From Magnetospirillum sp. ME-1 (lineage in GTDB: Bacteria; Pseudomonadota; Alphaproteobacteria; Rhodospirillales; Magnetospirillaceae): a stretch of 64,000 nucleotides of DNA. Each line of letters starts with the position of its first letter. The first letter of the stretch is position 1. The stretch is taken from assembly GCF_002105535.1 (NCBI RefSeq), contig NZ_CP015848.1, positions 4,168,985 to 4,232,984 on the forward strand, given 5' to 3'. The position numbers were made by a program, and so were the translations under genes. The notes under the pieces were generated by a model. The model made no database searches and was not told where the DNA came from. It was given only the letters and a program-made list of their open reading frames with translations. Shown here in pieces: positions 1-64,000 of the stretch.

Positions 1-6
1 AGCCCC

Positions 7-150
7 TCAGATCGTCCGTACCGCCTTGATTTCTATATCAGATTTGGCAGCCGCCGTCACGTAATCGCAGCGCCATCTGGGAAATCCGGGGCTAATGGTG
101 CCGACGAGCGGGTACCGCTTCTCAAGCGGCATGTCGTTCTGCTGCTGCAT
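7..150 (-). CDS. small hypothetical protein (47 aa)
   Basis: This short frame begins with ATG nine bases after a strong AAGGAG ribosome-binding site and ends with TGA close to the window edge. The product starts MQQQNDMPLEKRYPL and has no recognisable domain, signal peptide or membrane segment. It is the last gene on the minus strand after the OB-fold genes and could be part of the same transcript. Support is the ribosome-binding site and position only; the function is unknown. Confidence 0.45.
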   Translation of the reverse strand: MQQQNDMPLEKRYPLVGTISPGFPRWRCDYVTAAAKSDIEIKAVRTI

Positions 151-229
151 GATCTTCTCCTTGTGGAGCATCGTTGGTGGATTGCGACCTGTCGGATCCG
201 AGGCGATGCCTCTTCCTTCATTTCCTGCG

Positions 230-258
230 CCGGCGGCGCTCGTCCGAAGCGCCGCCGG
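230..258 (-). terminator. strong GC hairpin downstream of the OB-fold gene
   Basis: An 11-bp perfect inverted repeat (CCGGCGGCGCT / AGCGCCGCCGG) with a 7-nt loop lies about 30 bases past the stop of the minus-strand gene at 289-741. It lacks a clear T-run, so it may be a weak terminator or an mRNA-stabilising hairpin. Confidence 0.4.
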
Positions 259-288
259 GCCGCAGGCGGGCCTTCCTGTCCTTTTTCC

Positions 289-741
289 CTACGAGCAGTG
301 CCGGAATCCCTGGGGGAACCTCACGGCGTTGCTGAGCGCGAGGCCCAGGGTCGGCAGACGGGATTGCATGACCCGGAACGAGTAGTCCTCGCCACGGAGC
401 TGGTATTGGCCGATCAGGCAGACCGGGTTCTCGATGCCGTTCTCGCGGACGAAGTCGGCCAGCCTTTCCGCTGCCCGCCCGAAGGCGACGCATTCCAGCG
501 GCAGCGCTTCGATGGCCATCTCCTTGCGCCGGAGCGTGAAGCGGACCATCGGGCGCCCGTCGCGCAGCGTCGTGGGCCGGGGATCGGCGATCGTGCCGGC
601 GATGGTGTAGGTGAGTCCCGGGCTCATGCGGTGCGGGCCCTTCGGGTGCTGGACGCCCTTGGCCGCGTCGATCTGCGACTGGACCTTGCCCCAGTTCACC
701 CAGGTGAGGTTGGGGTTCGCGCTCTTTCCGTACGAGCCCAT
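289..741 (-). CDS. OB-fold single-stranded DNA-binding-like protein (150 aa)
   Basis: The start MGSYGKSANPN was chosen because a GAGGAG ribosome-binding site sits seven bases upstream; an in-frame extension further upstream has no such site. The N-terminal 45 residues are specific to this protein. From about residue 46 there is an SSB-like beta-barrel pattern (YTIAGTIADP, then RPMVRFTLRR, then LECVAFGRAAERLADFV, ending LIGQYQLRG). This matches the order seen in two neighbouring small proteins at 831-1193 and 1365-1721. A role in binding single-stranded DNA of a plasmid or integrative element is an inference from the fold pattern. It lacks the acidic C-terminal tip typical of housekeeping SSB. 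Confidence 0.7.
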   Translation of the reverse strand: MGSYGKSANPNLTWVNWGKVQSQIDAAKGVQHPKGPHRMSPGLTYTIAGTIADPRPTTLRDGRPMVRFTLRRKEMAIEALPLECVAFGRAAERLADFVRENGIENPVCLIGQYQLRGEDYSFRVMQSRLPTLGLALSNAVRFPQGFRHCS

Positions 742-830
742 GGCGGGTCTCCTCGAAGGCGGCGGTTCACAGGGGACAGGCCCGCCGGAGCGCGAGGCCC
801 CGGCGGGTCGTCCTGGCGGCGCTGGGAGGC

Positions 831-1193
831 CTAGGCGGCGGCCTGCTGCTCCGGCTCCTGCTCCTGGCCCTTGGCCTTGGGCTGGCCGGCCCACAGGGCA
901 TGGAAGCGCATCGCGGTGTGCTCCTTGCCGTCGGAGCCGGTGAACTGGCGGCGGTCGAACCGGCCGAACAGCTTCACATTGCCGCCCTGGGCCTGCTCGA
1001 CGGCTTCCTTCACCTTGTCGATGTGCGCGGCGAAGACCATGCACTTGACGGTCTTGCCGTTGGTGCGCAGCAGGGAGAAATTGGCGTAGGGGCGGCCTTT
1101 GCGGTCGGTCCCCAAAGAGACATCGGCGACGGTGCCGGTCAGGTTGTAGGTCTTGGCGGCGGTGGCGGCGGCGGTCGAAGCGGTGGTGGTCAT
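831..1193 (-). CDS. OB-fold single-stranded DNA-binding-like protein (120 aa)
   Basis: This is a small protein with an SSB-like order of strands: YNLTGTVADVSLG, GRPYANFSLLR, VKCMVFAAHIDKV, VKLFGRFDRRQF, MRFHALWAG. It is clearly paralogous to the 118-aa protein at 1365-1721 (shared NGKT-KC, RRQF-GSDGK, LWAG-PKAK). The C-terminus is Glu/Gln-rich (EQEPEQQAAA), reminiscent of the acidic tail of SSBs. The upstream leaders of the two paralogues are also similar, so they probably arose by tandem duplication. The ribosome-binding site AAGGA lies nine bases before ATG. The likely role is binding single-stranded DNA during transfer, replication or repair of the accessory region; partners are unknown. 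Confidence 0.7.
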   Translation of the reverse strand: MTTTASTAAATAAKTYNLTGTVADVSLGTDRKGRPYANFSLLRTNGKTVKCMVFAAHIDKVKEAVEQAQGGNVKLFGRFDRRQFTGSDGKEHTAMRFHALWAGQPKAKGQEQEPEQQAAA

Positions 1194-1227
1194 GTGCTTG
1201 ATTCCTTGCGATGTTCGGGACCCATCG

Positions 1228-1322
1228 GGGTCGCTCCTCCCAGGAAGCGACCCGTGGCGTTCCGTGATTTCCCTTTCCGGGGTTCCGGTTCGGGTTCTTT
1301 CGGCTCCGTGTTCCGCGGAGCC
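1228..1322 (-). promoter_or_regulatory. duplicated leader with two hairpins upstream of the 831-1193 gene
   Basis: Two inverted repeats, GGGTCGCT/AGCGACCC (1228-1253) and GGCTCCG/CGGAGCC (1302-1322), lie in the gap between two OB-fold genes. The same two hairpins recur at 1760-1785 and 1831-1851 upstream of the paralogous gene. Conservation of both spacing and sequence suggests a shared 5' leader or regulatory segment, carried along in the gene duplication. Confidence 0.4.
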
Positions 1323-1364
1323 ATCGGTCTCTTGGTCTCTTTCTGCCCGGGCGTTTCGGCCTGG

Positions 1365-1721
1365 CTAGAAGTCCAGCGAAGCCCCTTCATCGGCTTCCTT
1401 GGACTTGGCCTTCGGCGCGCCGGCCCACAGGACACGGAAGCTCAGGGCCGTGCGGTCCTTGCCGTCGGAGCCCTTGAACTGGCGGCGGTTGAACACGCCG
1501 AACAGCCGGATCTCGCCGTCCTGGACGATGTGCGCGGCTTCCTTGACCTTCTCGATATGCTCGGCGAAGGCGATGCACTTCATGGTCTTGCCGTTCGAGC
1601 GGGTGATGGTGAAGGTGCCGTATTCGCGGTCCTTGCGATCGACGCCCAGGACGATCGGGCCGATGACGCCGGCGATGTTGTAGGCCTTGGGCTGGGTGGC
1701 GGTGGTCGAGGTGGTGCTCAT
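1365..1721 (-). CDS. OB-fold single-stranded DNA-binding-like protein (118 aa)
   Basis: This is a paralogue of the 120-aa protein at 831-1193. It has the same strand order (YNIAGVIGPIVLG, YGTFTITR, MKCIAFAEHIEKV, IRLFGVFNRRQF, LSFRVLWAG) and a similar short acidic end (KEADEGASLDF), closer to the acidic tip of true SSBs. The start MSTTSTTATQ was preferred because AGGAG lies nine bases upstream; another ATG nine bases earlier would abut the AGGAG. It is divergent from the zinc ribbon gene at 1989. Single-stranded DNA binding is inferred from the fold pattern. Confidence 0.7.
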   Translation of the reverse strand: MSTTSTTATQPKAYNIAGVIGPIVLGVDRKDREYGTFTITRSNGKTMKCIAFAEHIEKVKEAAHIVQDGEIRLFGVFNRRQFKGSDGKDRTALSFRVLWAGAPKAKSKEADEGASLDF

Positions 1722-1759
1722 GGTCTTCATCTCCTGCCTTGATTTCGCGGAACCCATCG

Positions 1760-1851
1760 GGGTCGCTTCTCCCAGACAGCGACCCGAGTGGTCCGCCTTG
1801 CCTTCCGAACCGCTTGCGGTTCGATTCCCTGGCTCCGTGTTCCGCGGAGCC
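1760..1851 (-). promoter_or_regulatory. second copy of the duplicated hairpin leader
   Basis: This copy contains GGGTCGCT/AGCGACCC (1760-1785), CGAACCGC/GCGGTTCG (1806-1823) and GGCTCCG/CGGAGCC (1831-1851). The first and last match the leader at 1228-1322. It lies in the divergent gap between the OB-fold gene (minus) and the zinc ribbon gene (plus), so it probably contains the promoter region of the minus-strand cluster. Confidence 0.35.
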
Positions 1852-1988
1852 CTTTCCCTTCCTGCTTTTCCTGCGGGCCGAGGTTGACGCCTCGGCGGGA
1901 GCGCCCATGTCGGCTTGGCGCCGTGGTCGAGATGCGGCTCTGGATGGCGGAGGCATCGCGTCCCGCCTTCGCACCGGCAGGAGGGTTC

Positions 1989-2453
1989 ATGGCTTCGTTC
2001 GTCCAGATTTCGGCCGTGCAGTTCCGGGACGGGCTGCCGAAGGGCTTCGGCGCGTTCCGTCGCCCCGGCTCCAACGAGATCGTCTTCATGCGCCCCTTCC
2101 CCGGGGATCTTCGCGACCCCCAGGAGCTCTTCGTCGTCATCCTCTCGGGCATCGAGTGGGGGAACGGGGAATCCCGCTCGGCGGGGGAGGACGCGATCCG
2201 GGTCGCGCTGCTCCACGGGCCGAGCGATCAGCTGGTCTTCTCCGGGGATCGGGTCAATCGCTCCGGCACGGTCGAATCCGTGATGTCGCGCGTCCGGGAC
2301 CGGGTGTCGCACCTTGAGCGCCGATCGCGGAGGGACAAGTGCCCGGAATGCGGCTCGCCGCTGCTGCGGCTGGACGCCCGCGATGGGCGGCCCTTCATCG
2401 GCTGCAGCGGATACAAGCCCGCTGGCTGCCGATACACGCGGAAATTCCCCTGA
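1989..2453 (+). CDS. protein with C-terminal topoisomerase-type zinc ribbon (154 aa)
   Basis: The start MASFVQISAVQF follows AGGAGGG by three to four bases. The N-terminal 115 residues match no family I recognise. The C-terminal 40 residues form a four-cysteine zinc ribbon: CPECG, then about 18 residues, then GCSGYKPAGCRYTRKF. This is the pattern of the C-terminal zinc fingers of bacterial topoisomerase I, also found alone on nucleases and helicase-linked proteins of mobile elements. A single-strand DNA-binding role is plausible next to three SSB-like genes, but the enzymatic function, if any, is unknown. Confidence 0.65.
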   Translation: MASFVQISAVQFRDGLPKGFGAFRRPGSNEIVFMRPFPGDLRDPQELFVVILSGIEWGNGESRSAGEDAIRVALLHGPSDQLVFSGDRVNRSGTVESVMSRVRDRVSHLERRSRRDKCPECGSPLLRLDARDGRPFIGCSGYKPAGCRYTRKFP

Positions 2454-2502
2454 TCGACCGGAACCGGCCGCCCCCATCTTCTCCCGTGAAGGAGGATGCA
2501 TC

Positions 2503-3321
2503 ATGGCCGGAACCGCACGGATCAGCCGCAGGACATCGACCGAGATCGATCTCGTCGATGTGCGTGATCCGTCCATGCCCATGGTCCGCGGGATCTCGGG
2601 ACGCCTGCGGGCGTTCGGCACCGTCGATGTCGAGGTGGAGGTGGAGATCTCCGTCGCGGATCTGCTGGTGGCGGAGAAGGGCCGGGCCGAGCTGCGCGAG
2701 CATCCGAGGACGATCCGTCTCGCGCCATTCACCGGCATCGCCTGGGACCATCCTCGGTTCCCGGATCTCGGCGACGAGGAGGCCATCGCCTTCCTGATCG
2801 CGGCGGCGATGGAGGGTATGGAGGCGGGATTTCCTCCCCTGACCCCGCCGACGCCGGCCTCCCCGGAGGGCCAGCAGGCACGCGGACGTGCCCTGGAGGC
2901 GGCATTCCGGCTGCTGGGCTTCGCGGATTTCGAGGTGGAGGGCGAATCGGCCGGGCTGCGCGTGCGTCCCTACGGGACCAGCGCGTTCGTCCTCGGCGGG
3001 GAGGATTGCGCATCATCCTCCGATTGGTTCCATGTCCGCCTCCTGACGGAGGGAAGCCGCATCATGGGCGAGGTCATGAAGGAGCTCGGGTTCGACACCG
3101 GGCGGGTGGTCGAGTTCGACAAGAGCGGACTGGCCTTCGCGGCGGAGCGGGCCGCGACCTTCCACAACGGCGAGCCGTCGGCGCATGAGACCCTGGATGC
3201 CGAGGCCGAGGCCCAGGCGGCGCTCGATGCGCGGCCGGATCTCGTCCGGGACGCCGGGAAGCTGCTCGCCTGGTGCAGGGAACGCGACGAGGAGCCGCTG
3301 CTTCCTTTTCGTCTTCTCTGA
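2503..3321 (+). CDS. hypothetical protein (272 aa)
   Basis: The start is an ATG with AAGGAGG eight bases upstream, 49 bases after the zinc ribbon gene, so the two probably form an operon. The product is acidic and soluble with no signal peptide or membrane segment. It has a beta-rich N-terminal third (VDVEVEVEISVADLL) and a helical C-terminus rich in Ala, Glu and Arg. I recognise no family. It converges on the sigma-factor gene at 3343, leaving about 20 bases between the stops. Confidence 0.6.
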   Translation: MAGTARISRRTSTEIDLVDVRDPSMPMVRGISGRLRAFGTVDVEVEVEISVADLLVAEKGRAELREHPRTIRLAPFTGIAWDHPRFPDLGDEEAIAFLIAAAMEGMEAGFPPLTPPTPASPEGQQARGRALEAAFRLLGFADFEVEGESAGLRVRPYGTSAFVLGGEDCASSSDWFHVRLLTEGSRIMGEVMKELGFDTGRVVEFDKSGLAFAAERAATFHNGEPSAHETLDAEAEAQAALDARPDLVRDAGKLLAWCRERDEEPLLPFRLL

Positions 3322-3342
3322 TCGCCGGCGCCCTCCCGGGCA

Positions 3343-4128
3343 TCAGGCCGCTGTGCGGCGCCTGTGATCCTCGGCCCTGAGGGCCAGTTCGGAATCCATT
3401 CGGACCAGCGCGTCGCGCAGCCTTCCTCGGGCGCGGTGGAGGAGCTGGCGTACGCGTTCGCGGCTGATGCCTTCGGCATCGGCGACCTGCTGGTAGGAGG
3501 CCGTCCGATCGTCGCGCCCGACATCGCAGGCCAGCAGGATGCGGCGGTCGCGTTCCGGTAGCCCGGCGAGCGCGGCGGCGATCATGGGGCGGAGCTCCTT
3601 CCTCTCGATCCGTTCCATGATGGCGGCGACGGGATCCTCGGATGCGGGGTCCTGCTGCAGGTCATCGAAGCCGGCGACGGGGACATTGCGCTCCACCGCC
3701 ATGCGCACCCGATCGGGCTTGCGCCTGCGCTTCGCCGCCGTGGCCAGCACCGCCTGCTCGCTGTCCATCCCCTTCCGCATGCAGGAGGCGTGGACCTGGA
3801 TGACCTTGGCATCGATGCCGGACAGGAGGGTGCGCTGGGTGATCATCGCCGTGAGGCGCTCCTTGCGCTTGTAGTCCACCACCGTCGCGAGGCTTCCTCC
3901 GCGCGCTGGGTCGTAGGCGTCGATGGCATCGATCACGGCCATGCGGACCTCCTGGCGGACATCGTCCACCGTGGCGAGGTAGCGCCGCTTCACCGCGTGC
4001 CCCTTCGCGTAGCCTTCGAAGCGCCCGATGAGGATTTCCCTCGCCGCCGGCTGGCGCTCGCGCTGCCAAAGCAGGGCGAGCTCTTCGTTGGTGCGGGCTT
4101 CCAGGGCTTCGCGTGATGAGGATGCCAT
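3343..4128 (-). CDS. sigma-70 family RNA polymerase sigma factor, divergent (261 aa)
   Basis: The protein has a sigma region 2-like segment near residues 35-95 (FEGYAKGHAVKRRY, DDVRQEVRMAVIDAIDAYDP). At the C-terminus it has a clear region 4 helix-turn-helix (SYQQVADAEGISRERVRQLL, then HRARGRLRDAL). The length is in the range of RpoH/FliA-type group 3 factors, but the middle is unlike either. The start MASSSREALEA has GGGAG eight bases upstream; an ATG 24 bases earlier has none. It is encoded next to a second, larger sigma-like gene, and the pair may direct transcription of this accessory region. Target promoters are unknown. Confidence 0.75.
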   Translation of the reverse strand: MASSSREALEARTNEELALLWQRERQPAAREILIGRFEGYAKGHAVKRRYLATVDDVRQEVRMAVIDAIDAYDPARGGSLATVVDYKRKERLTAMITQRTLLSGIDAKVIQVHASCMRKGMDSEQAVLATAAKRRRKPDRVRMAVERNVPVAGFDDLQQDPASEDPVAAIMERIERKELRPMIAAALAGLPERDRRILLACDVGRDDRTASYQQVADAEGISRERVRQLLHRARGRLRDALVRMDSELALRAEDHRRRTAA

Positions 4129-4299
4129 CGGTGCTTCTCCCTTCCTTCTCATCCGGCGAATCGGGTGGTTCTCCGCCGCCTCGCCGCCGTTTCGCCGCCG
4201 CGAGGCATTGCAACTCGTTGTTCCGATTGAGGAATCGGCTCCGCCTCGCCGCCGCCTCGCCGCCGGTCCGGAAATGGCGGGAATCGGATCCCGGGTGGA

Positions 4300-6066
4300 T
4301 CAAGCGGCGGTTGCGCGGGAGAGCCCTTCGAGCGCCCTGGAGATCGCGGCGGCGGATGGGCGGATGACGGCATCGGCATGGACCTTGCGGCGCCGGATGA
4401 CGATCACCTCGCTGGCCGGCTCGCCGGCGATCCAGTCGTCGTCGCCGTCGTCATGCGGCCAGGCGGGGGATTCCCAGTCGTAGAAGGGAGCCTGGCTTCC
4501 GAGGTCGAAGCCGTCGGGGATCGCCTCGTCCTTCTCGAACAGGAGGCACCAGCGGAAGGCGGCCGCAGGCCGTTCCATCTCGGGCTCGTCGTGGCGCTCG
4601 TCGCGGCGATGCCTCACCTCGTTGCCCATCGCCTGGAACTCGCTGTCGCGCAGCAGGCGCTTCTTGGCGGCCGCGAGGATGGCGCCCACGGTCTCCTCGG
4701 TGACCGGAGAGCCGTTGTATTCGTCCTCGGCGGCGGCGATTTCCTTCCGGGTCCAGGCCTCGCCGTTCAGTCCGCGGGCGCGTTCGAGGACGCGGCGGAG
4801 CTGGGGCGGGAGCACCCGCTGGATGACGGCGCGGAACCTTGCGGTGAATTCCGGGTCGCTCACCTTGTCGAAGGCGTCCTCGTCCTCGGAGGCGAGCGTA
4901 TCGCCCAGCGTCGCGGATCCCTCGTCGTCGTTCATCGTCGGCGCATCGAGCGAGGCCGTGAACTCCAAGGCGCGCAGCATGGCCGTGATGCGGCCCCGGG
5001 CCTCCTTCTCCTTGCGGGCCAGATCCTTGGCGCGCTCGTCGGGGGTGGCTCCCTTCGCGGAATCGGGGTCGTAGAGGCCGATGGCCGCCGCCAGTTCGAG
5101 ATCCGTCGGACGTGGCTCCTCGAGGGCCGCCGAACGAGCCAGCTCGCGGCGGATCTTCAGGATCATCTTGCCGTCCTTCTCGGGGATGTAGGCGGCGTTC
5201 CTGTGCTCGTGGAGCCAGACGCGGACGGAGCCGAGGATGAAGCGGGCCAGGAAGGTGGAGACGCTGCCGGCGGCCGGGTCGTAGCGATCGAGCACCGGCA
5301 GGCAGTCGGACATCACGGCATGGAACAGGTCGTCGAAATGCTTGTGGATCTCGAGCTTCGTCATCCCGCAGGCCTTCGCCTTGTCCCGGATGGTCTTGGC
5401 CAGGGCCCGCGCGTTGCTGGTCCAGAAGCGCTCGCGCTTGCGCAGGAACTCCTCCATGAGGGCTTCGGCGGCGAGCCGGGCCTCCCGGAGGCTGGCCAGC
5501 GGCAGGCCGATCTCGGCGCGGATGGTCCGCAGGTTCGACAGGGCGGCGGAGAGGCCGAGGAAATCGGCCTGGCGCGCATCCTGGGGGTGCTTGGCCAGCA
5601 CGCGCTCGGAATAGCCGGGCGTCTCCTCACGCCAGCCGAAGATGGCGCGGATGCGGGCCTCTTCCGCGAGGTAGCGGTCCTCGGCGTCGGAGAGGCGGTC
5701 GATGATCTGCCGGAGCCGGGCGGAATCGATGATGAAGCGCTTCCCCATCATGCCGTCCAGGGCGCGGCGCGCCTTCCGGCGCAGCTTGGCGTCGGAGCCA
5801 CGCATTTCCGCGAGGATGCCGATCAGCTCGGGGAACATCAGGCGGAAGTCCTTGATGCCGAGTTTCCGGGGGACGCTGAAGCCCGATTCGTTCGCTCCGA
5901 CCGTCGCGGCCCAGCGATCCACCTGCGGGTGGGCGGCGGGGATGGACAGGAGGCGCGTCGCAAGCTCATGGCGCAGGCGCTGAAGCTCCGAGGCGGCCGC
6001 GATGCGCTCCTCCTTGGTCACCGGCGCGGTCTCCTGGCTCTTCAGGTAGGCGTCGATCGTATGCAT
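4300..6066 (-). CDS. large divergent sigma-70-like factor (588 aa)
   Basis: The first 200 residues are helical and of no known family. The middle then shows sigma features: a region 2-like stretch (HFDDLFHAVMSDCLPVLDRY, FLARFILGSVRVWL), a region 3-like stretch (PRPTDLELAAAIGL) and the linker phrase typical of primary sigma factors (SLDAPTMNDDEGSATLGDTL). A C-terminal segment around residues 415-480 could be region 4, although the helix-turn-helix is poorly conserved. A 100-residue acidic tail follows. The start MHTIDAYLKSQE has GGAGG five bases upstream. It lies 171 bases upstream of the 261-aa sigma gene on the same strand. An alternative is an RNA-polymerase-associated regulator that kept only part of the sigma fold. 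Confidence 0.65.
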   Translation of the reverse strand: MHTIDAYLKSQETAPVTKEERIAAASELQRLRHELATRLLSIPAAHPQVDRWAATVGANESGFSVPRKLGIKDFRLMFPELIGILAEMRGSDAKLRRKARRALDGMMGKRFIIDSARLRQIIDRLSDAEDRYLAEEARIRAIFGWREETPGYSERVLAKHPQDARQADFLGLSAALSNLRTIRAEIGLPLASLREARLAAEALMEEFLRKRERFWTSNARALAKTIRDKAKACGMTKLEIHKHFDDLFHAVMSDCLPVLDRYDPAAGSVSTFLARFILGSVRVWLHEHRNAAYIPEKDGKMILKIRRELARSAALEEPRPTDLELAAAIGLYDPDSAKGATPDERAKDLARKEKEARGRITAMLRALEFTASLDAPTMNDDEGSATLGDTLASEDEDAFDKVSDPEFTARFRAVIQRVLPPQLRRVLERARGLNGEAWTRKEIAAAEDEYNGSPVTEETVGAILAAAKKRLLRDSEFQAMGNEVRHRRDERHDEPEMERPAAAFRWCLLFEKDEAIPDGFDLGSQAPFYDWESPAWPHDDGDDDWIAGEPASEVIVIRRRKVHADAVIRPSAAAISRALEGLSRATAA

Positions 6067-6452
6067 GGCTTCCTCCGGTCCGACCGCTCGTTCCATGGCC
6101 TGCGCGAGGCCTTGTAGCTGATATAGAGCGATCTGGCCGGGTGAAGGGCCGAAGGGCCGAAAAATCGACCGATGGAAGCATTTCGTTCATCTTCGGCCCT
6201 TGTGCGTCTTTGGAAACGACACCACCGCGACGGAGGACGAGGCGGCGACAAGGGCGTTAAATGGACGGAATACGCAATACGGATCAATGGCTTATAGGGT
6301 GCGTAGTAGGCTTCTGAAAACGACCCACAAGCCCTTGACGAGGGAGTCTTCGGGACCCATGTGTACACTAGAAGGCGAAAACGCCTCGAAGGCATGGTCG
6401 GTTCAACAGGCGGCATCCGGAGGTGAGCAGGGACGAGAGGACGGAGGATCAG
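6067..6452. promoter_or_regulatory. divergent intergenic region with inverted repeats
   Basis: This 386-bp gap separates the minus-strand sigma-like gene from a plus-strand membrane protein gene. It contains AAGGGCCGAA twice in tandem (6144-6161) and its perfect reverse complement at 6192-6201. It also holds a small hairpin, AGGCG/CGCCT, at 6373-6386. These look like operator or promoter elements for the divergent genes. No RNA gene or conserved protein was seen. Confidence 0.3.
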
Positions 6453-6992
6453 ATGGGTACCGCATTCGCTTGGGCTTGGACCTTGGACTGGTTCGACCGG
6501 ATCTTCCGGGGGATGAAAGCCCTCTTCGTCACCGTCTCCTTCCTGGTCATGGTAGGAAGCGCCCTCGCCGTCTCCCAGATGTGGGACTCGCACCTCGCTG
6601 CACGCGGCCAGTCCGCGAACACCGCCAGGACCTTCATGGCTGTGCTGGGCTCCATCGGAACCTCGGCGAAGGCCTATCTCCCCTCCATCCTGTTCTCCGT
6701 CGCGGGCACCGCCAGCGATTGCCTCGGCGATGAGATGGCCATGGCGGGGCAGGCCATCGGAGTCCCCTTCGCTCCTTCCGCCTCCACGGCAGGCGCCTGC
6801 GGGGCCTCGGCGACCCGGACGGCGAACATGCTTCCCGCTGCGACCATCGCCACGGCCATGAACGCATGGAACGCCCTGAAGCCGGCCATGCCCGCCGCGA
6901 GCCAGGTTCTTCCTCCCAAGGCCTACCAGGCGGTCCAGCAGGTGCGGTATCCGGCGCAGCCCGGCCCCGTGTGGTACGGCGGCGGCCGCTGA
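6453..6992 (+). CDS. hypothetical membrane protein (179 aa)
   Basis: The start MGTAFAWAWTLDW has GGAGG six bases upstream. One hydrophobic segment is visible near residues 22-42 (LFVTVSFLVMVGSALAV), followed by a long Ala-rich, probably periplasmic domain with two cysteines and a Pro/Tyr-rich end (PAQPGPVWYGGGR). No family is recognised. It is followed by a good intrinsic terminator at 7018-7047, so it is probably transcribed alone. Confidence 0.6.
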   Translation: MGTAFAWAWTLDWFDRIFRGMKALFVTVSFLVMVGSALAVSQMWDSHLAARGQSANTARTFMAVLGSIGTSAKAYLPSILFSVAGTASDCLGDEMAMAGQAIGVPFAPSASTAGACGASATRTANMLPAATIATAMNAWNALKPAMPAASQVLPPKAYQAVQQVRYPAQPGPVWYGGGR

Positions 6993-7017
6993 GCCTTCCT
7001 TCCCGGATGGAGGATCG

Positions 7018-7047
7018 GGGCCTGCTCATGCAGGCCCTTTCCTTTTG
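7018..7047 (+). terminator. intrinsic terminator
   Basis: A perfect 8-bp stem (GGGCCTGC/GCAGGCCC) with a TCAT loop is followed by TTTCCTTTT, 25 bases after the stop of the 179-aa membrane protein. Confidence 0.7.
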
Positions 7048-7180
7048 CGCGTGATGGCTTCCATTCGCGGGCATTTCGCACGTCCGGAACTATATTGCCC
7101 GGCCCCAACTTCCTGCTTATCCGAAGCATCGCACGGAGGAGCGGTTCCTTCGGCAGCTTCGTGAAGCCCAGGAGCGGATC

Positions 7181-8494
7181 GTGGCCGATATTCCCCGTCC
7201 TTCGTCCGCCGCTTCGGCGGTGGCAGCCCTCGCCCTTCTCACAGCCCTCGACGTCTGGACGGCCCGCACGGAGTCCGTTGTCCCGGCCTCGCCCGTCGCC
7301 ATCGCATCGGAGGTTCTGATCGCCCCGGCTTCCATCGCCGACGGCATGGCCTCCTTCAGCCTCGTCTCCACCGCCATCGCTGCTCCGGCCATCATTCCGG
7401 CGCCTGCGCCGCAGGAACCGCTTCCGGTCGCTGCGCCGGCTCCTGCCCCAACCCGCATGGAAACCCCGGCCGAAACGCCCTATGTCGCTGCGCCTGCCGT
7501 TCCCGAGGACCCCAAGGCAGCCGCCAAGAGGAAGCGCGAGGAGGAGAGGGCCGCCGCGAAGCAGAAGGCCGAAGAGGAGAGGGCGGCGGCCAAGAAGAAG
7601 GCGGAGGAGGAAAGGGCCGAGGCGCGGCGCCAGGCCCAGGAGTTCCAGAGGATGTCGCCGAAGGAGCGCGCGGCCCGTCTGGAGGCCAAGGCCGAGGAGG
7701 ATTTCTTCCGCTGCCGGACCCCGATGGAGACCGTGCCCTATACCGGTGCCCGCATCCCCTCCGGGGAATACCGCAAGGCCACGACGGCGAACCCCTTCTG
7801 CGTCCTGTCGCGTGCCGCGCCTGTCGAGCGCGTCGCGGACGAGGCCCTGATCGCCGCCGAGCGCGAATGGCTCGATGCCTGGCGCGCCAATCCGACGGGG
7901 AAGCATCCGAAGGAGCCGGTGGTCCACTGGATTCCGGACGGACTGACGGGAGGGATGCAGCGCGCGTGGATCCGGCTGCAGGCCATGGATCAGCGTCCGG
8001 CTGGATGGGATGCGACCGTCGCCGAGGCGAAGGCCAAGCTCGCTGCGGGGGATAGGGAAGGCGCCGTCCGCACAGCCTCGTCCTACATCAACAGCGCGGG
8101 GAAATACTGCATCCACGATCCGGGGCTCAAGGCCGACTGCTCTCCCCTGAAGTCGGTTCCGAAGGCGTGGCTTTCGGAATACACCCCCGGCCCGGTCGCC
8201 TTGTTCGAGCGCGGCGGCGGGGACTGCCGGGACTATTCGGTGGCCCGCTGGCTCATGTGGAAGCTCATCGGCATTCCGGACGAGGACAATGCCATCATGG
8301 AAGGCGGACACGGACGGGGCCAGCACGACAACATCGTCCATGTCTGGTCGGTGGTCCGCGTCGATGGCCGCGTCCTCGCGGCGGACTATCCGACAACCTA
8401 CCTGGATCGCGCCCTGGTGCCGCTCCGCAAGGCGGATTGGCTTTCGGGAATCGGCGCATGGGACACGGCCACCGATCAGGGCTATGCCGGCTAA
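7181..8494 (+). CDS. transglutaminase-like cysteine peptidase (BTLCP-type), 437 aa
   Basis: Translation starts at GTG with AGGAG seven bases upstream. An N-terminal hydrophobic stretch (AVAALALLTAL) suggests a membrane anchor or signal. A Pro/Ala-rich linker and a charged coiled coil with repeats of EEERAAAK follow (about residues 110-165). The C-terminal domain carries the bacterial transglutaminase-like pattern: Cys349 in GGGDCRDYSVARWL, a His near 387 in HDNIVHVWSVVRVDG and an Asp near 403 in AADYP. Such proteins usually act in the periplasm and in several cases accompany secretion or adhesin-processing systems. No partner such as a LapD-like protein is visible here, so the substrate is unknown. 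It is the last gene before the chemoreceptor fragment. Confidence 0.7.
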   Translation: MADIPRPSSAASAVAALALLTALDVWTARTESVVPASPVAIASEVLIAPASIADGMASFSLVSTAIAAPAIIPAPAPQEPLPVAAPAPAPTRMETPAETPYVAAPAVPEDPKAAAKRKREEERAAAKQKAEEERAAAKKKAEEERAEARRQAQEFQRMSPKERAARLEAKAEEDFFRCRTPMETVPYTGARIPSGEYRKATTANPFCVLSRAAPVERVADEALIAAEREWLDAWRANPTGKHPKEPVVHWIPDGLTGGMQRAWIRLQAMDQRPAGWDATVAEAKAKLAAGDREGAVRTASSYINSAGKYCIHDPGLKADCSPLKSVPKAWLSEYTPGPVALFERGGGDCRDYSVARWLMWKLIGIPDEDNAIMEGGHGRGQHDNIVHVWSVVRVDGRVLAADYPTTYLDRALVPLRKADWLSGIGAWDTATDQGYAG

Positions 8495-8520
8495 TCCGGT
8501 TGAGCGGAAAGTCGTAACGG

Positions 8521-9429
8521 TTGATCCAGGCCGAGCGCCTGGAAGCCGAGGCCCGCGCCGAGCAGGAGCGTGAAGTGGCCAGGGGCCGTAAGCGCGAGCT
8601 GCTCACCGCCGATTTCGACGTAATGATCCGCCGGGTGATCGCCAAGGTGGACAGCACGGTCCAAAGCGTCCACTCCACCTCCACCAGCCTGCACGCCGCC
8701 GCCGAGCAGACCTCGCGCCAGAGCGCCGCCGTCGCCGCCGCCGCCGAGGAGGCCACCGCCAACATCCAGACGGTCGCCTCGGCGGCCGAGGAACTGGGCG
8801 CCTCGACCCACGAGATCAGCCGCCGGGTCCAGGACACCACCCGCATCACCCAGGAAGCGGTGGATGGGGTGCAGACCGCCGATTCCACGGTGGAAGGCCT
8901 GTCGTCCGCCGCCCAGAAGATCGGCGAGATCGTCAGCCTGATCAACGACATCGCCGCCCAGACCAACCTGCTGGCCTTGAACGCCACCATCGAGGCGGCC
9001 CGCGCCGGCGAGGCGGGCAAGGGCTTTGCCGTGGTCGCCAACGAGGTCAAGCACCTGGCCACCCAGACCGCCAAGGCCACCAGCGAGATCGCCGAACAGA
9101 TCGGCGGCATCCAGGCCACCACCCAAAGCGCCGTCACCGCCATCAAGACGGTGGGCGCCGCCATCTCACGGGTGGACGAGGTGGTGTCCTCCATCGCCGC
9201 CGCGGTGGAAGAACAGAACGCCGCCACCCAGGAGATCGTGCGCAACGTCCAGGAAGCCGCCAACGGCAATCACGAGGTGACCAGCAACATCTCGGAAGTG
9301 TCGTCCGCCGCCCATCTGACCGGCGAGATGGCGTCGAACATGTACAAGGTGGCCGAAGTGCTGGAGGAATCCGGCACCAGCCTGGGCAAGCACGTGGAGA
9401 CCTTCCTCTCCAGCGTCAAGGCGGTGTAG
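8521..9429 (+). CDS. methyl-accepting chemotaxis protein, N-terminally truncated (302 aa)
   Basis: Only the cytoplasmic part of a chemoreceptor is present: the end of a HAMP-linker helix ([14 protein letters not shown]), methylation helices, and the conserved hairpin tip near residues 140-180 ([20 protein letters not shown]). The periplasmic domain, both membrane helices and most of HAMP are missing. An in-frame stop at 8515-8517 closes the frame just upstream, and the only possible start is a TTG without a good ribosome-binding site. It is therefore a 5'-truncated gene at the edge of the accessory region. It could still encode a soluble receptor fragment, but loss of function is more likely. 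Confidence 0.75.
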
Positions 9430-9482
9430 ATCGGCAAAGATCGGCCATGGTATCAAGTCGGCTCCATTGCCAGCGAGACACC

Positions 9483-10685
9483 ATGGCCAAACGCCCCCTG
9501 GACGGCATCTGCGTCCTCGACGCCGCCACCTTCATCGCCGCGCCCTACGCCGCCGCCATCCTGGGCGAGTTCGGCGCCGAGGTGATCAAGGTCGAGCAGC
9601 CCGAAGGCGGCGACACCTTCCGCCGCTTCGGCTCCATCACGGAACGCGACGGCGATTCGCTGATGTGGCTGTCGGAAGCGCGCAACAAGGATTCCGTCAC
9701 CCTGGACCTGCGCAAGCCCGAGGGCCGCGCGCTGTTCCTGAAGCTGGCGGCCAAGGCCGACGTCATCGCCGAGAATTTCCGCCCCGGCACTTTGGAAAAG
9801 TGGGGCCTGGGCTGGGAGGAACTGCACAAGGCCAATCCCGGCCTGATCCTTCTACGCATCTCGGGCTACGGCCAGACCGGCCCCTATAAGGACCGGCCCG
9901 GCTTCGCCCGCATCGCCCACGCCTTCGGCGGCCTGTCCTATCTGGCCGGCATGCCGGGCGACGTGCCGGTAACGCCGGGCTCCACCTCGCTGGCCGATTA
10001 CATGAGCGGCCTTTACGGCGCCATCGGGGTGCTGCTGGCGCTGCGTCACCGCGACGCCACCGGCGAGGGCCAGGTCATCGACCTCGCCCTCTATGAATCC
10101 GTCTTTAGGGCGCTGGACGAGATCGCGCCGGCCTACGCCATGTTCGGCAAGGTGCGCGAGCGCGAAGGCGCCGGCACGGTCAACGCCTGCCCCCACGGCC
10201 ACTTCCGCTGCGGCGACGGCAAGTGGGTGGCGCTGGCCTGCACCACCGACCGCATGTTCGCCCGCCTGTGCGAGGCCATGGAACGCCCGGAACTGGCCGA
10301 TGCCGCCAAGTGGGGATTGCTGCGCCACCGCCTGGCCGAACGCGCCGACGTGGACGCCCTGGTCGGCCACTGGACCGCCACCCGCCCGCGCCAGACGGTG
10401 ATGGAGCTGTGCCTGGAATTCGAAGTTCCGGCCGCACCCTTGAACACCATCGCCGACATCTTCGAGGACCCGCAATTCCAGGCGCGCGGCAATCTTCAGA
10501 ACGTGGCCGATGCCGTCCTGGGCGGCGTGGTGGTGCCCGGCGTGGTGCCCAAGCTGTCGGCCACGCCCGGCCGCATCGAAACCCTCGGCCCCCGCCTGGG
10601 CGAGGGCAACGGGCGGGTCTATGGTGGGCTGCTGGGGCTGAGCGAGGCTGAAATCGCCGCGCTGAAGGCCAAGGGCGTTATCTGA
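9483..10685 (+). CDS. CoA transferase family III (CaiB/BaiF type)
   Basis: The 400-aa product has the usual length and the family phrases: [19 protein letters not shown] at the start, [52 protein letters not shown] and [13 protein letters not shown]. The segment AENFRPG precedes the region holding the family's catalytic aspartate. These enzymes move CoA between acyl groups, for example in formate, carnitine or aromatic-acid metabolism. The exact substrate cannot be read from the sequence. The ATG was chosen because all family members begin near this point. It appears to be a single gene. Confidence 0.85.
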
Positions 10686-10775
10686 ACGCCGCATGAACCG
10701 GCGGTTCAGCTCCGGTTGGGGTGGGGTGGGGCACACTGTCTTCAGTTGAATGCCTCACCAACCGGAGACACCGCC

Positions 10776-11240
10776 ATGTTGACCAAGACCGCCCTGATCG
10801 CCGCCGCCATCGCCACTCTCGCCCTGGGCTCGGCCGCCCAGGCCAAGGACAAGCCGGCCGGCGATGCCCTGCCCCCCGCCGTGATCCTCAACCAGATGGT
10901 GGCCGACGGCCATGACCTGCGGGCCCTCGACCGCGAGAAGGACCGTTATCTCGCCACCGTGCGGGCGCCGTCCGGCCAGTTGGCCACCTTCGCGGTGAAC
11001 GCCCGGACCGGCGAGTTGCTGCCCGAATCCGCCCATCTCGACGGCGCCTCCACGCCGGAAGTCGGCGCCGACGCGGTCAAGGCCATGCTGGCCGCCGCCG
11101 AGCAGGGCCACTGGAACCTGTCGGAACTGGAATGGAAGAAGGACGGCTACGTGGTCGAAGCCCGCGACGACAGCGGCGCCAAGGCCCACTTCCAGGTGGA
11201 TCCGGCCACCGGAACGGTGACCAAGGCCAGCCATCGCTAG
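10776..11240 (+). CDS. secreted PepSY-domain protein (154 aa)
   Basis: A classical signal peptide is present (MLTKTALIAAAIATLALGSAAQAK, cleavage after the AQA). Two PepSY-like repeats follow, each with a strand-strand pattern ending in a Thr-Gly turn: ATFAVNARTGELL and AHFQVDPATGTVTKA. PepSY domains are small periplasmic modules, some of which inhibit peptidases. The stop codon is the first element of a large branched palindrome (11238-11374) that probably serves as the transcript end. Confidence 0.7.
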   Translation: MLTKTALIAAAIATLALGSAAQAKDKPAGDALPPAVILNQMVADGHDLRALDREKDRYLATVRAPSGQLATFAVNARTGELLPESAHLDGASTPEVGADAVKAMLAAAEQGHWNLSELEWKKDGYVVEARDDSGAKAHFQVDPATGTVTKASHR

Positions 11241-11374
11241 AGCCTGATGCTATTAGGTCGAATCGCATGGCGATCCGACCTAATAGCTGAATCAGCCTCT
11301 AATCAATAAGTTAGAGGGCGATTCAGACATTAGATCGGCGCGAGGGCGCGCCGATCTAATGTCATCGCGCTCTA
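11238..11374. repeat. branched palindromic repeat: three hairpins closed by an outer stem
   Basis: Three consecutive inverted repeats occur here: 11249-11287 (18-bp arms, one mismatch), 11287-11326 (16-bp arms, two mismatches) and 11327-11362 (16-bp perfect arms). They are enclosed by outer arms TAGAGCCTGATG (11238-11249) and CATCGCGCTCTA (11363-11374 region), which pair at 10 of 12 positions. The unit can fold into a cloverleaf in either strand. It sits between convergent genes and looks like a composite intergenic repeat of REP/MITE type. Confidence 0.65.
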
Positions 11375-11383
11375 AGCCGGAAC

Positions 11384-11413
11384 GGAAAAGCCGGGACCCG
11401 CACGGGCCCCGGC
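11384..11413 (-). terminator. intrinsic terminator of the RlpA-like gene
   Basis: Read on the minus strand, a GC-rich stem (GCCGGGGCCCG / GGGTCCCGGC) is followed by TTTTCC just past the stop of the gene at 11422-11820. Confidence 0.6.
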
Positions 11414-11421
11414 GCTTCGCA

Positions 11422-11820
11422 TTATTCCGTCCGCCCCACCACCTGCATCCTGACCGGAACGGCGCCCTGGTAGCTCATGTGAAGCCGCCGGGCCGCCGCC
11501 CGCGACAGGTCGATGGAGCGGCCCGCCACATAGGGGCCGCGATCGGTGACCATGACGATCACCGACTTTTTCTTCTTGTCCTGCCGGGACACCTCGACCA
11601 GCGTGCCGAAGGGCAGCGTCGGATGGGCGGCGGTCAAAGCCTTGGGGTCGAATTTTTCGCCACTGGCGGTGCGGTTGCCCTTGAAGCCGGGGCCGTACCA
11701 GGACGCGATGCCATAGCTTTCGCCTCCCAGACCCGCGGATCCAGCCATCTCAGCCGAGGCCGGAAGAGACGCGGCCGACACCACAATTGCGGCCAGCGCC
11801 GCGATCTTGAGCGTCTTCAT
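11422..11820 (-). CDS. RlpA-like septal ring/lytic transglycosylase-family protein (132 aa)
   Basis: A signal peptide (MKTLKIAALAAIVVSAASL, cleavage after ASA) precedes a double-psi beta-barrel with the RlpA signature: GIASWYGPGFKGNRTASGEKF, LTAAHPTLPFGTLVEVS, VMVTDRGPYVAGRSIDLS. RlpA proteins bind or cleave denuded peptidoglycan at the septum. This one lacks the C-terminal SPOR domain found in the long form. A second, smaller-barrel paralogue lies immediately upstream on the same strand (11947-12348). Confidence 0.85.
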   Translation of the reverse strand: MKTLKIAALAAIVVSAASLPASAEMAGSAGLGGESYGIASWYGPGFKGNRTASGEKFDPKALTAAHPTLPFGTLVEVSRQDKKKKSVIVMVTDRGPYVAGRSIDLSRAAARRLHMSYQGAVPVRMQVVGRTE

Positions 11821-11946
11821 CGTTTCAATCCTGCATCCTGCCTGCATTGACGTGCGGGGCATTCTGCCCAGGCTTTCCTAACGATCCGTGAACAGCTACC
11901 AGAATAAGAATGATTTGTAAACAAATATTGAATGCCCGTTAACAAT

Positions 11947-12348
11947 TCAGTCGGCGAAGCCGACGACCTGCAGCGAAACCGCGCCCGTTCCCTCGCCCAC
12001 CAGTCCCAGCTTGCGCGCCGCCGCCTCGGAGACGTCGAGAATGCGCCCGCCGCCCGGCCCGCGATCATTGATGCGCACCACCACGCTCCGGCCCCGATCC
12101 GGGCGGGAAACCTCGACCAATGTACCCATGGGCAGGGTGGGATGCGCCGCCGTCAGGTCGGAAGGATCAAACCGCTCGCCACTGGCAGTCCTACGCCCGC
12201 GGTATTTGGCACCATACCAAGACGCAATGCCGTATTCCCTCACGTCATCACGGGAATATGCGAGATCAGCAGCAATACATGTTGAATCACCAACAAAAAC
12301 TGCAAGGATCGTAATTAAGAATATACATATCATACAATGCCTTGCCAT
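11947..12348 (-). CDS. RlpA-like protein, second copy (133 aa)
   Basis: This paralogue of the preceding gene shares the double-psi barrel phrases YGIASWYGAKYRGRRTASGE, LTAAHPTLPMGTLVEVSRPD and VVRINDRGPGGG. The N-terminus is hydrophobic (MICIFLITILAVFVG) and looks like a signal peptide. Its 5' third and upstream region (about 12230-12420) are much more AT-rich than the neighbours, suggesting a different history. The start MARHCMICIF was chosen for the GAGGG eight bases upstream. Another ATG lies 15 bases earlier. Confidence 0.75.
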   Translation of the reverse strand: MARHCMICIFLITILAVFVGDSTCIAADLAYSRDDVREYGIASWYGAKYRGRRTASGERFDPSDLTAAHPTLPMGTLVEVSRPDRGRSVVVRINDRGPGGGRILDVSEAAARKLGLVGEGTGAVSLQVVGFAD

Positions 12349-12528
12349 TGTGAATTCCCTCATACACGCCATCATGCATAGCCACATTCATATCAAGGCC
12401 TCGAACTCTACACCGTGAGACTCATCACAGTTCGGAACAGGAAAAAAGCGGTAAGCCCTTGCCCAATACCCCCCGGATGGGGCATGTTTCCTCTCTTTCC
12501 CACTGTTTTCGGGCGGATCGAAATCGTC

Positions 12529-14169
12529 ATGGCCGAGCGCGTTTACCTCTACGACACCACGCTGCGCGACGGCGCGCAGACCCAGGGAGTGGATTTCTCC
12601 GCCGCCGACAAGGTGCGGATCGCGCGCGAGCTGGACCGAATCGGCATCGACTACGTGGAAGGCGGCTGGCCGGGGGCCAATCCCACCGACGACGCCTTCT
12701 TCGCCGACCCGCCCGCCTTCAAGCGTTCGCGGCTGACCGCCTTTGGCATGACGCGCCGCGCCGGCCGTTCCGCCGACAACGATCCGGGGCTGAACGCCCT
12801 GCTGGTCACCCCGGCCCGCGTCACCACCATGGTGGGCAAGAGCTGGGACTTCCAGGTCACCGTGGCGCTGGGCATCGAGCTGGACGAGAACCTGCGGATG
12901 ATCTCGGATTCGGTGCTGCATGCCCGTACCAAGGTCGATGAGGTGATGTTCGACGCCGAGCATTTCTTCGACGGCTACAAGGCCAACCCGGCCTATGCCC
13001 TGTCGGCGGTCAAGGCCGCCTACGAGGCCGGGGCCCGCTGGATGGTGCTGTGCGACACCAATGGCGGCACCCTGCCCCACGAGATGCACCGCATCGTCGG
13101 CGAGGTCATCGCCGCCGGCATCCCGGGCAGCCATCTGGGTGTTCACTGCCACAATGATTCCGATACCGCCGTGGCCAATTCCCTGGCCGCCGTCGAGGCC
13201 GGGGTGCGCCAGATCCAGGGCACGCTCAACGGCCTGGGCGAGCGTTGCGGCAACGCCAACCTGATCTCCATCATCCCGGCCCTGATGCTGAAGATGGGCT
13301 TCGACACCGGCATCGCGCCCGAAGACCTGAAGAACCTGGTCTCGGTGTCGCGCGCGCTGGACGAGGTGCTGGACCGCACGCCCAATCGCGGCCAGCCCTA
13401 TGTGGGCAAGTCGGCCTTCGCCCACAAGGGTGGCCTGCACGTCTCCGCCGTGGCCAAGGACCCCAAGTGCTACGAGCACGTGGACCCGTCGGCGGTGGGC
13501 AACATGCGCCACATCGTCATGTCCGATCAGGCGGGCCGCTCCAATCTGGTGGCGCGCCTGGGCGAGATCGGCGTCGATCTCGATCAGGTCAAGCGCGAAA
13601 GCCTGGTCCGGGTGGTCGAGCAGATGCAGGTCACCTTCGACGCCCGCGAGGCCACCGATCTGGTGGACCTGGTCAAGCGCCTGGAGCACGAGGGCTACGC
13701 CTACGACCAGGCCGCCGCCAGCTTCGAGCTGCTGGTGCGCCGCGCCTTGGGCGAGGTGCCGGAATACTTCCAGCTGGACCGCTACCGCGTCATCGACGAG
13801 CGCCGCCGCAACGCGGTGGGCGAGTGGATCACGCTCTCGGAAGCCACCGTCAAGGTCGAGGTGGGCGGCACCGAATACATGGAAGTGGGCGAAGGCACCG
13901 GCCCGGTCCACGCCTTCGACGTGGCGCTGAGAAAGGTGCTGACCCGGGTCTATCCGGCGCTCACCGCGCTGGAGCTCAAGGACTACCGGGTGCGCATCAC
14001 CGAAAGCACCGTGGGCACCGCCGCCAAGACCCGCGTCACCATCGAAAGCGAGGACGACAAGGGCCATCGCTGGACCACGGTGGGCGTGCACACCAACGTG
14101 CTGGAAGCCTCGCTGGAAGCCTTGCAGGATTCCATCACCTTCATGCTGTTCCGCTTCAAAGACGAGTGA
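12529..14169 (+). CDS. cimA: (R)-citramalate synthase
   Basis: This 546-aa enzyme of the DRE-TIM metallolyase family condenses pyruvate and acetyl-CoA into citramalate, the first step of the threonine-independent route to isoleucine. The N-terminus has the metal- and substrate-binding motif DTTLRDGAQTQGVDFS, with LGVHCHNDSDTAVANSLAAV and the GLGERCGNANL motif later in the barrel. The C-terminal 150 residues are a LeuA-type allosteric domain (YRVRITESTVGTAAKTRV). It differs from isopropylmalate synthase in the DGAQTQG phrase. The stop overlaps the next ATG (ATGA), so it is co-transcribed with the RNA methyltransferase gene. Confidence 0.9.
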   Translation: MAERVYLYDTTLRDGAQTQGVDFSAADKVRIARELDRIGIDYVEGGWPGANPTDDAFFADPPAFKRSRLTAFGMTRRAGRSADNDPGLNALLVTPARVTTMVGKSWDFQVTVALGIELDENLRMISDSVLHARTKVDEVMFDAEHFFDGYKANPAYALSAVKAAYEAGARWMVLCDTNGGTLPHEMHRIVGEVIAAGIPGSHLGVHCHNDSDTAVANSLAAVEAGVRQIQGTLNGLGERCGNANLISIIPALMLKMGFDTGIAPEDLKNLVSVSRALDEVLDRTPNRGQPYVGKSAFAHKGGLHVSAVAKDPKCYEHVDPSAVGNMRHIVMSDQAGRSNLVARLGEIGVDLDQVKRESLVRVVEQMQVTFDAREATDLVDLVKRLEHEGYAYDQAAASFELLVRRALGEVPEYFQLDRYRVIDERRRNAVGEWITLSEATVKVEVGGTEYMEVGEGTGPVHAFDVALRKVLTRVYPALTALELKDYRVRITESTVGTAAKTRVTIESEDDKGHRWTTVGVHTNVLEASLEALQDSITFMLFRFKDE

Positions 14170-14939
14170 TGAGCGAGACCACGCCCCGCGGCCCGGCCAT
14201 CATCCTGGTGCGGCCGCAACTGGCCGAGAACATGGGCACCGCGGCGCGGGCCATGCTCAATTGCGGCCTCACCGACCTGCGCATCGTCAGCCCTCGGGCC
14301 AACCCGCTGGACGACCGCGCCATCGCCGCCGCCTCGGGGGCCGACAAGGTGCTGCTGTCGGCGCGGGTGGTCGAGCACACCAAGGATGCGGTGGCGGACC
14401 TCAACCGGGTCTGGGCCACCACGGGCCGCGACCGCTACATGACCAAGCCGGTGTACACCCCGCGCGAGGCCGCCGGCCACATGCGCAATCTGGATTCGGA
14501 AGGGTTGCGCACCGGCGTGCTGTTCGGCCCCGAGCGGACCGGGCTGGAGAACGACGACGTCGCCCTGGCCGACACGGTGCTGACCGTGCCGCTCAACCCC
14601 GATTACTGCTCGCTCAACCTGGCCCAGGCCGTGCTGCTGATCGGCTACGAGTGGTTTCAGGCCGGCGTGTCCGGGTCACTGCCCGCCATGACCAAGGGAT
14701 GGCGCGATTCCGGCCCGGCACCCAAGGAGAAGCTGGTCCACTTCTTCGAGCATCTGGAGCGCGAACTGGACGAGTGCGGCTTCCTGCGCATTGCCGACAA
14801 GCGCCCGGTGATGGTGCGCAACATCCGCAACATGTTCCAGCGCGCCAACCTCACCGGCCAGGAAATCCAGACCCTGCACGGCATCGTTCATGAACTGGTG
14901 ACCTACCGCCACAAGAAGGGCAAAGCAGAATCGTCCTAG
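14169..14939 (+). CDS. trmJ: TrmH-family RNA methyltransferase (TrmJ-like)
   Basis: The 256-aa product has the knotted SPOUT fold motifs: IILVRPQLAENMGTAARAM at the N-terminus, LFGPERTGLENDDVALAD (motif 2) and VPLNPDYCSLNLAQAVLL (motif 3). The length and the C-terminal helical extension (HFFEHLERELDECGFL) match TrmJ, which 2'-O-methylates position 32 of tRNAs using SAM. The start codon overlaps the stop of cimA. The function is known for the family; tRNA specificity here is inferred. Confidence 0.8.
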   Translation: MSETTPRGPAIILVRPQLAENMGTAARAMLNCGLTDLRIVSPRANPLDDRAIAAASGADKVLLSARVVEHTKDAVADLNRVWATTGRDRYMTKPVYTPREAAGHMRNLDSEGLRTGVLFGPERTGLENDDVALADTVLTVPLNPDYCSLNLAQAVLLIGYEWFQAGVSGSLPAMTKGWRDSGPAPKEKLVHFFEHLERELDECGFLRIADKRPVMVRNIRNMFQRANLTGQEIQTLHGIVHELVTYRHKKGKAESS

Positions 14940-15058
14940 ATTTCGGTTTTCCACATCAGACAAAATCCATATGTGGATCACCGCAATTGTCCCGCCGTCG
15001 GGCATTTGACTATTAGTCCCCCTAATAACGAAAAATATTCGTCTATCAGGGGGCACTC
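14940..15058 (+). promoter_or_regulatory. promoter/leader region of the chemoreceptor gene
   Basis: This is an AT-richer gap containing TTGACT (15006-15011) and the inverted repeat TATTAG/CTAATA with a 5-nt spacer (15011-15027), then an AT-rich segment before the start codon. It probably holds the promoter and an operator, but no -10 box could be fixed. Confidence 0.25.
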
Positions 15059-16714
15059 ATGCTGCAACGCATCAGGTTCGGCGTTCGTCTATTCATACTT
15101 TTGATTATTGCCATATCGTTACTGGCGGCAGTCGGTGCCGCCGGCATGCTGGGCGGCAAGTGCGTCGCCGGCGGCCTGGAGGCCGTTTATGGCGAGCGGG
15201 TGGTGCCCATGGGCCAGCTGGCCCGCGTGCTGGATACCGTCCACCGCATCCAGGGCGCCGTCGCCACCGTGATGCAGAGCGAAAGCCGCCTGACGCTCGA
15301 GCGCATGGCCAAGGACATCGAGGCCATGGATGCCGAGGTGGACACGCTGTGGAAGGCCTATGGCTCGGGCAGTCAAGACTTCCAGACGGCCTTCCAGGCC
15401 TACCGCGCCTCCTACCGCCAGACCCTGAAGCTGTTCGGCGACGGCGATGCCTTCGGCGCCCGCGAGACCATGGCCGAGGAGACCACCGGCCGCTACAACG
15501 AGGCCACCGCCGTCCTGCGCGCCCTGATGGACAAGGAGATCGGGCTGGCCAAGGACGAATTCCTGTCGGCCATGGGCACCTATCAATCCACCAGCACCGC
15601 CTCGGCCTGGGTGATCGCCCTGGGCGTGCTGGCCCTGGGCGGCCTCACCCTGGCGGTGACCCGCTCCATCACCGTGCCGGTGCGTGATGCCATCGCCACC
15701 ATGGGACGGCTGGCCGGGGGCGATACGGGGGTGGAGGTGACCGGCACCGACCGCCCGGACGAGATCGGCGACATCGCCCGCGCCGTCCAGACCTTCAAGG
15801 ACCACGCCATCGAGGTGGAGGCCTTGCGCCGCGCCCAGCTGGAGGCCGAGCGCAATTCCAGCGAGGAGCGCCGCCTGGCCCGTATCCGCATGGCCGACGA
15901 GTTCGACGCCGGCGTGCGCGGCATGGTGGACTTCGTCACCACCGCCTCGGCCCGCATGGAAGAGGCGGCCCGCGCCCTGCAGGGCATGACCCAATCGGCG
16001 GGCAGCGACGCCGCCTCGGTGGGACGGGCGGCCCAAACCGCCTCGTCCAACGTGGATTCGGTGGCCGCCGCCGCCGAGCAGCTGACCGCCTCCATCGCCG
16101 AAATCAGCCGCCAGGTGGGCGAATCCACGTCCATCTCGCGCGAAGCGGTGAGCGAATCCGAGCGCAGCAACCGCATCATGTCGGGCCTGTCCCATGCGGC
16201 GGGCCGCATCGGCGACGTGGTGCGCATGATCAACGCCATCGCGGCGCAAACCAACCTGCTGGCGCTTAACGCCACCATCGAGGCGGCCCGCGCCGGCGAG
16301 GCGGGCAAGGGCTTCGCCGTGGTGGCGGGCGAGGTCAAGGGACTGGCCAGCCAGACCGCCAAGGCCACCGAGGAAATCTCGGAACAGATCGCCGCCATCC
16401 AGGCCGAGACCAACAAGGCGGTCGACGCCATCGCCCATGTGAGCGAGGTCATCGAGCGCATGAGCCGTATCGGTGACGCCATCGCCCAGGCGGTGGGCCA
16501 ACAGGCCGAAGCCGGCCGCGAGATCGCCCAGAGCGCCGAACAGGCGGCACGCGGCACCACCGACGTCACCCGCAGCCTGGGCGACGCGGTGACGGCGGTG
16601 TCGGCGGCCGGAACCTCGTCGTCGGAGGTGCTGGAAACCGCGCGCCAGCTTTCGGAGGGCGCCGCCGGTCTCAGCCGCGCGGTGGAAGGCTTCGTCGCCA
16701 AGATTCGGGCTTGA
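15059..16714 (+). CDS. methyl-accepting chemotaxis protein (551 aa)
   Basis: The architecture is complete: a first membrane helix (about residues 8-30), a four-helix-bundle periplasmic domain of about 150 residues, a second helix near 182-205 ([20 protein letters not shown]), HAMP ([20 protein letters not shown]) and the cytoplasmic signalling domain. The hairpin tip near 390-430 reads [20 protein letters not shown]. The ligand domain resembles small four-helix sensors with an unknown ligand. The GGGGG of the leader serves as ribosome-binding site. It stands alone, upstream of rpsD. Confidence 0.9.
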
Positions 16715-16738
16715 AAAAGCGCTGCCGATCCGTATAGT
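16711..16738 (+). promoter_or_regulatory. predicted sigma-70 promoter of rpsD
   Basis: The boxes are TTGAAA (16711-16716), a 16-nt spacer and TATAGT (16733-16738), followed by GCGCCCCTT. The same -10 and downstream 15-mer (TATAGTGCGCCCCTT) occurs upstream of rpsF at 49726, also 16 nt after a TTGCAT box, which supports the call. Confidence 0.6.
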
Positions 16739-16867
16739 GCGCCCCTTCTCCTCCCGAGAAAGCGGGTGGCCGGCCGTTTGGCGCGCCCACCCCTCCCCGC
16801 CTCCCAAGGCGGACCAGGACTATCGGGACAACCCAATAGGCTGATCAATTCGGCCAAAAGGAAGACC

Positions 16868-17530
16868 ATGAGCAAGCGTATTGAAGCCAAGTACAAGATC
16901 AATCGCCGCCTGGGCGCCAATCTGTGGGGCCGCTCCAAGTCCCCGCTGAACCGCGGCAAGGAGAACCCTCCCGGCCAGCACGGCCAGCGCCGCAAGAAGC
17001 CGTCCGATTTCGGCACCCAGCTGATGGCCAAGCAGAAGCTCAAGGGCTACTACGGCAACATCAGCGAGAAGCAGTTCCGCCGTCTGTATGACGAGGCCGT
17101 GCGCCGCCGTGGCGACACCTCCGAGAACCTGATCGGCCTGCTGGAGTGCCGCCTGGACGCGGTGGTCTACCGCCTGAAGTTCGCCCCCACCCCGTTCGCC
17201 GCCCGCCAGTTGGTCAACCACTGCCACATCCTGGTCAACGGCAAGCGCGTCAACATCCCGTCGTACCGCGTCAACGAAGGCGACGTCATCTCGGTGAAGA
17301 CCAAGTCCAAGGACATGGCCCTGATCCTCGAGGCCGCCCAGTCCGGCGAGCGCGACGTCCCCGACTATCTGGAAGTCGACCACAAGGAGATGAAGGGCAA
17401 GTTCGTCCGCGTCCCCAAGCTGGGCGATGTCCCCTACGCCGTGCAGATGGAACCGAACCTGGTCGTCGAATTCTATCTCGCGCTAACACGCATTACCAAA
17501 TTCTGCGGTAACGCAGGGTTTGGAACGTGA
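16868..17530 (+). CDS. rpsD: 30S ribosomal protein S4, with altered C-terminus
   Basis: S4 binds 16S rRNA early in 30S assembly. The family signature is present throughout ([33 protein letters not shown], the S4 RNA-binding domain [33 protein letters not shown]). Family members of this group end in VVEFYSR at about 205 aa. Here the frame runs on after VVEFY (residue 203) into 17 unrelated residues, because the sequence reads TATCTCGCGCTAA where TATTCGCGCTAA is expected. One extra base at 17477 shifts the frame into the inserted mobile element. If that base is an error, the true gene is about 16868-17486 with a normal end. Confidence 0.9.
17478..17486 (+). other. attachment core, left end of element 1 (in rpsD 3' end)
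   Basis: TCGCGCTAA is the last two codons plus stop of a normal rpsD. The same 9-mer occurs at 22300-22308, 24474-24482 and 26635-26643, delimiting three adjacent units. The next 40 bases, with the inverted repeat TTACC/GGTAA, are the same at the first three sites and absent from the fourth, which is followed by the old rpsD terminator. Confidence 0.75.
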
Positions 17531-17535
17531 TAAAG

Positions 17536-17570
17536 AAGCTGTCTGGCACATGGGGCTGGGCAGCTTTTTT
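17536..17570 (+). terminator. element-encoded terminator just after rpsD
   Basis: AAGCTGTCT pairs with GGGCAGCTT (two G-T pairs) and is followed by T6. Identical in form to copies at 22358-22392 and 24522-24556, it gives rpsD a new transcript end after insertion. The receiver gene starts 17 bases downstream. Confidence 0.65.
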
Positions 17571-17587
17571 GTGTGCGGGGTTACAAA

Positions 17588-18031
17588 ATGGGACGTTCAG
17601 CAGAGGTGCTACTTGTTGAGGATGACGATAGCTATACACGACTTGTGTTATTTATTTTTGAACTGATGGAATATAGCTGCACGATAGATACGGCAGCTAA
17701 CGGGGTAGAAGCAATAAGCAAGCTTGGAGAGCGCTTTAGCAGCGGAGAAAATTTCTATGATATAGTGATTACAGACATAAATATGGCATTTATTGACGGA
17801 ATTGAGCTAACGAAGTACATAAAATCATTTTACTCAAATATGAATATTCCAGTTGTTATTATGTCATCGCATGACGAATTTGAGGTTTGTGCGCAGGTAC
17901 AAAGTGCTGGCGCTGATCGCTTTATACAAAAACCCCCATGCATTGACGAGCTATTAAAATCACTTTCAAGCGCAATATTTGACTTTGTTGTCTTAAAAAA
18001 TAACGAGATTAATTTGGCGCAGAATGAGTGA
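17588..18031 (+). CDS. single-domain response regulator (receiver only), element 1
   Basis: This 147-aa protein is a CheY-like receiver with no output domain. Acidic pocket residues Asp12/Asp13, the phospho-acceptor Asp63 (VITDIN), Ser93/Ser94 (VIMSS) and Lys115 (FIQKP) are all present, so it should be phosphorylatable. It resembles the second receiver of element 2 (22982-23431). The start ATG has GGGG seven bases upstream; a GTG 15 bases earlier is less likely. No histidine kinase is encoded in the element, so it must use a host kinase, act as a phosphate sink, or bind a host partner. Codon use is AT-rich, unlike the host. Confidence 0.8.
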   Translation: MGRSAEVLLVEDDDSYTRLVLFIFELMEYSCTIDTAANGVEAISKLGERFSSGENFYDIVITDINMAFIDGIELTKYIKSFYSNMNIPVVIMSSHDEFEVCAQVQSAGADRFIQKPPCIDELLKSLSSAIFDFVVLKNNEINLAQNE

Positions 18032-18129
18032 ACGACAAGCATAATAATACAATAAATTTTCCGGCAACTATTACGACAACAAGACGCTATACTAACACGT
18101 AGCTAACAGGCACTTTTGAAGGTGCGGCT

Positions 18130-19347
18130 ATGGAAGTTGGACAGCGTGAAATTGAACTGCGTGGCGGTCGGATTGTGCTGTACACGCTGGCGAGCGACAA
18201 ACGGGGCATTTGGCAGGCGCGGTTTAGGCTTGGCACGGAACGCACGCTGGTGCGGCGCAGCACGAAAACGACGGACTTGGCGGAGGCGAAGCGGACGGCG
18301 GAGGAGCTGTACGAGGAGCTGCGGTACAAGCAACGCAACAATCACCCGTTAAAAGATCAAACATTCAAACAACTTGCGGACGATTACGTGCGGAAGGCAC
18401 AGCGGGAGACGCTGGAAGGACGCTTGAGCAAGGGACGGCTGGTGCTGGTTGAGGGCACGCTAAAACGCTATTTGCTCCCATTTTTCGGCAAAAAACCGAT
18501 CAACAACATAACGACGGCGGACTTTAACGATTACGACGACTGGCGGTTGGACTATTGGACGAAGGGCTACGGTGCGGACAGGAAGGTAGCAACAGCGGCG
18601 ACAACGCCTTCGGCGAAAACGCTGGTGATGGAACAGAGCATGTTGCGGCAGATTTTGAAGCACGGGCTGGAACAAGGGTCTTTGAAGCAACTGGCGTTTA
18701 TGAAGGCGAAACGGGCAAAAACGAACAGGCGCGGCGCTTTTGACGTGAAGGAATACAGGCTGCTGATATGGACGGCACGGCAGCGCACGCGATCTGCGGA
18801 GCATCCACGCGTTAAACGGGACAGGCAGCTTTTGGAACTTTACGTGCGGCTGCTGGTTGGGACGGGAATGCGGGTTGGCGAGGCGCGTGGGCTGACTTGG
18901 CGCGACGTTGAATTGATACACACGGGCAACGGCAAGCAAACGGAAACGCTGCGGCTTTGGGTGGATGGGAAGACGGGCAAGCGGGCGGTGATTGGGACAC
19001 GGGCGGCGAAGAACACATTGAAGAAGCTGCTGGCGCATTATGGTTGGAAGGACTTGGACGAGGCGCGGGCAAAGGGAAACGGGCTATTTACGAACAGCAG
19101 CGGCGAGGACATACACACGTTTGAGGTGGGTTTCAAAAATTTGATGGCGGCGGCCAACTTGGACACGGACAGGCACGGCAACGCGAGAACGCTTTACAGC
19201 CTGAGACACACCTACGCGACGTTTAGGCTGCTGTACGGGGGCACGGACGTTTACTTGCTGGCGCGGAACATGGGGACGAGCGTGCTGATGATTGAACAGC
19301 ATTATGGGCATGTAAGCACGACGCTGGCGGCTGACAAGCTGATCTGA
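18130..19347 (+). CDS. int: tyrosine recombinase/integrase, intact copy (405 aa)
   Basis: The N-terminal 70 residues resemble an arm-binding domain, residues about 75-185 are a SAM-like core-binding domain (TFKQLADDYVRKA), and the catalytic domain follows. Catalytic residues are visible: Arg248 (TGMRVGEARGLTW), Lys near 281, Arg359 (LYSLRHTYATF) and nucleophile Tyr392 (MIEQHYGHVS). The first position of the usual HxxR box is Tyr356, as in many proteobacterial integrases. It should recombine the TCGCGCTAA core at rpsD. It lies about 100 bases after the receiver gene, behind a leader (about 18084-18129) shared by all three units. It is the only complete integrase of the array. Confidence 0.9.
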   Translation: MEVGQREIELRGGRIVLYTLASDKRGIWQARFRLGTERTLVRRSTKTTDLAEAKRTAEELYEELRYKQRNNHPLKDQTFKQLADDYVRKAQRETLEGRLSKGRLVLVEGTLKRYLLPFFGKKPINNITTADFNDYDDWRLDYWTKGYGADRKVATAATTPSAKTLVMEQSMLRQILKHGLEQGSLKQLAFMKAKRAKTNRRGAFDVKEYRLLIWTARQRTRSAEHPRVKRDRQLLELYVRLLVGTGMRVGEARGLTWRDVELIHTGNGKQTETLRLWVDGKTGKRAVIGTRAAKNTLKKLLAHYGWKDLDEARAKGNGLFTNSSGEDIHTFEVGFKNLMAAANLDTDRHGNARTLYSLRHTYATFRLLYGGTDVYLLARNMGTSVLMIEQHYGHVSTTLAADKLI

Positions 19348-19359
19348 AAACGGGCGACG

Positions 19360-19378
19360 AACATACTTGCTGTATGTT
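19360..19378. promoter_or_regulatory. inverted repeat AACATAC-N5-GTATGTT, copy 1
   Basis: A perfect 7-bp inverted repeat lies just past the integrase stop. A near-identical copy with the same flanks (GCGAACATAC / GTATGTTGG) sits at 21390-21408. No T-run follows, so it is more likely a protein-binding site than a terminator. Confidence 0.4.
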
Positions 19379-19461
19379 GGTGGGACAAATCGGGGCGGAT
19401 TGCGGCGACGGCCAGGTCAGAATTTTGGAAAAATCGGTGATCACGCTGCATAAATAGTGGC

Positions 19462-19725
19462 ATGAAGGCGCGAGAGATTATTGACGCTGACGCTTGGCTG
19501 GCGAGGAAAAAGGAACGCAGGGGCGAGACGATAAGCGACGAGAGACGGCAATTGATGGCAATGATTTACAGCGATGCGACGCTGGAACGGGAACAGGTAG
19601 AGCTGGAACGGGCGAAACTTGAATTGGGGCAGATAAAGGCTGAGATAATAAAAATTAGGGCCGAAGCTGTTAAAAATCTGTCTTCGGCAAATACAGATGC
19701 AGTAAATGTTACTAAACTACAATAA
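19462..19725 (+). CDS. small coiled-coil protein (87 aa)
   Basis: The product is highly charged and helical, with heptad-like repeats in the second half (LEREQVELERAKLELGQIKA). It starts at ATG with a weak ribosome-binding site (AGTGG). No family was recognised. It is only in element 1; the deletions in elements 2 and 3 removed it. Confidence 0.55.
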   Translation: MKAREIIDADAWLARKKERRGETISDERRQLMAMIYSDATLEREQVELERAKLELGQIKAEIIKIRAEAVKNLSSANTDAVNVTKLQ

Positions 19726-19942
19726 TATAATCCGAAACAACCCCATTAAAACTGGCTAAATTGCTGGACTTTTTGGGGCTTGCTTGGAAATAACATTTTC
19801 TACAGTTTGTAATATATATTACATTACTTTACCAATATCTCCACTCTGTTCAATTCCACATCAGTATCCAAAACCACAAAATCCTCAAATCTCTCTTCCA
19901 CTCAAATCGTAATTTCAATTTCTATATCCAAGCACAGCTTGG
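19726..19942. other. AT-rich non-coding stretch
   Basis: About 220 bases, very AT-rich, lie between convergent genes (87-aa protein and Rep-like protein). No ORF with a ribosome-binding site and no clear terminator hairpin was seen. Confidence 0.3.
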
Positions 19943-20830
19943 TTATTTCAGTCTCCTTGTTATTAATCCCTGAAATCCTCCGCATCTATCAACGGCCATA
20001 ACTACCGACTTGGCTATTGGATAGCTATAGAGAGACGAATACTGAGTGCGAGTGAATTGTTTTTCGTCATCGTCGCTTGCGACACTCTTTGAATGCTGCA
20101 ACCTGAACTTAAGCATGTAGGTTGCCATATTATGTAAATTTTCATCGTGCGTTTTGTCTTTATGAAGGTCCGTAAAGTCTACTTGATGGCTGCCATTGTA
20201 GTATTTTCGCATTTCGCGCTCTATGTCGTATTTTGGATTTTGAAACGACGGAATATACATAACTGCATGAAAATGAAGGAGAAAACATGCAGTTTTAGCG
20301 TCCTTGTCGTATCCGAGCGCCGATAGCGTATTTACTTTTTTGCCAGATAATTCTTCATCTCCTGCGATTGCATCAATCTCAAATGCCCCAATAAATCGTA
20401 TATTGTCATGAGCACAATCCTGTATCTTGTCAAATAAATTGTCCATATCCTTCCGCAGCTTTTTAATAAGATTGCTGTTTATATCGTTGGGGTTGTAATG
20501 GACAGAATGCAATATCGTAAGCAATCGCAACTTGTCAGCGCCTACACTCCCAAACTTATCAATCACATATTTTGCAAATAATTCTTGTTTCTTATGTCGG
20601 CACATCGGACAGAATGGCTGATTGCATTTTTGGCTTGCGGAGCAATTCATAATTCGCAAAGCAAGCGCGGTAGCCTTTTTGTCAGAAAAGTCTCGGCACA
20701 AACTTTCAACAACATACTTCCGTTGCCTTATCTTACTGTCTGCGCGATCACCGATTTTATTCTCGTATCTGTATTTCTGCTCAAATGCAGATTTGTCGGC
20801 AACTTTATCTAAAGTGACTTTCTCGCCCAT
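19943..20830 (-). CDS. HUH-type replication initiator (Rep)-like protein (295 aa)
   Basis: Two hallmark motifs of HUH endonucleases are visible: His186-Phe-His188 in LLHFHAVMYIP (metal-binding HUH) and Tyr238 to Lys241 in NMATYMLKFRL (the YxxK motif carrying the nicking tyrosine). An N-terminal cysteine cluster (Cys63, Cys69, Cys74, Cys77 in CSASQKCNQPFCPMCRHKK) resembles the zinc-finger-like segment of rolling-circle Rep proteins. It could nick an origin in the excised circle. The gene is AT-rich and opposite in strand to the integrase. Its start follows a 34-aa ORF by nine bases with a weak ribosome-binding site, suggesting translational coupling. The exact Rep family is not certain. Confidence 0.6.
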   Translation of the reverse strand: MGEKVTLDKVADKSAFEQKYRYENKIGDRADSKIRQRKYVVESLCRDFSDKKATALALRIMNCSASQKCNQPFCPMCRHKKQELFAKYVIDKFGSVGADKLRLLTILHSVHYNPNDINSNLIKKLRKDMDNLFDKIQDCAHDNIRFIGAFEIDAIAGDEELSGKKVNTLSALGYDKDAKTACFLLHFHAVMYIPSFQNPKYDIEREMRKYYNGSHQVDFTDLHKDKTHDENLHNMATYMLKFRLQHSKSVASDDDEKQFTRTQYSSLYSYPIAKSVVMAVDRCGGFQGLITRRLK

Positions 20831-20839
20831 TGCGGCAGC

Positions 20840-20944
20840 CTACTTTGAATAATTGACGGTAAGAAAAATTGCATATAGCGCAAGCGCGTTAATATCCACT
20901 CGCTTTCCATCAAATCCATATTCCACTAAAATTCCTTGTTTCAT
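20840..20944 (-). CDS. 34-aa ORF upstream of the Rep-like gene
   Basis: The ATG has a good ribosome-binding site (GGGAG, eight bases upstream). The product begins MKQGILVEYGFDGKR and has a hydrophobic second half. The stop lies nine bases before the Rep start, so it could couple or regulate Rep translation. No homologue is recognised. Confidence 0.4.
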   Translation of the reverse strand: MKQGILVEYGFDGKRVDINALALYAIFLTVNYSK

Positions 20945-21042
20945 TTTTCACTCTCCCAAAATATATGCGCTACTTCCGCAGCGGTATTTATGATCTTTGG
21001 CATAAATAATATTGGTAATTCAAAAATATATTTGGAGGAATT

Positions 21043-21321
21043 ATGAACGCATTACAAAACGCATATATAATCTTAAAAACCAACAACTTAACCGAAGGTC
21101 AATACGACTTTAGCAGAAAGTGGCTTGGACGTGATCGGAGCTATTATGGCAGCATGAAAGCGCGGCAACGGCAAGCGGGGCTGCGGACGATGCTGACATT
21201 GGCTGGAAATTTGACGAAGGCATTGGTCAGGGCGAAAGCGGAACAGCGCGGCAAAGACGCGGCGGTGCTGGAGAAACTGAGTGGGCGAATTTGGGACAGC
21301 GTGATGGTGGGACGGTGCTGA
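21043..21321 (+). CDS. small conserved-looking element protein (92 aa)
   Basis: It has a strong GGAGG ribosome-binding site five bases before ATG. The phrase YDFSRKWLGRDRSYYGSMKA resembles a small family of phage/ICE proteins with an FS-x-WLGR-S-YY core (DUF6626-like, from memory and uncertain). The rest is helical and basic and could bind nucleic acid. It is divergent from the 34-aa/Rep pair, so the roughly 100-bp AT-rich gap probably holds both promoters. Confidence 0.6.
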   Translation: MNALQNAYIILKTNNLTEGQYDFSRKWLGRDRSYYGSMKARQRQAGLRTMLTLAGNLTKALVRAKAEQRGKDAAVLEKLSGRIWDSVMVGRC

Positions 21322-21735
21322 TTTGCGTCCACGTCCAGCATGTTGTCGTGTAACACGACACTTCCCTGGCGCTGAACGACATGGGGGCGAACATACATGC
21401 TGTATGTTGGGGCGCGATCCGCAAAACGCATTGCACGTCCCTACTCCCACTTTGATCCACGCAAAACGTCGGAAACGCCCACAGCAGCAGCAAAGCAACT
21501 TGGGGAGCTACCTACACACAGCGCAGTTGAAACTGCGCTGTGTGACGACGAGCGGAGCTTGGCGGTTGAAATAGTATAAACCGAGCGCCGAAAATCTGAT
21601 CAGGTTTAGTACAACTACATTATATGAAAATACGCTACATAGGACAACGATTACAGCAACTTACAGATATATCGGTCACTGATAGCACAACACAGACATT
21701 ACTGTATTGCAAGCGAACAGCTTGGAGTACACAAC
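21322..21735. other. hairpin-rich non-coding region of element 1 (possible origin)
   Basis: No convincing gene is seen here. Three perfect hairpins lie in 200 bases: TGTCGTG/CACGACA with a 3-nt loop (21344-21360), AACATAC/GTATGTT (21390-21408) and a 14-bp stem CACACAGCGCAGTT/AACTGCGCTGTGTG with a 2-nt loop (21515-21544). Such structures are typical of nick or single-strand origins of rolling-circle elements, which fits the HUH Rep-like gene nearby. This is inference. Confidence 0.4.
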
Positions 21736-22179
21736 ATGACTGCATTTGCGAAATTGAAACTGACCACTGCGACGCGCAAGACGGAAAATTTGAGCGCGGA
21801 ACAGTATGCGCGGCAACGGGTGCTTGGAAACTTGGCGGAACAGCTTGGCTTGGTTAAGGCCATGCTGGACGGCACGGCGTTTACGGTGAAGCAGACGCGA
21901 TACAAGACGGACGAGAACGGCGAGCGCGTTGGATACGAGCGCAGTAAGCGGCTGCGGCAATGGTTTTGGCAGGACACTGACGGTAACTGGCTGCTGGAAT
22001 TGCGCTATGGTAATCGGGCTTTGAAACTGAGCGGCGAGAACACTGCGGTGGTGGCTGGCACGAAGGAGCAGCTTGCGAGCGTTATTGAAACGCTGATGGA
22101 AGCTGTGACGGTGGGCGAGCTGGACAAGGCCCTGGCGGCTGCAAAGAAGGATCGCTTGGTCATGCTGCGGAAAGGCTGA
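21736..22179 (+). CDS. element protein of 147 aa (DUF6641-like)
   Basis: The ATG has GGAG about nine bases upstream. It is a soluble protein with a basic N-terminus (FAKLKLTTATRK) and the phrases AMLDGTAFTVKQTRYK, KRLRQWFWQDTDGNWLLEL and LASVIETLMEAV. It resembles a family of small ICE/phage proteins that I recall as DUF6641; function unknown. Its C-terminal part is the same segment fused to the integrase remnants in elements 2 (24219-24343) and 3 (26203-26514), so the 3' half of this gene survives in all three units. Confidence 0.65.
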   Translation: MTAFAKLKLTTATRKTENLSAEQYARQRVLGNLAEQLGLVKAMLDGTAFTVKQTRYKTDENGERVGYERSKRLRQWFWQDTDGNWLLELRYGNRALKLSGENTAVVAGTKEQLASVIETLMEAVTVGELDKALAAAKKDRLVMLRKG

Positions 22180-22299
22180 AAGCGCAAAGGTGGTAGATTG
22201 CGGCGATACTTTTGGGGTATAACAGGCATGGTGCTTACCGCTTTCTATGGCGCAAAAAGTGTAGCAGAAACAGCACTATGCTCGTTTTTGTTTTATGAT

Positions 22300-22308
22300 T
22301 CGCGCTAA
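22300..22308 (+). other. attachment core between elements 1 and 2
   Basis: This is TCGCGCTAA followed by the same 40-base leader as at 17478, marking the junction of two tandem units. Confidence 0.7.
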
Positions 22309-22357
22309 CACGCATTACCAAATTCTGCGGTAACGCAGGGTTTGGAACGTGACGAAG

Positions 22358-22392
22358 AAGCTGTCTGGCACATGGTGTTGGGCAGCTTTTTT
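22358..22392 (+). terminator. leader terminator, element 2
   Basis: This is the same hairpin and T6 as at 17536-17570. It ends 14 bases before the ATG of the first receiver gene, so that gene relies on read-through or on a promoter inside the leader. Confidence 0.6.
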
Positions 22393-22406
22393 GTTGGGCG
22401 GGTGAG

Positions 22407-22868
22407 ATGACGCAACACGTACAGAATGCGAGGATACTGATTATTGACGACAACGTTGCGGAAGCGACGTTGACCAAGCTGACGCTACAGGCGGACAGGA
22501 TTGGCTACAGCATTGAGCACGTGACGGACGGCTATACGGGTATTGATAAGCTGAAGCAAGCTGCGCTGACAGACGATGCGTATCATATTGTAATACTGGA
22601 CGTAAATATGCCGGTTATTTCAGGCTGCGAAACGCTTGGGATTATACGCAATACGGGTGAAATAGCGGACACATACGTGGCGATTTTGACAAGCTTGGAG
22701 TGCAAGACAGATTGCCCACGCGACTTGTATTTATGCAACAAAAAGAAAGCTGATATATACTTGCACAAGGAAACGACGCTTGACGATTTTGAAGCGGAGC
22801 TTATACAGCTAAAAAATGGATATGAAGAGCGCAGACGACTGACTGCGATTAATGCCAAAGACGTATAA
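22407..22868 (+). CDS. single-domain response regulator, element 2 (first)
   Basis: This 153-aa receiver-only protein has Asp14/Asp15 (LIIDDN), phospho-acceptor Asp65 (VILDVNMPVISG), Thr95/Ser96 (AILTS) and Lys121 (LHKE) in place. A Cys-rich insertion (ECKTDCPRDLYLC) sits between strand 4 and helix 4. It is nearly identical to the receiver of element 3 but different from the receiver of element 1. The ribosome-binding site is GGGTGAG. It is the first gene after the att leader. Confidence 0.8.
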   Translation: MTQHVQNARILIIDDNVAEATLTKLTLQADRIGYSIEHVTDGYTGIDKLKQAALTDDAYHIVILDVNMPVISGCETLGIIRNTGEIADTYVAILTSLECKTDCPRDLYLCNKKKADIYLHKETTLDDFEAELIQLKNGYEERRRLTAINAKDV

Positions 22869-22981
22869 GCAATTCTTTAGATTGCAAGACGCAATAACAC
22901 ACATAGCAAGCACACACTTTGGGCAAAACATCTGCTTGGAACACTCATCTGTGCAGCTTTTTTGTTGGGAAAGTGGGAACG

Positions 22982-23431
22982 ATGACGAACAAAGCAAACA
23001 TACTTGTGGCTGACGATGACGAATGTTACGGGAACTTTGTGGCGGCAGTCGCAAGACGACTTGGATACAGCTGCAGAGTAGACAGGGCAAAGAACGGGGC
23101 AGAAGCAATAGAAAGAATTAAAGAGCGCTGTGATGACGGCATGTTTTTGTATGACATTGTAATAACCGATATAAACATGCCAGCAATTAATGGACTTGAC
23201 CTAACTAAACACATACGCTCACATGAGCGTAAAAAAGATATCACCGTAATCATAATGTCGTCGCAGGATGCGCGCGACGTTGAAAAAATAGCATACGATG
23301 CTGGGGCTGACATTTTCATTCAAAAAACAGGAAAAATCAAAGAAGTAGAAGACGCGCTGATAAGAGCAATTTCTATCGCAGCTATTACAAAAGGAAAAAC
23401 AATAGCGCGGCGAACAGACCAGAAAAAATAG
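22982..23431 (+). CDS. single-domain response regulator, element 2 (second)
   Basis: This 149-aa receiver has Asp11-Asp13, Asp63 (VITDINMPAINGLDL), Ser93/Ser94 and Lys115 (FIQK). It is related to the receiver of element 1 (shared YSC, NG-EAI, YDIVITDIN, VIIMSS, GAD-FIQK). The ATG follows GGGAA by a few bases. Having both receiver types in one unit suggests shuffling of cargo between related elements. It is followed about 78 bases later by the integrase remnant. Confidence 0.8.
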   Translation: MTNKANILVADDDECYGNFVAAVARRLGYSCRVDRAKNGAEAIERIKERCDDGMFLYDIVITDINMPAINGLDLTKHIRSHERKKDITVIIMSSQDARDVEKIAYDAGADIFIQKTGKIKEVEDALIRAISIAAITKGKTIARRTDQKK

Positions 23432-23508
23432 ACAATCATTCGGAAGCACTACTGACTAACTTATTATATAATAACACGTAGCTAACAGGCACTTTTGAAG
23501 GTGCGGCT

Positions 23509-23976
23509 ATGGAAGTTGGACAGCGTGAAATTGAACTGCGTGGCGGTCGGATTGTGCTGTACACGCTGGCGAGCGACAAACGGGGCATTTGGCAGGCGCG
23601 TTTTAGACTTGGCACGGATCGCACGCTGGTGCGGCGCAGCACGAAAACGACGGACTTGGCGGAGGCGAAGCGGACAGCGGAGGAGCTGTACGAGGAGCTG
23701 CGCTATAAGCAACGCAACAATCACCCATTAAAAGATCAAACATTCAAACAGCTTGCGGACGATTACGTGCGCAAGGCACAGCGGGAGACGCTGGAAGGAC
23801 GCTTGAGTAATGGACGGCTGGTGCTGGTTGAGGGCACGTTAAAACGCTACTTGCTCCCATTTTTCGGCAAAAAACCGATCAACAGCATAACGACGGCGGA
23901 TTTCAACGATTACGACGACTGGCGGCTGGACTATGCGGGTTGGCGAGGCGCGTGGACTGACTTGGCGGGACGTTGA
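23509..23976 (+). pseudogene. integrase, N-terminal fragment (element 2)
   Basis: The first 141 residues match the element 1 integrase almost exactly (through DYDDWRLDY). A 314-bp deletion then joins position-equivalents 18555 and 18870 of element 1 and shifts the frame, giving a 14-residue nonsense tail. The catalytic domain is not in frame, so this is inactive as a recombinase; the DNA-binding domains could still be made. Confidence 0.75.
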
Positions 23977-24343
23977 ACTGATACACACGGGCAACGGCAA
24001 GCAAACGGAAACGCTGCGGCTTTGGGTGGATGGGAAGACGGGCAAGCGGGCGGTGATTGGGACACGGGCGGCGAAGAACACGTTGAAGAAGCTGCTGGCA
24101 CATTATGGTTGGAAGGACTTGGACGAGGCGCGGGCAAAGGGAAACGGGCTGTTTACGAACAGCAACGGCGAGGACATACACACGTTTGAGGTGGGTTTCA
24201 AAAATTTGATGGCGGCGGCTGGGACGAAGGAGCAGCTTGCGAGCGTTATTGAAACGCTGATGGAGGCTGTGACGGTGGGCGAGCTGGACAAGGCCCTGGC
24301 GGCTGCAAAGAAGGAACGCTTGGTCATGCTGCGGAAAGGGTGA
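23933..24343 (+). pseudogene. integrase middle fragment fused to the 147-aa protein C-terminus (element 2)
   Basis: This frame resumes at MRVGEARGLTW of the integrase (first catalytic Arg) and continues to FEVGFKNLMAAA. It then joins in frame to GTKEQLASVIETLMEAV of the 147-aa element protein. The HxxR box and nucleophile Tyr are lost. It overlaps the N-terminal fragment by about 44 bases in another frame. It has no convincing ribosome-binding site, so expression is doubtful. Confidence 0.65.
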
Positions 24344-24473
24344 AAGCGCAAAGGTGGTAGATTGCGGCGATACTTTTGGGGTATAACAGGCATGGTGCTT
24401 ACCGCTTTTTATGGCGCAAAAAGTGTAGCAGAAACAGCGCAATACTCGTATTAGCTGCATTATTCGCGCTAAC

Positions 24474-24482
24474 ACGCATTAC
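24474..24482 (+). other. attachment core between elements 2 and 3
   Basis: This is TCGCGCTAA with the shared 40-base leader, as at 17478 and 22300. Confidence 0.7.
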
Positions 24483-24521
24483 CAAATTCTGCGGTAACGC
24501 AGGGTTTGCAACGTGACGAAG

Positions 24522-24556
24522 AAGCTGTCTGGCACATGGTGTTGGGCAGCTTTTTT
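24522..24556 (+). terminator. leader terminator, element 3
   Basis: AAGCTGTCT/GGGCAGCTT hairpin with T6, as in the other two units, ending 14 bases before the receiver ATG. Confidence 0.6.
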
Positions 24557-24570
24557 GTTGGGTGGGTGAG

Positions 24571-25032
24571 ATGACGCAACACGTGCAGAATGCGAGGATA
24601 CTGATTATTGACGACAACGTTGCGGAAGCGACGTTGACCAAGCTGACGCTACAGGCTGGCAGGATTGGCTACAGCATTGAGCACGTGACGGATGGCTATA
24701 CGGGTATTGATAAGCTGAAGCAAGCTGCGCGGACAGAAGGCGCGTATCACATTGTAATACTGGACGTAAATATGCCGGTTATCTCAGGTTGTGAAACGCT
24801 TGAAATAATACGTAACACGGGTGAAATTGCGGACACATACGTGGCGATTTTGACAAGCTTGCAGTGCAAGACAGATTGCCCACGCGACTTGTATTTATGC
24901 CACAAAAAGAAAGCTGATATATACTTGCACAAGGAAACGACGCTTGACGATTTTGAAACGGAGCTTATACGGCTAAAGACTGACTTTGAAGAGCGTAGGC
25001 AACTGGCAGCTGATAATACGAAAGACTTATAG
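24571..25032 (+). CDS. single-domain response regulator, element 3
   Basis: This 153-aa protein is nearly identical to the first receiver of element 2 over its whole length (LIIDDN, Asp65 in VILDVNMPVISG, AILTS, LHKE). It diverges most in the last 25 residues. All phosphorylation-site residues are kept, which argues that the gene is still under selection although its neighbour integrase is broken. The start is chosen at the ATG equivalent to element 2; a GTG nine bases upstream is possible. Confidence 0.8.
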   Translation: MTQHVQNARILIIDDNVAEATLTKLTLQAGRIGYSIEHVTDGYTGIDKLKQAARTEGAYHIVILDVNMPVISGCETLEIIRNTGEIADTYVAILTSLQCKTDCPRDLYLCHKKKADIYLHKETTLDDFETELIRLKTDFEERRQLAADNTKDL

Positions 25033-25098
25033 GTCATTCTTTAGATAACAAGACGCTATACTAACACGTAGCTAACAGGCACTTTTGAAGGTGCGGCT

Positions 25099-26514
25099 AT
25101 GGAAGTTGGACAGCGTGAAATTGAACTGCGTGGCGGTCGGATTGTGCTGTACACGCTGGCGAGCGACAAACGGGGCATTTGGCAGGCGCGTTTTAGACTT
25201 GGCACGGAACGCACGCTGGTGCGGCGGAGCACGAAAACGACGGACTTGGCGGAGGCGAAGCGGACGGCGGAGGAGCTGTACGAGGAGCTGCGCTACAAGC
25301 AACGCAACAATCACCCCTTAAAAGATCAAACATTCAAACAACTTGCGGACGATTACATTCGGAAGGCACAGCGGGAAACGCAGGAAGGACGCTTGAGTAA
25401 GGGACGGTTGGTGCTGGTTGAGGGCACGCTAAAACGCTACCTGCTCCCATTTTTCGGCAAAAAACCGATCAACAGCATAACGACGGCGGACTTTAACGAC
25501 TACGACGACTGGCGCTTGGACTATTGGACGAAGGGCTACGGTGCGGACAGGAAGGTAGCAACAGCGGCGACAACGCCTTCGGCGAAAACGCTGGTGATGG
25601 AACAGAGCATGTTGCGGCAGATTTTGAAGCACGGGCTGGAACAAGGGTCTTTGAAGCAACTGGCGTTTATGAAGGCGAAGCGGGCAAAGACAAATAGGCG
25701 CGGCGCTTTTGACGTGAAGGAATACAGGCTGCTGATATGGACGGCACGGCAGCGCACGCGATCTGCTGAACATCCACGCGTTAAACGGGACAGGCAACTT
25801 TTGGAACTTTACGTGCGGCTGCTGGTTGGGACGGGTATGCGGGTTGGTGAGGCGCGTGGACTGACTTGGCGGGACGTTGAATTGATACACACGGGCAACG
25901 GCAAGCAAACGGAAACGCTGCGGCTGTGGGTGGATGGCAAGACGGGCAAGCGGGCGGTGATTGGGACACGGGCGGCGCGGAACACGTTGAAGAAGCTGCT
26001 GGCGCATTATGGTTGGAAGGACTTGGACGAGGCGCGGGCAAAGGGAAACGGGCTATTTACGAACAGCAACGGCGAGGACATACACACGTTTGAGGTGGGC
26101 TTTAAGAATTTGATGGCGGCGGCCAACTTGGACACGGACAGGCACGGCAACGCGAGAACGCTTTATAGCCTGAGACACACCTACGCGACGTTTAGGCTGC
26201 TGGACGGCACGGCGTTTACGGTGAAGCAGACGCGATACAAGACGGACGAGAACGGCGAGCGTGTTGGATACGAGCGCAGCAAGCGGCTGCGGCAATGGTT
26301 TTGGCAGGACACTGACGGTAACTGGCTGCTGGAATTGCGCTATGGTAATCGGCCATTGAAACTGAGTGGCGAGAACACTGCGGTGGTGGCTGGAACGAAG
26401 GAGCAGCTTGCGAGCGTTATTGAAACGCTGATGGAGGCTGTGACGGTGGGCGAGTTGGACAAGGCCCTGGCCATTGCAAAAAAGGAACGCTTGGCCATGC
26501 TGCGGAAAGGCTGA
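25099..26514 (+). CDS. chimeric integrase fused to the 147-aa element protein (471 aa)
   Basis: Residues 1-368 match the element 1 integrase, including the first catalytic Arg (TGMRVGEARG) and the SLRHTYATF box. After FRLL the frame passes directly into DGTAFTVKQTRYKTDENGE of the 147-aa protein and runs to its normal end (MLRKG). The nucleophile Tyr392 of the parent is lost, so it should not cut DNA. The join lies at a short match (GCTG-ACGG) and keeps the frame open. It may be a dead product or a DNA-binding fusion that occupies att sites. Confidence 0.75.
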   Translation: MEVGQREIELRGGRIVLYTLASDKRGIWQARFRLGTERTLVRRSTKTTDLAEAKRTAEELYEELRYKQRNNHPLKDQTFKQLADDYIRKAQRETQEGRLSKGRLVLVEGTLKRYLLPFFGKKPINSITTADFNDYDDWRLDYWTKGYGADRKVATAATTPSAKTLVMEQSMLRQILKHGLEQGSLKQLAFMKAKRAKTNRRGAFDVKEYRLLIWTARQRTRSAEHPRVKRDRQLLELYVRLLVGTGMRVGEARGLTWRDVELIHTGNGKQTETLRLWVDGKTGKRAVIGTRAARNTLKKLLAHYGWKDLDEARAKGNGLFTNSNGEDIHTFEVGFKNLMAAANLDTDRHGNARTLYSLRHTYATFRLLDGTAFTVKQTRYKTDENGERVGYERSKRLRQWFWQDTDGNWLLELRYGNRPLKLSGENTAVVAGTKEQLASVIETLMEAVTVGELDKALAIAKKERLAMLRKG

Positions 26515-26634
26515 CGGCGCAAAGGTGGTAGATTGCGGCAATACTTTTGAGCTATAACAGATTTGAGGCTGATAGCTTTTTATGGCGTAAAAAGTGCAGC
26601 AAAAACAATAAGACACTCGCATTAGCTGCATAAT

Positions 26635-26643
26635 TCGCGCTAA
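26635..26643 (+). other. attachment core, right end (remnant of rpsD stop)
   Basis: TCGCGCTAA here is followed not by the element leader but by host-like GC-rich sequence and a perfect intrinsic terminator. This is the expected original rpsD 3' flank. Confidence 0.75.
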
Positions 26644-26667
26644 GGTTCGCCCACCGGCGACAAGACA

Positions 26668-26700
26668 CGGCCCGGAAGCAGTTCCGGGCCGTTGTTTTTT
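26668..26700 (+). terminator. original rpsD terminator, displaced 9 kb
   Basis: A perfect 10-bp stem (CGGCCCGGAA/TTCCGGGCCG) with a 4-nt loop is followed by TTGTTTTTT. It lies 25 bases after the right att core, where an rpsD terminator would be without the insertion. Confidence 0.75.
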
Positions 26701-26779
26701 GCGTGGAGAGCGAGTGACTTTCCCGCACAAGTAGTTTCAGATATATTGAGCCTCGACTGCGCTCTCGGCGAAGGAAATC

Positions 26780-27193
26780 GTGCGACACCTCAAGGTGCTG
26801 ATCGTCGAAGACAATGTGGCCGACGCCAGACTGCAGCAATTCGCCCTGGGCGCGCAGGTGTTCGACTGTGCGGTGACCTGGGTGGATTCCATCGACGGGG
26901 CGGTCGAGCACCTCAATCAAAGAATCGATCAGACCGGCGGGCCAGACACCGACGTGGTCCTGCTGGACGGCCAGGTGGGGTCCGAGGACGCCTCGGAACT
27001 GCTGATCTACATGAAGCTCGACCCGCTGCTGAAGGACGTTCCGGTCATCGTCACGACCGGCTCCCAGGATATCCGCAAGCACCAGGGCTGGATCGCCCAG
27101 GGGGCCGAATCCGTCATGCAGAAATGCTTCGAGATCGAGGACCTGGAAAGCGGCCTGTCGGTGCTCGAGGTCTATGCCAGGGACGTTCCCTAA
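26780..27193 (+). CDS. single-domain response regulator (host)
   Basis: This 137-aa receiver-only protein with host-like GC starts at GTG with AAGGA upstream. Asp10/Asp11 (VEDN), Asp63 (VVLLDGQVG) and Lys115 (VMQK) are present; the usual Thr/Ser lies in VTTGSQ. The loop after Asp63 lacks the usual MP motif. It belongs to the receiver group that includes Rcp1-like proteins. Before the insertions it would have been the first gene after rpsD. Confidence 0.75.
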   Translation: MRHLKVLIVEDNVADARLQQFALGAQVFDCAVTWVDSIDGAVEHLNQRIDQTGGPDTDVVLLDGQVGSEDASELLIYMKLDPLLKDVPVIVTTGSQDIRKHQGWIAQGAESVMQKCFEIEDLESGLSVLEVYARDVP

Positions 27194-27226
27194 GGTTTCA
27201 AGCCCTCCCCTGCACCGCCACGGCCC

Positions 27227-27338
27227 TCATCATGCCCGGACTTGTTCCGGGCATCCACGCCCAGCCGCACGGCTCATTCTTTCACAAGACGTTCCAGCGG
27301 CCCCGCGTGGATGGCCGGGACGAAGCCCGGCCATGACG
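27227..27338. repeat. palindromic intergenic repeat (CCGGGC...GTGGATGGCCGGG type)
   Basis: The ends read TCATCATGCCCGG and CCCGGCCATGACG, with internal GCATCCACG and CGTGGATGGC arms. The same organisation (GTCAT..CCGG ... ATCC / GGAT ... CCGG..ATGACG) occurs at 44926, 52155, 53888 and 54291. It is an interspersed repeat of the genome. Confidence 0.6.
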
Positions 27339-27428
27339 CAAAGGAGCGACTTGAGCCAAGCACGGCGCTCAAAGCAAAACGGCCCGGAAGTCGCCTTCCG
27401 GGCCGCTTGCAGTCCGCAAACAACGACC

Positions 27429-27758
27429 TCAGGCGGTGGCGACGCCCTTGTCGGCCATCAGCTGCTTCAGTTCACCCGATTCGGCCATCTCGCGCACGAT
27501 GTCGCAGCCGCCGACGAACTCGCCCTTGACGTAGAGCTGCGGCAGGGTCGGCCAGTTGGTGAACTGCTTGATGCCTTCGCGCAGGGAAGGATCGACCAGG
27601 ATGTCGATGCCCTTGAACTTGACGCCCAGATTGGTCAGCACCTGCACCACGGCGGCGGAAAAGCCGCACTGCGGAAACATGGGCGTGCCCTTCATGTAGA
27701 GGACCACATCATTCTCGGACAGGTCCTGGCGGATGCGGTCGAAAACAGGATTGCTCAT
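27429..27758 (-). CDS. grxD: monothiol glutaredoxin, Grx4 family
   Basis: The 109-aa product has the CGFS active site (Cys31-Ser34, in MFPQCGFSAAVVQVL) and the glutathione-binding WPTLPQLYVKGEFVGG-CDI segments. Such proteins carry [2Fe-2S] clusters and work with BolA in iron-sulfur and iron homeostasis. The bolA-family gene lies 84 bases upstream on the same strand, consistent with a BolA-Grx complex and an operon. Confidence 0.95.
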   Translation of the reverse strand: MSNPVFDRIRQDLSENDVVLYMKGTPMFPQCGFSAAVVQVLTNLGVKFKGIDILVDPSLREGIKQFTNWPTLPQLYVKGEFVGGCDIVREMAESGELKQLMADKGVATA

Positions 27759-27842
27759 CGGTCGGAATTCCTCGAAAAAATGATCGTGACGGATCGTGGT
27801 TGAGATGTAGGCAGCACGGCGCCGGGGCGCAAGCGGGCCAGC

Positions 27843-28100
27843 CTAATCCTTGGCGAAATCGGGGGCGTTGTCGGGGGTCGCGGTCTGCAGCGCCATGGCG
27901 TGCAGCTGGCCGCCCATCTTGCCCTGCATGGCGGCGAAGACCATCTGGTGCTGGGCAACGCGGCTCTTGCCGCGGAACGCCTCGGAAATCACCAGGGCCG
28001 AGTAGTGATCGCCGTCGCCGCGCAGATCCTCGATGATCACCTTGGCATCGGGAATCCCCTCGCGAATCAGGGCTTCAATCTCACTGGCTTCCATGGGCAT
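27843..28100 (-). CDS. bolA: BolA family protein (85 aa)
   Basis: The sequence shows the class II KH-like BolA fold: IEALIREGIPDAKVIIEDL, then GDHYSALVISEAFRGKSRVA with the conserved His, then QHQMVFAAMQGKMGGQLHAM. It partners with the monothiol glutaredoxin encoded just downstream. The start at 28100 has AGGAAA eight bases upstream; a second ATG six bases later is possible. Confidence 0.9.
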   Translation of the reverse strand: MPMEASEIEALIREGIPDAKVIIEDLRGDGDHYSALVISEAFRGKSRVAQHQMVFAAMQGKMGGQLHAMALQTATPDNAPDFAKD

Positions 28101-28244
28101 GGCGTATCTTTCCTAATGATCCCCTTCCGCCTCCACAATACGGGTCGCACTTCGCGCCCGCAACAATGCTATGGCCCCAGGGCAAGAAGGGTTGTCGCCC
28201 CCGGCCATGTCCCACGATCAGAGATGCGCCCCCGTCCCCGGCCA

Positions 28245-28282
<38 letters not shown>

Positions 28283-28469
28283 AATTATAATAAGAATATG
28301 TTACTCCAGACATATTTAAAAATATTTCCACCTCGCTTTGACGCAACTTTTCACACATGGCGCGTTAACAAATCGATTGTGCACCTGTATTGCTTGCGCA
28401 TATGCGCTGATACATGCTTTTTACTTGCATACAATCAGCGCAATAAACTTTAACGAGGGGGATGACCAT

Positions 28470-29513
28470 ATGGTAAAGCTGCTCAAAGATATCGGCCGGG
28501 AAATTGGCAAAGCGGGACGAAAGATCGGTCAGGTCGCTGAAGAAGGGGTGCAAGTCGCCGGCCGGACCTACGAGAAGGGCAAGAAGGCGGCCGAGCAGGG
28601 CGTCAGGGACGCGGGAAAGCTGGCCGAGAAGGGCTTGAAGATCATCGAAAAGGTCGCCACCGCCGCCTGGGAGGATGGAATCCTTAAGGTCACCGTCAAG
28701 AATCCCATCGCCAAGGGCGTGATCAACACCGCCGAGGATGCGGTGAAGCGCGGGTTCCTGCTGGCCCAGGGCAGAATGAACTTCGACATCACCGGCAAGA
28801 ACGGGCCGAAGATCAAGCAAGGCATCGCGGGACTGAAGCCCGGCGATATCATGCTGAAGCAGGGCAATTGGGGCCACAGCGCCTCGACCTTCATCATCGG
28901 TGCCGGCCAGGTGGCGCTCAACCGTTCCGGCCATCGCTATTTCGGCGCCGGTCTGCTCGGCCATGCCGCTGTCTATATCGGTGACGGCAAGATCGTCGAG
29001 GCCGGCGACCCCGGCGTGGTGGTCAGCTATCTCGACCGCGCAAATCCCAAGGTCAAGGCCGACTACTCGCACTACAACTGGTACGTCGTCCGGTGCCGCG
29101 ACGAGGCCATGGCGGCGGCGGTGGCCGAGACCGCCCGGCAGTTGGTGCCCAGCCTGGATGTGGCCTCCCCCCTCCCTCCCATCGTGGACTACAATAAAAT
29201 CGGCCTAGCCCCGGCCACCGTCGTGGGAACATCGGGAACCTTGGCGGCCATCGATCATGCGCGGAGCGACCCCACCAAGGAGGTGTCGGAGATGCTCAAG
29301 GCTTTGAAGGAAGGCCGCTCCAAGAATCTTCCAAAGATGTTCTGCTCGGAACTGGCCGTATATTGCCTGAACTGCGCCACCGATTCGGCTGGCCAGCCGC
29401 GCCTCTTCAAGGCCCGCCAGGACCGCGTGTCGCCCGAGGAGCTTTACGTCTGGGCCCGCGACAACCGTTCGGTCTTCGAATATGCGGGCGAACTGCCCAA
29501 AGGCGTGCGCTGA
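28470..29513 (+). CDS. papain-like (NlpC/P60, YiiX-type) protein with amphipathic N-terminus (347 aa)
   Basis: The first 90 residues are repeated amphipathic helices (KAGRKIGQVAEEGVQVAGRT) similar to membrane- or lipid-associating coils. The rest resembles the permuted papain fold of YiiX/YebB proteins: GLKPGDIMLKQG, then LGHAAVYIGDGKIVEAG with the His, and the Cys near residue 292 in MFCSELAVYCLN. Such enzymes hydrolyse peptide, amide or lipid-ester bonds. The start has GAGGGG about nine bases upstream. It is on the opposite strand between purL and bolA, genes usually adjacent in related bacteria, so it looks inserted. Confidence 0.65.
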   Translation: MVKLLKDIGREIGKAGRKIGQVAEEGVQVAGRTYEKGKKAAEQGVRDAGKLAEKGLKIIEKVATAAWEDGILKVTVKNPIAKGVINTAEDAVKRGFLLAQGRMNFDITGKNGPKIKQGIAGLKPGDIMLKQGNWGHSASTFIIGAGQVALNRSGHRYFGAGLLGHAAVYIGDGKIVEAGDPGVVVSYLDRANPKVKADYSHYNWYVVRCRDEAMAAAVAETARQLVPSLDVASPLPPIVDYNKIGLAPATVVGTSGTLAAIDHARSDPTKEVSEMLKALKEGRSKNLPKMFCSELAVYCLNCATDSAGQPRLFKARQDRVSPEELYVWARDNRSVFEYAGELPKGVR

Positions 29514-29527
29514 TCCGCAAGCCCGGC

Positions 29528-29566
29528 GAAAAAAGCAGCGGCGCGCCGGTATCCCGGCGCGCCGCC
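29528..29566 (-). terminator. terminator of purL (possibly bidirectional)
   Basis: A 12-bp perfect stem (GCGGCGCGCCGG/CCGGCGCGCCGC, 29538-29565) is followed on the minus strand by GCTTTTTTCGCC. It separates the convergent purL and papain-like genes and could serve both. Confidence 0.75.
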
Positions 29567-29602
29567 ATTTCTCAGTCCAATGCGGGCTGAACGTCCCCTC
29601 GG

Positions 29603-31807
29603 TCAGTGCCCCGACATTTCCTCGCCCATATAGGCGGGCAGCCAGGCTTCGTTGGCTTCGGCCAGTTCGAAGACCGGCACGGCGCGGCCGCCGACGCTGA
29701 TCACCGCACCACCGGTCTTGCCGATGACGCGGGCCGTGGTGTCGTGCTCCGCCGCCTCTTCCAGCACGCTGGCCAGATCGTTGTCGGAGACTTCCAGCAC
29801 GTAGCGACCCTGGTCCTCGCCGAAGCACCAGGCGTGCAGCGGTAGATTGTGAGGCGCGTCCAGCTTGGCGCCGATCTTGTCCTCGGACGCCATGGCCATC
29901 TCGGCCACCGCCACCAGCAGGCCGCCGTCGGAGACGTCGTGACAGGCCAGGACCAGGCCGTCGCCGATCAGCTGGCGGACCAGCTCGCCGGCGCGGCGTT
30001 CGCGATGCAGCGCCACGGGCGGCGGGGCGCCGTCTTCCCGCTTGGCGATCTCGCGCAGGTACAAGGACGCACCCAGCCAGCCCTTGGTCTCGCCGATCAG
30101 CACGATGGACGAGCCGGCGCGCTTGAAGGCCACGGTGGCGGACTTGTTGACGTCCTCCAACAGGCCGACGCCGCCCACCGCCGGGGTGGGCAGGATGGCG
30201 TTGCCTTGGGTCTCGTTGTAGAGCGAGACGTTGCCCGACACCACGGGGAAGTCCAGCTCCATGCAGGCCTGGCCCATGCCGCGGATGGCCTCGACGATCT
30301 GGCCCATGATCTCGGGCTTTTCCGGATTGCCGAAGTTGAGGTTGTCGGTGATGGCCATGGGCAGGGCACCCACCGCCGACAGGTTGCGATAGGCCTCGGC
30401 CACCGCCTGACGACCGCCCTCGTAAGGATCGGCCAGCACGTAGCGCGGCGTGACGTCGGTGGTGATGCCCACCGCCTTGTCGGTGCCGTGGATGCGCACC
30501 ACGGCGGCGTCGCCGCCGGGGCGGCCCACCGTGTCGCCCATCACCATGTGGTCGTACTGGGAATAGATCCAGCGCTTGGACGCCAGATCGGGACAGGCCA
30601 CCAGAATCTTCAACGCCTCGGCGACGCAGATTTGGGGCACGTCCTTGGCATCGACCACCGGGCGCTTGGCCGGAGCGGTCCAGGGACGGTCGTATTCGGG
30701 CGAGGCGAGCGCCAGGGGATCGATGGGCAGGTCCGCCACCACCTCGCCATGGCGCTTCAAGACCATGCGCCCCGAATCGGTGAGCACGCCGACCACGGCG
30801 AAGTCCAGTTCCCACTTGTCCATGATGGCCTTGGCCAGGGCCTCGCGGCCGGGCTTCAGGACCATCAGCATGCGTTCCTGGGATTCGGACAGCATGATCT
30901 CGTAAGGAGTCATGCCGTCTTCGCGCATGGGCACGGCGTCGAGATCCATCTCGATGCCCAGGCCGCCCTTGGACGCCATCTCGAAGGACGACGAGGTCAG
31001 GCCGGCGGCGCCCATGTCCTGGATGGCGACGATGGCGTCGGTGGACATCAGCTCCAGGCAGGCTTCGATCAGCAGCTTCTCGGTGAAGGGGTCGCCCACC
31101 TGCACGGTGGGGCGCTTCTCCTCGGACTTCTCGTCGAATTCGGCACTGGCCATGGTGGCGCCGTGGATGCCATCGCGGCCCGTCTTCGAGCCGAAATAGA
31201 CCACGGGATTGCCGATGCCGGCGGCGGCCGAATAGAAGATCTTGTCCTTGTCGGCCAGACCAACGGTCATGGCGTTGACTAAGATATTGCCGTTGTAGCT
31301 GGGGTGGAAATTGGTCTCGCCGCCCACGGTGGGCACGCCGACGCAATTGCCGTAGCCGCCGATGCCGGCCACCACGCCCGCCACCAGATGGCGGGTCTTG
31401 GGGTGCGAGGGATCGCCGAAACGCAGCGCGTTCATGTTGGCGATGGGACGCGCGCCCATGGTGAACACGTCGCGCAGAATGCCGCCCACGCCGGTGGCCG
31501 CACCCTGATAGGGCTCGATGAAGCTGGGGTGGTTGTGGCTTTCCATCTTGAAGACGATGGCCTGGCCATCGCCGATGTCGATGATGCCGGCGTTCTCGCC
31601 CGGGCCGCAGATGACCCAGGGCGCCTTGGTCGGCAGGGTCTTCAGCCACTTCTTCGACGACTTGTACGAGCAATGCTCGGACCACATCACCGAGAAGATG
31701 CCGAGCTCGGTGAGATTGGGCTCGCGGCCCATGATCTCGAGAATCTTCTTGTACTCGTCCGGCTTGATGCCGTGTTGGGCGATGATCTCGGGGGTAATCT
31801 GGCTCAT
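29603..31807 (-). CDS. purL: phosphoribosylformylglycinamidine synthase subunit PurL
   Basis: This 734-aa small-type PurL converts FGAR to FGAM in purine synthesis, using ammonia from PurQ. ATP and substrate motifs are present: [14 protein letters not shown] near residue 40, [34 protein letters not shown] and [18 protein letters not shown]. The start overlaps the purQ stop by four bases, so the two are translationally coupled. Confidence 0.97.
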
Positions 31808-32508
31808 CGCAGCGCCTCCACCAGGGAATCGAACATCTTCTTGCCGTCGGACCCGCCCAGCAGGTCCTCGGCCAGACGCTCGGGGTGGGGCATCAGGCCC
31901 AGCACCGTCTTGGTCTCGTTATAGACACCGGCCACGTTGGACAGCGCCCCGTTGGGATTGGTGGCGTCGGACACCTCGCCGGTCTTGGAGCAGTAGCGGA
32001 AGGCCACCTGGCCGTTGCCCTCCATGGCGCGGAAGGTTTCTGCCTCGACGAAGTAGTTGCCCTCGGCGTGGGCGATGGGATAGCGCACCACGTCGCCCAG
32101 CTGGTGCTTAGCGGTGAAGTCGGTGCCCGCGTTCTCGACGCGCAGGTACACGTCCTGGCAGATGAACTTGAGATTGCGGTTGCGCATCAGCACGCCCGGC
32201 AGCAGGCCGGTTTCGGTCAGGATCTGGAAGCCGTTGCAGATGCCCAGCACCCTGGTGCCCTTCTCGGCCTGGGCCTTCACCTCGCGCATGATCGGCGAAT
32301 GGGCCGCCATGGCGCCGCAGCGCAGGTAGTCGCCATAGGAGAAGCCGCCGGGGACCACGATCAGGTCCAGGTCGGGCAGTTGGGTGTCGCGGTGCCACAC
32401 CATGAGGGGCTTGGAGCCCATGCTGGCTTCCAGCGCCACGGCGACGTCGCGGTCGCAGTTGGAGCCGGGGAAAACGATGACGGCGGCTTTCAAGGGCGTT
32501 GCCTTCAC
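31804..32508 (-). CDS. purQ: phosphoribosylformylglycinamidine synthase subunit PurQ
   Basis: This 234-aa class I glutamine amidotransferase subunit releases ammonia from glutamine for PurL. The nucleophile Cys91 lies in [11 protein letters not shown] and the His-Glu pair near the C-terminus in LMPHPERL. The PGSNCDRD start motif is typical. It is upstream of and overlapping purL; no purS gene is visible next to it. Confidence 0.97.
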
Positions 32509-32584
32509 GCAAGGGAGACGGAAGGCCTTGTGTACCCCGGAACCGATTCGGATTCCAGTCCCCGCTGCCGCCGCCGCCCCACTA

Positions 32585-32896
32585 TCAGCGCATGCCGCCC
32601 AGGACCTGACGGGCCAGGGTGGTCACCCGCTCCAGATTGGCCTGGGCCTGATCCACCACCAGCTGGATGGCGGCCAGGGTGTCGGCCCCGTCGGTGCTCC
32701 CGGTCTTCACCAGGCGGGCGAGAAGCGAGCCCTGGGCCGCCAGCGCCACGGCGAAGGCGTCGCGCAGGTGATCCGAGGCGTCCTGCACCGCCATGGCCAT
32801 GGTCTGGGCGATCTCGGTCTGGGCGATGACCCGGGCGGCGTCGCCGACCGCCTCGGCGCAGGCCGCAACCGGCGGAATGGACGGGGCGTCGCTCAT
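32585..32896 (-). CDS. R-body cluster small protein (103 aa)
   Basis: This Ala-rich helical protein starts inside the stop of the preceding 76-aa gene (ATGA overlap), so it is in the same operon as the RebB-like genes. It contains AQTEIAQTMAMAVQDASDHL, similar in tone to R-body proteins, but the RebB start motif is missing. It may be an accessory component for R-body assembly. It is the last gene of the operon; purQ follows on the same strand. Confidence 0.6.
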   Translation of the reverse strand: MSDAPSIPPVAACAEAVGDAARVIAQTEIAQTMAMAVQDASDHLRDAFAVALAAQGSLLARLVKTGSTDGADTLAAIQLVVDQAQANLERVTTLARQVLGGMR

Positions 32897-33123
32897 GCCA
32901 GCCCCCTGATCTCGGCGGCGGCGTCCGGGTCCGTCATTCCGACCACGATGCGGGTCAGCCGCGCGATGGCCAGATGGCGGGCGCTGGCCTGGGTCTGGGG
33001 CCCGGCCATCATGGCCAGGCCGGCGGCATGGGCCATGGCGTGCAGCGCCGTCAGCATGGAGGTCTCGGCGGCGGCCAGGGGATCGAGAGGCTGGATCGGG
33101 GGCGTAACGGTGGGTTCATCCAT
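32893..33123 (-). CDS. R-body cluster small protein (76 aa)
   Basis: This is a short helical protein with the segment SMLTALHAMAHAAGLAMMAG, rich in Ala, Met and His. The ATG at 33123 has GGAG eight bases upstream; a GTG nine bases earlier is possible. It lies 36 bases after a RebB-like gene and overlaps the following gene by four bases. It is probably an R-body accessory protein, judging by position only. Confidence 0.55.
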   Translation of the reverse strand: MDEPTVTPPIQPLDPLAAAETSMLTALHAMAHAAGLAMMAGPQTQASARHLAIARLTRIVVGMTDPDAAAEIRGLA

Positions 33124-33159
33124 GCGGGTCACTCCGCTTATGCCACGAGCCGTGGACGT

Positions 33160-33429
33160 TCATGCCTTGAGGATCAACTTCGTGGCCACGCCATTGCTGG
33201 CGGTGTCCAGGCTGTAGAGCGTCGTCACCCCCGAGGTGGTGGCGGCCTGCATGGTGACGTAGCTCTGCTGCTGGGCATTGGTGGCGTTGTGGGCGGCATT
33301 GGCCAGCGCCTGGGCGGTGGCCTGGTAGAGATTGCCCAGAGCCACGGCCGGAGCATCGCCCAAAACCTTCACGTTGGCCTGGGTGACGGAATCGGTGATC
33401 TGGTCGTTGACGGCGGTGGGAATGGCCAT
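33160..33429 (-). CDS. RebB-family R-body protein (89 aa)
   Basis: The product begins MAIPTAVNDQITDSVTQANV and continues KVLGDAPAVALGNLYQATAQ and AQQQSYVTMQAATTSGV, the RebB signature. R-bodies are cytoplasmic coiled protein ribbons that extend on a pH or other trigger and can pierce membranes. The ATG is preferred for AGGA eight bases upstream. Two more RebB-like genes precede it in the operon. Confidence 0.85.
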   Translation of the reverse strand: MAIPTAVNDQITDSVTQANVKVLGDAPAVALGNLYQATAQALANAAHNATNAQQQSYVTMQAATTSGVTTLYSLDTASNGVATKLILKA

Positions 33430-33451
33430 GGGACTCATCCTCGGCTGGAGG

Positions 33452-33655
33452 TCACCTAAGCAGGGCCAGCACGCAGGCCGTGGTGGTCGCCTGATGGGTC
33501 ATGCAGGCCTGCTGCTGCGCTTGGGTGGCGTTGAAGGCGGCCATGGCCATGGCCTGGGCCATGGACTGATACAGCATCCCCAGCGCCATGGCGCAAAGGC
33601 CGGACGGACTGGCCGCACCGGTGATCTGGCCGTTCACGGCGGTGGGAATGGCCAT
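33452..33655 (-). CDS. short RebB-family R-body protein (67 aa)
   Basis: It has the RebB start (MAIPTAVNGQITGAASPSG) and middle (LGMLYQSMAQAMAMAAFNAT, AQQQACMTHQATTT) but ends early, missing the C-terminal 20-40 residues of its neighbours. It contains three cysteines, unlike the others. It may be a specialised short subunit or a shortened copy. The ribosome-binding site is GAGG, eight bases upstream. Confidence 0.8.
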   Translation of the reverse strand: MAIPTAVNGQITGAASPSGLCAMALGMLYQSMAQAMAMAAFNATQAQQQACMTHQATTTACVLALLR

Positions 33656-33665
33656 GGGCCGGGCC

Positions 33666-34001
33666 TCAGGACACCTGCGGCGTCTGCAGCGCCTTCAGGG
33701 CGGTCAGCAGCGCCAGCATGGTGTCGGGGACGTCGCTTTGCCCCAGGGCCTTGACCGCCGCGGCATCGGAAGCGGCGCCTATGCTCAGCAGCTGCGCCAC
33801 CCCCTGGGTCGTGGCCGCCTGGGCCAGAATGTTCTGGTTGTTCTGGGCCGCCACCGCGTTCTGGTACATCAGGCCGGTGGAGTGGGCCATACTCTGGTAG
33901 ATGCTGGCCATGGCCATGGCCGGCGCCTCGCCCAGGACCTTCACGTTGGTCTGGGTCACCGCGTCGGTGATCTGGGGATTGACCGTGGAACTATCAGTCA
34001 T
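33666..34001 (-). CDS. RebB-family R-body protein (111 aa), first gene of the cluster
   Basis: This is the longest RebB-like protein here: VNPQITDAVTQTNVKVLGEA, then PAMAMASIYQSMAHSTGLMY and AATTQGVAQLLSIGAASDAA. It has the full family length. GGAGG lies five bases before the ATG. About 110 AT-richer bases upstream probably contain the operon promoter. It is likely a major structural subunit of the R-body ribbon. Confidence 0.85.
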   Translation of the reverse strand: MTDSSTVNPQITDAVTQTNVKVLGEAPAMAMASIYQSMAHSTGLMYQNAVAAQNNQNILAQAATTQGVAQLLSIGAASDAAAVKALGQSDVPDTMLALLTALKALQTPQVS

Positions 34002-34113
34002 GCCGCCCTCCGTGTCTGGCGCGCGGGCAATCGGAAAGACCGCCCCTCACGCGTGATTAGATCACGTTGACGCCCATTACTGTAGCTATAAATTGTGTCG
34101 ACAACTATTGCAC

Positions 34114-34653
34114 TTAGGCTGCGCGGGTGAAGCTTGGCTCGACCCGCAAGGCGGCGCTGCCCGCCACCCGGTCGAGGGTGTCGCGGATATGGCCGGACTC
34201 GCGGTCATCACCGCTGGTGGCGAAGCGGGCCCCCAGGCGCCGGGCCAGCCAGCGGCCCACGGTGCCGGAACGGCCCCGGCCATTGCGGCAGACCACCAGC
34301 ACCTCGCGGATGCCCTTGTCCGCCAGCCCGTCGGCGAAGGCGGCGATGGCGGCGGCGTCGGCGGCGATGAACGGCCGCCAGGGAATGTCGGACCCGAACA
34401 GCCGGCCGGCCAGCGCCTCGAACAGGGCGCGGTTGCGCCCCCACAGCCGGGTGATCAGATGCCCCTTCACCCCCAGGGCGGAAGCATCCATGTCCCAGAA
34501 GGCCAGCGTCAGGGTCGCGCCCCAGCCGGCCTGGGCCAGCCCCCGCCCCTCGGCCTTCCAGTCATCGGTGGGGTCGCAGATGCGCAGCACGGCGGCGTCG
34601 GCGCGGGGCGCCATGCCGTCGAACTCGCCGACCTTGAACGGGGAAACCAACAT
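34114..34653 (-). CDS. tyrosine/dual-specificity phosphatase-like protein (179 aa)
   Basis: The CX5R phosphate-binding loop is visible in VLVVCRNGRGRSGTVGRWL, with preceding helices (AIAAFADGLADKGI) as in cysteine-dependent phosphatases. The N-terminus (FGEFDGM..DAAVLRICDPT) is of unknown type. The start is uncertain: 34653 is used here, and an ATG at 34671 has a GAGG too close to it. It lies upstream of the R-body operon on the same strand, with about 110 bases between them; a functional link is not established. Confidence 0.65.
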   Translation of the reverse strand: MLVSPFKVGEFDGMAPRADAAVLRICDPTDDWKAEGRGLAQAGWGATLTLAFWDMDASALGVKGHLITRLWGRNRALFEALAGRLFGSDIPWRPFIAADAAAIAAFADGLADKGIREVLVVCRNGRGRSGTVGRWLARRLGARFATSGDDRESGHIRDTLDRVAGSAALRVEPSFTRAA

Positions 34654-34733
34654 GAGGGAGCCCGTGAACATGCCTCGATAATTCAGATATCGTGCATGTT
34701 GCGCCGCAATGCAAGTGCGGCGGCGGAATGGGC

Positions 34734-35708
34734 CTATGCGCTTTTGTTTGATGCCACCAACGCCGCCAGCCCGACGAAGGCGGGCAGCGGGTGGGTGATC
34801 AGCCAGGTGGGAATCCCTGCCAGATAGGGCTGGAAGCGCCCATGGGCCTCGAAGCGCGTCCTGAACGACGAGAGGCGGAAGGCATCGGCCATGCGCGGCA
34901 GGATGCCGCCGGCGATGAACACGCCGCCCTTGGCGCCCAGCGACAGGGCCAGGTTGCCCGCCACGGTACCCATCATGGCGAAGAAGGTTTCCACCGCCTC
35001 GCGGCTGACGGGGCACGATCCGTCCAGGCCCCGCTTGCTGATCACATCGGGGGTGGAGAACACCGCCTGATGCCCCGACAGGGCGGCGATGGCCTGATAG
35101 AGGTTGACCAGCCCCTGCCCCGACAGCACCCGCTCGGCCGAGACGTGGTCGAACTGGCTGCGCAGGCGGTCGAGGATGCGGGCCTCGCGCTCGGTGGCGG
35201 CGGCCATGGTGACGTGGCCGCCCTCGGTATCGAGCGCCGTCCACTCGCCCGACGCTGAAGGGACCAGGGCTGAGACCCCTAGTCCGGTGCCCGGCCCCAG
35301 AATGGCGATGGGTCGCCCGGCCAAGGCCGCTCCGCCGCCGATGGCGACCAGATGCTCGGGCTTTAAGTGACGGACCGACAGGGCCACGGCGGTGAAGTCG
35401 TTGACCACTTCCAGCCGCTCCAGCCCCACCGCCTGCCGCGTGGCCTCGATGGAGAAGCGCCAGGGGGAATTGGTCAGTTCGATGCGGTCGCCGTCGATCA
35501 CCGAGGCCACGGCGAAGGCGCCGCGCCGGGGCATCGCCCCGCCCCCCTGATCGGCGAGATAGGCCTTGATGGCCGGAGCCGGCCCGTCGTAATCGGCACA
35601 GCGCAGAACCACCGGATTGGCCGCCTCGCCATCGGCGCCCACCAGGGCGAACCGGGCATGGGTGCCGCCGATATCGGCGACCAGAACCGGAGCGGCTTTG
35701 GAGCTCAT
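34734..35708 (-). CDS. glk: glucokinase (ROK-unrelated, Glk type)
   Basis: This 324-aa ASKHA-fold kinase phosphorylates glucose with ATP. Phosphate 1 motif ADIGGTHARFAL is at residues 11-22, the substrate region is SPWRFSIEA-VVNDFTAVAL, and the glucose/phosphate 2 motif is GPGTGLGVSAL. It overlaps the stop of glgA by four bases, so it is co-translated with glycogen synthase. Confidence 0.95.
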   Translation of the reverse strand: MSSKAAPVLVADIGGTHARFALVGADGEAANPVVLRCADYDGPAPAIKAYLADQGGGAMPRRGAFAVASVIDGDRIELTNSPWRFSIEATRQAVGLERLEVVNDFTAVALSVRHLKPEHLVAIGGGAALAGRPIAILGPGTGLGVSALVPSASGEWTALDTEGGHVTMAAATEREARILDRLRSQFDHVSAERVLSGQGLVNLYQAIAALSGHQAVFSTPDVISKRGLDGSCPVSREAVETFFAMMGTVAGNLALSLGAKGGVFIAGGILPRMADAFRLSSFRTRFEAHGRFQPYLAGIPTWLITHPLPAFVGLAALVASNKSA

Positions 35709-37183
35709 GCCTTCTTCTTTCCCTTGCCGTTGCCGGCGAACGATTTATAGAGATCCCGGTACAGCGCCGCCGAACGTCCCCACGAGAAGTCCTGGGCGAC
35801 GCAGGCCCTGACGATCTTCGCCCACTGGTCCTTCCTGGCGTAAAGCCCCACGGCCCGCTCCACCGCCCACTGGAAGGCGCCCACGTTGCAATGCTCGAAC
35901 ACGAAGCCGTTGGCCTTGCCGGTCATCAGGGTGTCGTAGCCGGTGTCCACCAGGGTGTCGGCCAGCCCGCCGGTGGCATGGGCCACCGGCACGGTGCCGT
36001 AGCGGAAGGCGTAGAACTGGGTCAGGCCGCAAGGCTCGAAGCGCGACGGCATCAGCAGCATGTCGCCGCCCGCCATCATGCGATGCGCCAGGGGCTCGGA
36101 ATAGCCGATGCGCGCCGCCACCTGGGTGGGATGGGCGGCGGCCGCCGCCCGGAAACCATCCTCCAGGGGCTTGTCGCCGGTTCCCACCACCGCCACCTGG
36201 GCGCCCAGCTTCAGGATGTTGGGCAGCGCCGCCAGCACCAGATCCATGCCCTTGTGGTCGTTGAGGCGGCTGACGATCACCATCAGCGGCGCATCCGGGT
36301 CCTGGGCCAGACCCAGCTCCGCCTGAAGGGCAGCCTTGTTGCGGGCCTTGCCCGCCGCGTCGCCGGGGGCATAGGGATGGGCCAGATGGGCATCAGAGGC
36401 CGGGTTCCAAACCCCATAATCGGCGCCGTTGAGGATGCCGGTCAGATCCGAGGCGCGATGGGACAAAAGCCCGTCCATGCCGCAGCCGAAGGCCGGGGTC
36501 TGGATCTCCTTGGCGTAGCGCGGGCTGACCGTGGTGATGCGGTCGCAATAGAACAGCCCGGCCTTGAGGAAGGACAGGGTATCGTAATACTCGAACCCCT
36601 CCATGGCGTACATCTCGGGGGGAAAGCCCAGGCGCGCCACCATGTCGGGCGGGAACTGGCCCTGATAGGCGATATTGTGGATGGTGAACACCGTCGCCGG
36701 GCGATGGATCACGTTCCAGGCGTGCAGGTAAGCCGCCGCCAGACCGGTCTGCCAGTCGTTGGCGTGCAGCACCTGGGGCCGCCACTTGACCGGGCTGCCC
36801 TCGGTGCACAGATGGGCGGCGGTCCACGACAGCAGGGCGAAGCGCAGCGCGTTGTCGGGCCAGTCGCGGCCCTGGGAATCCTGATAGGGGCCGCCGACCC
36901 GCTCGAACAGCGCCGGACAGTCCACCAGCCAGACCGGAACGCCGCTGTCGGGCAGCTTGCCGGACAGCAGAACCGCCTCGGCCCCCAGGCCGAAGGGATC
37001 GCCCAGCACGCCGGCCGCCTTTTTCGCGCCGGCCGCCTTGATGGCGTCGGGATAGCCGGGCAGCAGGATGCGGACATCCACGCCGGATTCGGCCAGGGCG
37101 GCGGGCAGAGCCCCCGACACGTCGGCCAGCCCGCCGGTCTTGACCAGCGGAAACACTTCTGAGGAAGCGAACAGCACGCGCAT
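35705..37183 (-). CDS. glgA: glycogen synthase (ADP-glucose)
   Basis: This 492-aa GT5 enzyme has the ADP-glucose-binding KTGGL motif at residues 15-19 ([20 protein letters not shown]), the [15 protein letters not shown] region and the C-terminal [20 protein letters not shown] motif with the catalytic Glu. It elongates glycogen from ADP-glucose supplied by GlgC, whose gene is divergent 173 bases away. It is followed by glk in an overlapping operon. Confidence 0.97.
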
Positions 37184-37356
37184 CTCGGACCCCGTTCGGA
37201 GGTTGAAGCACTCCTACCTTCAGCCTATCCCGGATTACCGCCGCCGTCGAGAGAGGCCGTGGCCCCACATGGCCGCTTCCCGCCCCCTGCGATTGTACCC
37301 ATGCGGGGATTGTGGCACCGTCATCGGGCAACGAGAAAACGTCCAAGGGGTGATGA

Positions 37357-38646
37357 ATGTACGATCCCACCGATCGGAGCGCCGCCATCGACATCGAGGT
37401 CAACGACCGTCTGCGCAAGACCCTGGCGCTGATCCTGGCGGGCGGGCGCGGCTCGCGCCTGATGGACCTCACCGACTGGCACGCCAAGCCGGCCATTCCC
37501 TTCGCCGGCAAGTTCCGCATCATCGACTTCACGCTCTCCAACTGCATCAATTCCGGCATCCGCCGCATCGGCGTGCTGACCCAGTACAAGGCCCATTCCC
37601 TGCTGCAGCACATCCAGCGCGGCTGGGGATTCCTCAGGGGCGAGTTCAACGAATTCATCGAGTTGCTGCCCGCCCAGCAGCGCACCCAGGGCGAGAACTG
37701 GTACAAGGGCACCGCCGACGCGGTGTTCCAGAACCTGGACATCGTGCGGGCGCACAGGCCCGAGCACGTGCTGATCCTGGCCGGCGACCATGTCTACAAG
37801 ATGCATTACGGCCGTATGCTCGCCCACCACCTGGCCGCCGGGGCCGACGTGACGGTGGCCTGCATCGAGGTGCCGCTGGAGGCCGCCAAGGGCTTCGGCG
37901 TCATGGCGGTGGATGACGACGACCGCATCATCCGCTTCGACGAGAAGCCCGCCAACCCGCAGCCCATGCCCGGCCACCCGGACAAGGCCATGGCCAGCAT
38001 GGGCATCTACATCTTCAACGCCCAGCTGCTGTTCGACCTGCTGCAAAAGGATTCCACCGCCGCCGAAACCAGCCACGATTTCGGCAAGGACCTGATCCCC
38101 GCCCTGGTCGCCACCCACCGGGTGATCGCCCACCACTTCCAGGATTCCTGCGTCATGCACGAAGGGGCGCGGGAACATTACTGGCGCGACGTCGGCACCA
38201 TCGACGCCTATTGGGAGGCCAACATGGACCTCACCACGGTGACGCCGGCGCTCAATCTCTATGACGAGAGCTGGCCCATCTGGACCGACCAGCCGCAATC
38301 GCCCCCCGCCAAGTTCGTGTTCGATTCCGATCACCGGCGCGGCATGGCGGTGGATTCCCTGGTGGCGGGCGGCTGCATCATCTCGGGCGCCGTGGTGCGG
38401 CGCTCCATGCTGTTCTCCAACGTCCGGGTCAATTCCTATTGCGTAGTCGAGGACGCCGTCATCCTCCCCAACGTCGACATCGGCCGCCACGCCCGCCTGA
38501 AGCGCTGCATCGTCGACCAGGGCGTGGTGGTCCCCCCGGGACTGGTGGTGGGCGAAGACCCAACCCTGGATGCCGCCCGCTTCCACCGCACCGAAAAGGG
38601 CATCACCCTGGTGACGGCGGAGAGGGTGAAGCTGTTGGGGGCGTAG
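37357..38646 (+). CDS. glgC: glucose-1-phosphate adenylyltransferase
   Basis: The 429-aa product makes ADP-glucose. It has the nucleotide-binding [20 protein letters not shown] at about residues 25-44, the [16 protein letters not shown] substrate segment and the C-terminal left-handed beta-helix ([19 protein letters not shown]). The divergent arrangement with glgA-glk suggests shared control from the 173-bp gap. The ATG follows AAGGGG. Confidence 0.97.
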
Positions 38647-38861
38647 GGAACAGGCATTCAACGTTAACGCCGTGCCATACCGCACCTAGGTTCCGGCGGC
38701 AAGACCCCCTCTCCCTCGGCAGACGATGATGTGCCAGAGGAAATATGGCCGCTTTGCGCCCATGCTGCTCATTCCAGAGCGAGGTCATCTTGCTCGTAAG
38801 CAGACATCCGTCGATGGGCCAGGATCCATTCAAGGCCGGAGGGAGATTCCCGGGGCGGGTC

Positions 38862-39026
38862 ATGTTCTACAATCCAATGCGCAAACACATCCGCAACAGG
38901 ATGCTGTCCCCCATCGAGTTCGAGCGTTGGCACAATGTGATCACCGAGGACCTCTGGAAAACTCGGGACTATTCAGTCCACGTGATTTCAGAGGCCCCGA
39001 CCCTAATGGGTCGGACCTATCATTAG
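38862..39026 (+). pseudogene. IS3-family transposase remnant (C-terminal end)
   Basis: The phrase FYNPMRKHIRNRMLSPIEFE matches the C-terminus of IS3-type OrfB integrase-core transposases (FYN-R-H-S-LSP-EFE pattern), followed by LWKTRDYS. The DDE catalytic part is absent. An ATG at 38745 can extend the frame, but the extra residues are not transposase-like. Only a relic remains. Confidence 0.6.
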
Positions 39027-39335
39027 TAGATAGGCTATCATAACAAATAAGGCCGAAAGCGTTACCAGCCATGCCAGCGTCAGAAAAATATATCTGACAA
39101 TGCCCCCGGCGCTGGTCCCTGTAATTCTTGGAAGGACGCTTGCATAAATAAAGCATGCAGCACTTATGATGGCAGGTACCGCTGACCATAAATTATCAAC
39201 AAAATATTGCTGAAAGCTACGTCCATCATAGGAGATGCCCACAGAGAAAACAAATCCCCAAATTCCGAATGATAGAGCTGACATGACTTGCATGATTATA
39301 CCGGGCCGCTTCACATGCTCCTGAGTTGGCGCCAT
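39003..39335 (-). CDS. hypothetical membrane protein (110 aa)
   Basis: Three membrane segments are visible (IMQVMSALSFGIWGFVFSVG, WSAVPAIISAACFIYASVL, YIFLTLAWLVTLSALFVMIA). It has GGGGGG just before ATG as ribosome-binding site. Base composition is more AT-rich than its neighbours. No family was recognised. A CCGACCC/GGGTCGG hairpin (38997-39014) overlaps its stop and may end transcription. Confidence 0.5.
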   Translation of the reverse strand: MAPTQEHVKRPGIIMQVMSALSFGIWGFVFSVGISYDGRSFQQYFVDNLWSAVPAIISAACFIYASVLPRITGTSAGGIVRYIFLTLAWLVTLSALFVMIAYLLMIGPTH

Positions 39336-39567
39336 ACCGCCCCCCTATTTTACGTGGCGTGATTCCCATGGGCCTGATTTCTCAGACATTTTCAAGATAG
39401 GCGGCCCATCCGCCATTGATTAAAGCCAGAATAGCTAAAATACGGCTCAACCGGAAGGTGGCATGGGAGGTGGTGGCTGGCCGCGCCCATGCCGGTTACC
39501 ACCTGAGCATTTTGCTCGAAAGTGGCCATTGGGGCGGCTACAGACTTGCCTGTAGCCCTAATGCAAC

Positions 39568-39756
39568 TTGAACCAGTTGACAAACCGGCGCCTCAAACGC
39601 GGCGTGTTCCACTCCCTCGTGAACCTTCAGGCCGCCATCAATCGGTTCGTCATCGAGACCAACGAAAACCCTCGCCCGTTCAACTGGACCGCTGACCCTG
39701 ACCGCATCATCGCCGCCGTCAGGCGTGGGCACCAAGAGTTAGACTCGATCCATTAG
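39568..39756 (+). pseudogene. IS630-family transposase remnant (C-terminal end)
   Basis: The frame reads RRLKRGVFHSLVNLQAAINR and then NPRPFNWTADPDRIIAAVRR, the usual end of IS630-type transposases. Only the last 62 residues survive. A second copy of the very end (TRGHQALDSVH) lies at 40237-40284. Confidence 0.7.
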
Positions 39757-40163
39757 GGCATCCGCTCCATGGCGAACTGGCGCACCACCAGTTTGACGTA
39801 GACCTTGCCCTCTGGCTGGTGGTGGTACGCGGCCAGGGCCCGGTTGGTGAGGGTGGTCAGTTGCTTCCCCAGGACCACCTTGTCCTCGTTGTGCATGAGT
39901 TTCTCGACGGTGAGGCTTCGGACGTGGTCGATGTAGAGCCCTCGCAGGTCGCCGGACAATTCCTTGACCGTCGTCGCCTCCTTGTCGTCGATAGCTACCC
40001 CCTGCAGCCAGACGCGGACGGCGAAATAGTCGCCCTCAGCGGAGGTGACGAGGGCAAGCAACGGCTTGTCGAACTCGAACGGGGTTTCCGCCACGGCGGG
40101 AGCGGGCAGGGCGAACGGCAGTAGGGCGACGGCGAGCGCGGTCATGATCTTGCGCAGGAGCAT
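39753..40163 (-). CDS. FliL-like secreted protein (136 aa)
   Basis: After a signal peptide (IMTALAVALLPFALPAPAVA) the protein has a FliL-like core: DYFAVRVWLQGVAIDD, then KELSGDLRGLYIDHVRSL, then LTNRALAAYHHQPEGKVYVK and LVVRQFAME. FliL acts at the flagellar stator, but this copy has no membrane anchor other than the signal sequence and no flagellar neighbours. It is flanked on both sides by IS630 tails, suggesting it moved or was left between two IS insertions. The start has AAGG seven bases upstream. Confidence 0.55.
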   Translation of the reverse strand: MLLRKIMTALAVALLPFALPAPAVAETPFEFDKPLLALVTSAEGDYFAVRVWLQGVAIDDKEATTVKELSGDLRGLYIDHVRSLTVEKLMHNEDKVVLGKQLTTLTNRALAAYHHQPEGKVYVKLVVRQFAMERMP

Positions 40164-40236
40164 CGGAAACCTTCGCTGTGAGTTTCCAGCCATTATAGCT
40201 CAACCGCACCGTTTGAGAAGTCGCTCAGCCCTTGCC

Positions 40237-40284
40237 GCCGTGGCCGTCACGCGTGGGCACCAAGCGTTAGATTCCGTCCACTAG
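40237..40284 (+). pseudogene. IS630 transposase tail, second copy
   Basis: Fifteen codons plus a stop (AAVAVTRGHQALDSVH) match the end of the remnant at 39709-39756 at most positions. It is not a gene on its own. Confidence 0.55.
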
Positions 40285-40298
40285 GGTCATCTGCGGCC

Positions 40299-40892
40299 CT
40301 ACTCCCAAAGGGATGGACACTTTTCAGGAGGCAAATGATCGCGAAGGGCGGCCTTGATGGCCGCGGCGGATGCCGAGTGCTTATACGGAGTGATGTCCAC
40401 GTACCCAAATGGCGCCCTGGCCGCTCTGACCCTGTATATGTCAAAGCGAATGTCCATTAGCGCTGTGACGATCGCTTCTATCCATCCTTGCGCCATGCCG
40501 GGATAAAGCCGTCCCTGCTGGCGGGTCACAGAAATGACCTCAGCTAAAGACAACTCGGTGCTGCCAAGTAATGTCCGCACACGAATGCCGCTGGCATCGA
40601 TTTGCAGAGTTGGGCAATTGGTCGTTCGGCGGAATAGCCCCTGCGCCAACATGAACACCAAGAACCCAACGATGGCCTCAAGGCACCAATTTATTGGCGG
40701 AGAAGGATCAGGGTCCCGCAGGGCGACGATCAGCAGTGAGCCAAACACTAAGCAAAAAAAGGCCAACTGGCACAGCCAGAACCCACCAACTGTGGCCTTG
40801 AGCGGTGCCGTCTCACGGGGAAGGTTGCCCGAAGCAGCCCGTTCCTCACTGCCCACTTCGTTCAACTCACGCCTCCTCCGATGAGCGCTCAT
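40299..40892 (-). CDS. hypothetical two-helix membrane protein (197 aa)
   Basis: There are two membrane helices near residues 38-58 (WLCQLAFFCLVFGSLLIVAL) and 70-90. A C-terminal beta-rich domain follows that resembles bacterial PH-like domains (TLQIDASGIRVRTLLG, TELSLAEVISVTRQ). Possibly a membrane-stress or immunity-type protein, but nothing specific is recognised. There is no clear ribosome-binding site; the start at ATG 40892 is tentative. Confidence 0.45.
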   Translation of the reverse strand: MSAHRRRRELNEVGSEERAASGNLPRETAPLKATVGGFWLCQLAFFCLVFGSLLIVALRDPDPSPPINWCLEAIVGFLVFMLAQGLFRRTTNCPTLQIDASGIRVRTLLGSTELSLAEVISVTRQQGRLYPGMAQGWIEAIVTALMDIRFDIYRVRAARAPFGYVDITPYKHSASAAAIKAALRDHLPPEKCPSLWE

Positions 40893-41289
40893 TTGCACTG
40901 TTTGACGGCAAGGTAACAGGGCCCTAGTCCAACGGGTATGCGGAATGTCGTTGCGACACTATTTCACTTCGGAAAATTTCCAATCCCGGAACGCCATTGC
41001 CAGCTTCAGCGGGAGGAAGGGTGCCCGAAAGAGAAGGGCCGTTCTGCTTCCGCATTGCTAATTCTCTGGCCAATAGCCGCCCGTCCACTTTCGGCCCTTC
41101 TAAGCCATGCGGATAGTCGAAGTTAGAGAAACAGTCCAACACTCCGGTTCCCAAAGGGCCGCGCCCTTTGGCGGGTGCGGGCGGAGCCCGCGTGATCGGC
41201 GGAGCCGTCATCGCGGAACAACCGGCCGGCATCGGGGCTGAAAGATCCTTCGCCGATGGCTCAGGATGACATTGGGGGCGCCCCCTCCC
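40893..41289. other. non-coding stretch with palindromes
   Basis: No supported gene. It contains the hairpin CCAAAGGGC/GCCCTTTGG with loop CGC (41151-41171), followed by a second GC-rich inverted repeat (GCGGG/CCCGC). This CAAAGGGC-GCCCTTTGG type of palindrome is a likely intergenic repeat. Confidence 0.4.
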
Positions 41290-42264
41290 CTATTTCCCCG
41301 CCTTCTCCAGCTGCCGCCACCGCGCCACGTTGGCGTTGTGCTCGTCGAGGGTCCGGGCGAAGGCGTGGCCGCCGGTGCCATCGGCGACGAAGTAGAGCGC
41401 GTCGGTCTTGGCCGGATGCAGCACGGCTTCCAGCGAGGCGCGGCCGGGATTGGCGATGGGAGTCTTGGGCAGGCCGTCGATGGTGTAGGTGTTCCAGGGG
41501 TGGTTGGTCTGGAGTTCGGCGCGGGTCAGCGGGTGGTCCAGTTCGCCCAGACCGTCGGAGACGCCATAGATCACCGTGGGGTCGGATTGCAGGCGCATGC
41601 CCTTGGCGAGGCGGTTGTAGAACACGCCGGCGACCTTGGCGCGCTCGGAATCCACGGCCGTCTCGCGCTCGACCATGGAGGCGAGGATCAGCGCCTCGTC
41701 CTTGGCTTTCAGCGGCAGGCCGGGGGCACGCGCCACCCACAGCACGTCCAGCGTCTGGGCCATGGCCTTTTCCATGCGGGCGATGACGTCGTCGCGGGAC
41801 TCGTCCCTCACCATGTGCCAGGTTTCGGGCAGCAGGCGGCCTTCCGCCGGCTTCCTGGTGATGGGGCCGGCGAGGAAGTCGGCTTCCTTGACCAGTTCCA
41901 GCACCTGGCGCACGGTCAGGCCCTCGGCCACCGTCAGCTTGTGGATCACCACCTTGCCCTCGGCGATGATGCGCATGGCCTCTTCCGGCGAGACATGGGC
42001 GGGAAAGGCGTATTCGCCGGCTTTCAGCGTGGCGCGGCGCAGCTTGACGCCGACGGCGAAGACATAGCGCGACGAGATCACCCCGGCGCCTTCCAGGGAC
42101 TGGGCGATCAGTTCGGTACCCGAGCCCTTGGGAATGATCACGGTGACCGGCTTTGCCAGCGGCCCCGACCCGGTGAAGCGGCGGTGGCCTTCCCAGGCGA
42201 TCCAGGCGGCCATCAGGACCAGCACGGCCGTCAGGGCGGCGGCGATCTTCATCCAGGGCTTCAT
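41290..42264 (-). CDS. mltG: endolytic murein transglycosylase MltG
   Basis: This 324-aa inner-membrane protein has an N-terminal helix (IAAALTAVLVLMAAWIAW), a LysM-like region and the YceG catalytic domain. The catalytic Glu lies in LILASMVERETAV, with QSDPTVIYG and NTYTIDGLPKTPIANPG downstream. It cuts nascent glycan strands to set their length. It follows fabF on the same strand, a common alphaproteobacterial order. Confidence 0.95.
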   Translation of the reverse strand: MKPWMKIAAALTAVLVLMAAWIAWEGHRRFTGSGPLAKPVTVIIPKGSGTELIAQSLEGAGVISSRYVFAVGVKLRRATLKAGEYAFPAHVSPEEAMRIIAEGKVVIHKLTVAEGLTVRQVLELVKEADFLAGPITRKPAEGRLLPETWHMVRDESRDDVIARMEKAMAQTLDVLWVARAPGLPLKAKDEALILASMVERETAVDSERAKVAGVFYNRLAKGMRLQSDPTVIYGVSDGLGELDHPLTRAELQTNHPWNTYTIDGLPKTPIANPGRASLEAVLHPAKTDALYFVADGTGGHAFARTLDEHNANVARWRQLEKAGK

Positions 42265-42290
42265 TTCCGCGCTTTCCTTCCGGACAGGAC

Positions 42291-42319
42291 AAAGGCCCCC
42301 GTTTGCGGCGGGGGCCTTG
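42291..42319 (-). terminator. hairpin terminator/attenuator between fabF and mltG
   Basis: On the minus strand AAGGCCCCCG pairs with CGGGGGCCTT across a 7-nt loop and is followed by TGTCC. There is only a short T-run, so partial termination is likely and mltG can still be read through. Confidence 0.5.
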
Positions 42320-42346
42320 CCTAAAGAAACGGCTCTGCGGTGCCTG

Positions 42347-43600
42347 TTACAGGCCGCGCAGCACCAGCGAGGCGTTGGTGCCGCCGAACCCGAACGAGTT
42401 GGACAGCGCCACCTTGATCTTGCGCTCCTTGGCCTTCAGCGGCACCAGGTCGATGTCGCAGCCCTCGTCCGGATTGTGGAGGTTGAGGGTGGGCGGGGCG
42501 ACCTGATCGCGGATGGCCAGCAGCGAGTAGATGGCTTCCACCGCACCGGCGGCGCCCAACAGGTGGCCGATGGCCGACTTGGTGGACGACATGCTGATGT
42601 TGTAGGCGTGGCCGCCGAACACCTGCTTGACCGCACCCAGCTCGATGGTGTCGCCCATGGTGGCGGTGCCGTGGGCGTTGACGTAGTCGATCTCTTCGAC
42701 ATTGATGCCGGCCCGCTTGATGGCGGCCTTCATGGCGCGCACGGCGCCATTGCCGTCCTCGGCGGGAGCGGTGATGTGATGGGCGTCGCCGGACATGCCG
42801 TAGCCGATCACCTCGCCGTAGATCTTGGCGCCGCGCTTCTTGGCGTGCTCCAGCTCTTCCAGCACCACGACGCCGGCGCCCTCGCCCATGACGAAGCCGT
42901 CACGGTCGCGGTCCCAGGGACGGGACGCTTCGGTCGGGCGATCGTTGTAGCTGGTGCACAGCGCCTTGGCGGCGGCAAAGCCGGCGATGCCGAGGCGGTG
43001 GATGGCGGCTTCGGCGCCGCCGGCCACCATGACGTCGGCATCATCGAACTGGATGATGCGGGCGGCGTCGCCGATGGCGTGGGCCCCGGTGGCGCAGGCG
43101 GTAACCACCGCGTGGTTCGGTCCCTTGAAGCCGTACTTGATCGACAGATGGCCAGAGACCAGGTTGATCAGCGCGGCAGGGATGAAGAAGGGGCTGATGC
43201 GGCGCGGACCGGATTTCTCCAGCGTCAGGGCGCCGTCGGCGATGTTGGGCAGACCACCGATGCCCGAACCGATCATCACGCCGGTACGTTCCAGCGATTC
43301 AGCGTCGGAGGGGGTCCAGCCGGAATCCTCGATGGCCTCGGAGGCGGCGGCCAGGCCATAGACGATGAAATCGTCCATGCGGCGGCGATCCTTGGCGGGG
43401 ACGACGGCATCGAGATCAAGCTCGCCCGGAGCGGTACCGCGCGGAATGACACCGGCGATCTGGGCGGCGAGATCGGAAACATCGAAGGCATCGATGCGGC
43501 GGATGCCGGACTGGGCGGCGATCAGACGCTCCCAGTTGACCTTGACACCATTGCCGAGCGGAGTGGTCAGGCCGAGGCCGGTGACGACGACACGTCTCAT
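42347..43600 (-). CDS. fabF: 3-oxoacyl-[acyl-carrier-protein] synthase II
   Basis: The 417-aa condensing enzyme has catalytic Cys169 in HAVVTACATGAHAIG and the two His motifs in VNAHGTATMGDTIE and SSTKSAIGHLLGAAG. The GFGGTNASL end is typical. It elongates fatty acids on ACP. The start MRRVVVTGLG is the conserved one, with AGGG five bases upstream; longer starts are not conserved. Confidence 0.97.
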   Translation of the reverse strand: MRRVVVTGLGLTTPLGNGVKVNWERLIAAQSGIRRIDAFDVSDLAAQIAGVIPRGTAPGELDLDAVVPAKDRRRMDDFIVYGLAAASEAIEDSGWTPSDAESLERTGVMIGSGIGGLPNIADGALTLEKSGPRRISPFFIPAALINLVSGHLSIKYGFKGPNHAVVTACATGAHAIGDAARIIQFDDADVMVAGGAEAAIHRLGIAGFAAAKALCTSYNDRPTEASRPWDRDRDGFVMGEGAGVVVLEELEHAKKRGAKIYGEVIGYGMSGDAHHITAPAEDGNGAVRAMKAAIKRAGINVEEIDYVNAHGTATMGDTIELGAVKQVFGGHAYNISMSSTKSAIGHLLGAAGAVEAIYSLLAIRDQVAPPTLNLHNPDEGCDIDLVPLKAKERKIKVALSNSFGFGGTNASLVLRGL

Positions 43601-43639
43601 GGAACCCTGGCTTTCGGAAAGTGTATGGGACAGATGACG

Positions 43640-43672
43640 GGACGCCGGACCGCGCATTGCGGCCCGACGTCC
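43640..43672 (-). promoter_or_regulatory. intercistronic hairpin between acpP and fabF
   Basis: A 14-bp stem with one or two G-T pairs (GGACGTCGGGCCGC / GCGGTCCGGCGTCC on the minus strand) with a 5-nt loop lies just after the acpP stop. There is no T-run on the minus strand. It may protect the acpP message 3' end and lower fabF relative to acpP. Confidence 0.4.
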
Positions 43673-43680
43673 TTTATCAC

Positions 43681-43914
43681 TTAGGAATTCGCCGTGATGA
43701 AGTCGATGGCGTCCTTCACCGTGAGAATCTTCTCGGCGGCGTCATCGGGGATCTCGACGGAGAATTCTTCTTCGAAGGCCATCACCAGCTCGACGGTGTC
43801 GAGGCTGTCGGCGCCCAGGTCATCGATGAAGGAGGCGTTCTCGGTCACCTTGGCCTCTTCGACGCCCAGATGCTCGACGACGATCTTCTTAACCCGTTCA
43901 GCCACGTCACTCAT
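43681..43914 (-). CDS. acpP: acyl carrier protein
   Basis: This 77-aa acidic four-helix protein has the phosphopantetheine-bearing Ser37 in [20 protein letters not shown]. It carries acyl chains for the Fab enzymes. It is encoded between fabG and fabF. Confidence 0.98.
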
Positions 43915-44164
43915 TTGCGAATCCTCGAAAAGTCTCGTCTATGGGAAAACTGTTTAACGCGCCTCGGCGCCCAGGCCCCGACAGGCGGAAAGTGCCCGTC
44001 TGTACCATACTTTTTAGGCCATTGCCAGCATCGGCGGCCTTATTTTTGACACCTTTTAACTCGCCCTCAAGCGGCGGGCGGGCCACCTCCGTGGCCCTTG
44101 CCTCCCGCGCCATAAGGCGCGCGGCCCGTTGGACCTTGCCAGGATGCCGATTCGGCATCCTGCA

Positions 44165-44902
44165 TTAAATCATCGCCATGCCGCCGTTGACGTGCAGGGT
44201 CTGCCCCGTCACGTAGGCGGCCTCGGCGGAGGCCAGATAGACCACGGCCGCGGCGATTTCTTCCGAGGTGCCCATGCGGCCGGCGGGAATGCCGGCGTTC
44301 AGCTTGGCCTTCTGCTCGTCCGACAGCACGTCGGTCATGGCCGAGGAGATGAAGCCCGGCGCCACGCAGTTCACGGTGATGTTGCGGCTGGCCACTTCCT
44401 GGGCGAGCGCCTTGCTCATGCCGATCATGCCGGCCTTGGAGGCGGCGTAGTTGACCTGCCCCGGATTGCCGGTGACGCCCACGATGGAGGTGATGTTGAT
44501 GATGCGGCCCCAGCGGCGCTTCATCTGGCCCTTGACGGCGGCGCGGCTCAGGCGGAAGGCGGCGGTGAGGTTGACGTCGAGAACCGTCTGCCAGTCCTCG
44601 TCCTTCATGCGCAGCACCAGACCGTCCTTGGTCAGGCCGGCATTGTTGACCAGGATGTCGAGGGAGCCCATGGCCGCCTCGGCGTCCTTGGCCAGCTGCT
44701 CGACGGCCGCCCCGTCCGACAGGTTGGCGGGCAGCACGTGGACGCGCTCGCCCAGTTCGGCGGCCAGGGCGTCCAGCGCCTCCCTGCGGGTGCCGTGCAG
44801 GCCGACGATGGCGCCCTGGGCATGCAGGGCACGAGCGATGGCGCCGCCAATGCCGCCCGAGGCGCCGGTCACCAGGGCGGTCTTGCCGCTAAGATCGAAC
44901 AT
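44165..44902 (-). CDS. fabG: 3-oxoacyl-[acyl-carrier-protein] reductase
   Basis: This 245-aa SDR has the NADPH-binding TGASGGIG (residues 12-19), NNAG near 86-89, and catalytic Ser139, Tyr152 and Lys156 (VNYAASKAGMIG). It reduces beta-ketoacyl-ACP. The 250-bp gap before acpP has no further gene. Confidence 0.97.
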   Translation of the reverse strand: MFDLSGKTALVTGASGGIGGAIARALHAQGAIVGLHGTRREALDALAAELGERVHVLPANLSDGAAVEQLAKDAEAAMGSLDILVNNAGLTKDGLVLRMKDEDWQTVLDVNLTAAFRLSRAAVKGQMKRRWGRIINITSIVGVTGNPGQVNYAASKAGMIGMSKALAQEVASRNITVNCVAPGFISSAMTDVLSDEQKAKLNAGIPAGRMGTSEEIAAAVVYLASAEAAYVTGQTLHVNGGMAMI

Positions 44903-44925
44903 GGGTGTTCTCCGTTTCGTTGATC

Positions 44926-45006
44926 GTCACCCCCGCGCAGGCGGGGGTCCATATCGACGGCGGCACAGCGGCGGGCCGATGGATTCCCGCTTTCGCGGGA
45001 ATGACG
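44926..45006. repeat. palindromic intergenic repeat
   Basis: GTCACCCCCGCGCAGGCGGG leads into GGTCC, and GGATTCCCGC-TTTCGCGGGAATGACG closes the unit. It belongs to the same family as 27227, 52155, 53888 and 54291, and lies between fabD and fabG. Confidence 0.65.
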
Positions 45007-45021
45007 GGGTTCCAGGGAGGC

Positions 45022-45963
45022 CTACAGGCTCTTCAGAAAGGCTTCGATGTCGGCGGGCGTGCCCACCGAGGTGCCCGACAGTTCCTTGTCGATGCGCTTG
45101 GCCAGGCCGCCCAGCACCTTGCCGGAGCCCAGCTCGACCAGGGAGGTCACGCCCTCGGCCTTCATGAACAGCACGCTTTCGCGCCAGCGCACCGTGCCGG
45201 TCACCTGACGCACCAGCAGGTCGCGGATGGCGGCCGGATCGGTGACCTTGGACGCGGTGACGTTGGCCACCAGGGCGACCTTGGGGGCCTGCATATTGAC
45301 CTTGGCCAGGGCCTCCGCCATGGCGTCGGCGGCGGGCTGCATCAGGGCGCAATGGAAGGGGGCGGAGACGGGCAGCGGAATGGCGCGCTTGATGCCCTTC
45401 TCGGCGGCGATCTTGATGGCGCGATCCACGGCGCCCTTGTGGCCCGAAAGCACCACCTGGGAGCCGCCGTTGTCGTTGGCGGCCTCGCAGACCTCGCCTT
45501 CGGCGGCCAGGGCGGCGATTTCCTTGGCCTGCTCCAGCTCGGCGCCCAGCAGGGCGGCCATGGCGCCCACGCCCACCGGCACGGCCTTCTGCATGGCCTG
45601 GCCGCGGATCTTCAGCAGACGTGCGGTATCGGCCACGCTGAAGGTACCGGCGGCGGCCAGGGCGGAATACTCGCCCAGGCTGTGACCGGCCACGAAAGTG
45701 GCGGCCTTGGCGAGGTCGAGGCCACCCTCGGCCTCCAGCACCCGGACCACGGCCATGGACACCGCCATCAGGGCGGGCTGGGCGTTCTCGGTCAGCGTCA
45801 GCTGGTCCTCGGGCCCCTCGAACATCAAGGTGGTGAGCTTCTGCGACAGGGCGTCGTCCACTTCCTGGAACAGCTGGCGGGCCACCGGAAAGGCTTCGGC
45901 CAGTTCGCGGCCCATGCCGACAGCCTGGGATCCCTGGCCGGGAAAGACGAACGCGCGGGTCAT
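45022..45963 (-). CDS. fabD: malonyl-CoA:ACP transacylase
   Basis: This 313-aa acyltransferase has the FPGQGSQ start, nucleophile Ser95 in VAGHSLGEYSAL, and the catalytic His in PVSAPFHCALM. It loads malonyl groups onto ACP. The ATG at 45963 fits the family start and has GAGGGGAG upstream. It heads the fabD-fabG-acpP-fabF order. Confidence 0.97.
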   Translation of the reverse strand: MTRAFVFPGQGSQAVGMGRELAEAFPVARQLFQEVDDALSQKLTTLMFEGPEDQLTLTENAQPALMAVSMAVVRVLEAEGGLDLAKAATFVAGHSLGEYSALAAAGTFSVADTARLLKIRGQAMQKAVPVGVGAMAALLGAELEQAKEIAALAAEGEVCEAANDNGGSQVVLSGHKGAVDRAIKIAAEKGIKRAIPLPVSAPFHCALMQPAADAMAEALAKVNMQAPKVALVANVTASKVTDPAAIRDLLVRQVTGTVRWRESVLFMKAEGVTSLVELGSGKVLGGLAKRIDKELSGTSVGTPADIEAFLKSL

Positions 45964-46237
45964 GGAGAAACTCCCCTCGAAACGATTGGTGGGCGAGAAG
46001 AAAGGCGAGACGCCGCCGCCTGTCAAGCAATCCGTGGAAAAGGGCCGCCCCGGGCCAGTCACCGGCGCCATAAACAAAGGGGATATTTCCATACCCCTAT
46101 CGGCGGTGATACTCTCCGCTCCGCGCCCCATCATCTGGGTTTCTCACCCTTTAGGATAGGGGCGGACGGATCGTGCGACGGCCGACGGGCGGCAGGGAGG
46201 CTTGCCCGAAAGGCCCTATCCAGCGGGGGGAGACGCC

Positions 46238-48397
46238 ATGATCGCGGCAATGATGTCCAATCTGAAGATCGGCCAACGCGTGTGGCTGGCCATCCTGCTT
46301 CCGGCCCTGGCGGCGGTGATTTCCGCCACCCTCATCGACATGGCCAAGTTCCGCGAGATGGAAAAGGCGGAACGCACCGGACGGCTGGCGGGACTGACCA
46401 TGGAAATCAGCGCGGCGGTGCATGAGCTTCAGAAGGAGCGCGGCCTGTCCTCGGCCTTCGCCGCGTCCAAGGGCGCCCGCATGGGCACCGAGCGGACCAG
46501 GCAGCTGGACGCCACCAATCCCCGCCTCAAGACCCTGGGCGACGCCATGGCCGGACTGGGCGGCGGCGTCGGGGAGGAACTGGCCTGGAGCATCGACAAG
46601 GCCGGGCGCGAACTGGCCGGGCTGGCTGCGCTGCGCACCGGGGTGGAGCGCCTGGACATTACCGGGCCGCAGTCCGTTTCCCGCTATTCGGTGCTGATCG
46701 AATCCCTGCTGGGGGTGGCGGAAAAACTGACCGCCACCGAAACCGACCAGGACACCGGCAACCTGATCGCCGCCTATCTGGAGCTGATGCGCGCCAAGGA
46801 AAGCGCCGGCATCGAGCGCGCCACCGGGGCCAGCGGCCTTGCCGTGGGCATGGACGAGGCCGTCCGCCAGCGCATCGCCGCCCTGGCCGCCGTGCAGGAT
46901 ACCCATGTGCGGGCCTACGCGGTCCGCGCCACGCCGTCGCAGCGCCGGGCCCTGCAGACGGTGCTGGAGACCCCGGCCTCGGCCGAATTCGCCGCCTTCC
47001 GCAAGCAGGTGCTGGAGGCCAATGCCGGCGAACTCACCTCGGAACGCTGGTTCGCCGCCGCCACCCGGCGCATCGACCTGATGAAGGGCGTCGAGGATTC
47101 CCTGGCCGCCGACCTTTCCGCCGGCATCGGCGCCATCCGGGCCAATGCCGCCCGCTCGGCCGCCGCCATCACCGCCGCCCTGGTCCTTGCCCTGGTGACG
47201 GGCGCCTTGATCGTGGTGACCTTGACCCGCTCCATCACCCGCCCGGTGGCCAACCTGACCGGCGCCATGCTGCGTCTCGCCGACCGCGATCTCGCCGTCG
47301 AGGTGGATGGCGGCGAGCGCCGGGACGAGATCGGCGCCATGGCCCGTGCCGTCGCGGTGTTCAAGGACAACGCCATCGCCGTGGCCCGCATGGAGGCCGA
47401 ACAGGAACGCCTGCGCGACCAGGCCGAGGCCGAGCGCCGCGCCGCCCTTCAGGCCATGGCCGAAACCATCGAGACCGAGACGGGACAGGTGGTCGCCAAG
47501 GTCGAGGACGGCAGCCGCAAGGCGGTCGGAGCCGCAGAGGAGATGGCCGCCTCGGCGCTGCGGGTGGAGGACAATTCCCAGCGCGTCGCCGCCGCCGCCG
47601 AGCAGAGCCTGGCCAACGCCCAGACCATGGCGGGCGCCGCCGAGGAGCTGACCTCGTCCATCCGCGAGATCTCGGCCCAGGTATCGTCGTCGTCGACCCT
47701 GGTGGCCGAGGCGGTGGTGGCCGCCGGCGACGCCGACCAGACGGTGGCGACCCTGCTCGACTCGGTGGCCCGCATCGACGGCGTGGTGGCCATGATCGCC
47801 GCCATCGCCGGCCAGACCCGGCTGCTGGCGCTTAACGCCACCATCGAATCGGCCCGCGCCGGCGAGGCGGGCAAGGGCTTCGCGGTGGTGGCCTCCGAGG
47901 TTAAGCGCCTGGCCGACCAGACCGGCGGCCAGACCGAGGAGATCGCCGCCCGCATCGAGGAACTGAAGACCATGGCCGCCCATGTGGGCGAGGCCATCGC
48001 CGCCACCGTCCAGGTAATCCGCAAGGTCGAGGCCATCGCCGGCTCGGTGGCGGCCGCCGTGGAGGAACAGGACGCTGCCACCAAGGAGATCGCCCGCAAC
48101 GTCACCCAATCGGCCGAGGCGGCGCGCGAGGTCACCGAGCGCATCATCCTGGTGGCCGACGAGGCGCGGCGCAGCGGCGCCGAGGCCAGCGCCGTCACCT
48201 CGCTGCTGGCCGGCATGGCGGCCCAGGTGGGCGAGCTGGGCCAGGTGCTGAACCGGGTGGTGCGCACCGCCGCCCCCGAGGTGGACCGCCGCCACGAGCC
48301 GCGCTTAGGTCCGCAGGCGCGGCTCGCGGCTCCGGCGGAGCGAACGGCGGAGGCCTCCGCCCCCGCCGTCATGAACGCGGCCTTGCAGCCAGCCTGA
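46238..48397 (+). CDS. methyl-accepting chemotaxis protein with NIT sensor domain (719 aa)
   Basis: A first membrane helix (residues 13-32) precedes a nitrate/nitrite-sensing type (NIT) helical domain. Its motif is visible in [19 protein letters not shown] and later [21 protein letters not shown] second helix near 318-340, HAMP ([20 protein letters not shown]) and the signalling domain follow; the tip near 520-560 reads [20 protein letters not shown]. It probably guides the cell by nitrate, nitrite or a related anion. GGGGGGAG is the ribosome-binding site. It is divergent from fabD. Confidence 0.9.
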
Positions 48398-48406
48398 TGG
48401 CGGCCG

Positions 48407-49570
48407 TCAACCCGCCAGACAGCTGCGGAGCCGGGTGAACAGGGCCGGAGGCATCTTCTCGATGAAGCTGACGAACACCCCGCCCAGGGTGTTGGCCTTG
48501 ACCTGCGAGCACCAGAAATCCACTGTCGCCTCGTTGGTGCCCACCGCGTGCAGGCCGAGGATCATCTTCTTGCTGTTGGCGGAACCGATGGCTTTCAGGG
48601 TGTCGTTGATCATGTTGGGAATGAAGGTTTCGTATGGCAATCCGCCCGGCCCCCGGACGCAGCCCGGGGCGGGACTGGTGGCCGAGCAGAACTCCGATCC
48701 CCAGAACGCCATGGCGGCGTAATAGGTGGGTGCCGGCTGCACCTGGGCCAGCCAGCCTTTGTCCACATCGGTGAGATAGGTGATGATGCTGGTCTTGCCC
48801 TGGGTGGCAAGCCCCTGGACGGTGGCGTTGATCTTGGCCTGATCCATGGGGCATTCCCTGTCGATATCGACGCCGCCCCAACGGCCACCGCCGGCATTGA
48901 CCACCGCATCCACGTTCCAGTTGTCGGAATTGCAGCCATCGCCGCCCAGAACATAGGTCAGCACCTTGGCGGCGTTGGCCAGGGCGGCCGGCGGACCGTC
49001 ATTGGCATTGCGCTGGCCCGGACTGTTGCACGGTCCGTTGCGCAGGCTGGAAACGCAGGTGATGTAGCCGAGATTGAGGATATCCAGCTGTCCGGTCGAA
49101 GCGGGCAACGGCGTATTCCATCCGTCGTCGCCCACCCAGCCGCCGAGGATGTATTTGCCCGCCGGACCGGGAGGCGTCGGGCCGGGCGGCGTGGGGGCCG
49201 GCCCGGTCGAGCATTCGCCCGTCCCCGGATTGACGTTGAAGTTGATGGGGGCGTAATCGGTGCGATAGTCGGTCAGGCCCTTGCAGACGGTCTTTCCCGC
49301 CACCTGCGCCCAGATCGCCTGCGTGTTGCAGCTGCCCAGGGCGCCGCTGGTGACGTAAGCGGACTGACCGGCGGCGATGGAGCCGTAATCAACGGTGCCG
49401 CCGTTGCCGCAGACCAGGGTATAGGCTCCCGGTTGGAACAGGCCGGTAATGGTGACGTCGCCGGGATTGGTCCCGGTTCCCGCGATCGCGCCCGCCATCG
49501 CCTGCGATACCGGCAGAATCATCCCGAAGGCCATGATCCAGGCCCCCATTTCCCGTACGATGCCGTTCAT
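48407..49570 (-). CDS. secreted protein with Pro-rich linker and hydrolase-like C-terminal domain (387 aa)
   Basis: A signal peptide (IMAFGMILPVSQAMA) is followed by a roughly 100-residue domain with paired cysteines. A PTPPGPTPPGPAG linker and a C-terminal domain of about 240 residues come next. The latter has phrases reminiscent of a TIM-barrel glycosidase of the GH18-like kind (ILGGWVGDDGWNTPL, LDILNLGYITC, SIITYLTDVDKGW, KKMILGLHAVG), but a DxxDxDxE motif is not visible. It may be an exported carbohydrate-binding or hydrolytic protein. Start ATG 49570 has GGGAGGGG upstream. Confidence 0.6.
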   Translation of the reverse strand: MNGIVREMGAWIMAFGMILPVSQAMAGAIAGTGTNPGDVTITGLFQPGAYTLVCGNGGTVDYGSIAAGQSAYVTSGALGSCNTQAIWAQVAGKTVCKGLTDYRTDYAPINFNVNPGTGECSTGPAPTPPGPTPPGPAGKYILGGWVGDDGWNTPLPASTGQLDILNLGYITCVSSLRNGPCNSPGQRNANDGPPAALANAAKVLTYVLGGDGCNSDNWNVDAVVNAGGGRWGGVDIDRECPMDQAKINATVQGLATQGKTSIITYLTDVDKGWLAQVQPAPTYYAAMAFWGSEFCSATSPAPGCVRGPGGLPYETFIPNMINDTLKAIGSANSKKMILGLHAVGTNEATVDFWCSQVKANTLGGVFVSFIEKMPPALFTRLRSCLAG

Positions 49571-49703
49571 GCCATCCCCTCCCATTGCGCCGGAATTGGC
49601 GCCGCATCAATTTTTACGTATTTTCTGCAAGTTTCAACCCGCTTTAATTGTATACATCGCGGGACGCCGGTTTCAGGCGGGCAAATCCCGTCCGCTCATC
49701 CGC

Positions 49704-49731
49704 TTGCATCCCGATTCGATTTGTGTATAGT
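49704..49731 (+). promoter_or_regulatory. predicted sigma-70 promoter of rpsF
   Basis: TTGCAT (49704-49709), a 16-nt spacer and TATAGT (49726-49731) are followed by GCGCCCCTT. The arrangement and the 15-mer TATAGTGCGCCCCTT are shared with the rpsD promoter. Confidence 0.6.
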
Positions 49732-49835
49732 GCGCCCCTTCCAACCCTTGCCGGCATCCCGAAAGGGGGTGTCGGCTATGCCTGTTCGTCCATCGGGGGC
49801 GATATGGGAAGAGAAAAGCCGTAAGGGGTTTTACA

Positions 49836-50270
49836 ATGTCGTTGTACGAATGCGTGTTCATCGCGCGCCAGGATATTTCCACCCCGCAGGTGGAAGCCCT
49901 GACCGAAGAACTCTCCAACATCATCACCCAGGGCGGCGGCTCGGTCTCCAAGAAGGAGTACTGGGGCCTGCGCAACATCGCCTACCGGGTGAAGAAGAAT
50001 CGCAAGGGCCACTACGTCCTGCTGAACATCGATGCGCCGTCGGCCGCCGTCAAGGAGATGGAGCGCCAGATGTCGATCAATGAGGACGTGCTGCGCACGT
50101 TGACCATCCGCGTCGAGGAACTCGAAGAGGGTCCGTCGGCCATGATGCAGTCCAAGTCCCGCGACGACCGTCCGCGTCGTGGCGAGGGCGATGACCGCCC
50201 CCGCCGTGACGACCGCGAGGATCGTCCGCGCCGCGACCGTGAACCCCGCCGTATGGAAGGAGGCGAATAA
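49836..50270 (+). CDS. rpsF: 30S ribosomal protein S6
   Basis: The 144-aa product has the S6 core ([39 protein letters not shown]) and a long C-terminal tail of about 40 residues with repeats of DDRPRR. It pairs with S18 on the 30S platform. Its stop overlaps the rpsR start by one base. Confidence 0.97.
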
Positions 50271-50542
50271 TGACCGAGGTCAAGACCGAGCGTCCCCGCC
50301 CCGCCGCTGGCGGCGCCCCCCGTCGTCCGTTCTTCCGCCGCCGCAAGACCTGCCCGTTCTCGGGCGAGGGCGCGCCGAAGATCGATTACAAGGACATCAA
50401 GCTGCTGTCGCGGTTCATCTCCGAGCGCGGCAAGATCGTCCCCTCTCGCATCACCGCGGTGTCTGCCAAGAAGCAGCGTGAACTGGCCCAGGCCATCAAG
50501 CGCGCCCGCTTCCTGGGCCTGCTGCCCTACGTGGTGAAGTGA
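50270..50542 (+). CDS. rpsR: 30S ribosomal protein S18
   Basis: The 90-aa product has [20 protein letters not shown] and the C-terminal [16 protein letters not shown], the S18 signature with its single cysteine retained. It binds S6. It starts within the rpsF stop codon. Confidence 0.97.
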
Positions 50543-50564
50543 GTTTAGGTTCGGCCAGGTCGCC

Positions 50565-51518
50565 GTGACCGGGTCGTTTGGCGTTCCGCTGGCGGCAGGA
50601 TTGGTGTCTTCACTCCTGTTCCTGTCGCTGGCAAAAGGCTTTGCCGCCGGGATGCTGCTCTCTTACCTGGCGCCCCTGCCTGTGATGATGGTGGGGTTGT
50701 ATCGGGGAAACGGAGCAGCCTTGGGGGCGGGTCTGGCCGCGATGGCCGCCGTGGCGCTGACGGCGGGTGGGTTCGCCCCCCTGCCCTTCGCCGTGGCGGT
50801 CTTGCTGCCGAGCCTGGTGGTGGTCCATCGGGCGCTGTTGTGGCGAAGCAACGCCGACAACAGCGTCGAATGGTATCCGCCGGGCCTGGTGCTGGGCTGG
50901 CTGACCGGAATCGGGTTGGCGCTGATCGTGATCGGCGCCCTTCTGGTTCCGGACCGACCGGACGGCGTGGAGAGCGGCGGGCTGCAGTTCTGGGTGACCG
51001 ACACCATCGGCCGCACCCTGGAAATGGTGGCTCCCAACCTCACCAGCGAACAGCGCAAGGCTGTCGCCGACTGGTGGGTGCCGTTCTTCCCGGCCATGGT
51101 CGCCAGTTCGTGGTTGGTGATGGCGGTGGTGAACGCCGTGGCGGCCCAGGGGTTCCTGGTCCGGCTCGGCAGGAACCGGCGGCCCACCCCGTCCTATCGG
51201 GAGCTCGAGCTTCCGCTGTGGCTGGGGGTGGTGCTGGCGGCCGCGGCGGCAACCGGGGCGATGGCCGAGGGCGACCTTGGCTATGTGGCCCGCAGCGCGG
51301 TGGTGGTGACGCTGATACCGTTCGCCCTGTTGGGGCTTGCGACGGTGCACGGATGGGCCGCTGGCCGGCCTAACGCGAGGATGTATCTCGCGGCGATGTA
51401 CGGAGGTCTGTTCCTGGCCTCGGCTTGGGCGTTCATACCCGTGGCCGGCCTGGGACTGGTGAGGTTCATGACGAGATTCCGCCGCGCCGAGTCAAGCGGC
51501 GGCGGCAAGGAGGAATAA
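50565..51518 (+). CDS. DUF2232-family polytopic membrane protein (317 aa)
   Basis: It is a GTG-started protein with about eight hydrophobic segments ([34 protein letters not shown]...). A DUF2232 membrane protein between rpsR and rplI is common in alphaproteobacteria. Its function is not established; transport is possible. It ends two bases before rplI (TAAGATG). Confidence 0.8.
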
Positions 51519-51519
51519 G

Positions 51520-52077
51520 ATGGAAGTCATTCTGCTCGAGCGAATCGAGAAGCTGGGCCAGATGGGCGACGTGGTCAACGTCAAGCCCGGCTTCGCCCGC
51601 AATTTTCTGCTGCCCCAGAAGAAGGCGCTGCGCGCCTCCAAGGATAACTTGGCCTTCTTCGAGAAGCAGCGCGTCCAGCTCGAGGCCCTGAACCTCAAGC
51701 GTCGCGAGGAAGCCCAGGCCGTGGCCGACAAGATGGCCGGCCTGTCGGTGCTGATGGTGCGTCAGGCGGGCGAGAGCGGCATGCTCTACGGCTCGGTGTC
51801 GGGCAAGGATGTGGCCGACGCCGTGAAGGCCGCCGGCTTCACCATAGAGCGCCGCATGGTCAACCTGGACCAGCCGATCAAGACGCTCGGCTCCTACGGC
51901 GTGCGCATCTCGCTGCATCCGGAAGTGTCGGTGACGGTGACCATCAACGTGGCCCGCTCCGCCGAAGAGGCCGAGCGCGCCGCCGCTGCCGCCGCCGCCG
52001 CCGAGGCTGAGGAAGCCGAGGCTCCGGCCGAGGAAGAGGCTGTCGCCGAGGTCGCCGAGGAAGCCACCGAGGCCTAA
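51520..52077 (+). CDS. rplI: 50S ribosomal protein L9
   Basis: The 185-aa product has the L9 N-domain ([35 protein letters not shown]) and C-domain, plus a 38-residue Ala/Glu-rich acidic tail longer than in E. coli. It is the last ribosomal gene of the operon and is followed by a strong terminator. Confidence 0.97.
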
Positions 52078-52100
52078 GGGTCCCGGCATCTTTCGAAAGG

Positions 52101-52140
52101 ACGGCGGTCGGACGTTTCGGTCCGGCCGCCGTTTTCTTTT
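52101..52140 (+). terminator. terminator of the rpsF-rplI operon
   Basis: ACGGCGGTCGGAC and GTCCGGCCGCCGT form a 13-bp stem (one G-T type mismatch) with a short loop, followed by TTTTCTTTT. Confidence 0.8.
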
Positions 52141-52154
52141 GCGGCACAAGAATT

Positions 52155-52249
52155 CGTCATCCCGGAAACCCGCCAGGGTTATCCGGGATCCATGCCGGGA
52201 AATGGCACCATGGATCCCGGATCTCGGCGTTGCCTCGTCCGGGATGACG
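52155..52249. repeat. palindromic intergenic repeat
   Basis: CGTCATCCCGGAAACCC ... GGATCCATG and CATGGATCCCGGATCTC ... CCGGGATGACG form nested inverted arms. It belongs to the family at 27227, 44926, 53888 and 54291, and lies between the L9 terminator and dnaB. Confidence 0.7.
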
Positions 52250-52320
52250 ACATCGCGACAGGTTACCCCCGATATCCCCGTTATCCACAGGGGGCCGATG
52301 AGCGAGCCTTCTGATAGACT

Positions 52321-53847
52321 ATGGCGGTCATGAACTCATTTCCCCCCGACCATCCCGCCGCCCCCGCCGAGGGAATCGGCTTTCGCGTTCCGCCCCATAA
52401 TTACGAGGCGGAGCAGGCGCTGCTGGGCGCCATCCTGCTGTCCAACCGCGCCTATGAGCGGGTGTCGGAGTTCCTCAAGCCCGAGCACTTCGCCGACCCG
52501 GTGCATGGGCGCATCTTCGCCACCTGCGGCAAGCTGATCGAGCGCGGCCAGATGGCCAACCCGGTGACGCTGAAGACCTATTTCGAGAATGACGGCGGCC
52601 TGGCCGAGATCGGCGGCACCAACTACCTGGCCCAGTTGGCCAATTCCGTGGTCTCGGTGATCAACGCCGAGGATTACGGCAAGCTGATCTTCGACCTGCA
52701 TCTGCGCCGCGCCCTGATCGGCATGGGCGAGGACATGGTCAACGACGCCTTTTCCGCCGATCTCGACACCCCCGCCATGGACCAGATCGGCAAGGCCGAG
52801 GCCAAGCTGTACGATCTGGCCACCACCGGCCAGACCGAGGGCGGGTTCGAGGATTTCAAGACCGTCCTGGTGGGCGCCATCGCCAACGCCGAGGCCGCCC
52901 ACAAGCGCCAGGGCAAGCTGTCGGGCGTGCCCACCGGCCTGATCGACATGGACGGCAAGCTGGGCGGCCTGCATGATTCCGACCTGATCATCCTGGCCGG
53001 CCGCCCCTCCATGGGCAAGACCGCGCTGGCCACCAACATCGCCTTCAACGCCGCCTATGCCTACAAGGAAGAGGTGGACGCCCTGGGGCGCAAGAAGGGC
53101 GTCGACGGCGCCATCACCGCCTTCTTCTCCCTGGAAATGTCGTCGGAGCAGCTGGCCGCCCGTATCCTGGCCGAGCAGGCGGAGATCAACAGCCACAAGA
53201 TCCGCCAGGGCGAGATGTCCAACGAGGAGTTCGAGCGCCTGGTGGTGGCGGCCCAGAACCTGCACCGCCTGCCGCTGTTCATCGACGACACCCCGGCGCT
53301 GTCCATCTCGGCGGTGCGCACCCGTGCCCGGCGATTGCAGCGCCAGCACGGCCTGGGCCTGATCGTCATCGACTACCTGCAACTGCTGAGGGGCTCGTCC
53401 TCGTCGTCCGAGAACCGCGTGCAGGAAGTCTCGGAGATCACCCGCGGCCTGAAAGCGCTGGCCAAGGAGCTGTCGGTGCCGGTGATCGCGCTGTCCCAGT
53501 TGTCGCGCGCCGTCGAGCAGCGCGAGGACAAACGGCCCCAGCTGGCCGATCTGCGCGAATCCGGCTCCATCGAACAGGACGCCGACGTGGTGATGTTCGT
53601 GTTCCGCGAACAGTACTACCTGGAACGCGCCGAGCCCGGCCAGCGGCCAGAGGAATCCCAGGAAAAATTCAACGAGCGCCACGCCAAGTGGATGCAGCGC
53701 TGCGAAGAGGTCTACAACACCGCCGAGGTGATCATCGCCAAGCAGCGTCACGGCCCCGTGGGCACCGTGCGCCTCGCCTTCCACGGCGAGTTCACCAAAT
53801 TCGGCAACCTGGCCAAAACCGACCATTACGAGGACCCGGGCTTCTGA
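52321..53847 (+). CDS. dnaB: replicative DNA helicase DnaB
   Basis: This 508-aa RecA-fold hexameric helicase has an N-terminal domain ([19 protein letters not shown]), Walker [12 protein letters not shown] near residue 228, [12 protein letters not shown] (Walker B) and [34 protein letters not shown]. It unwinds DNA at the fork. It has no visible intein. Confidence 0.97.
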   Translation: [508 protein letters not shown]

Positions 53848-53887
53848 GGCCGAGCGCCATGACACGGTTTCTCGAACCTAAGGCCAC

Positions 53888-53980
53888 CGTCATTCCGGGC
53901 GTAGCGAAGCGCAGACCCGGAATCCACGGGAGTGGCTGCACCATGGCCCCCGGCTCGCGCTTCGCTTGGCCGGGGTGACG
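53888..53980. repeat. palindromic intergenic repeat left of the GIY-YIG gene
   Basis: CGTCATTCCGGGCGTAGCG ... CCCGGAATCCACGG and CCGGGGTGACG ends place it in the interspersed repeat family. It ends three bases before the GIY-YIG start codon. Confidence 0.7.
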
Positions 53981-53982
53981 GT

Positions 53983-54282
53983 ATGAGCGAACCGAAGCGA
54001 CCGGTCGTCTATATTCTCGCCAGTGGCAGACTTGGCACGCTTTACGTTGGTGTCACCAGCAATTTGACCAGTAGGATATGGGAGCACAAGAATGATGTTG
54101 CCGACGGCTTCACGAAGCGGTACGGGGTTCATGCTCTGGTATGGCTCGAGTTCCACGATACCATGATTTCGGCCATCGAACGCGAGAAGCAGCTGAAGAA
54201 GTGGCGCCGAGCCTGGAAAATCGCTCTCATCGAGAAGGACAATCCCCATTGGTGCGATCTCTATCCGGGCCTGATACTTTGA
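53983..54282 (+). CDS. GIY-YIG nuclease superfamily protein (99 aa)
   Basis: This small single-domain protein has the GIY-YIG core VYILASGRLGTLYVGVTS (VYI and YVG as the two motif triplets), the Arg31/His35 helix (SRIWEHKN) and the catalytic Glu in AIEREKQLKKW. These small forms (YhbQ/UPF0213-like) are thought to be structure-specific nucleases. It sits between two palindromic repeats, in the gap between dnaB and alr. The start is the ATG at 53983, right after the left repeat. Confidence 0.85.
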   Translation: MSEPKRPVVYILASGRLGTLYVGVTSNLTSRIWEHKNDVADGFTKRYGVHALVWLEFHDTMISAIEREKQLKKWRRAWKIALIEKDNPHWCDLYPGLIL

Positions 54283-54290
54283 CGGAGCTC

Positions 54291-54385
54291 CGTCACTCCG
54301 GACAAGCGCAAGCACGAACCGGAATCCAAATGACCGCCATCTCCATGGATTCCGGGTTCTCGCTAACGCTCGCCCCGGAATGACG
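54291..54385. repeat. palindromic intergenic repeat right of the GIY-YIG gene
   Basis: CGTCACTCCGGACAAGCG ... CCGGAATCC and GGATTCCGGGTTCTCG ... CCCCGGAATGACG arms show it belongs to the same family as the repeat at 53888. Confidence 0.7.
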
Positions 54386-54403
54386 AAACCGTAGGACGCC
54401 CCG

Positions 54404-55519
54404 ATGACCGACCTGTCCCGCGCCACCGCCCTGCTGACCATCGACGTGGCGGCCATCGTCGCCAACTGGAAGCGGCTGTCCGCCCTGGTGGCGCCGGCCG
54501 AGGCGTCGGCCGTGGTCAAGGCCGATTGCTACGGCTTGGGGGTGGAGCACATCGCCCCCGCCTTGTTCGCCGCCGGATGCCGGTCGTTCTTCGTCGCCTG
54601 CGTGGACGAGGGCATCGTGCTGCGCCGCATCGTGCCCGGCGCGGTGATCCATGTGCTGAGCGGCCCCACCGGCGGCGACGAGGCTGAATTCGCCGTCCAC
54701 AACCTGATTCCGGTGCTGAACTCGCTCGCCCAGATCACCGGCTGGGCCAGCTTCGCCAAGAAGGGCAGCGGTGCGCCCGCCGTGGCCATCCACATCGATA
54801 CCGGCATGAACCGCCTGGGCCTGTCCGAGCCCGAGTTGGAGCGTCTGGCCGCCAAGCCCGAGATTCTGGCCGCCATGCGCCCCATCCTGGTCATGAGCCA
54901 CCTGGCCTGCGCCGACGACAGCGATTCGCCCATGAACGCCAAACAATTGACCTCGTTGCGCCGGCTGGCCTCGCATCTGCCAGCCCTGCCCCAGTCCATG
55001 GCGGCCTCCTCGGGTATCTTCCTGGGACGGGGCTTTCACCTCGCCATGGTCCGCCCGGGCGCCGCGCTCTATGGCCTCAATCCCATGCCGGGTCGCCCCA
55101 ATCCCATGAGCCAAGTGGTTAAACTGCAAGGAAAAATCCTTCAGGTCCGTGACGTTGACAGCCCTATGACCGTTGGCTATGGTGCCACCCACCGCGTCGA
55201 GGGAAAGCGCAGGCTGGCGGTCGTGGCGGTGGGCTATGCCGACGGCTGGTTCCGCTCCCTCTCGAATCGCGGGCATGGGATGATCGGGGGGATGAAGGTG
55301 CCGGTGGTCGGACGGGTTTCCATGGATTTGACCACCTTCGACGTCACCGACGTCCCGGTGGAGCACGCCCATCCCGGCGGGCTGATCGAATTGATCGGCC
55401 CCGGCCATGGCGCCGACCACGTGGCGGCCGAGGCCGACACCATCGGCTACGAGGTCCTGACCGCCCTGGGCCGCCGCCATCACCGCCGCTGGACCGGCAC
55501 CGAGGGGGCGACGGCGTAA
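54404..55519 (+). CDS. alr: alanine racemase
   Basis: The 371-aa PLP enzyme makes D-alanine for peptidoglycan. The PLP-binding Lys39 lies in AVVKADCYGLGVEHI, the phosphate region in MVRPGAALYGLNPMP, and the second catalytic Tyr in MTVGYGATHRVEGK. Its stop overlaps the mlaE ATG by one base. Confidence 0.95.
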   Translation: MTDLSRATALLTIDVAAIVANWKRLSALVAPAEASAVVKADCYGLGVEHIAPALFAAGCRSFFVACVDEGIVLRRIVPGAVIHVLSGPTGGDEAEFAVHNLIPVLNSLAQITGWASFAKKGSGAPAVAIHIDTGMNRLGLSEPELERLAAKPEILAAMRPILVMSHLACADDSDSPMNAKQLTSLRRLASHLPALPQSMAASSGIFLGRGFHLAMVRPGAALYGLNPMPGRPNPMSQVVKLQGKILQVRDVDSPMTVGYGATHRVEGKRRLAVVAVGYADGWFRSLSNRGHGMIGGMKVPVVGRVSMDLTTFDVTDVPVEHAHPGGLIELIGPGHGADHVAAEADTIGYEVLTALGRRHHRRWTGTEGATA

Positions 55520-56295
55520 TGTTCAATTTCCTCGCCACTGTCGGCCGGGTGTTCCTGGCGTTCCTGGCCCATGTGGGCCGGCTGTCGGCCTTCACCGCCA
55601 TGGCGGTGTCGCACACCATCCGCCCGCCCTTCTATCCCCGCCTGATCCTGCGCGAGATCATCGAGATCGGCTATTTCTCGCTGCCCGTGGTGGGGCTGAC
55701 CGCCATCTTCTCGGGCATGGTGCTGGCGCTGCAAAGCTATACCGGCTTCGCCCGCTTCTCGGCCGAGGGCGCCGTCGCCACCGTGGTGGTGCTGTCCATG
55801 ACCCGCGAGTTGGGCCCCGTGCTGGCCGGCCTGATGGTGGCTGGACGCATCGGCGCCTCCATGGCCGCCGAGATCGGCACCATGCGCGTCACCGAGCAGA
55901 TCGACGCCCTGACCACGCTGTCGACCAATCCCTTCAAGTATCTGGTGGCGCCGCGCATTCTGGCCGGCACCCTGATGCTGCCCTTCCTGGTGCTGATCGC
56001 CGACATCATCGGCGTGTTCGGCGGCTATATCGTCGGCGTCTACAAGCTGGGCTTCAACTCGGCCACCTACATCTCGCGCACCTGGGAGTTCCTGGAACCG
56101 CTGGACGTCATCTCCGGGCTGACCAAGGCCGCCGTGTTCGGCTTCCTGATCACCCTGATGGGCTGCTACAACGGCTACTACTCCAAGGGCGGCGCCCAGG
56201 GCGTGGGCGCGGCCACCACCAACGCGGTGGTGTCGGCGGCCATCATGATCCTGGTGTTCAACTACCTCATCACCGCCATGTTCTTCGGGAAGTGA
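55519..56295 (+). CDS. mlaE: Mla-type ABC transporter permease
   Basis: This 258-aa MlaE-family permease has SLPVVGLTAIFSGMVLALQS and the EIGTMRVTEQIDALTTLSTN coupling segment, with five membrane helices. It carries phospholipids between the membranes together with MlaF, encoded four bases downstream. Confidence 0.93.
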   Translation: MFNFLATVGRVFLAFLAHVGRLSAFTAMAVSHTIRPPFYPRLILREIIEIGYFSLPVVGLTAIFSGMVLALQSYTGFARFSAEGAVATVVVLSMTRELGPVLAGLMVAGRIGASMAAEIGTMRVTEQIDALTTLSTNPFKYLVAPRILAGTLMLPFLVLIADIIGVFGGYIVGVYKLGFNSATYISRTWEFLEPLDVISGLTKAAVFGFLITLMGCYNGYYSKGGAQGVGAATTNAVVSAAIMILVFNYLITAMFFGK

Positions 56296-56299
56296 CGCC

Positions 56300-57076
56300 A
56301 TGAGCACCCAACCTCCCAAGATCGAACTTACCGGCGTTCACAAGGCCTTCGGCCCCAAGGTGGTGCTGGACGGTATCGACCTTTCCGTCGCCCGGGGCGA
56401 ATCCGTGGTGGTGATCGGAGGCTCCGGCACCGGCAAGTCGGTGATGCTGAAATGCATCCTGGGCCTGTTGCGTCCTGAAACCGGCTCCATCAGGATCGAC
56501 GGCGAGGAAGTGGTCGGCATGGGGCCCAAGGACCGCGACCGCATCATGACCAAGTTCGGCATGCTGTTCCAGGGCGGCGCCCTGTTCGACTCGCTGAAGG
56601 TCTGGGAAAACGTCGCCTTCGGCCTGATCCAGGGCCGCAAGATGGAGCGGGCCAAGGCCCGCGACATCGCCATCGAGAAGCTGGCCCAGGTGGGCCTTGC
56701 CGCCTCCACCGGCGACCTGTCGCCGTCGGAGCTGTCGGGCGGCATGCAAAAGCGCGTGTCCCTGGCCCGCGCCATCGCCACCAACCCGGAAATTATCTTC
56801 TTCGACGAACCCACCACTGGCCTTGATCCCATCATGGCCGACGTGATCAACGACCTGATCGTCAAGTGCTGCAAGGAAGTGGGTGCCACGGCGCTGTCCA
56901 TCACCCACGACATGGCCTCGGCCCGCAAGATCTCCGACCGCATCGCCATGCTCTACAAGGGCCGCCTGATCTGGGTCGGCCCAGCCAAGGACATCGACCA
57001 GTCCGGCAACGAATACGTCGATCAGTTCATCCACGGCCGCGCCGTGGGGCCGATTACGATGGAATTGCGGGCGTAG
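56300..57076 (+). CDS. mlaF: Mla-type ABC transporter ATP-binding protein
   Basis: This 258-aa ATPase has Walker A GGSGTGKS (40-47), the signature LSGGMQKR (145-152) and Walker B IIFFDEPTTGLDP. It pairs with MlaE. No mlaD gene follows, so the substrate-binding MCE protein must be elsewhere. Confidence 0.95.
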   Translation: MSTQPPKIELTGVHKAFGPKVVLDGIDLSVARGESVVVIGGSGTGKSVMLKCILGLLRPETGSIRIDGEEVVGMGPKDRDRIMTKFGMLFQGGALFDSLKVWENVAFGLIQGRKMERAKARDIAIEKLAQVGLAASTGDLSPSELSGGMQKRVSLARAIATNPEIIFFDEPTTGLDPIMADVINDLIVKCCKEVGATALSITHDMASARKISDRIAMLYKGRLIWVGPAKDIDQSGNEYVDQFIHGRAVGPITMELRA

Positions 57077-57135
57077 GGGAAATGGACGCAGCCAGCGGAA
57101 TTCTGGCTGAGTTGCTTGCCATCGGCGGAGGAATC

Positions 57136-57432
57136 ATGGCGATCCGGCGGCATGATGGGAAAAATCCCCTTGATCGGCCAGCCTTCTCCTTCAAGATTTT
57201 AGCCGTCCTTCTCCTCCTGCTTGTGTCCGCCTTTCTGATGCCTCCCAATCCGGCAGGCTGGTACATAGGGGCCGCAGTTCATGTGGTGATGACTGCGGCG
57301 CTCGCGTATTGGGGCGCTGGGCGTCTATACGATATCGGGACGTCGAAATGGCTTGCCATGATTGCTACGATCCCAGTTATCGGCGTTGCGTTCTCCATCG
57401 GGCTTATCATTCCCCGCAGCAAACGGCGCTGA
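57136..57432 (+). CDS. small DUF805-like membrane protein (98 aa)
   Basis: The start MAIRRHDG has GGAGG five bases upstream. An ATG 54 bases earlier (57082) has a poorer site and would extend it to 116 aa. Three hydrophobic segments are present, and the phrase GAGRLYDIGTSKWLAMIATI resembles DUF805 (RRLHD-G-S). Function unknown. Confidence 0.6.
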   Translation: MAIRRHDGKNPLDRPAFSFKILAVLLLLLVSAFLMPPNPAGWYIGAAVHVVMTAALAYWGAGRLYDIGTSKWLAMIATIPVIGVAFSIGLIIPRSKRR

Positions 57433-57525
57433 GCCGCCGAACCTATACGAGCGAGGGAGATCAAGCACACGCTTGTTCCCCTCACGTTCTCATGCTATGG
57501 TGCGCAGGGTGATATGGAGTGGGTC

Positions 57526-57801
57526 ATGGCCGAGGTGGACAATTCCGCGCTTTTCCAGCTGTTGGGCAGTGTCGCCGCCGATGTGCGGGAGATGAAAACC
57601 GACATGCGTGGAATGAAGAGCGACATGCAGCAGGTCAAGACGACACTGTCCGAGCATGACTACCGCTTCGGGGAACTGCGTCAGGCGCTGACCGAATACC
57701 ATTCCTCCGTCCTCGGCCACGGGGTGCTGATCAGCGAGATGGAAGACCGCATTCGCCGCATCGAACGCCATCTCGGCCTACCTCCCGCCGCCGCCGAGTA
57801 A
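57526..57801 (+). CDS. short coiled-coil protein (91 aa)
   Basis: It is a helical protein with heptad repeats (REMKTDMRGMKSDMQQVKTT) of the kind seen in small DUF-type coiled-coil proteins next to radA. The ATG at 57526 has GGAG six bases upstream. It ends nine bases before the TTG start of radA. Confidence 0.6.
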   Translation: MAEVDNSALFQLLGSVAADVREMKTDMRGMKSDMQQVKTTLSEHDYRFGELRQALTEYHSSVLGHGVLISEMEDRIRRIERHLGLPPAAAE

Positions 57802-57809
57802 GCTCTCCC

Positions 57810-59192
57810 TTGGCCAAATCCCCCTCCTCCCAGTTCGTCTGCCAGGAATGCGGCGCCGTCACCCGCAAATGGGCGGGCAAGTGCGAATCCTGCGGCGCCT
57901 GGAACTCCATCACCGAGGAGGCGGCGCGCGAAGAGGTGCCCAAGGGCCTGTCGGGGGGCAAGGGCAAGCGCATCGAGTTCGTCGGCCTGGAAGGCAATGC
58001 CGAGCCGCTGTCGCGCTGGCTGACCGGTATCGGCGAGCTGGACCGGGTGTGCGGCGGCGGGCTGGTGCCCGGCTCGTGCCTGCTGGTGGGCGGCGATCCC
58101 GGCATCGGCAAGTCCACGCTTTTGCTCCAGGCCACGGCGCGCCTCTCGGCCCAGGTCTCTGTCGCCTACATCTCGGGCGAGGAGGCGGTGGATCAGGTGC
58201 GCATGCGCGCCGCCCGCCTGGGCTATGCCAAGGCCAAGGTGGCGCTGGCCTCGGCCGGGTCGTTGCGCGACATCCTGGCCTCGCTGGACGGCCCCGACGC
58301 GCCCCAGGTGGTGGTGATCGATTCCATCCAGACCGTCTATGCCGACAACATCGAATCGGCGCCGGGCACCGTCAGTCAGGTGCGCGCCTGCGCCGCCGAG
58401 CTGATCCGGCTGGCCAAGCGCCGGGGCTTCGTCCTGTTCCTGGTGGGCCACGTCACCAAGGAGGGCACCATCGCCGGCCCCCGGGTGCTGGAGCACATGG
58501 TCGATACCGTATTGTATTTCGAGGGCGACCGGGGCCATCAGTTCCGCATCCTGCGCGCCGTGAAGAACCGCTTCGGCGCCACCGACGAAATCGGGGTGTT
58601 CGAGATGACCGAGGGCGGGCTGTCCGAGGTGGCCAACCCGTCCGCCCTGTTCCTGGCCGAGCGGCGCGGCAACGTGTCGGGCTCGTGCGTCTTCGCCGGC
58701 ATGGAGGGCACCCGGCCCATGCTGGTGGAAATCCAGGCCCTGGTGGCGCCCAGCTCGCTGTCTTCGCCGCGGCGCGCCGTGGTCGGCTGGGACACCAACC
58801 GCCTGTCCATGGTGCTGGCGGTGCTCGATGCCCGCTGTGGGCTTGCTTTGTCGGGCAATGACGTTTATTTGAACGTCGCCGGAGGATTGCGGATCGCCGA
58901 GCCGGCCGCCGACCTTGCCGTCGCCGCGGCCCTGGTGTCGTCCGCATCCGACGTGCCCGTTCCCGCCGACATGGTCGTGTTCGGCGAGATCGGGCTGTCC
59001 GGCGAGGTCCGGGCGGTGGCCCAGGCCGACACCCGCCTGAAGGAAGCCGCCAAGCTGGGCTTCGACCAGGCGCTGGTGCCGGCCCGGCCGCGTAAGGACA
59101 AGGGCGGAGGGATAGCCGGCGCGGGGTCGCCGCTCGCCATCCGCTCCATCGGGCATTTGCAGGACGTGCTTGGGCTGTTCAAGCACGATTGA
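57810..59192 (+). CDS. radA: DNA repair protein RadA
   Basis: The 460-aa protein has an N-terminal zinc finger (Cys11, Cys14, Cys25, Cys28), Walker A GGDPGIGKST near residue 93, the RadA motif KNRFG near 252 and a Lon-like C-terminal domain. It helps process recombination branches. The start is TTG, read as Met. Confidence 0.95.
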   Translation: MAKSPSSQFVCQECGAVTRKWAGKCESCGAWNSITEEAAREEVPKGLSGGKGKRIEFVGLEGNAEPLSRWLTGIGELDRVCGGGLVPGSCLLVGGDPGIGKSTLLLQATARLSAQVSVAYISGEEAVDQVRMRAARLGYAKAKVALASAGSLRDILASLDGPDAPQVVVIDSIQTVYADNIESAPGTVSQVRACAAELIRLAKRRGFVLFLVGHVTKEGTIAGPRVLEHMVDTVLYFEGDRGHQFRILRAVKNRFGATDEIGVFEMTEGGLSEVANPSALFLAERRGNVSGSCVFAGMEGTRPMLVEIQALVAPSSLSSPRRAVVGWDTNRLSMVLAVLDARCGLALSGNDVYLNVAGGLRIAEPAADLAVAAALVSSASDVPVPADMVVFGEIGLSGEVRAVAQADTRLKEAAKLGFDQALVPARPRKDKGGGIAGAGSPLAIRSIGHLQDVLGLFKHD

Positions 59193-59212
59193 CACCCTAA
59201 CTGGACGAGGAA

Positions 59213-59926
59213 ATGGGGAACCTCAACATCACCGCCGTTGACGTTGTGGTCGCCGTGGTGCTGCTCGGCTCGGCGGGATTCGCCTTCCTGCGCGGCTTCG
59301 TGCAGGAGGTGCTGTCCATCACCTCGTGGGTGGGCGCGGTGTTCGCCGCCCTCTACGGCTTTCCCCACGCCCAGCCGTTCTTCCGCGCCCAGATCGGCAG
59401 CGCCCTGGTGGCCGACGTCGCCGCCGGCGCCACCTTGTTCCTGGTCACCCTGCTGGCGCTCTCGCTGCTGACCAAGCGGGTGTCGGACACGGTGCGGAAA
59501 AGCGCCCTCAACTCGGTGGATTCGTCGCTGGGCTTCGTGTTCGGACTGGCGCGCGGCGCCGTGCTGGTGTCGCTGGCCTACATGTCGGCGGCCTGGCTGT
59601 TCGACGGCCCCGAACAACAGCCCGACTGGCTGGCCCAAAGCCGGTCGCGCCCCTGGCTGATGCGCGGCGCCGACATGCTGCAGAATCTGGCGCCCGCCGG
59701 GCTGGGCAAGGCGGAAGGCAAGACGCGCGAAGCCTCGGCCGAGGCCCGCCAGATGATGGAAGCCGAGAAGACCTTCCAGAAATTCGTTTCGCCGCAACCG
59801 GCCGCGCCGTCGGCCCGCCCCGCCCCCGACGCCAAGGGCAAGGCCGATTCCAAGGCCAAGTCCGATCAAAGCTACGACAGTGAAAGCCGTACCCAGATGG
59901 AACGGCTGATCCGCAGCAATCAATAG
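59213..59926 (+). CDS. cvpA: CvpA family membrane protein (237 aa)
   Basis: Four hydrophobic segments lie in the first 130 residues (VDVVVAVVLLGSAGFAFLRG, SITSWVGAVFAALYG), followed by a charged cytoplasmic tail. CvpA genes often precede purF, as here. The role is in envelope homeostasis; the biochemical function is unclear. Confidence 0.9.
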   Translation: MGNLNITAVDVVVAVVLLGSAGFAFLRGFVQEVLSITSWVGAVFAALYGFPHAQPFFRAQIGSALVADVAAGATLFLVTLLALSLLTKRVSDTVRKSALNSVDSSLGFVFGLARGAVLVSLAYMSAAWLFDGPEQQPDWLAQSRSRPWLMRGADMLQNLAPAGLGKAEGKTREASAEARQMMEAEKTFQKFVSPQPAAPSARPAPDAKGKADSKAKSDQSYDSESRTQMERLIRSNQ

Positions 59927-59966
59927 CGCCATCCTCACCAGCACCGAACCGCCAGGACGCAATCCC

Positions 59967-61427
59967 ATGCTGACCACCGACCCCTTCGACGACGATCATC
60001 TCCGCGAGGAATGCGGTGTGTTCGGCATCTTCGGCCATCCCGAAGCCGCCGCCCACGTGGCGCTGGGGCTGCACGCCCTGCAGCATCGCGGCCAGGAGGC
60101 GGCGGGCATCGTCGCCTTCGACGGGGCCCACTTCCACAACCACCGCGGCCTCGGCCACGTGGAGGACAATTTCGGCAACGCCTCGGTGATCGGCAAGCTG
60201 AAGGGCGCCCATGCGGTGGGGCATGTGCGCTACTCCACCACCGGCGAGACCCTGCTGCGCAACGTCCAGCCGCTGTTCGCCGAGATGGAGTTCGGCGGAC
60301 TGGCGCTGGGCCATAACGGCAACCTGACCAACGCCATGGCGCTGCGCCGCCAGCTGGTGCGGCGCGGCTGCCTGTTCCAGTCGACCACCGACACCGAGGT
60401 GATCATCCACCTGATCGCCATCAGCCTGTATTCCACCGTCGAGGACCGCCTGATCGACGCGCTGCGCCAGATCGAGGGGGCCTATTCCCTGGTGGCCGCC
60501 ACCAAGGATGCCGTCTTCGGCGTGCGCGACCCGCTGGGCATCCGCCCGCTGTGCCTGGGCCGCCTGGACAAGGCGTGGATCCTGGCCTCCGAATCCTGCG
60601 CGCTGGACATCATCGGCGCCGAGTTCGTCCGCGACGTGGAGCCGGGCGAGATCGTGGTGCTGTCGGCCGACGGCATCCGCTCGGTCAAGCCCTTCGTCAA
60701 GCGCCCCTCGCGCTTCTGCATCTTCGAGTACATCTACTTCGCCCGCCCCGATTCCGTGGTGGAAGGCACCAGCGTCTACGAGGCCAGGAAGCGCATCGGC
60801 AGCGAACTGGCCCGCGAAAGCCTGGTGGCGGCCGACGTGGTGGTGCCGGTGCCCGATTCGGGCGTTCCCGCCGCCATCGGCTTCGCCGCCGAGGCCGGCA
60901 TTCCCTTCGAGCTGGGCATCATCCGCAATCACTATGTGGGCCGCACCTTCATCCAGCCGACCGACAACATCCGCCACACCGGCGTCAAGATGAAGCACAA
61001 CGCCAACCGCCCCATGCTGGCGGGCAAGCGCGTCATCCTGGTCGACGATTCCATCGTGCGCGGCACCACCAGCCGCAAGATCGTCGAGATGGTGCGCCAG
61101 GCCGGCGCCACCGAGGTCCACATGCGGATCTCCAGCCCGCCGACCACCCATTCCTGCTATTTCGGCATCGACACGCCCGAGCGCGAGAAGCTGCTGGCGG
61201 CGCGCTACGACGTGGACGGCATGGCCAAGCTGATCGGCGTGGATTCCCTGGCCTTCATCTCCATCGACGGCCTGTACCGGGCGGTGGGCGAACAGGGCCG
61301 CAACGGCGCCGAGCCGCAATTCTGTGATGCCTGCTTCACCGGCGATTATCCCGTCGATCCCACCGACTACAACAGCGCCAAGTCGGATACCAAGCAGCTT
61401 TCCCTGCTGACCGAGGACACCCACTGA
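59967..61427 (+). CDS. purF: amidophosphoribosyltransferase
   Basis: The 486-aa enzyme makes phosphoribosylamine from PRPP and glutamine. The nucleophile Cys16 in REECGVFGIFG is exposed after a 15-residue leader is removed. PRPP binding shows in VILVDDSIVRGTTSRK. Four or more conserved cysteines near the end (FCDACFTGDYP) suggest an Fe-S type. Its stop is one base into the next ATG. Confidence 0.97.
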   Translation: MLTTDPFDDDHLREECGVFGIFGHPEAAAHVALGLHALQHRGQEAAGIVAFDGAHFHNHRGLGHVEDNFGNASVIGKLKGAHAVGHVRYSTTGETLLRNVQPLFAEMEFGGLALGHNGNLTNAMALRRQLVRRGCLFQSTTDTEVIIHLIAISLYSTVEDRLIDALRQIEGAYSLVAATKDAVFGVRDPLGIRPLCLGRLDKAWILASESCALDIIGAEFVRDVEPGEIVVLSADGIRSVKPFVKRPSRFCIFEYIYFARPDSVVEGTSVYEARKRIGSELARESLVAADVVVPVPDSGVPAAIGFAAEAGIPFELGIIRNHYVGRTFIQPTDNIRHTGVKMKHNANRPMLAGKRVILVDDSIVRGTTSRKIVEMVRQAGATEVHMRISSPPTTHSCYFGIDTPEREKLLAARYDVDGMAKLIGVDSLAFISIDGLYRAVGEQGRNGAEPQFCDACFTGDYPVDPTDYNSAKSDTKQLSLLTEDTH

Positions 61428-62146
61428 TGGCCGGATTGCTCGACGGACGCGTGGCGCTGGTCACCGGCGCCTCGCGCGGGATCGGCGCGGCCGTGGCGCG
61501 GCGCTTCGCCGCCGAGGGAGCCGAGATCGTCGCCGTCGCCCGCACCCAGGGCGCGCTCGAGGAACTGGACGACGATATCCGGGCCAAGGGCGGCAAGCCG
61601 CTGGTGCTGGTGCCGGAAGACCTTTGCAAGCCGGGCCTGATCGAGCAGGTGGCGGCGGCCATCTTCCAGCGCTTCGGTCGCCTGGACATCCTGGTGGGCA
61701 ATGCCGGCGCCATCGGCGGTGGCCTGACCCCCGTCGCCCATCACGCCCCCGACGACTGGGACGAGGCCTTCGCCGTCAACGTCACCGCCAACTGGCGGCT
61801 GATCCGCGCCTGCGACCCGCTGCTGCGCATGGCGCCCTCGGGCCGCGCCGTGTTCACCACGTCCGCCCAGGCCGGCGGGGCCGAGCCGTTCTGGGGCGCC
61901 TACGCCGCATCCAAGGCGGCACTGGAGACCATGGTCCGCACCTGGGCCGCCGAGATCGCCACCGTCACGGCGGTGAAGGCCAATCTGCTGGACCCCGGCG
62001 TGGTCGCCACCCGGCTGCGCACCATCGCCTTTCCCGGCGAGGACCAGTCCAAATTGGCGCAACCGGATGATGTGTCCGGGGCTTTTCTCGACCTTTGCCT
62101 GCCCGGCTCCACCCGCCATGGCGAGGTGGTGCGGATTATTCCGTAA
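61427..62146 (+). CDS. SDR-family oxidoreductase (239 aa)
   Basis: This Rossmann-fold enzyme has TGASRGIG at residues 14-21, NAGAIGGG, catalytic Ser in TTSAQAGG and Tyr-Lys in YAASKAAL. It is co-translated with purF. The substrate is not known; similar genes follow purF in alphaproteobacteria. Confidence 0.9.
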   Translation: MAGLLDGRVALVTGASRGIGAAVARRFAAEGAEIVAVARTQGALEELDDDIRAKGGKPLVLVPEDLCKPGLIEQVAAAIFQRFGRLDILVGNAGAIGGGLTPVAHHAPDDWDEAFAVNVTANWRLIRACDPLLRMAPSGRAVFTTSAQAGGAEPFWGAYAASKAALETMVRTWAAEIATVTAVKANLLDPGVVATRLRTIAFPGEDQSKLAQPDDVSGAFLDLCLPGSTRHGEVVRIIP

Positions 62147-62332
62147 GGTCTAGTCCGTACGCCCCATCCACCCGCCGTCACATTCGGTCACGCCACCGAT
62201 GGAACGGACTTGCGCGTGTGCCCGGTCATGAGCTATCCCCATGGGGTTGGGGTCTGATTGAGGCCGCCCAGGGGGACGGCCTCGCTTACGACGTTTGGGA
62301 AGGGGCGGCCGTAATAGGCCGGCGAAAGGCGC

Positions 62333-63658
62333 ATGACGGGTCCGGATCCGCGAGAGGGGGCAAAGACCTTCGAAACGAAGGTCGCCAGTCTCATTGCGGC
62401 CACGCGCCACCTTGAAATCCCCCAGATCCTCATGCTCCGCCGCATGACCATGAAGGACCCGGAAGCGCGCAAGTGGGCCAACGAGAAGCAGCTCAACGTG
62501 GTGTTCTCGGTGATCCTCACCAAGTCCATCGAGCGCTACGGCATGCCCAGGCTGAAGGAAGCGCGCGAACGCAACTTCCAGGCCCTGCTGCCGCCCGGCG
62601 ACGGCAAGGAAGAGGACCTGCGGGTCCTGGCCGACATCGCCATGCAGATGCTGGGCCCGCCCCAGATGACCGAGGCGGAAAGCGCCCAGGCCGGGTTCCA
62701 GGCCCTGCTGGCCCGCGGCGCCGTCGCCGCCCCCACCCGCACCATCCGCGCCCAGGCGCCGGTGCGCGAACCGCCGCCGCTGTTCGCCGCCCAGCTGGGT
62801 TCGGCCGGCGACCGCATGGGCAAGATGATGCCCAAGTTCCAGGCTCCCCTGCCCGGCGCCCCCACCAGCGGCGGCAACGAACCGGACAAGCCGTTCACCG
62901 ATTTCCCGACGCTGTTCGACGACACCATCTTCGCCTACACCGAAAAGGTCCTCAGCATCTTCCGCATCACCCAGCCATCCAGGGGCATCCGGCTGCCGTT
63001 CCTGCTGGCGCCCGAGTTCGGCGTGGTCTACCGCGAGGTGCTGAGCAAGTTCATCCTGCCGCAGATGCGGTCGACCCGCCACATGCAGACCCTGGCCCAC
63101 AGCTACAACTGGGCCGAGGTGGGCGGCGAGAAGCTGATCGAGATCATGCAGGGCAGCGAGGTCAACAATCCCATCCTGCACAATTGGGACGCCCGCTGGG
63201 CCTCGTTCCGCACCGGCAAGACGGCCAAGGGCAAGAAACCGCCGCCGCAAAAGCCCGAGGACAACCCCTGGCCCCTGCTGCGCGAGGATGCGACGCGGGC
63301 CAATTACGAGCCGCCCAACGAGGACAACCTGATCCTGCTGCAGGATCTGATCCGCTTCGAGGCCGATGTGATGGCCAAGTGCTGGCGCGAGTTGACCCAG
63401 CTCTACACCCAGGAATTCTCCCCCTCGGGCCGCATGGACCAGGCGCGCGAGGGCGCCTTCCGCGACGGCCTGATGAAATGGACCGCCAAGCTGCCCGATT
63501 ACGTGGGCGAGCATCTGGCCATGAAGGCCCATTTCGAGTTCGACCGCCTGGACGCCACCTGGATGCGCAAGCTGCTGGCCAATTTCGGCCGCACCGATTC
63601 CGAGCGGCGGCGCAACGCTCCCTTCCTCACCGAATTCGTGCTGCAGCTGGGCGGCTGA
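62333..63658 (+). CDS. hypothetical protein (441 aa)
   Basis: This is a soluble protein with no recognised family. It has an N-terminal helical domain (residues 1-115) similar in tone to a phasin-like fold, a Pro/Ala-rich linker and a larger C-terminal domain with conserved aromatic residues (YNWAEVGGEKLIEIMQGSEV). The start ATG follows GAAAGG. It stops inside the ATG of the next gene (TGATG), so the two are coupled. Confidence 0.6.
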   Translation: MTGPDPREGAKTFETKVASLIAATRHLEIPQILMLRRMTMKDPEARKWANEKQLNVVFSVILTKSIERYGMPRLKEARERNFQALLPPGDGKEEDLRVLADIAMQMLGPPQMTEAESAQAGFQALLARGAVAAPTRTIRAQAPVREPPPLFAAQLGSAGDRMGKMMPKFQAPLPGAPTSGGNEPDKPFTDFPTLFDDTIFAYTEKVLSIFRITQPSRGIRLPFLLAPEFGVVYREVLSKFILPQMRSTRHMQTLAHSYNWAEVGGEKLIEIMQGSEVNNPILHNWDARWASFRTGKTAKGKKPPPQKPEDNPWPLLREDATRANYEPPNEDNLILLQDLIRFEADVMAKCWRELTQLYTQEFSPSGRMDQAREGAFRDGLMKWTAKLPDYVGEHLAMKAHFEFDRLDATWMRKLLANFGRTDSERRRNAPFLTEFVLQLGG

Positions 63659-64000
63659 TGGCTCTGCTGGGCCACGACCACGTCAACGTGGTGGTCACCG
63701 ACATGGAGCGGTCCATCCGCTTCTACGCCACCCTGCTCGGCCTTGGCATCGTCATGGACCGCCCGCTGGAGGGTGAGTGGTTCGAACGGGTGACCGGCCT
63801 GGAGGACGCCCGGGCGCGCTGCGTCATCCTGGCCGCCCCGGACGGAAGCTGCCGCGTCGAACTGCTGCAATTCGAAAGCCCGGAAACGGCCCAGGCCGCC
63901 CTGCCCTCCACCCCCGGCCTGCGCCACGTGGCCTTGCGGGTGGCCGACCTGGACCATTGCCTCGCCGTTCTGGCGGAGCGGTTCGGCCAGACGGCCACCG
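63658..64000 (+). CDS. VOC/glyoxalase family protein, partial (cut by window end)
   Basis: The frame begins MALLGHDHVNVVVTDMERSI and shows the paired beta-alpha-beta-beta-beta VOC pattern (LGLGIVMDRPLEG, CRVELLQFESPET). It continues to at least residue 114 with no stop. Metal-ligand His/Glu residues are visible (HVNVVV, RVELL). It is a dioxygenase or lactoylglutathione-lyase-like enzyme; the reaction is not known. Confidence 0.8.
   Translation, partial: MALLGHDHVNVVVTDMERSIRFYATLLGLGIVMDRPLEGEWFERVTGLEDARARCVILAAPDGSCRVELLQFESPETAQAALPSTPGLRHVALRVADLDHCLAVLAERFGQTAT

What the first reader, a model, noticed from the sequence alone, without database searches (positions are those of the whole stretch)
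17478..26643. Three related integrative elements in tandem at the 3' end of rpsD
The 9-mer TCGCGCTAA (end of a normal rpsD) occurs at 17478, 22300, 24474 and 26635. The three intervening units share the same leader (inverted repeat, terminator hairpin), the same promoter-like segment before the integrase and the same 3' end. The units are AT-richer than the host and hold receiver genes, tyrosine integrases and, in unit 1, a Rep-like gene. I know of integrative elements using tRNA genes and a few ribosomal genes, but I do not recall rpsD as a documented site. Repeated use of the left att site would build the array.
Basis: partly seen in the sequence, partly recalled or inferred. Interest (0 to 1): 0.85.

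Follow-up and report, generated by a model that had tools for sequence, protein, structure and literature searches.

The report
Stacked mobile elements behind ribosomal gene
Three related mobile DNA elements have inserted one after another at the end of a ribosomal protein gene in a Magnetospirillum-like bacterium, and this little-known element family nearly always carries small signal-receiver proteins.

Summary
In detail: TCGCGCTAA occurs four times (third copy at 24464, not 24474) and bounds three AT-rich units between rpsD and its native terminator. Relatives show site-specific insertion: one has the empty site, and seven of 52 family genomes with rpsD (the window's included) plus one outside carry such elements there, singly or in tandem. 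In two hosts the displaced right end keeps a different stop (TGA, TAG) while rpsD carries the element's TAA.

Unit 1 looks complete (receiver, integrase, probable HUH Rep, DUF6626, ORF147). Units 2 and 3 are deletion derivatives with broken integrases. Each window unit's integrase start is slightly nearer to elements in other genomes than to its neighbours, so the array most likely grew by separate acquisitions.

Unusual is that 13 of 14 elements carry stand-alone receivers of several groups, some apparently non-phosphorylatable. The window's only rpsD also has an extra C that frameshifts its end; it may be a sequencing error.

The parts
16868..17477 (+). rpsD (ribosomal protein S4), target gene; reading frame runs on to 17530 because of an extra C next to the 9-mer, giving [20 protein letters not shown] instead of EFYSR
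17478..17486 (+). attL core copy 1 (TCGCGCTAA)
17478..22299 (+). unit 1, 4822 bp, apparently complete element
17487..17575 (+). leader: hairpin with GUAA loop, then strong terminator-like hairpin with U tract
   Evidence: fold z-score -5.95 for 17478-17575
17573..18031 (+). receiver-only protein RR1 (group b)
   Evidence: PF00072 E 3e-20
18130..19347 (+). intact tyrosine integrase, 405 aa, conserved R248, K281, R359-H360, Y392
19360..19378 (.). palindrome AACATAC-N5-GTATGTT, copy 1, left of the Rep module
19462..19725 (+). ORF87, conserved, unknown function
19943..20830 (-). Rep: four invariant Cys, HFH and YxxK motifs; probable HUH endonuclease
   Evidence: weak Rep_1 and IS91 zinc matches
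21043..21321 (+). DUF6626 protein (phrog_33694)
21390..21408 (.). palindrome copy 2, right of the Rep module
21736..22179 (+). ORF147 (phrog_31551), conserved last gene
22300..24463 (+). unit 2, 2164 bp deletion derivative: two receivers, integrase broken by deletions of about 314 and 2901 bp relative to unit 1
22407..22868 (+). receiver-only protein RR2 (group a)
   Evidence: PF00072 E 2e-11
22919..23431 (+). receiver-only protein RR2b (group b), preceded by or overlapping a decayed second leader at 22925-22965
23509..24343 (+). broken integrase fragments, second one fused in frame to the end of ORF147
24464..26634 (+). unit 3, 2171 bp deletion derivative
24571..25032 (+). receiver-only protein RR3 (group a), 89% to RR2
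25099..26514 (+). integrase residues 1 to about 370 fused in frame to ORF147 after a 2634 bp deletion; catalytic Tyr392 lost
26635..26643 (+). attR core copy 4; native rpsD flank and terminator follow
26780..27193 (+). host receiver gene next to rpsD; possible relic of an older element

Best explanation
This is an array of three members of one family of small (3.8-6.1 kb when complete) site-specific integrative elements whose tyrosine integrase recombines an attP with the last codons of rpsD. Indicated by comparison of genomes: the crossover lies upstream of the last two bases of the rpsD stop codon, and the element's left end gives rpsD its final Ser-Arg codons, a TAA stop and a new terminator, so the gene is kept while the native terminator is pushed to the far side. 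The three units were most likely acquired separately. Units 2 and 3 lost the Rep module and integrase activity by deletion but kept both ends. Inferred: unit 1 (or a later arrival) can excise as a circle, is copied by its HUH Rep, and can act in trans on units 2 and 3. Inferred with lower confidence: the stand-alone receivers are a cargo module that taps a host phosphorelay to the element's benefit.
For: Empty site in G043: 608 of 618 aligned rpsD columns identical to the window; right flank 940 of 1034 aligned columns identical (with about 130 extra bases in the window); the first 69 bases, 9-mer included, the same. Occupied rpsD in G039 (2 units), G047 (2), G021 (1), G038 (2), G034 (at least 2, contigs broken), G003 (1) and Magnetovibrio blakemorei MV-1 (1). 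Another stop at the right end: TGA in G038, TAG in G047, while rpsD has TAA. Across 317 genomes of the order (best candidates of each genome scored, at most five), all 12 full-length integrases with E<1e-190 are in these elements: 11 on the same contig as rpsD, 1 on a 3.9-kb contig that also holds the right end of another unit; apart from the window's own unit 3 the next is at 1e-80. Integrase first 426 nt: window units 95.3-96.2% to each other, nearest kin in other genomes 96.7-96.9%. dN/dS 0.096 for the integrase (36 pairs) and 0.18 for receiver group a (21 pairs from 7 of 8 members). Unit 1's Rep is 96% identical to that of G021, a different genus.
Against: No excision, circle or transfer has been observed. 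Rep is assigned by motifs and weak profile matches only (best Rep_1 E 0.0017, and an unrelated RING profile reaches 0.012); three distant Rep relatives matched no Pfam family, and the structure prediction failed (pLDDT 32). The differences used to argue for separate acquisition are small (96.9 versus 96.2%), and tree supports are 0.76-0.87 around the window units and 0.19 at one node. The receiver function has no support from any partner gene. MV-1's element has no receiver, and one RR3-like receiver lies away from rpsD.
Confidence: 0.92

Rival explanations
1. The array arose by local tandem duplication of one inserted element followed by divergence and deletion, not by separate arrivals.
For: Units lie head to tail with the same leader and ends. 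Receivers of units 2 and 3 are 89% alike. The right ends of units 1 and 2 are 91% alike.
Against: Each unit's integrase start is closer to an element in another genome than to its neighbours, by 0.5 to 0.9 points. Unit 1 carries a different receiver group (about 23% identity to RR2 and RR3). In G038 the two units have integrases of 35% and 99% identity to unit 1's, so arrays of unlike elements do form.
Confidence: 0.12
2. The elements are phage satellites or defective filamentous proviruses that depend on a helper phage for spread.
For: DUF6626 and ORF147 have PHROG families. The MV-1 element encodes a REP_ORF2-G2P protein (PF23343). Size and HUH replication fit.
Against: No capsid, coat, packaging or phage-interference family among the window ORFs scanned, apart from a chance-level match of Rep to a virion PHROG at E 0.064. 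No tblastn match of Rep, ORF147 or DUF6626 in 50,697 phage records and no Rep relative confirmed in viral contigs.
Confidence: 0.2
3. The HUH protein is a relaxase and the elements are mobilised by conjugation (IME proper).
For: HUH chemistry is shared by Reps and relaxases (recalled). IMEs commonly use 3' ends of housekeeping genes such as those of ribosomal proteins, and some carry Rep proteins (PMC5704250, passages and part of a table).
Against: No relaxase or coupling-protein family among the window ORFs scanned; oriT was not searched. The nearest weak profiles are Rep_1 and the IS91 zinc domain.
Confidence: 0.3
4. The units are remnants with no current mobility, and the 9-mers are only the record of old insertions.
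For: Units 2 and 3 have broken integrases. The window's rpsD carries a frameshift.
Against: Unit 1 integrase and Rep are open, and the integrase is under purifying selection in the family. Near-identical integrases occur across genera (first 426 nt identical in G021 and G034).
Confidence: 0.15

Closest known systems
Integrative and mobilizable elements (IMEs) and their decayed cis-mobilizable derivatives (CIMEs) in 3' ends of housekeeping genes (PMC5704250, passages seen)
   Same: Single tyrosine integrase, 3' end of a ribosomal protein gene restored by the element, Rep-type protein, tandem accretion of intact and decayed units.
   Different: No relaxase identified and oriT not searched; small size; receiver proteins as near-constant cargo.
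SagCI and GBS PICI1/PICI2 at rpsD of Streptococcus agalactiae (PMC4129442 and PMC7487436, passages)
   Same: Same target gene; SagCI is reported in its 3' end.
   Different: PICI1/2 are about 15 kb with a primase, in Firmicutes; no receiver cargo mentioned in the passages read.
Prophage phiMP19Msa1099b in rpsD of Macrococcus (PMC12016501, passage)
   Same: Integration in rpsD.
   Different: 38.6-kb prophage.
G291 element at tRNA-Ala
   Same: Same backbone set: integrase, Rep, DUF6626, ORF147; bounded by a direct repeat of at least 40 bp at the tRNA 3' end.
   Different: Different target and integrase (32%), no receiver found by the receiver profile, other cargo.

Membership tests
Site-specific integrative element with tyrosine integrase | Integrase with catalytic residues beside an att site | tested here: met
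   Unit 1: PF00589; R248, K281, R359-H360, Y392 invariant in 5 sequences; their catalytic role is recalled
Site-specific integrative element with tyrosine integrase | Direct repeats at both ends and an empty site in relatives | tested here: met
Site-specific integrative element with tyrosine integrase | Excision as a circle | not testable with these tools
   no reads or culture
IME | Relaxase or oriT allowing conjugative mobilisation | tested here: inconclusive
   HUH motifs in Rep but only weak Rep_1 / IS91 matches, no relaxase family; oriT not searched
CIME (units 2 and 3) | att sites kept, integration genes lost | tested here: met
   9-mers at both ends, integrase broken
CIME (units 2 and 3) | Mobilised in cis with a neighbour | not testable with these tools
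   needs an experiment
PICI or phage satellite | Primase, interference or packaging genes | tested here: not met
   No such family above chance level in the Pfam, PHROG and NCBIfam scans of 8 to 10 window ORFs; most ORFs of the other elements were not scanned
PICI or phage satellite | Dependence on a helper phage | not testable with these tools
   needs an experiment
Integron cassette array | IntI integrase and attC cassettes | tested here: not met
   integrase_gron 20 bits against a cut-off of 265; every window unit has its own integrase or remnant; attC not searched
HUH (Rep_1-like) replication initiators | HUH and YxxK motifs | tested here: met
   H185-F-H187 and Y237-x-x-K240 invariant in 9 sequences
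HUH (Rep_1-like) replication initiators | Score above the Pfam cut-off | tested here: not met
   best Rep_1 match E 0.0017, in 5 of 9 members; the Rep_1 scores shown (13-17 bits) are below the cut-off of 33.2

The most novel reading that the evidence does not exclude
These elements are vehicles that carry and reshuffle stand-alone phospho-receivers, including non-phosphorylatable ones, to retune a host phosphorelay. Tandem arrays at rpsD serve as the place where receiver modules are exchanged between elements, and hosts sometimes keep a receiver next to rpsD after the element is lost.
Probability: 0.3. Interest if true: 0.72.

Novelty: new variant of a known kind. Interest (0 to 1): 0.52.

Why it matters
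It defines, with exact ends, a family of very small integrative elements that uses rpsD in Magnetospirillum-like Alphaproteobacteria and supplies both the coding end and a terminator for an essential gene. Its near-constant cargo of stand-alone receivers, with no partner kinase seen on the window units or in the unassigned ORFs of eight other elements, raises the testable question of why a mobile element needs host signalling. The differing stop codons at the right ends in two hosts give clean natural evidence for where the crossover lies.

Tried and rejected
Phage and plasmid collections gave no protein match for Rep (phages, plasmids), ORF147 (phages) or DUF6626 (phages). The viral-contig scan with Rep found no confirmed relative. 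The scan with the integrase gave 26 loci; tblastn with the element's other proteins and rpsD at E 1e-5 found none of these beside the integrases. PDB profile search with Rep: none. AlphaFold on Rep with a two-sequence alignment gave pLDDT 32, so no fold search was made. A second fold, of ORF147, was prepared but not run.

An integron-like array was considered and rejected: each window unit has its own integrase gene or remnant. Local duplication was considered and found less likely. A functional second leader inside unit 2 was considered; its fold is no better than shuffles (z -0.69). One leader alignment was spoiled by a wrong coordinate for G039 and was not used for any count. G192 has a third integrase lineage (33%) directly after rpsD, but no matching right repeat was found in the 18 kb fetched, so it is not counted as an element.

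Rows left out or short: G054 was read at the rpsD junction only and not scanned further. G011, G026 and G031 had no rpsD match. The two G034 units are cut by contig ends. Five of the scanned flanks were shorter than 1,200 bases, MV-1's among them. The order-wide and class-wide integrase searches scored at most five and four candidates per genome.
Full report
Check of the observation. Shuffles expect 0.30 copies and none of 100 reached four. GC is 0.479, 0.494 and 0.532 in the units against 0.662 outside them in the window.

Proof of insertion. The window lies in a single-contig genome of 4,551,873 bases. Among 55 genomes of the family, 52 have an rpsD match. I read all 52 junctions: 50, G054, and the window itself. 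Seven are occupied by this element family: the window, G003, G021, G034, G038, G039 and G047; an eighth, Magnetovibrio blakemorei MV-1, lies outside the family. G043 has the empty site. 608 of 618 aligned rpsD columns are identical to the window's, and 940 of 1034 aligned columns of its downstream flank match what follows 26634, with about 130 extra bases in the window further on; the first 69 bases, 9-mer included, are the same. From recall of genome sizes only, G039 may be AMB-1, G021 MSR-1, G043 XM-1 and the window strain ME-1; I did not test this.

Where the crossover lies. In G038 the right end of the last unit reads TCGCGCTGA and in G047 TCGCGCTAG, while rpsD in both ends TCGCGCTAA. The simplest reading is that the host's own stop stayed with the right flank and the element's TAA was given to rpsD; of 44 unoccupied flanks, 22 use TAA and 22 TGA. 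ATTCGCGCT is present at 12 of 14 right ends; G047_2 and G003 have ACTCGCGCT. The element's first 98 bases carry a hairpin with a GUAA loop and a strong terminator-like hairpin followed by U (z-scores -5.95, -7.55, -6.62 for the three units). The native terminator sits beyond the right end. So the insertion keeps both the coding end and a terminator for rpsD.

The family. Profile scans (MV-1 checked again) give one usual order: leader, receiver, integrase, sometimes a second receiver, ORF87, Rep on the opposite strand, DUF6626, ORF147, right end. G038_A and G003 use a second integrase lineage (35-37% to the window's), placed directly after the leader and before the receivers, and each also has a 190-201 aa ORF with the look of a second tyrosine recombinase (by eye; a similar ORF is in G291). 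Across 317 genomes of the order, with at most five candidates scored in each, the integrase profile shows a clean gap: 12 full-length hits below 1e-190, all in these elements, then, apart from the window's own unit 3, nothing stronger than 1e-80. Eleven of the 12 share a contig with rpsD; the twelfth is on a 3,862-base contig of G034 that also holds the right end of another unit. Rep hits of 40% identity or more, nine of them in 317 genomes, all lie in these elements; three weaker ones (G291, G306, G049) lie elsewhere.

Rep. Nine sequences share four Cys (62, 68, 73, 76), H185-F-H187 and Y237-x-x-K240 without exception, the marks of an HUH nicking enzyme with a zinc ribbon (family knowledge, from recall). 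Pfam matches are weak: Rep_1 in 5 of 9 (best 0.0017) and the IS91 zinc domain in 6 of 9 (best 0.0048), with a RING profile in 3 of 9 (best 0.012) as a warning. Three distant relatives matched no Pfam family. In MV-1 no relative of this Rep was found, and a different HUH protein is encoded in the element (PF23343, E 5.6e-8, above cut-off), next to a DUF6626 protein, as expected if the slot encodes the replication function. A palindrome AACATAC-N5-GTATGTT, allowing two mismatches, occurs on both sides of the Rep module in seven of the ten complete elements tested (win1, G039_1, G047_1, G047_2, G021_1, G038_A, G038_B); G039_2, G003 and MV-1 lack the pair. I take it as a candidate origin or operator; this is inference.

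History of the array. In the first 426 nt of the integrase the window units are 95.3-96.2% alike, but their nearest relatives are elsewhere: unit 1 with a G034 unit (96.7%), unit 2 with the same (96.9%), unit 3 with G021 and another G034 unit (96.9%). The margins are small and tree supports moderate. Relative to unit 1, unit 3 lost about 2,634 bases between integrase codon ~370 and ORF147, and unit 2 about 314 and 2,901 bases; 2,634 and 2,901 are multiples of three and the joined frames stay open. Both units lack the catalytic Tyr392. Unit 2 has two receivers, the second beside a decayed copy of the leader (71% to the leader hairpin; no better fold than shuffles), as if two neighbouring units had been fused by a deletion. 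This resembles the accretion and decay path described for IMEs and CIMEs (PMC5704250, passages).

The receivers. Thirteen of 14 elements (the two cut G034 units included) carry one or two stand-alone receivers; MV-1 does not. They fall into at least six sequence groups by my reading of the alignment, with alike flanks around unlike receivers (RR1 versus RR2/RR3 about 23%). By eye, most keep the acidic pair, the phosphorylated Asp, Thr/Ser and Lys. One group in G047_1, G038_A and G039_2 lacks the Asp and Lys; the two of these three that I scanned score below the Pfam receiver cut-off. Group a is under purifying selection, dN/dS 0.18 over 21 pairs from seven of its eight members. In 25 relatives, the window included, RR3 gave eight hits at E 1e-20: seven in rpsD elements (two of them the window's own) and one elsewhere, in G039 at 4,058,491. 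No kinase or output domain was found among the window ORFs scanned; in the unassigned ORFs of 75 aa or more of nine elements none looks like a kinase by eye, but these were not profile-scanned. The idea that the receivers tap a host phosphorelay is inference; I give it 0.3.

A possible relic. A host receiver gene sits directly after the native rpsD terminator in the window (26780-27193), in G043, G046 and G022, and after the right end in G034. Of the 46 flanks scanned (up to 6 kb, five under 1.2 kb) no other had a receiver next to rpsD except the G003 element; G025 has two further off, beyond 3.6 kb. Apart from orthologs, its best matches in 25 relatives are element receivers of G038_A (41%) and G039_2 (39%), then G045 (32%). 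It may be a receiver left by an old element, or the source of element receivers; the direction is not shown.

The rpsD frameshift. The window's only rpsD match reads TATcTCGCGCTAA; all 51 other flanks (50 of the family and MV-1) end in frame with Ser-Arg and a stop. The protein would end [20 protein letters not shown] instead of EFYSR. It may be a real mutation or a sequencing error; these tools cannot decide.

Wider relatives and what is known. In G291 the same backbone genes with another integrase (32%) lie between direct repeats of at least 40 bases at a tRNA-Ala gene, 7.5 kb apart, with no receiver found. An even sample of 385 genomes of the class gave no further member of the rpsD integrase clade (best other hit 3.5e-70 outside the window's genome) and one distant Rep. 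rpsD is a published integration site in Streptococcus agalactiae and Macrococcus (PMC4129442, PMC7487436, PMC12016501; passages only). My searches for Magnetospirillum with integrase, for rpsD with integrase and Magnetospirillum, for DUF6626, and for receivers with integrative elements or mobile elements listed no paper that by its title or abstract start describes this family; subscription papers are mostly not in that library.

Verdict. The elements, their target and the accretion are well supported. The kind is known; the variant is set apart by its receiver cargo, its small size and its way of keeping rpsD whole.

Noticed in passing
17477: Extra C frameshifts the end of the only rpsD match in the genome; 51 other flanks read end in frame.
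   Followed up: partly
26780-27193: Host receiver gene next to rpsD; patchy in relatives and closest, apart from orthologs, to receivers of rpsD elements.
   Followed up: partly
L181 (G192) 4149-5690: Third integrase lineage (33%) directly after rpsD in another family; no right repeat found in 18 kb.
   Followed up: partly
L166 (G291) 6992-14560: Sibling element with the same backbone at tRNA-Ala(ggc), bounded by a direct repeat of at least 40 bp.
   Followed up: partly
L200 (G039) 10486-10944: Receiver 73% identical to RR3 away from rpsD, with no integrase of this profile found within the 19 kb read.
   Followed up: no
19360-19378 and 21390-21408: Palindrome AACATAC-N5-GTATGTT flanks the Rep module; the pair is present in seven of ten complete elements tested.
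   Followed up: partly
L104 (MV-1 element): Rep replaced by a different HUH protein (PF23343) and receiver slot holding an unknown 75-aa ORF.
   Followed up: partly
L052 (G038_A, element 2595-3167) and L082 (G003): A 190-201 aa ORF that looks like a second tyrosine recombinase; a similar one is in the G291 element.
   Followed up: no
L174, L175, L176, L180, L182, L183, L185: ORF147 relatives lie near other integrases elsewhere in Magnetospirillum genomes; in the four scanned (L174, L175, L176, L180) a tRNA-Gln(ctg) gene lies close by.
   Followed up: no
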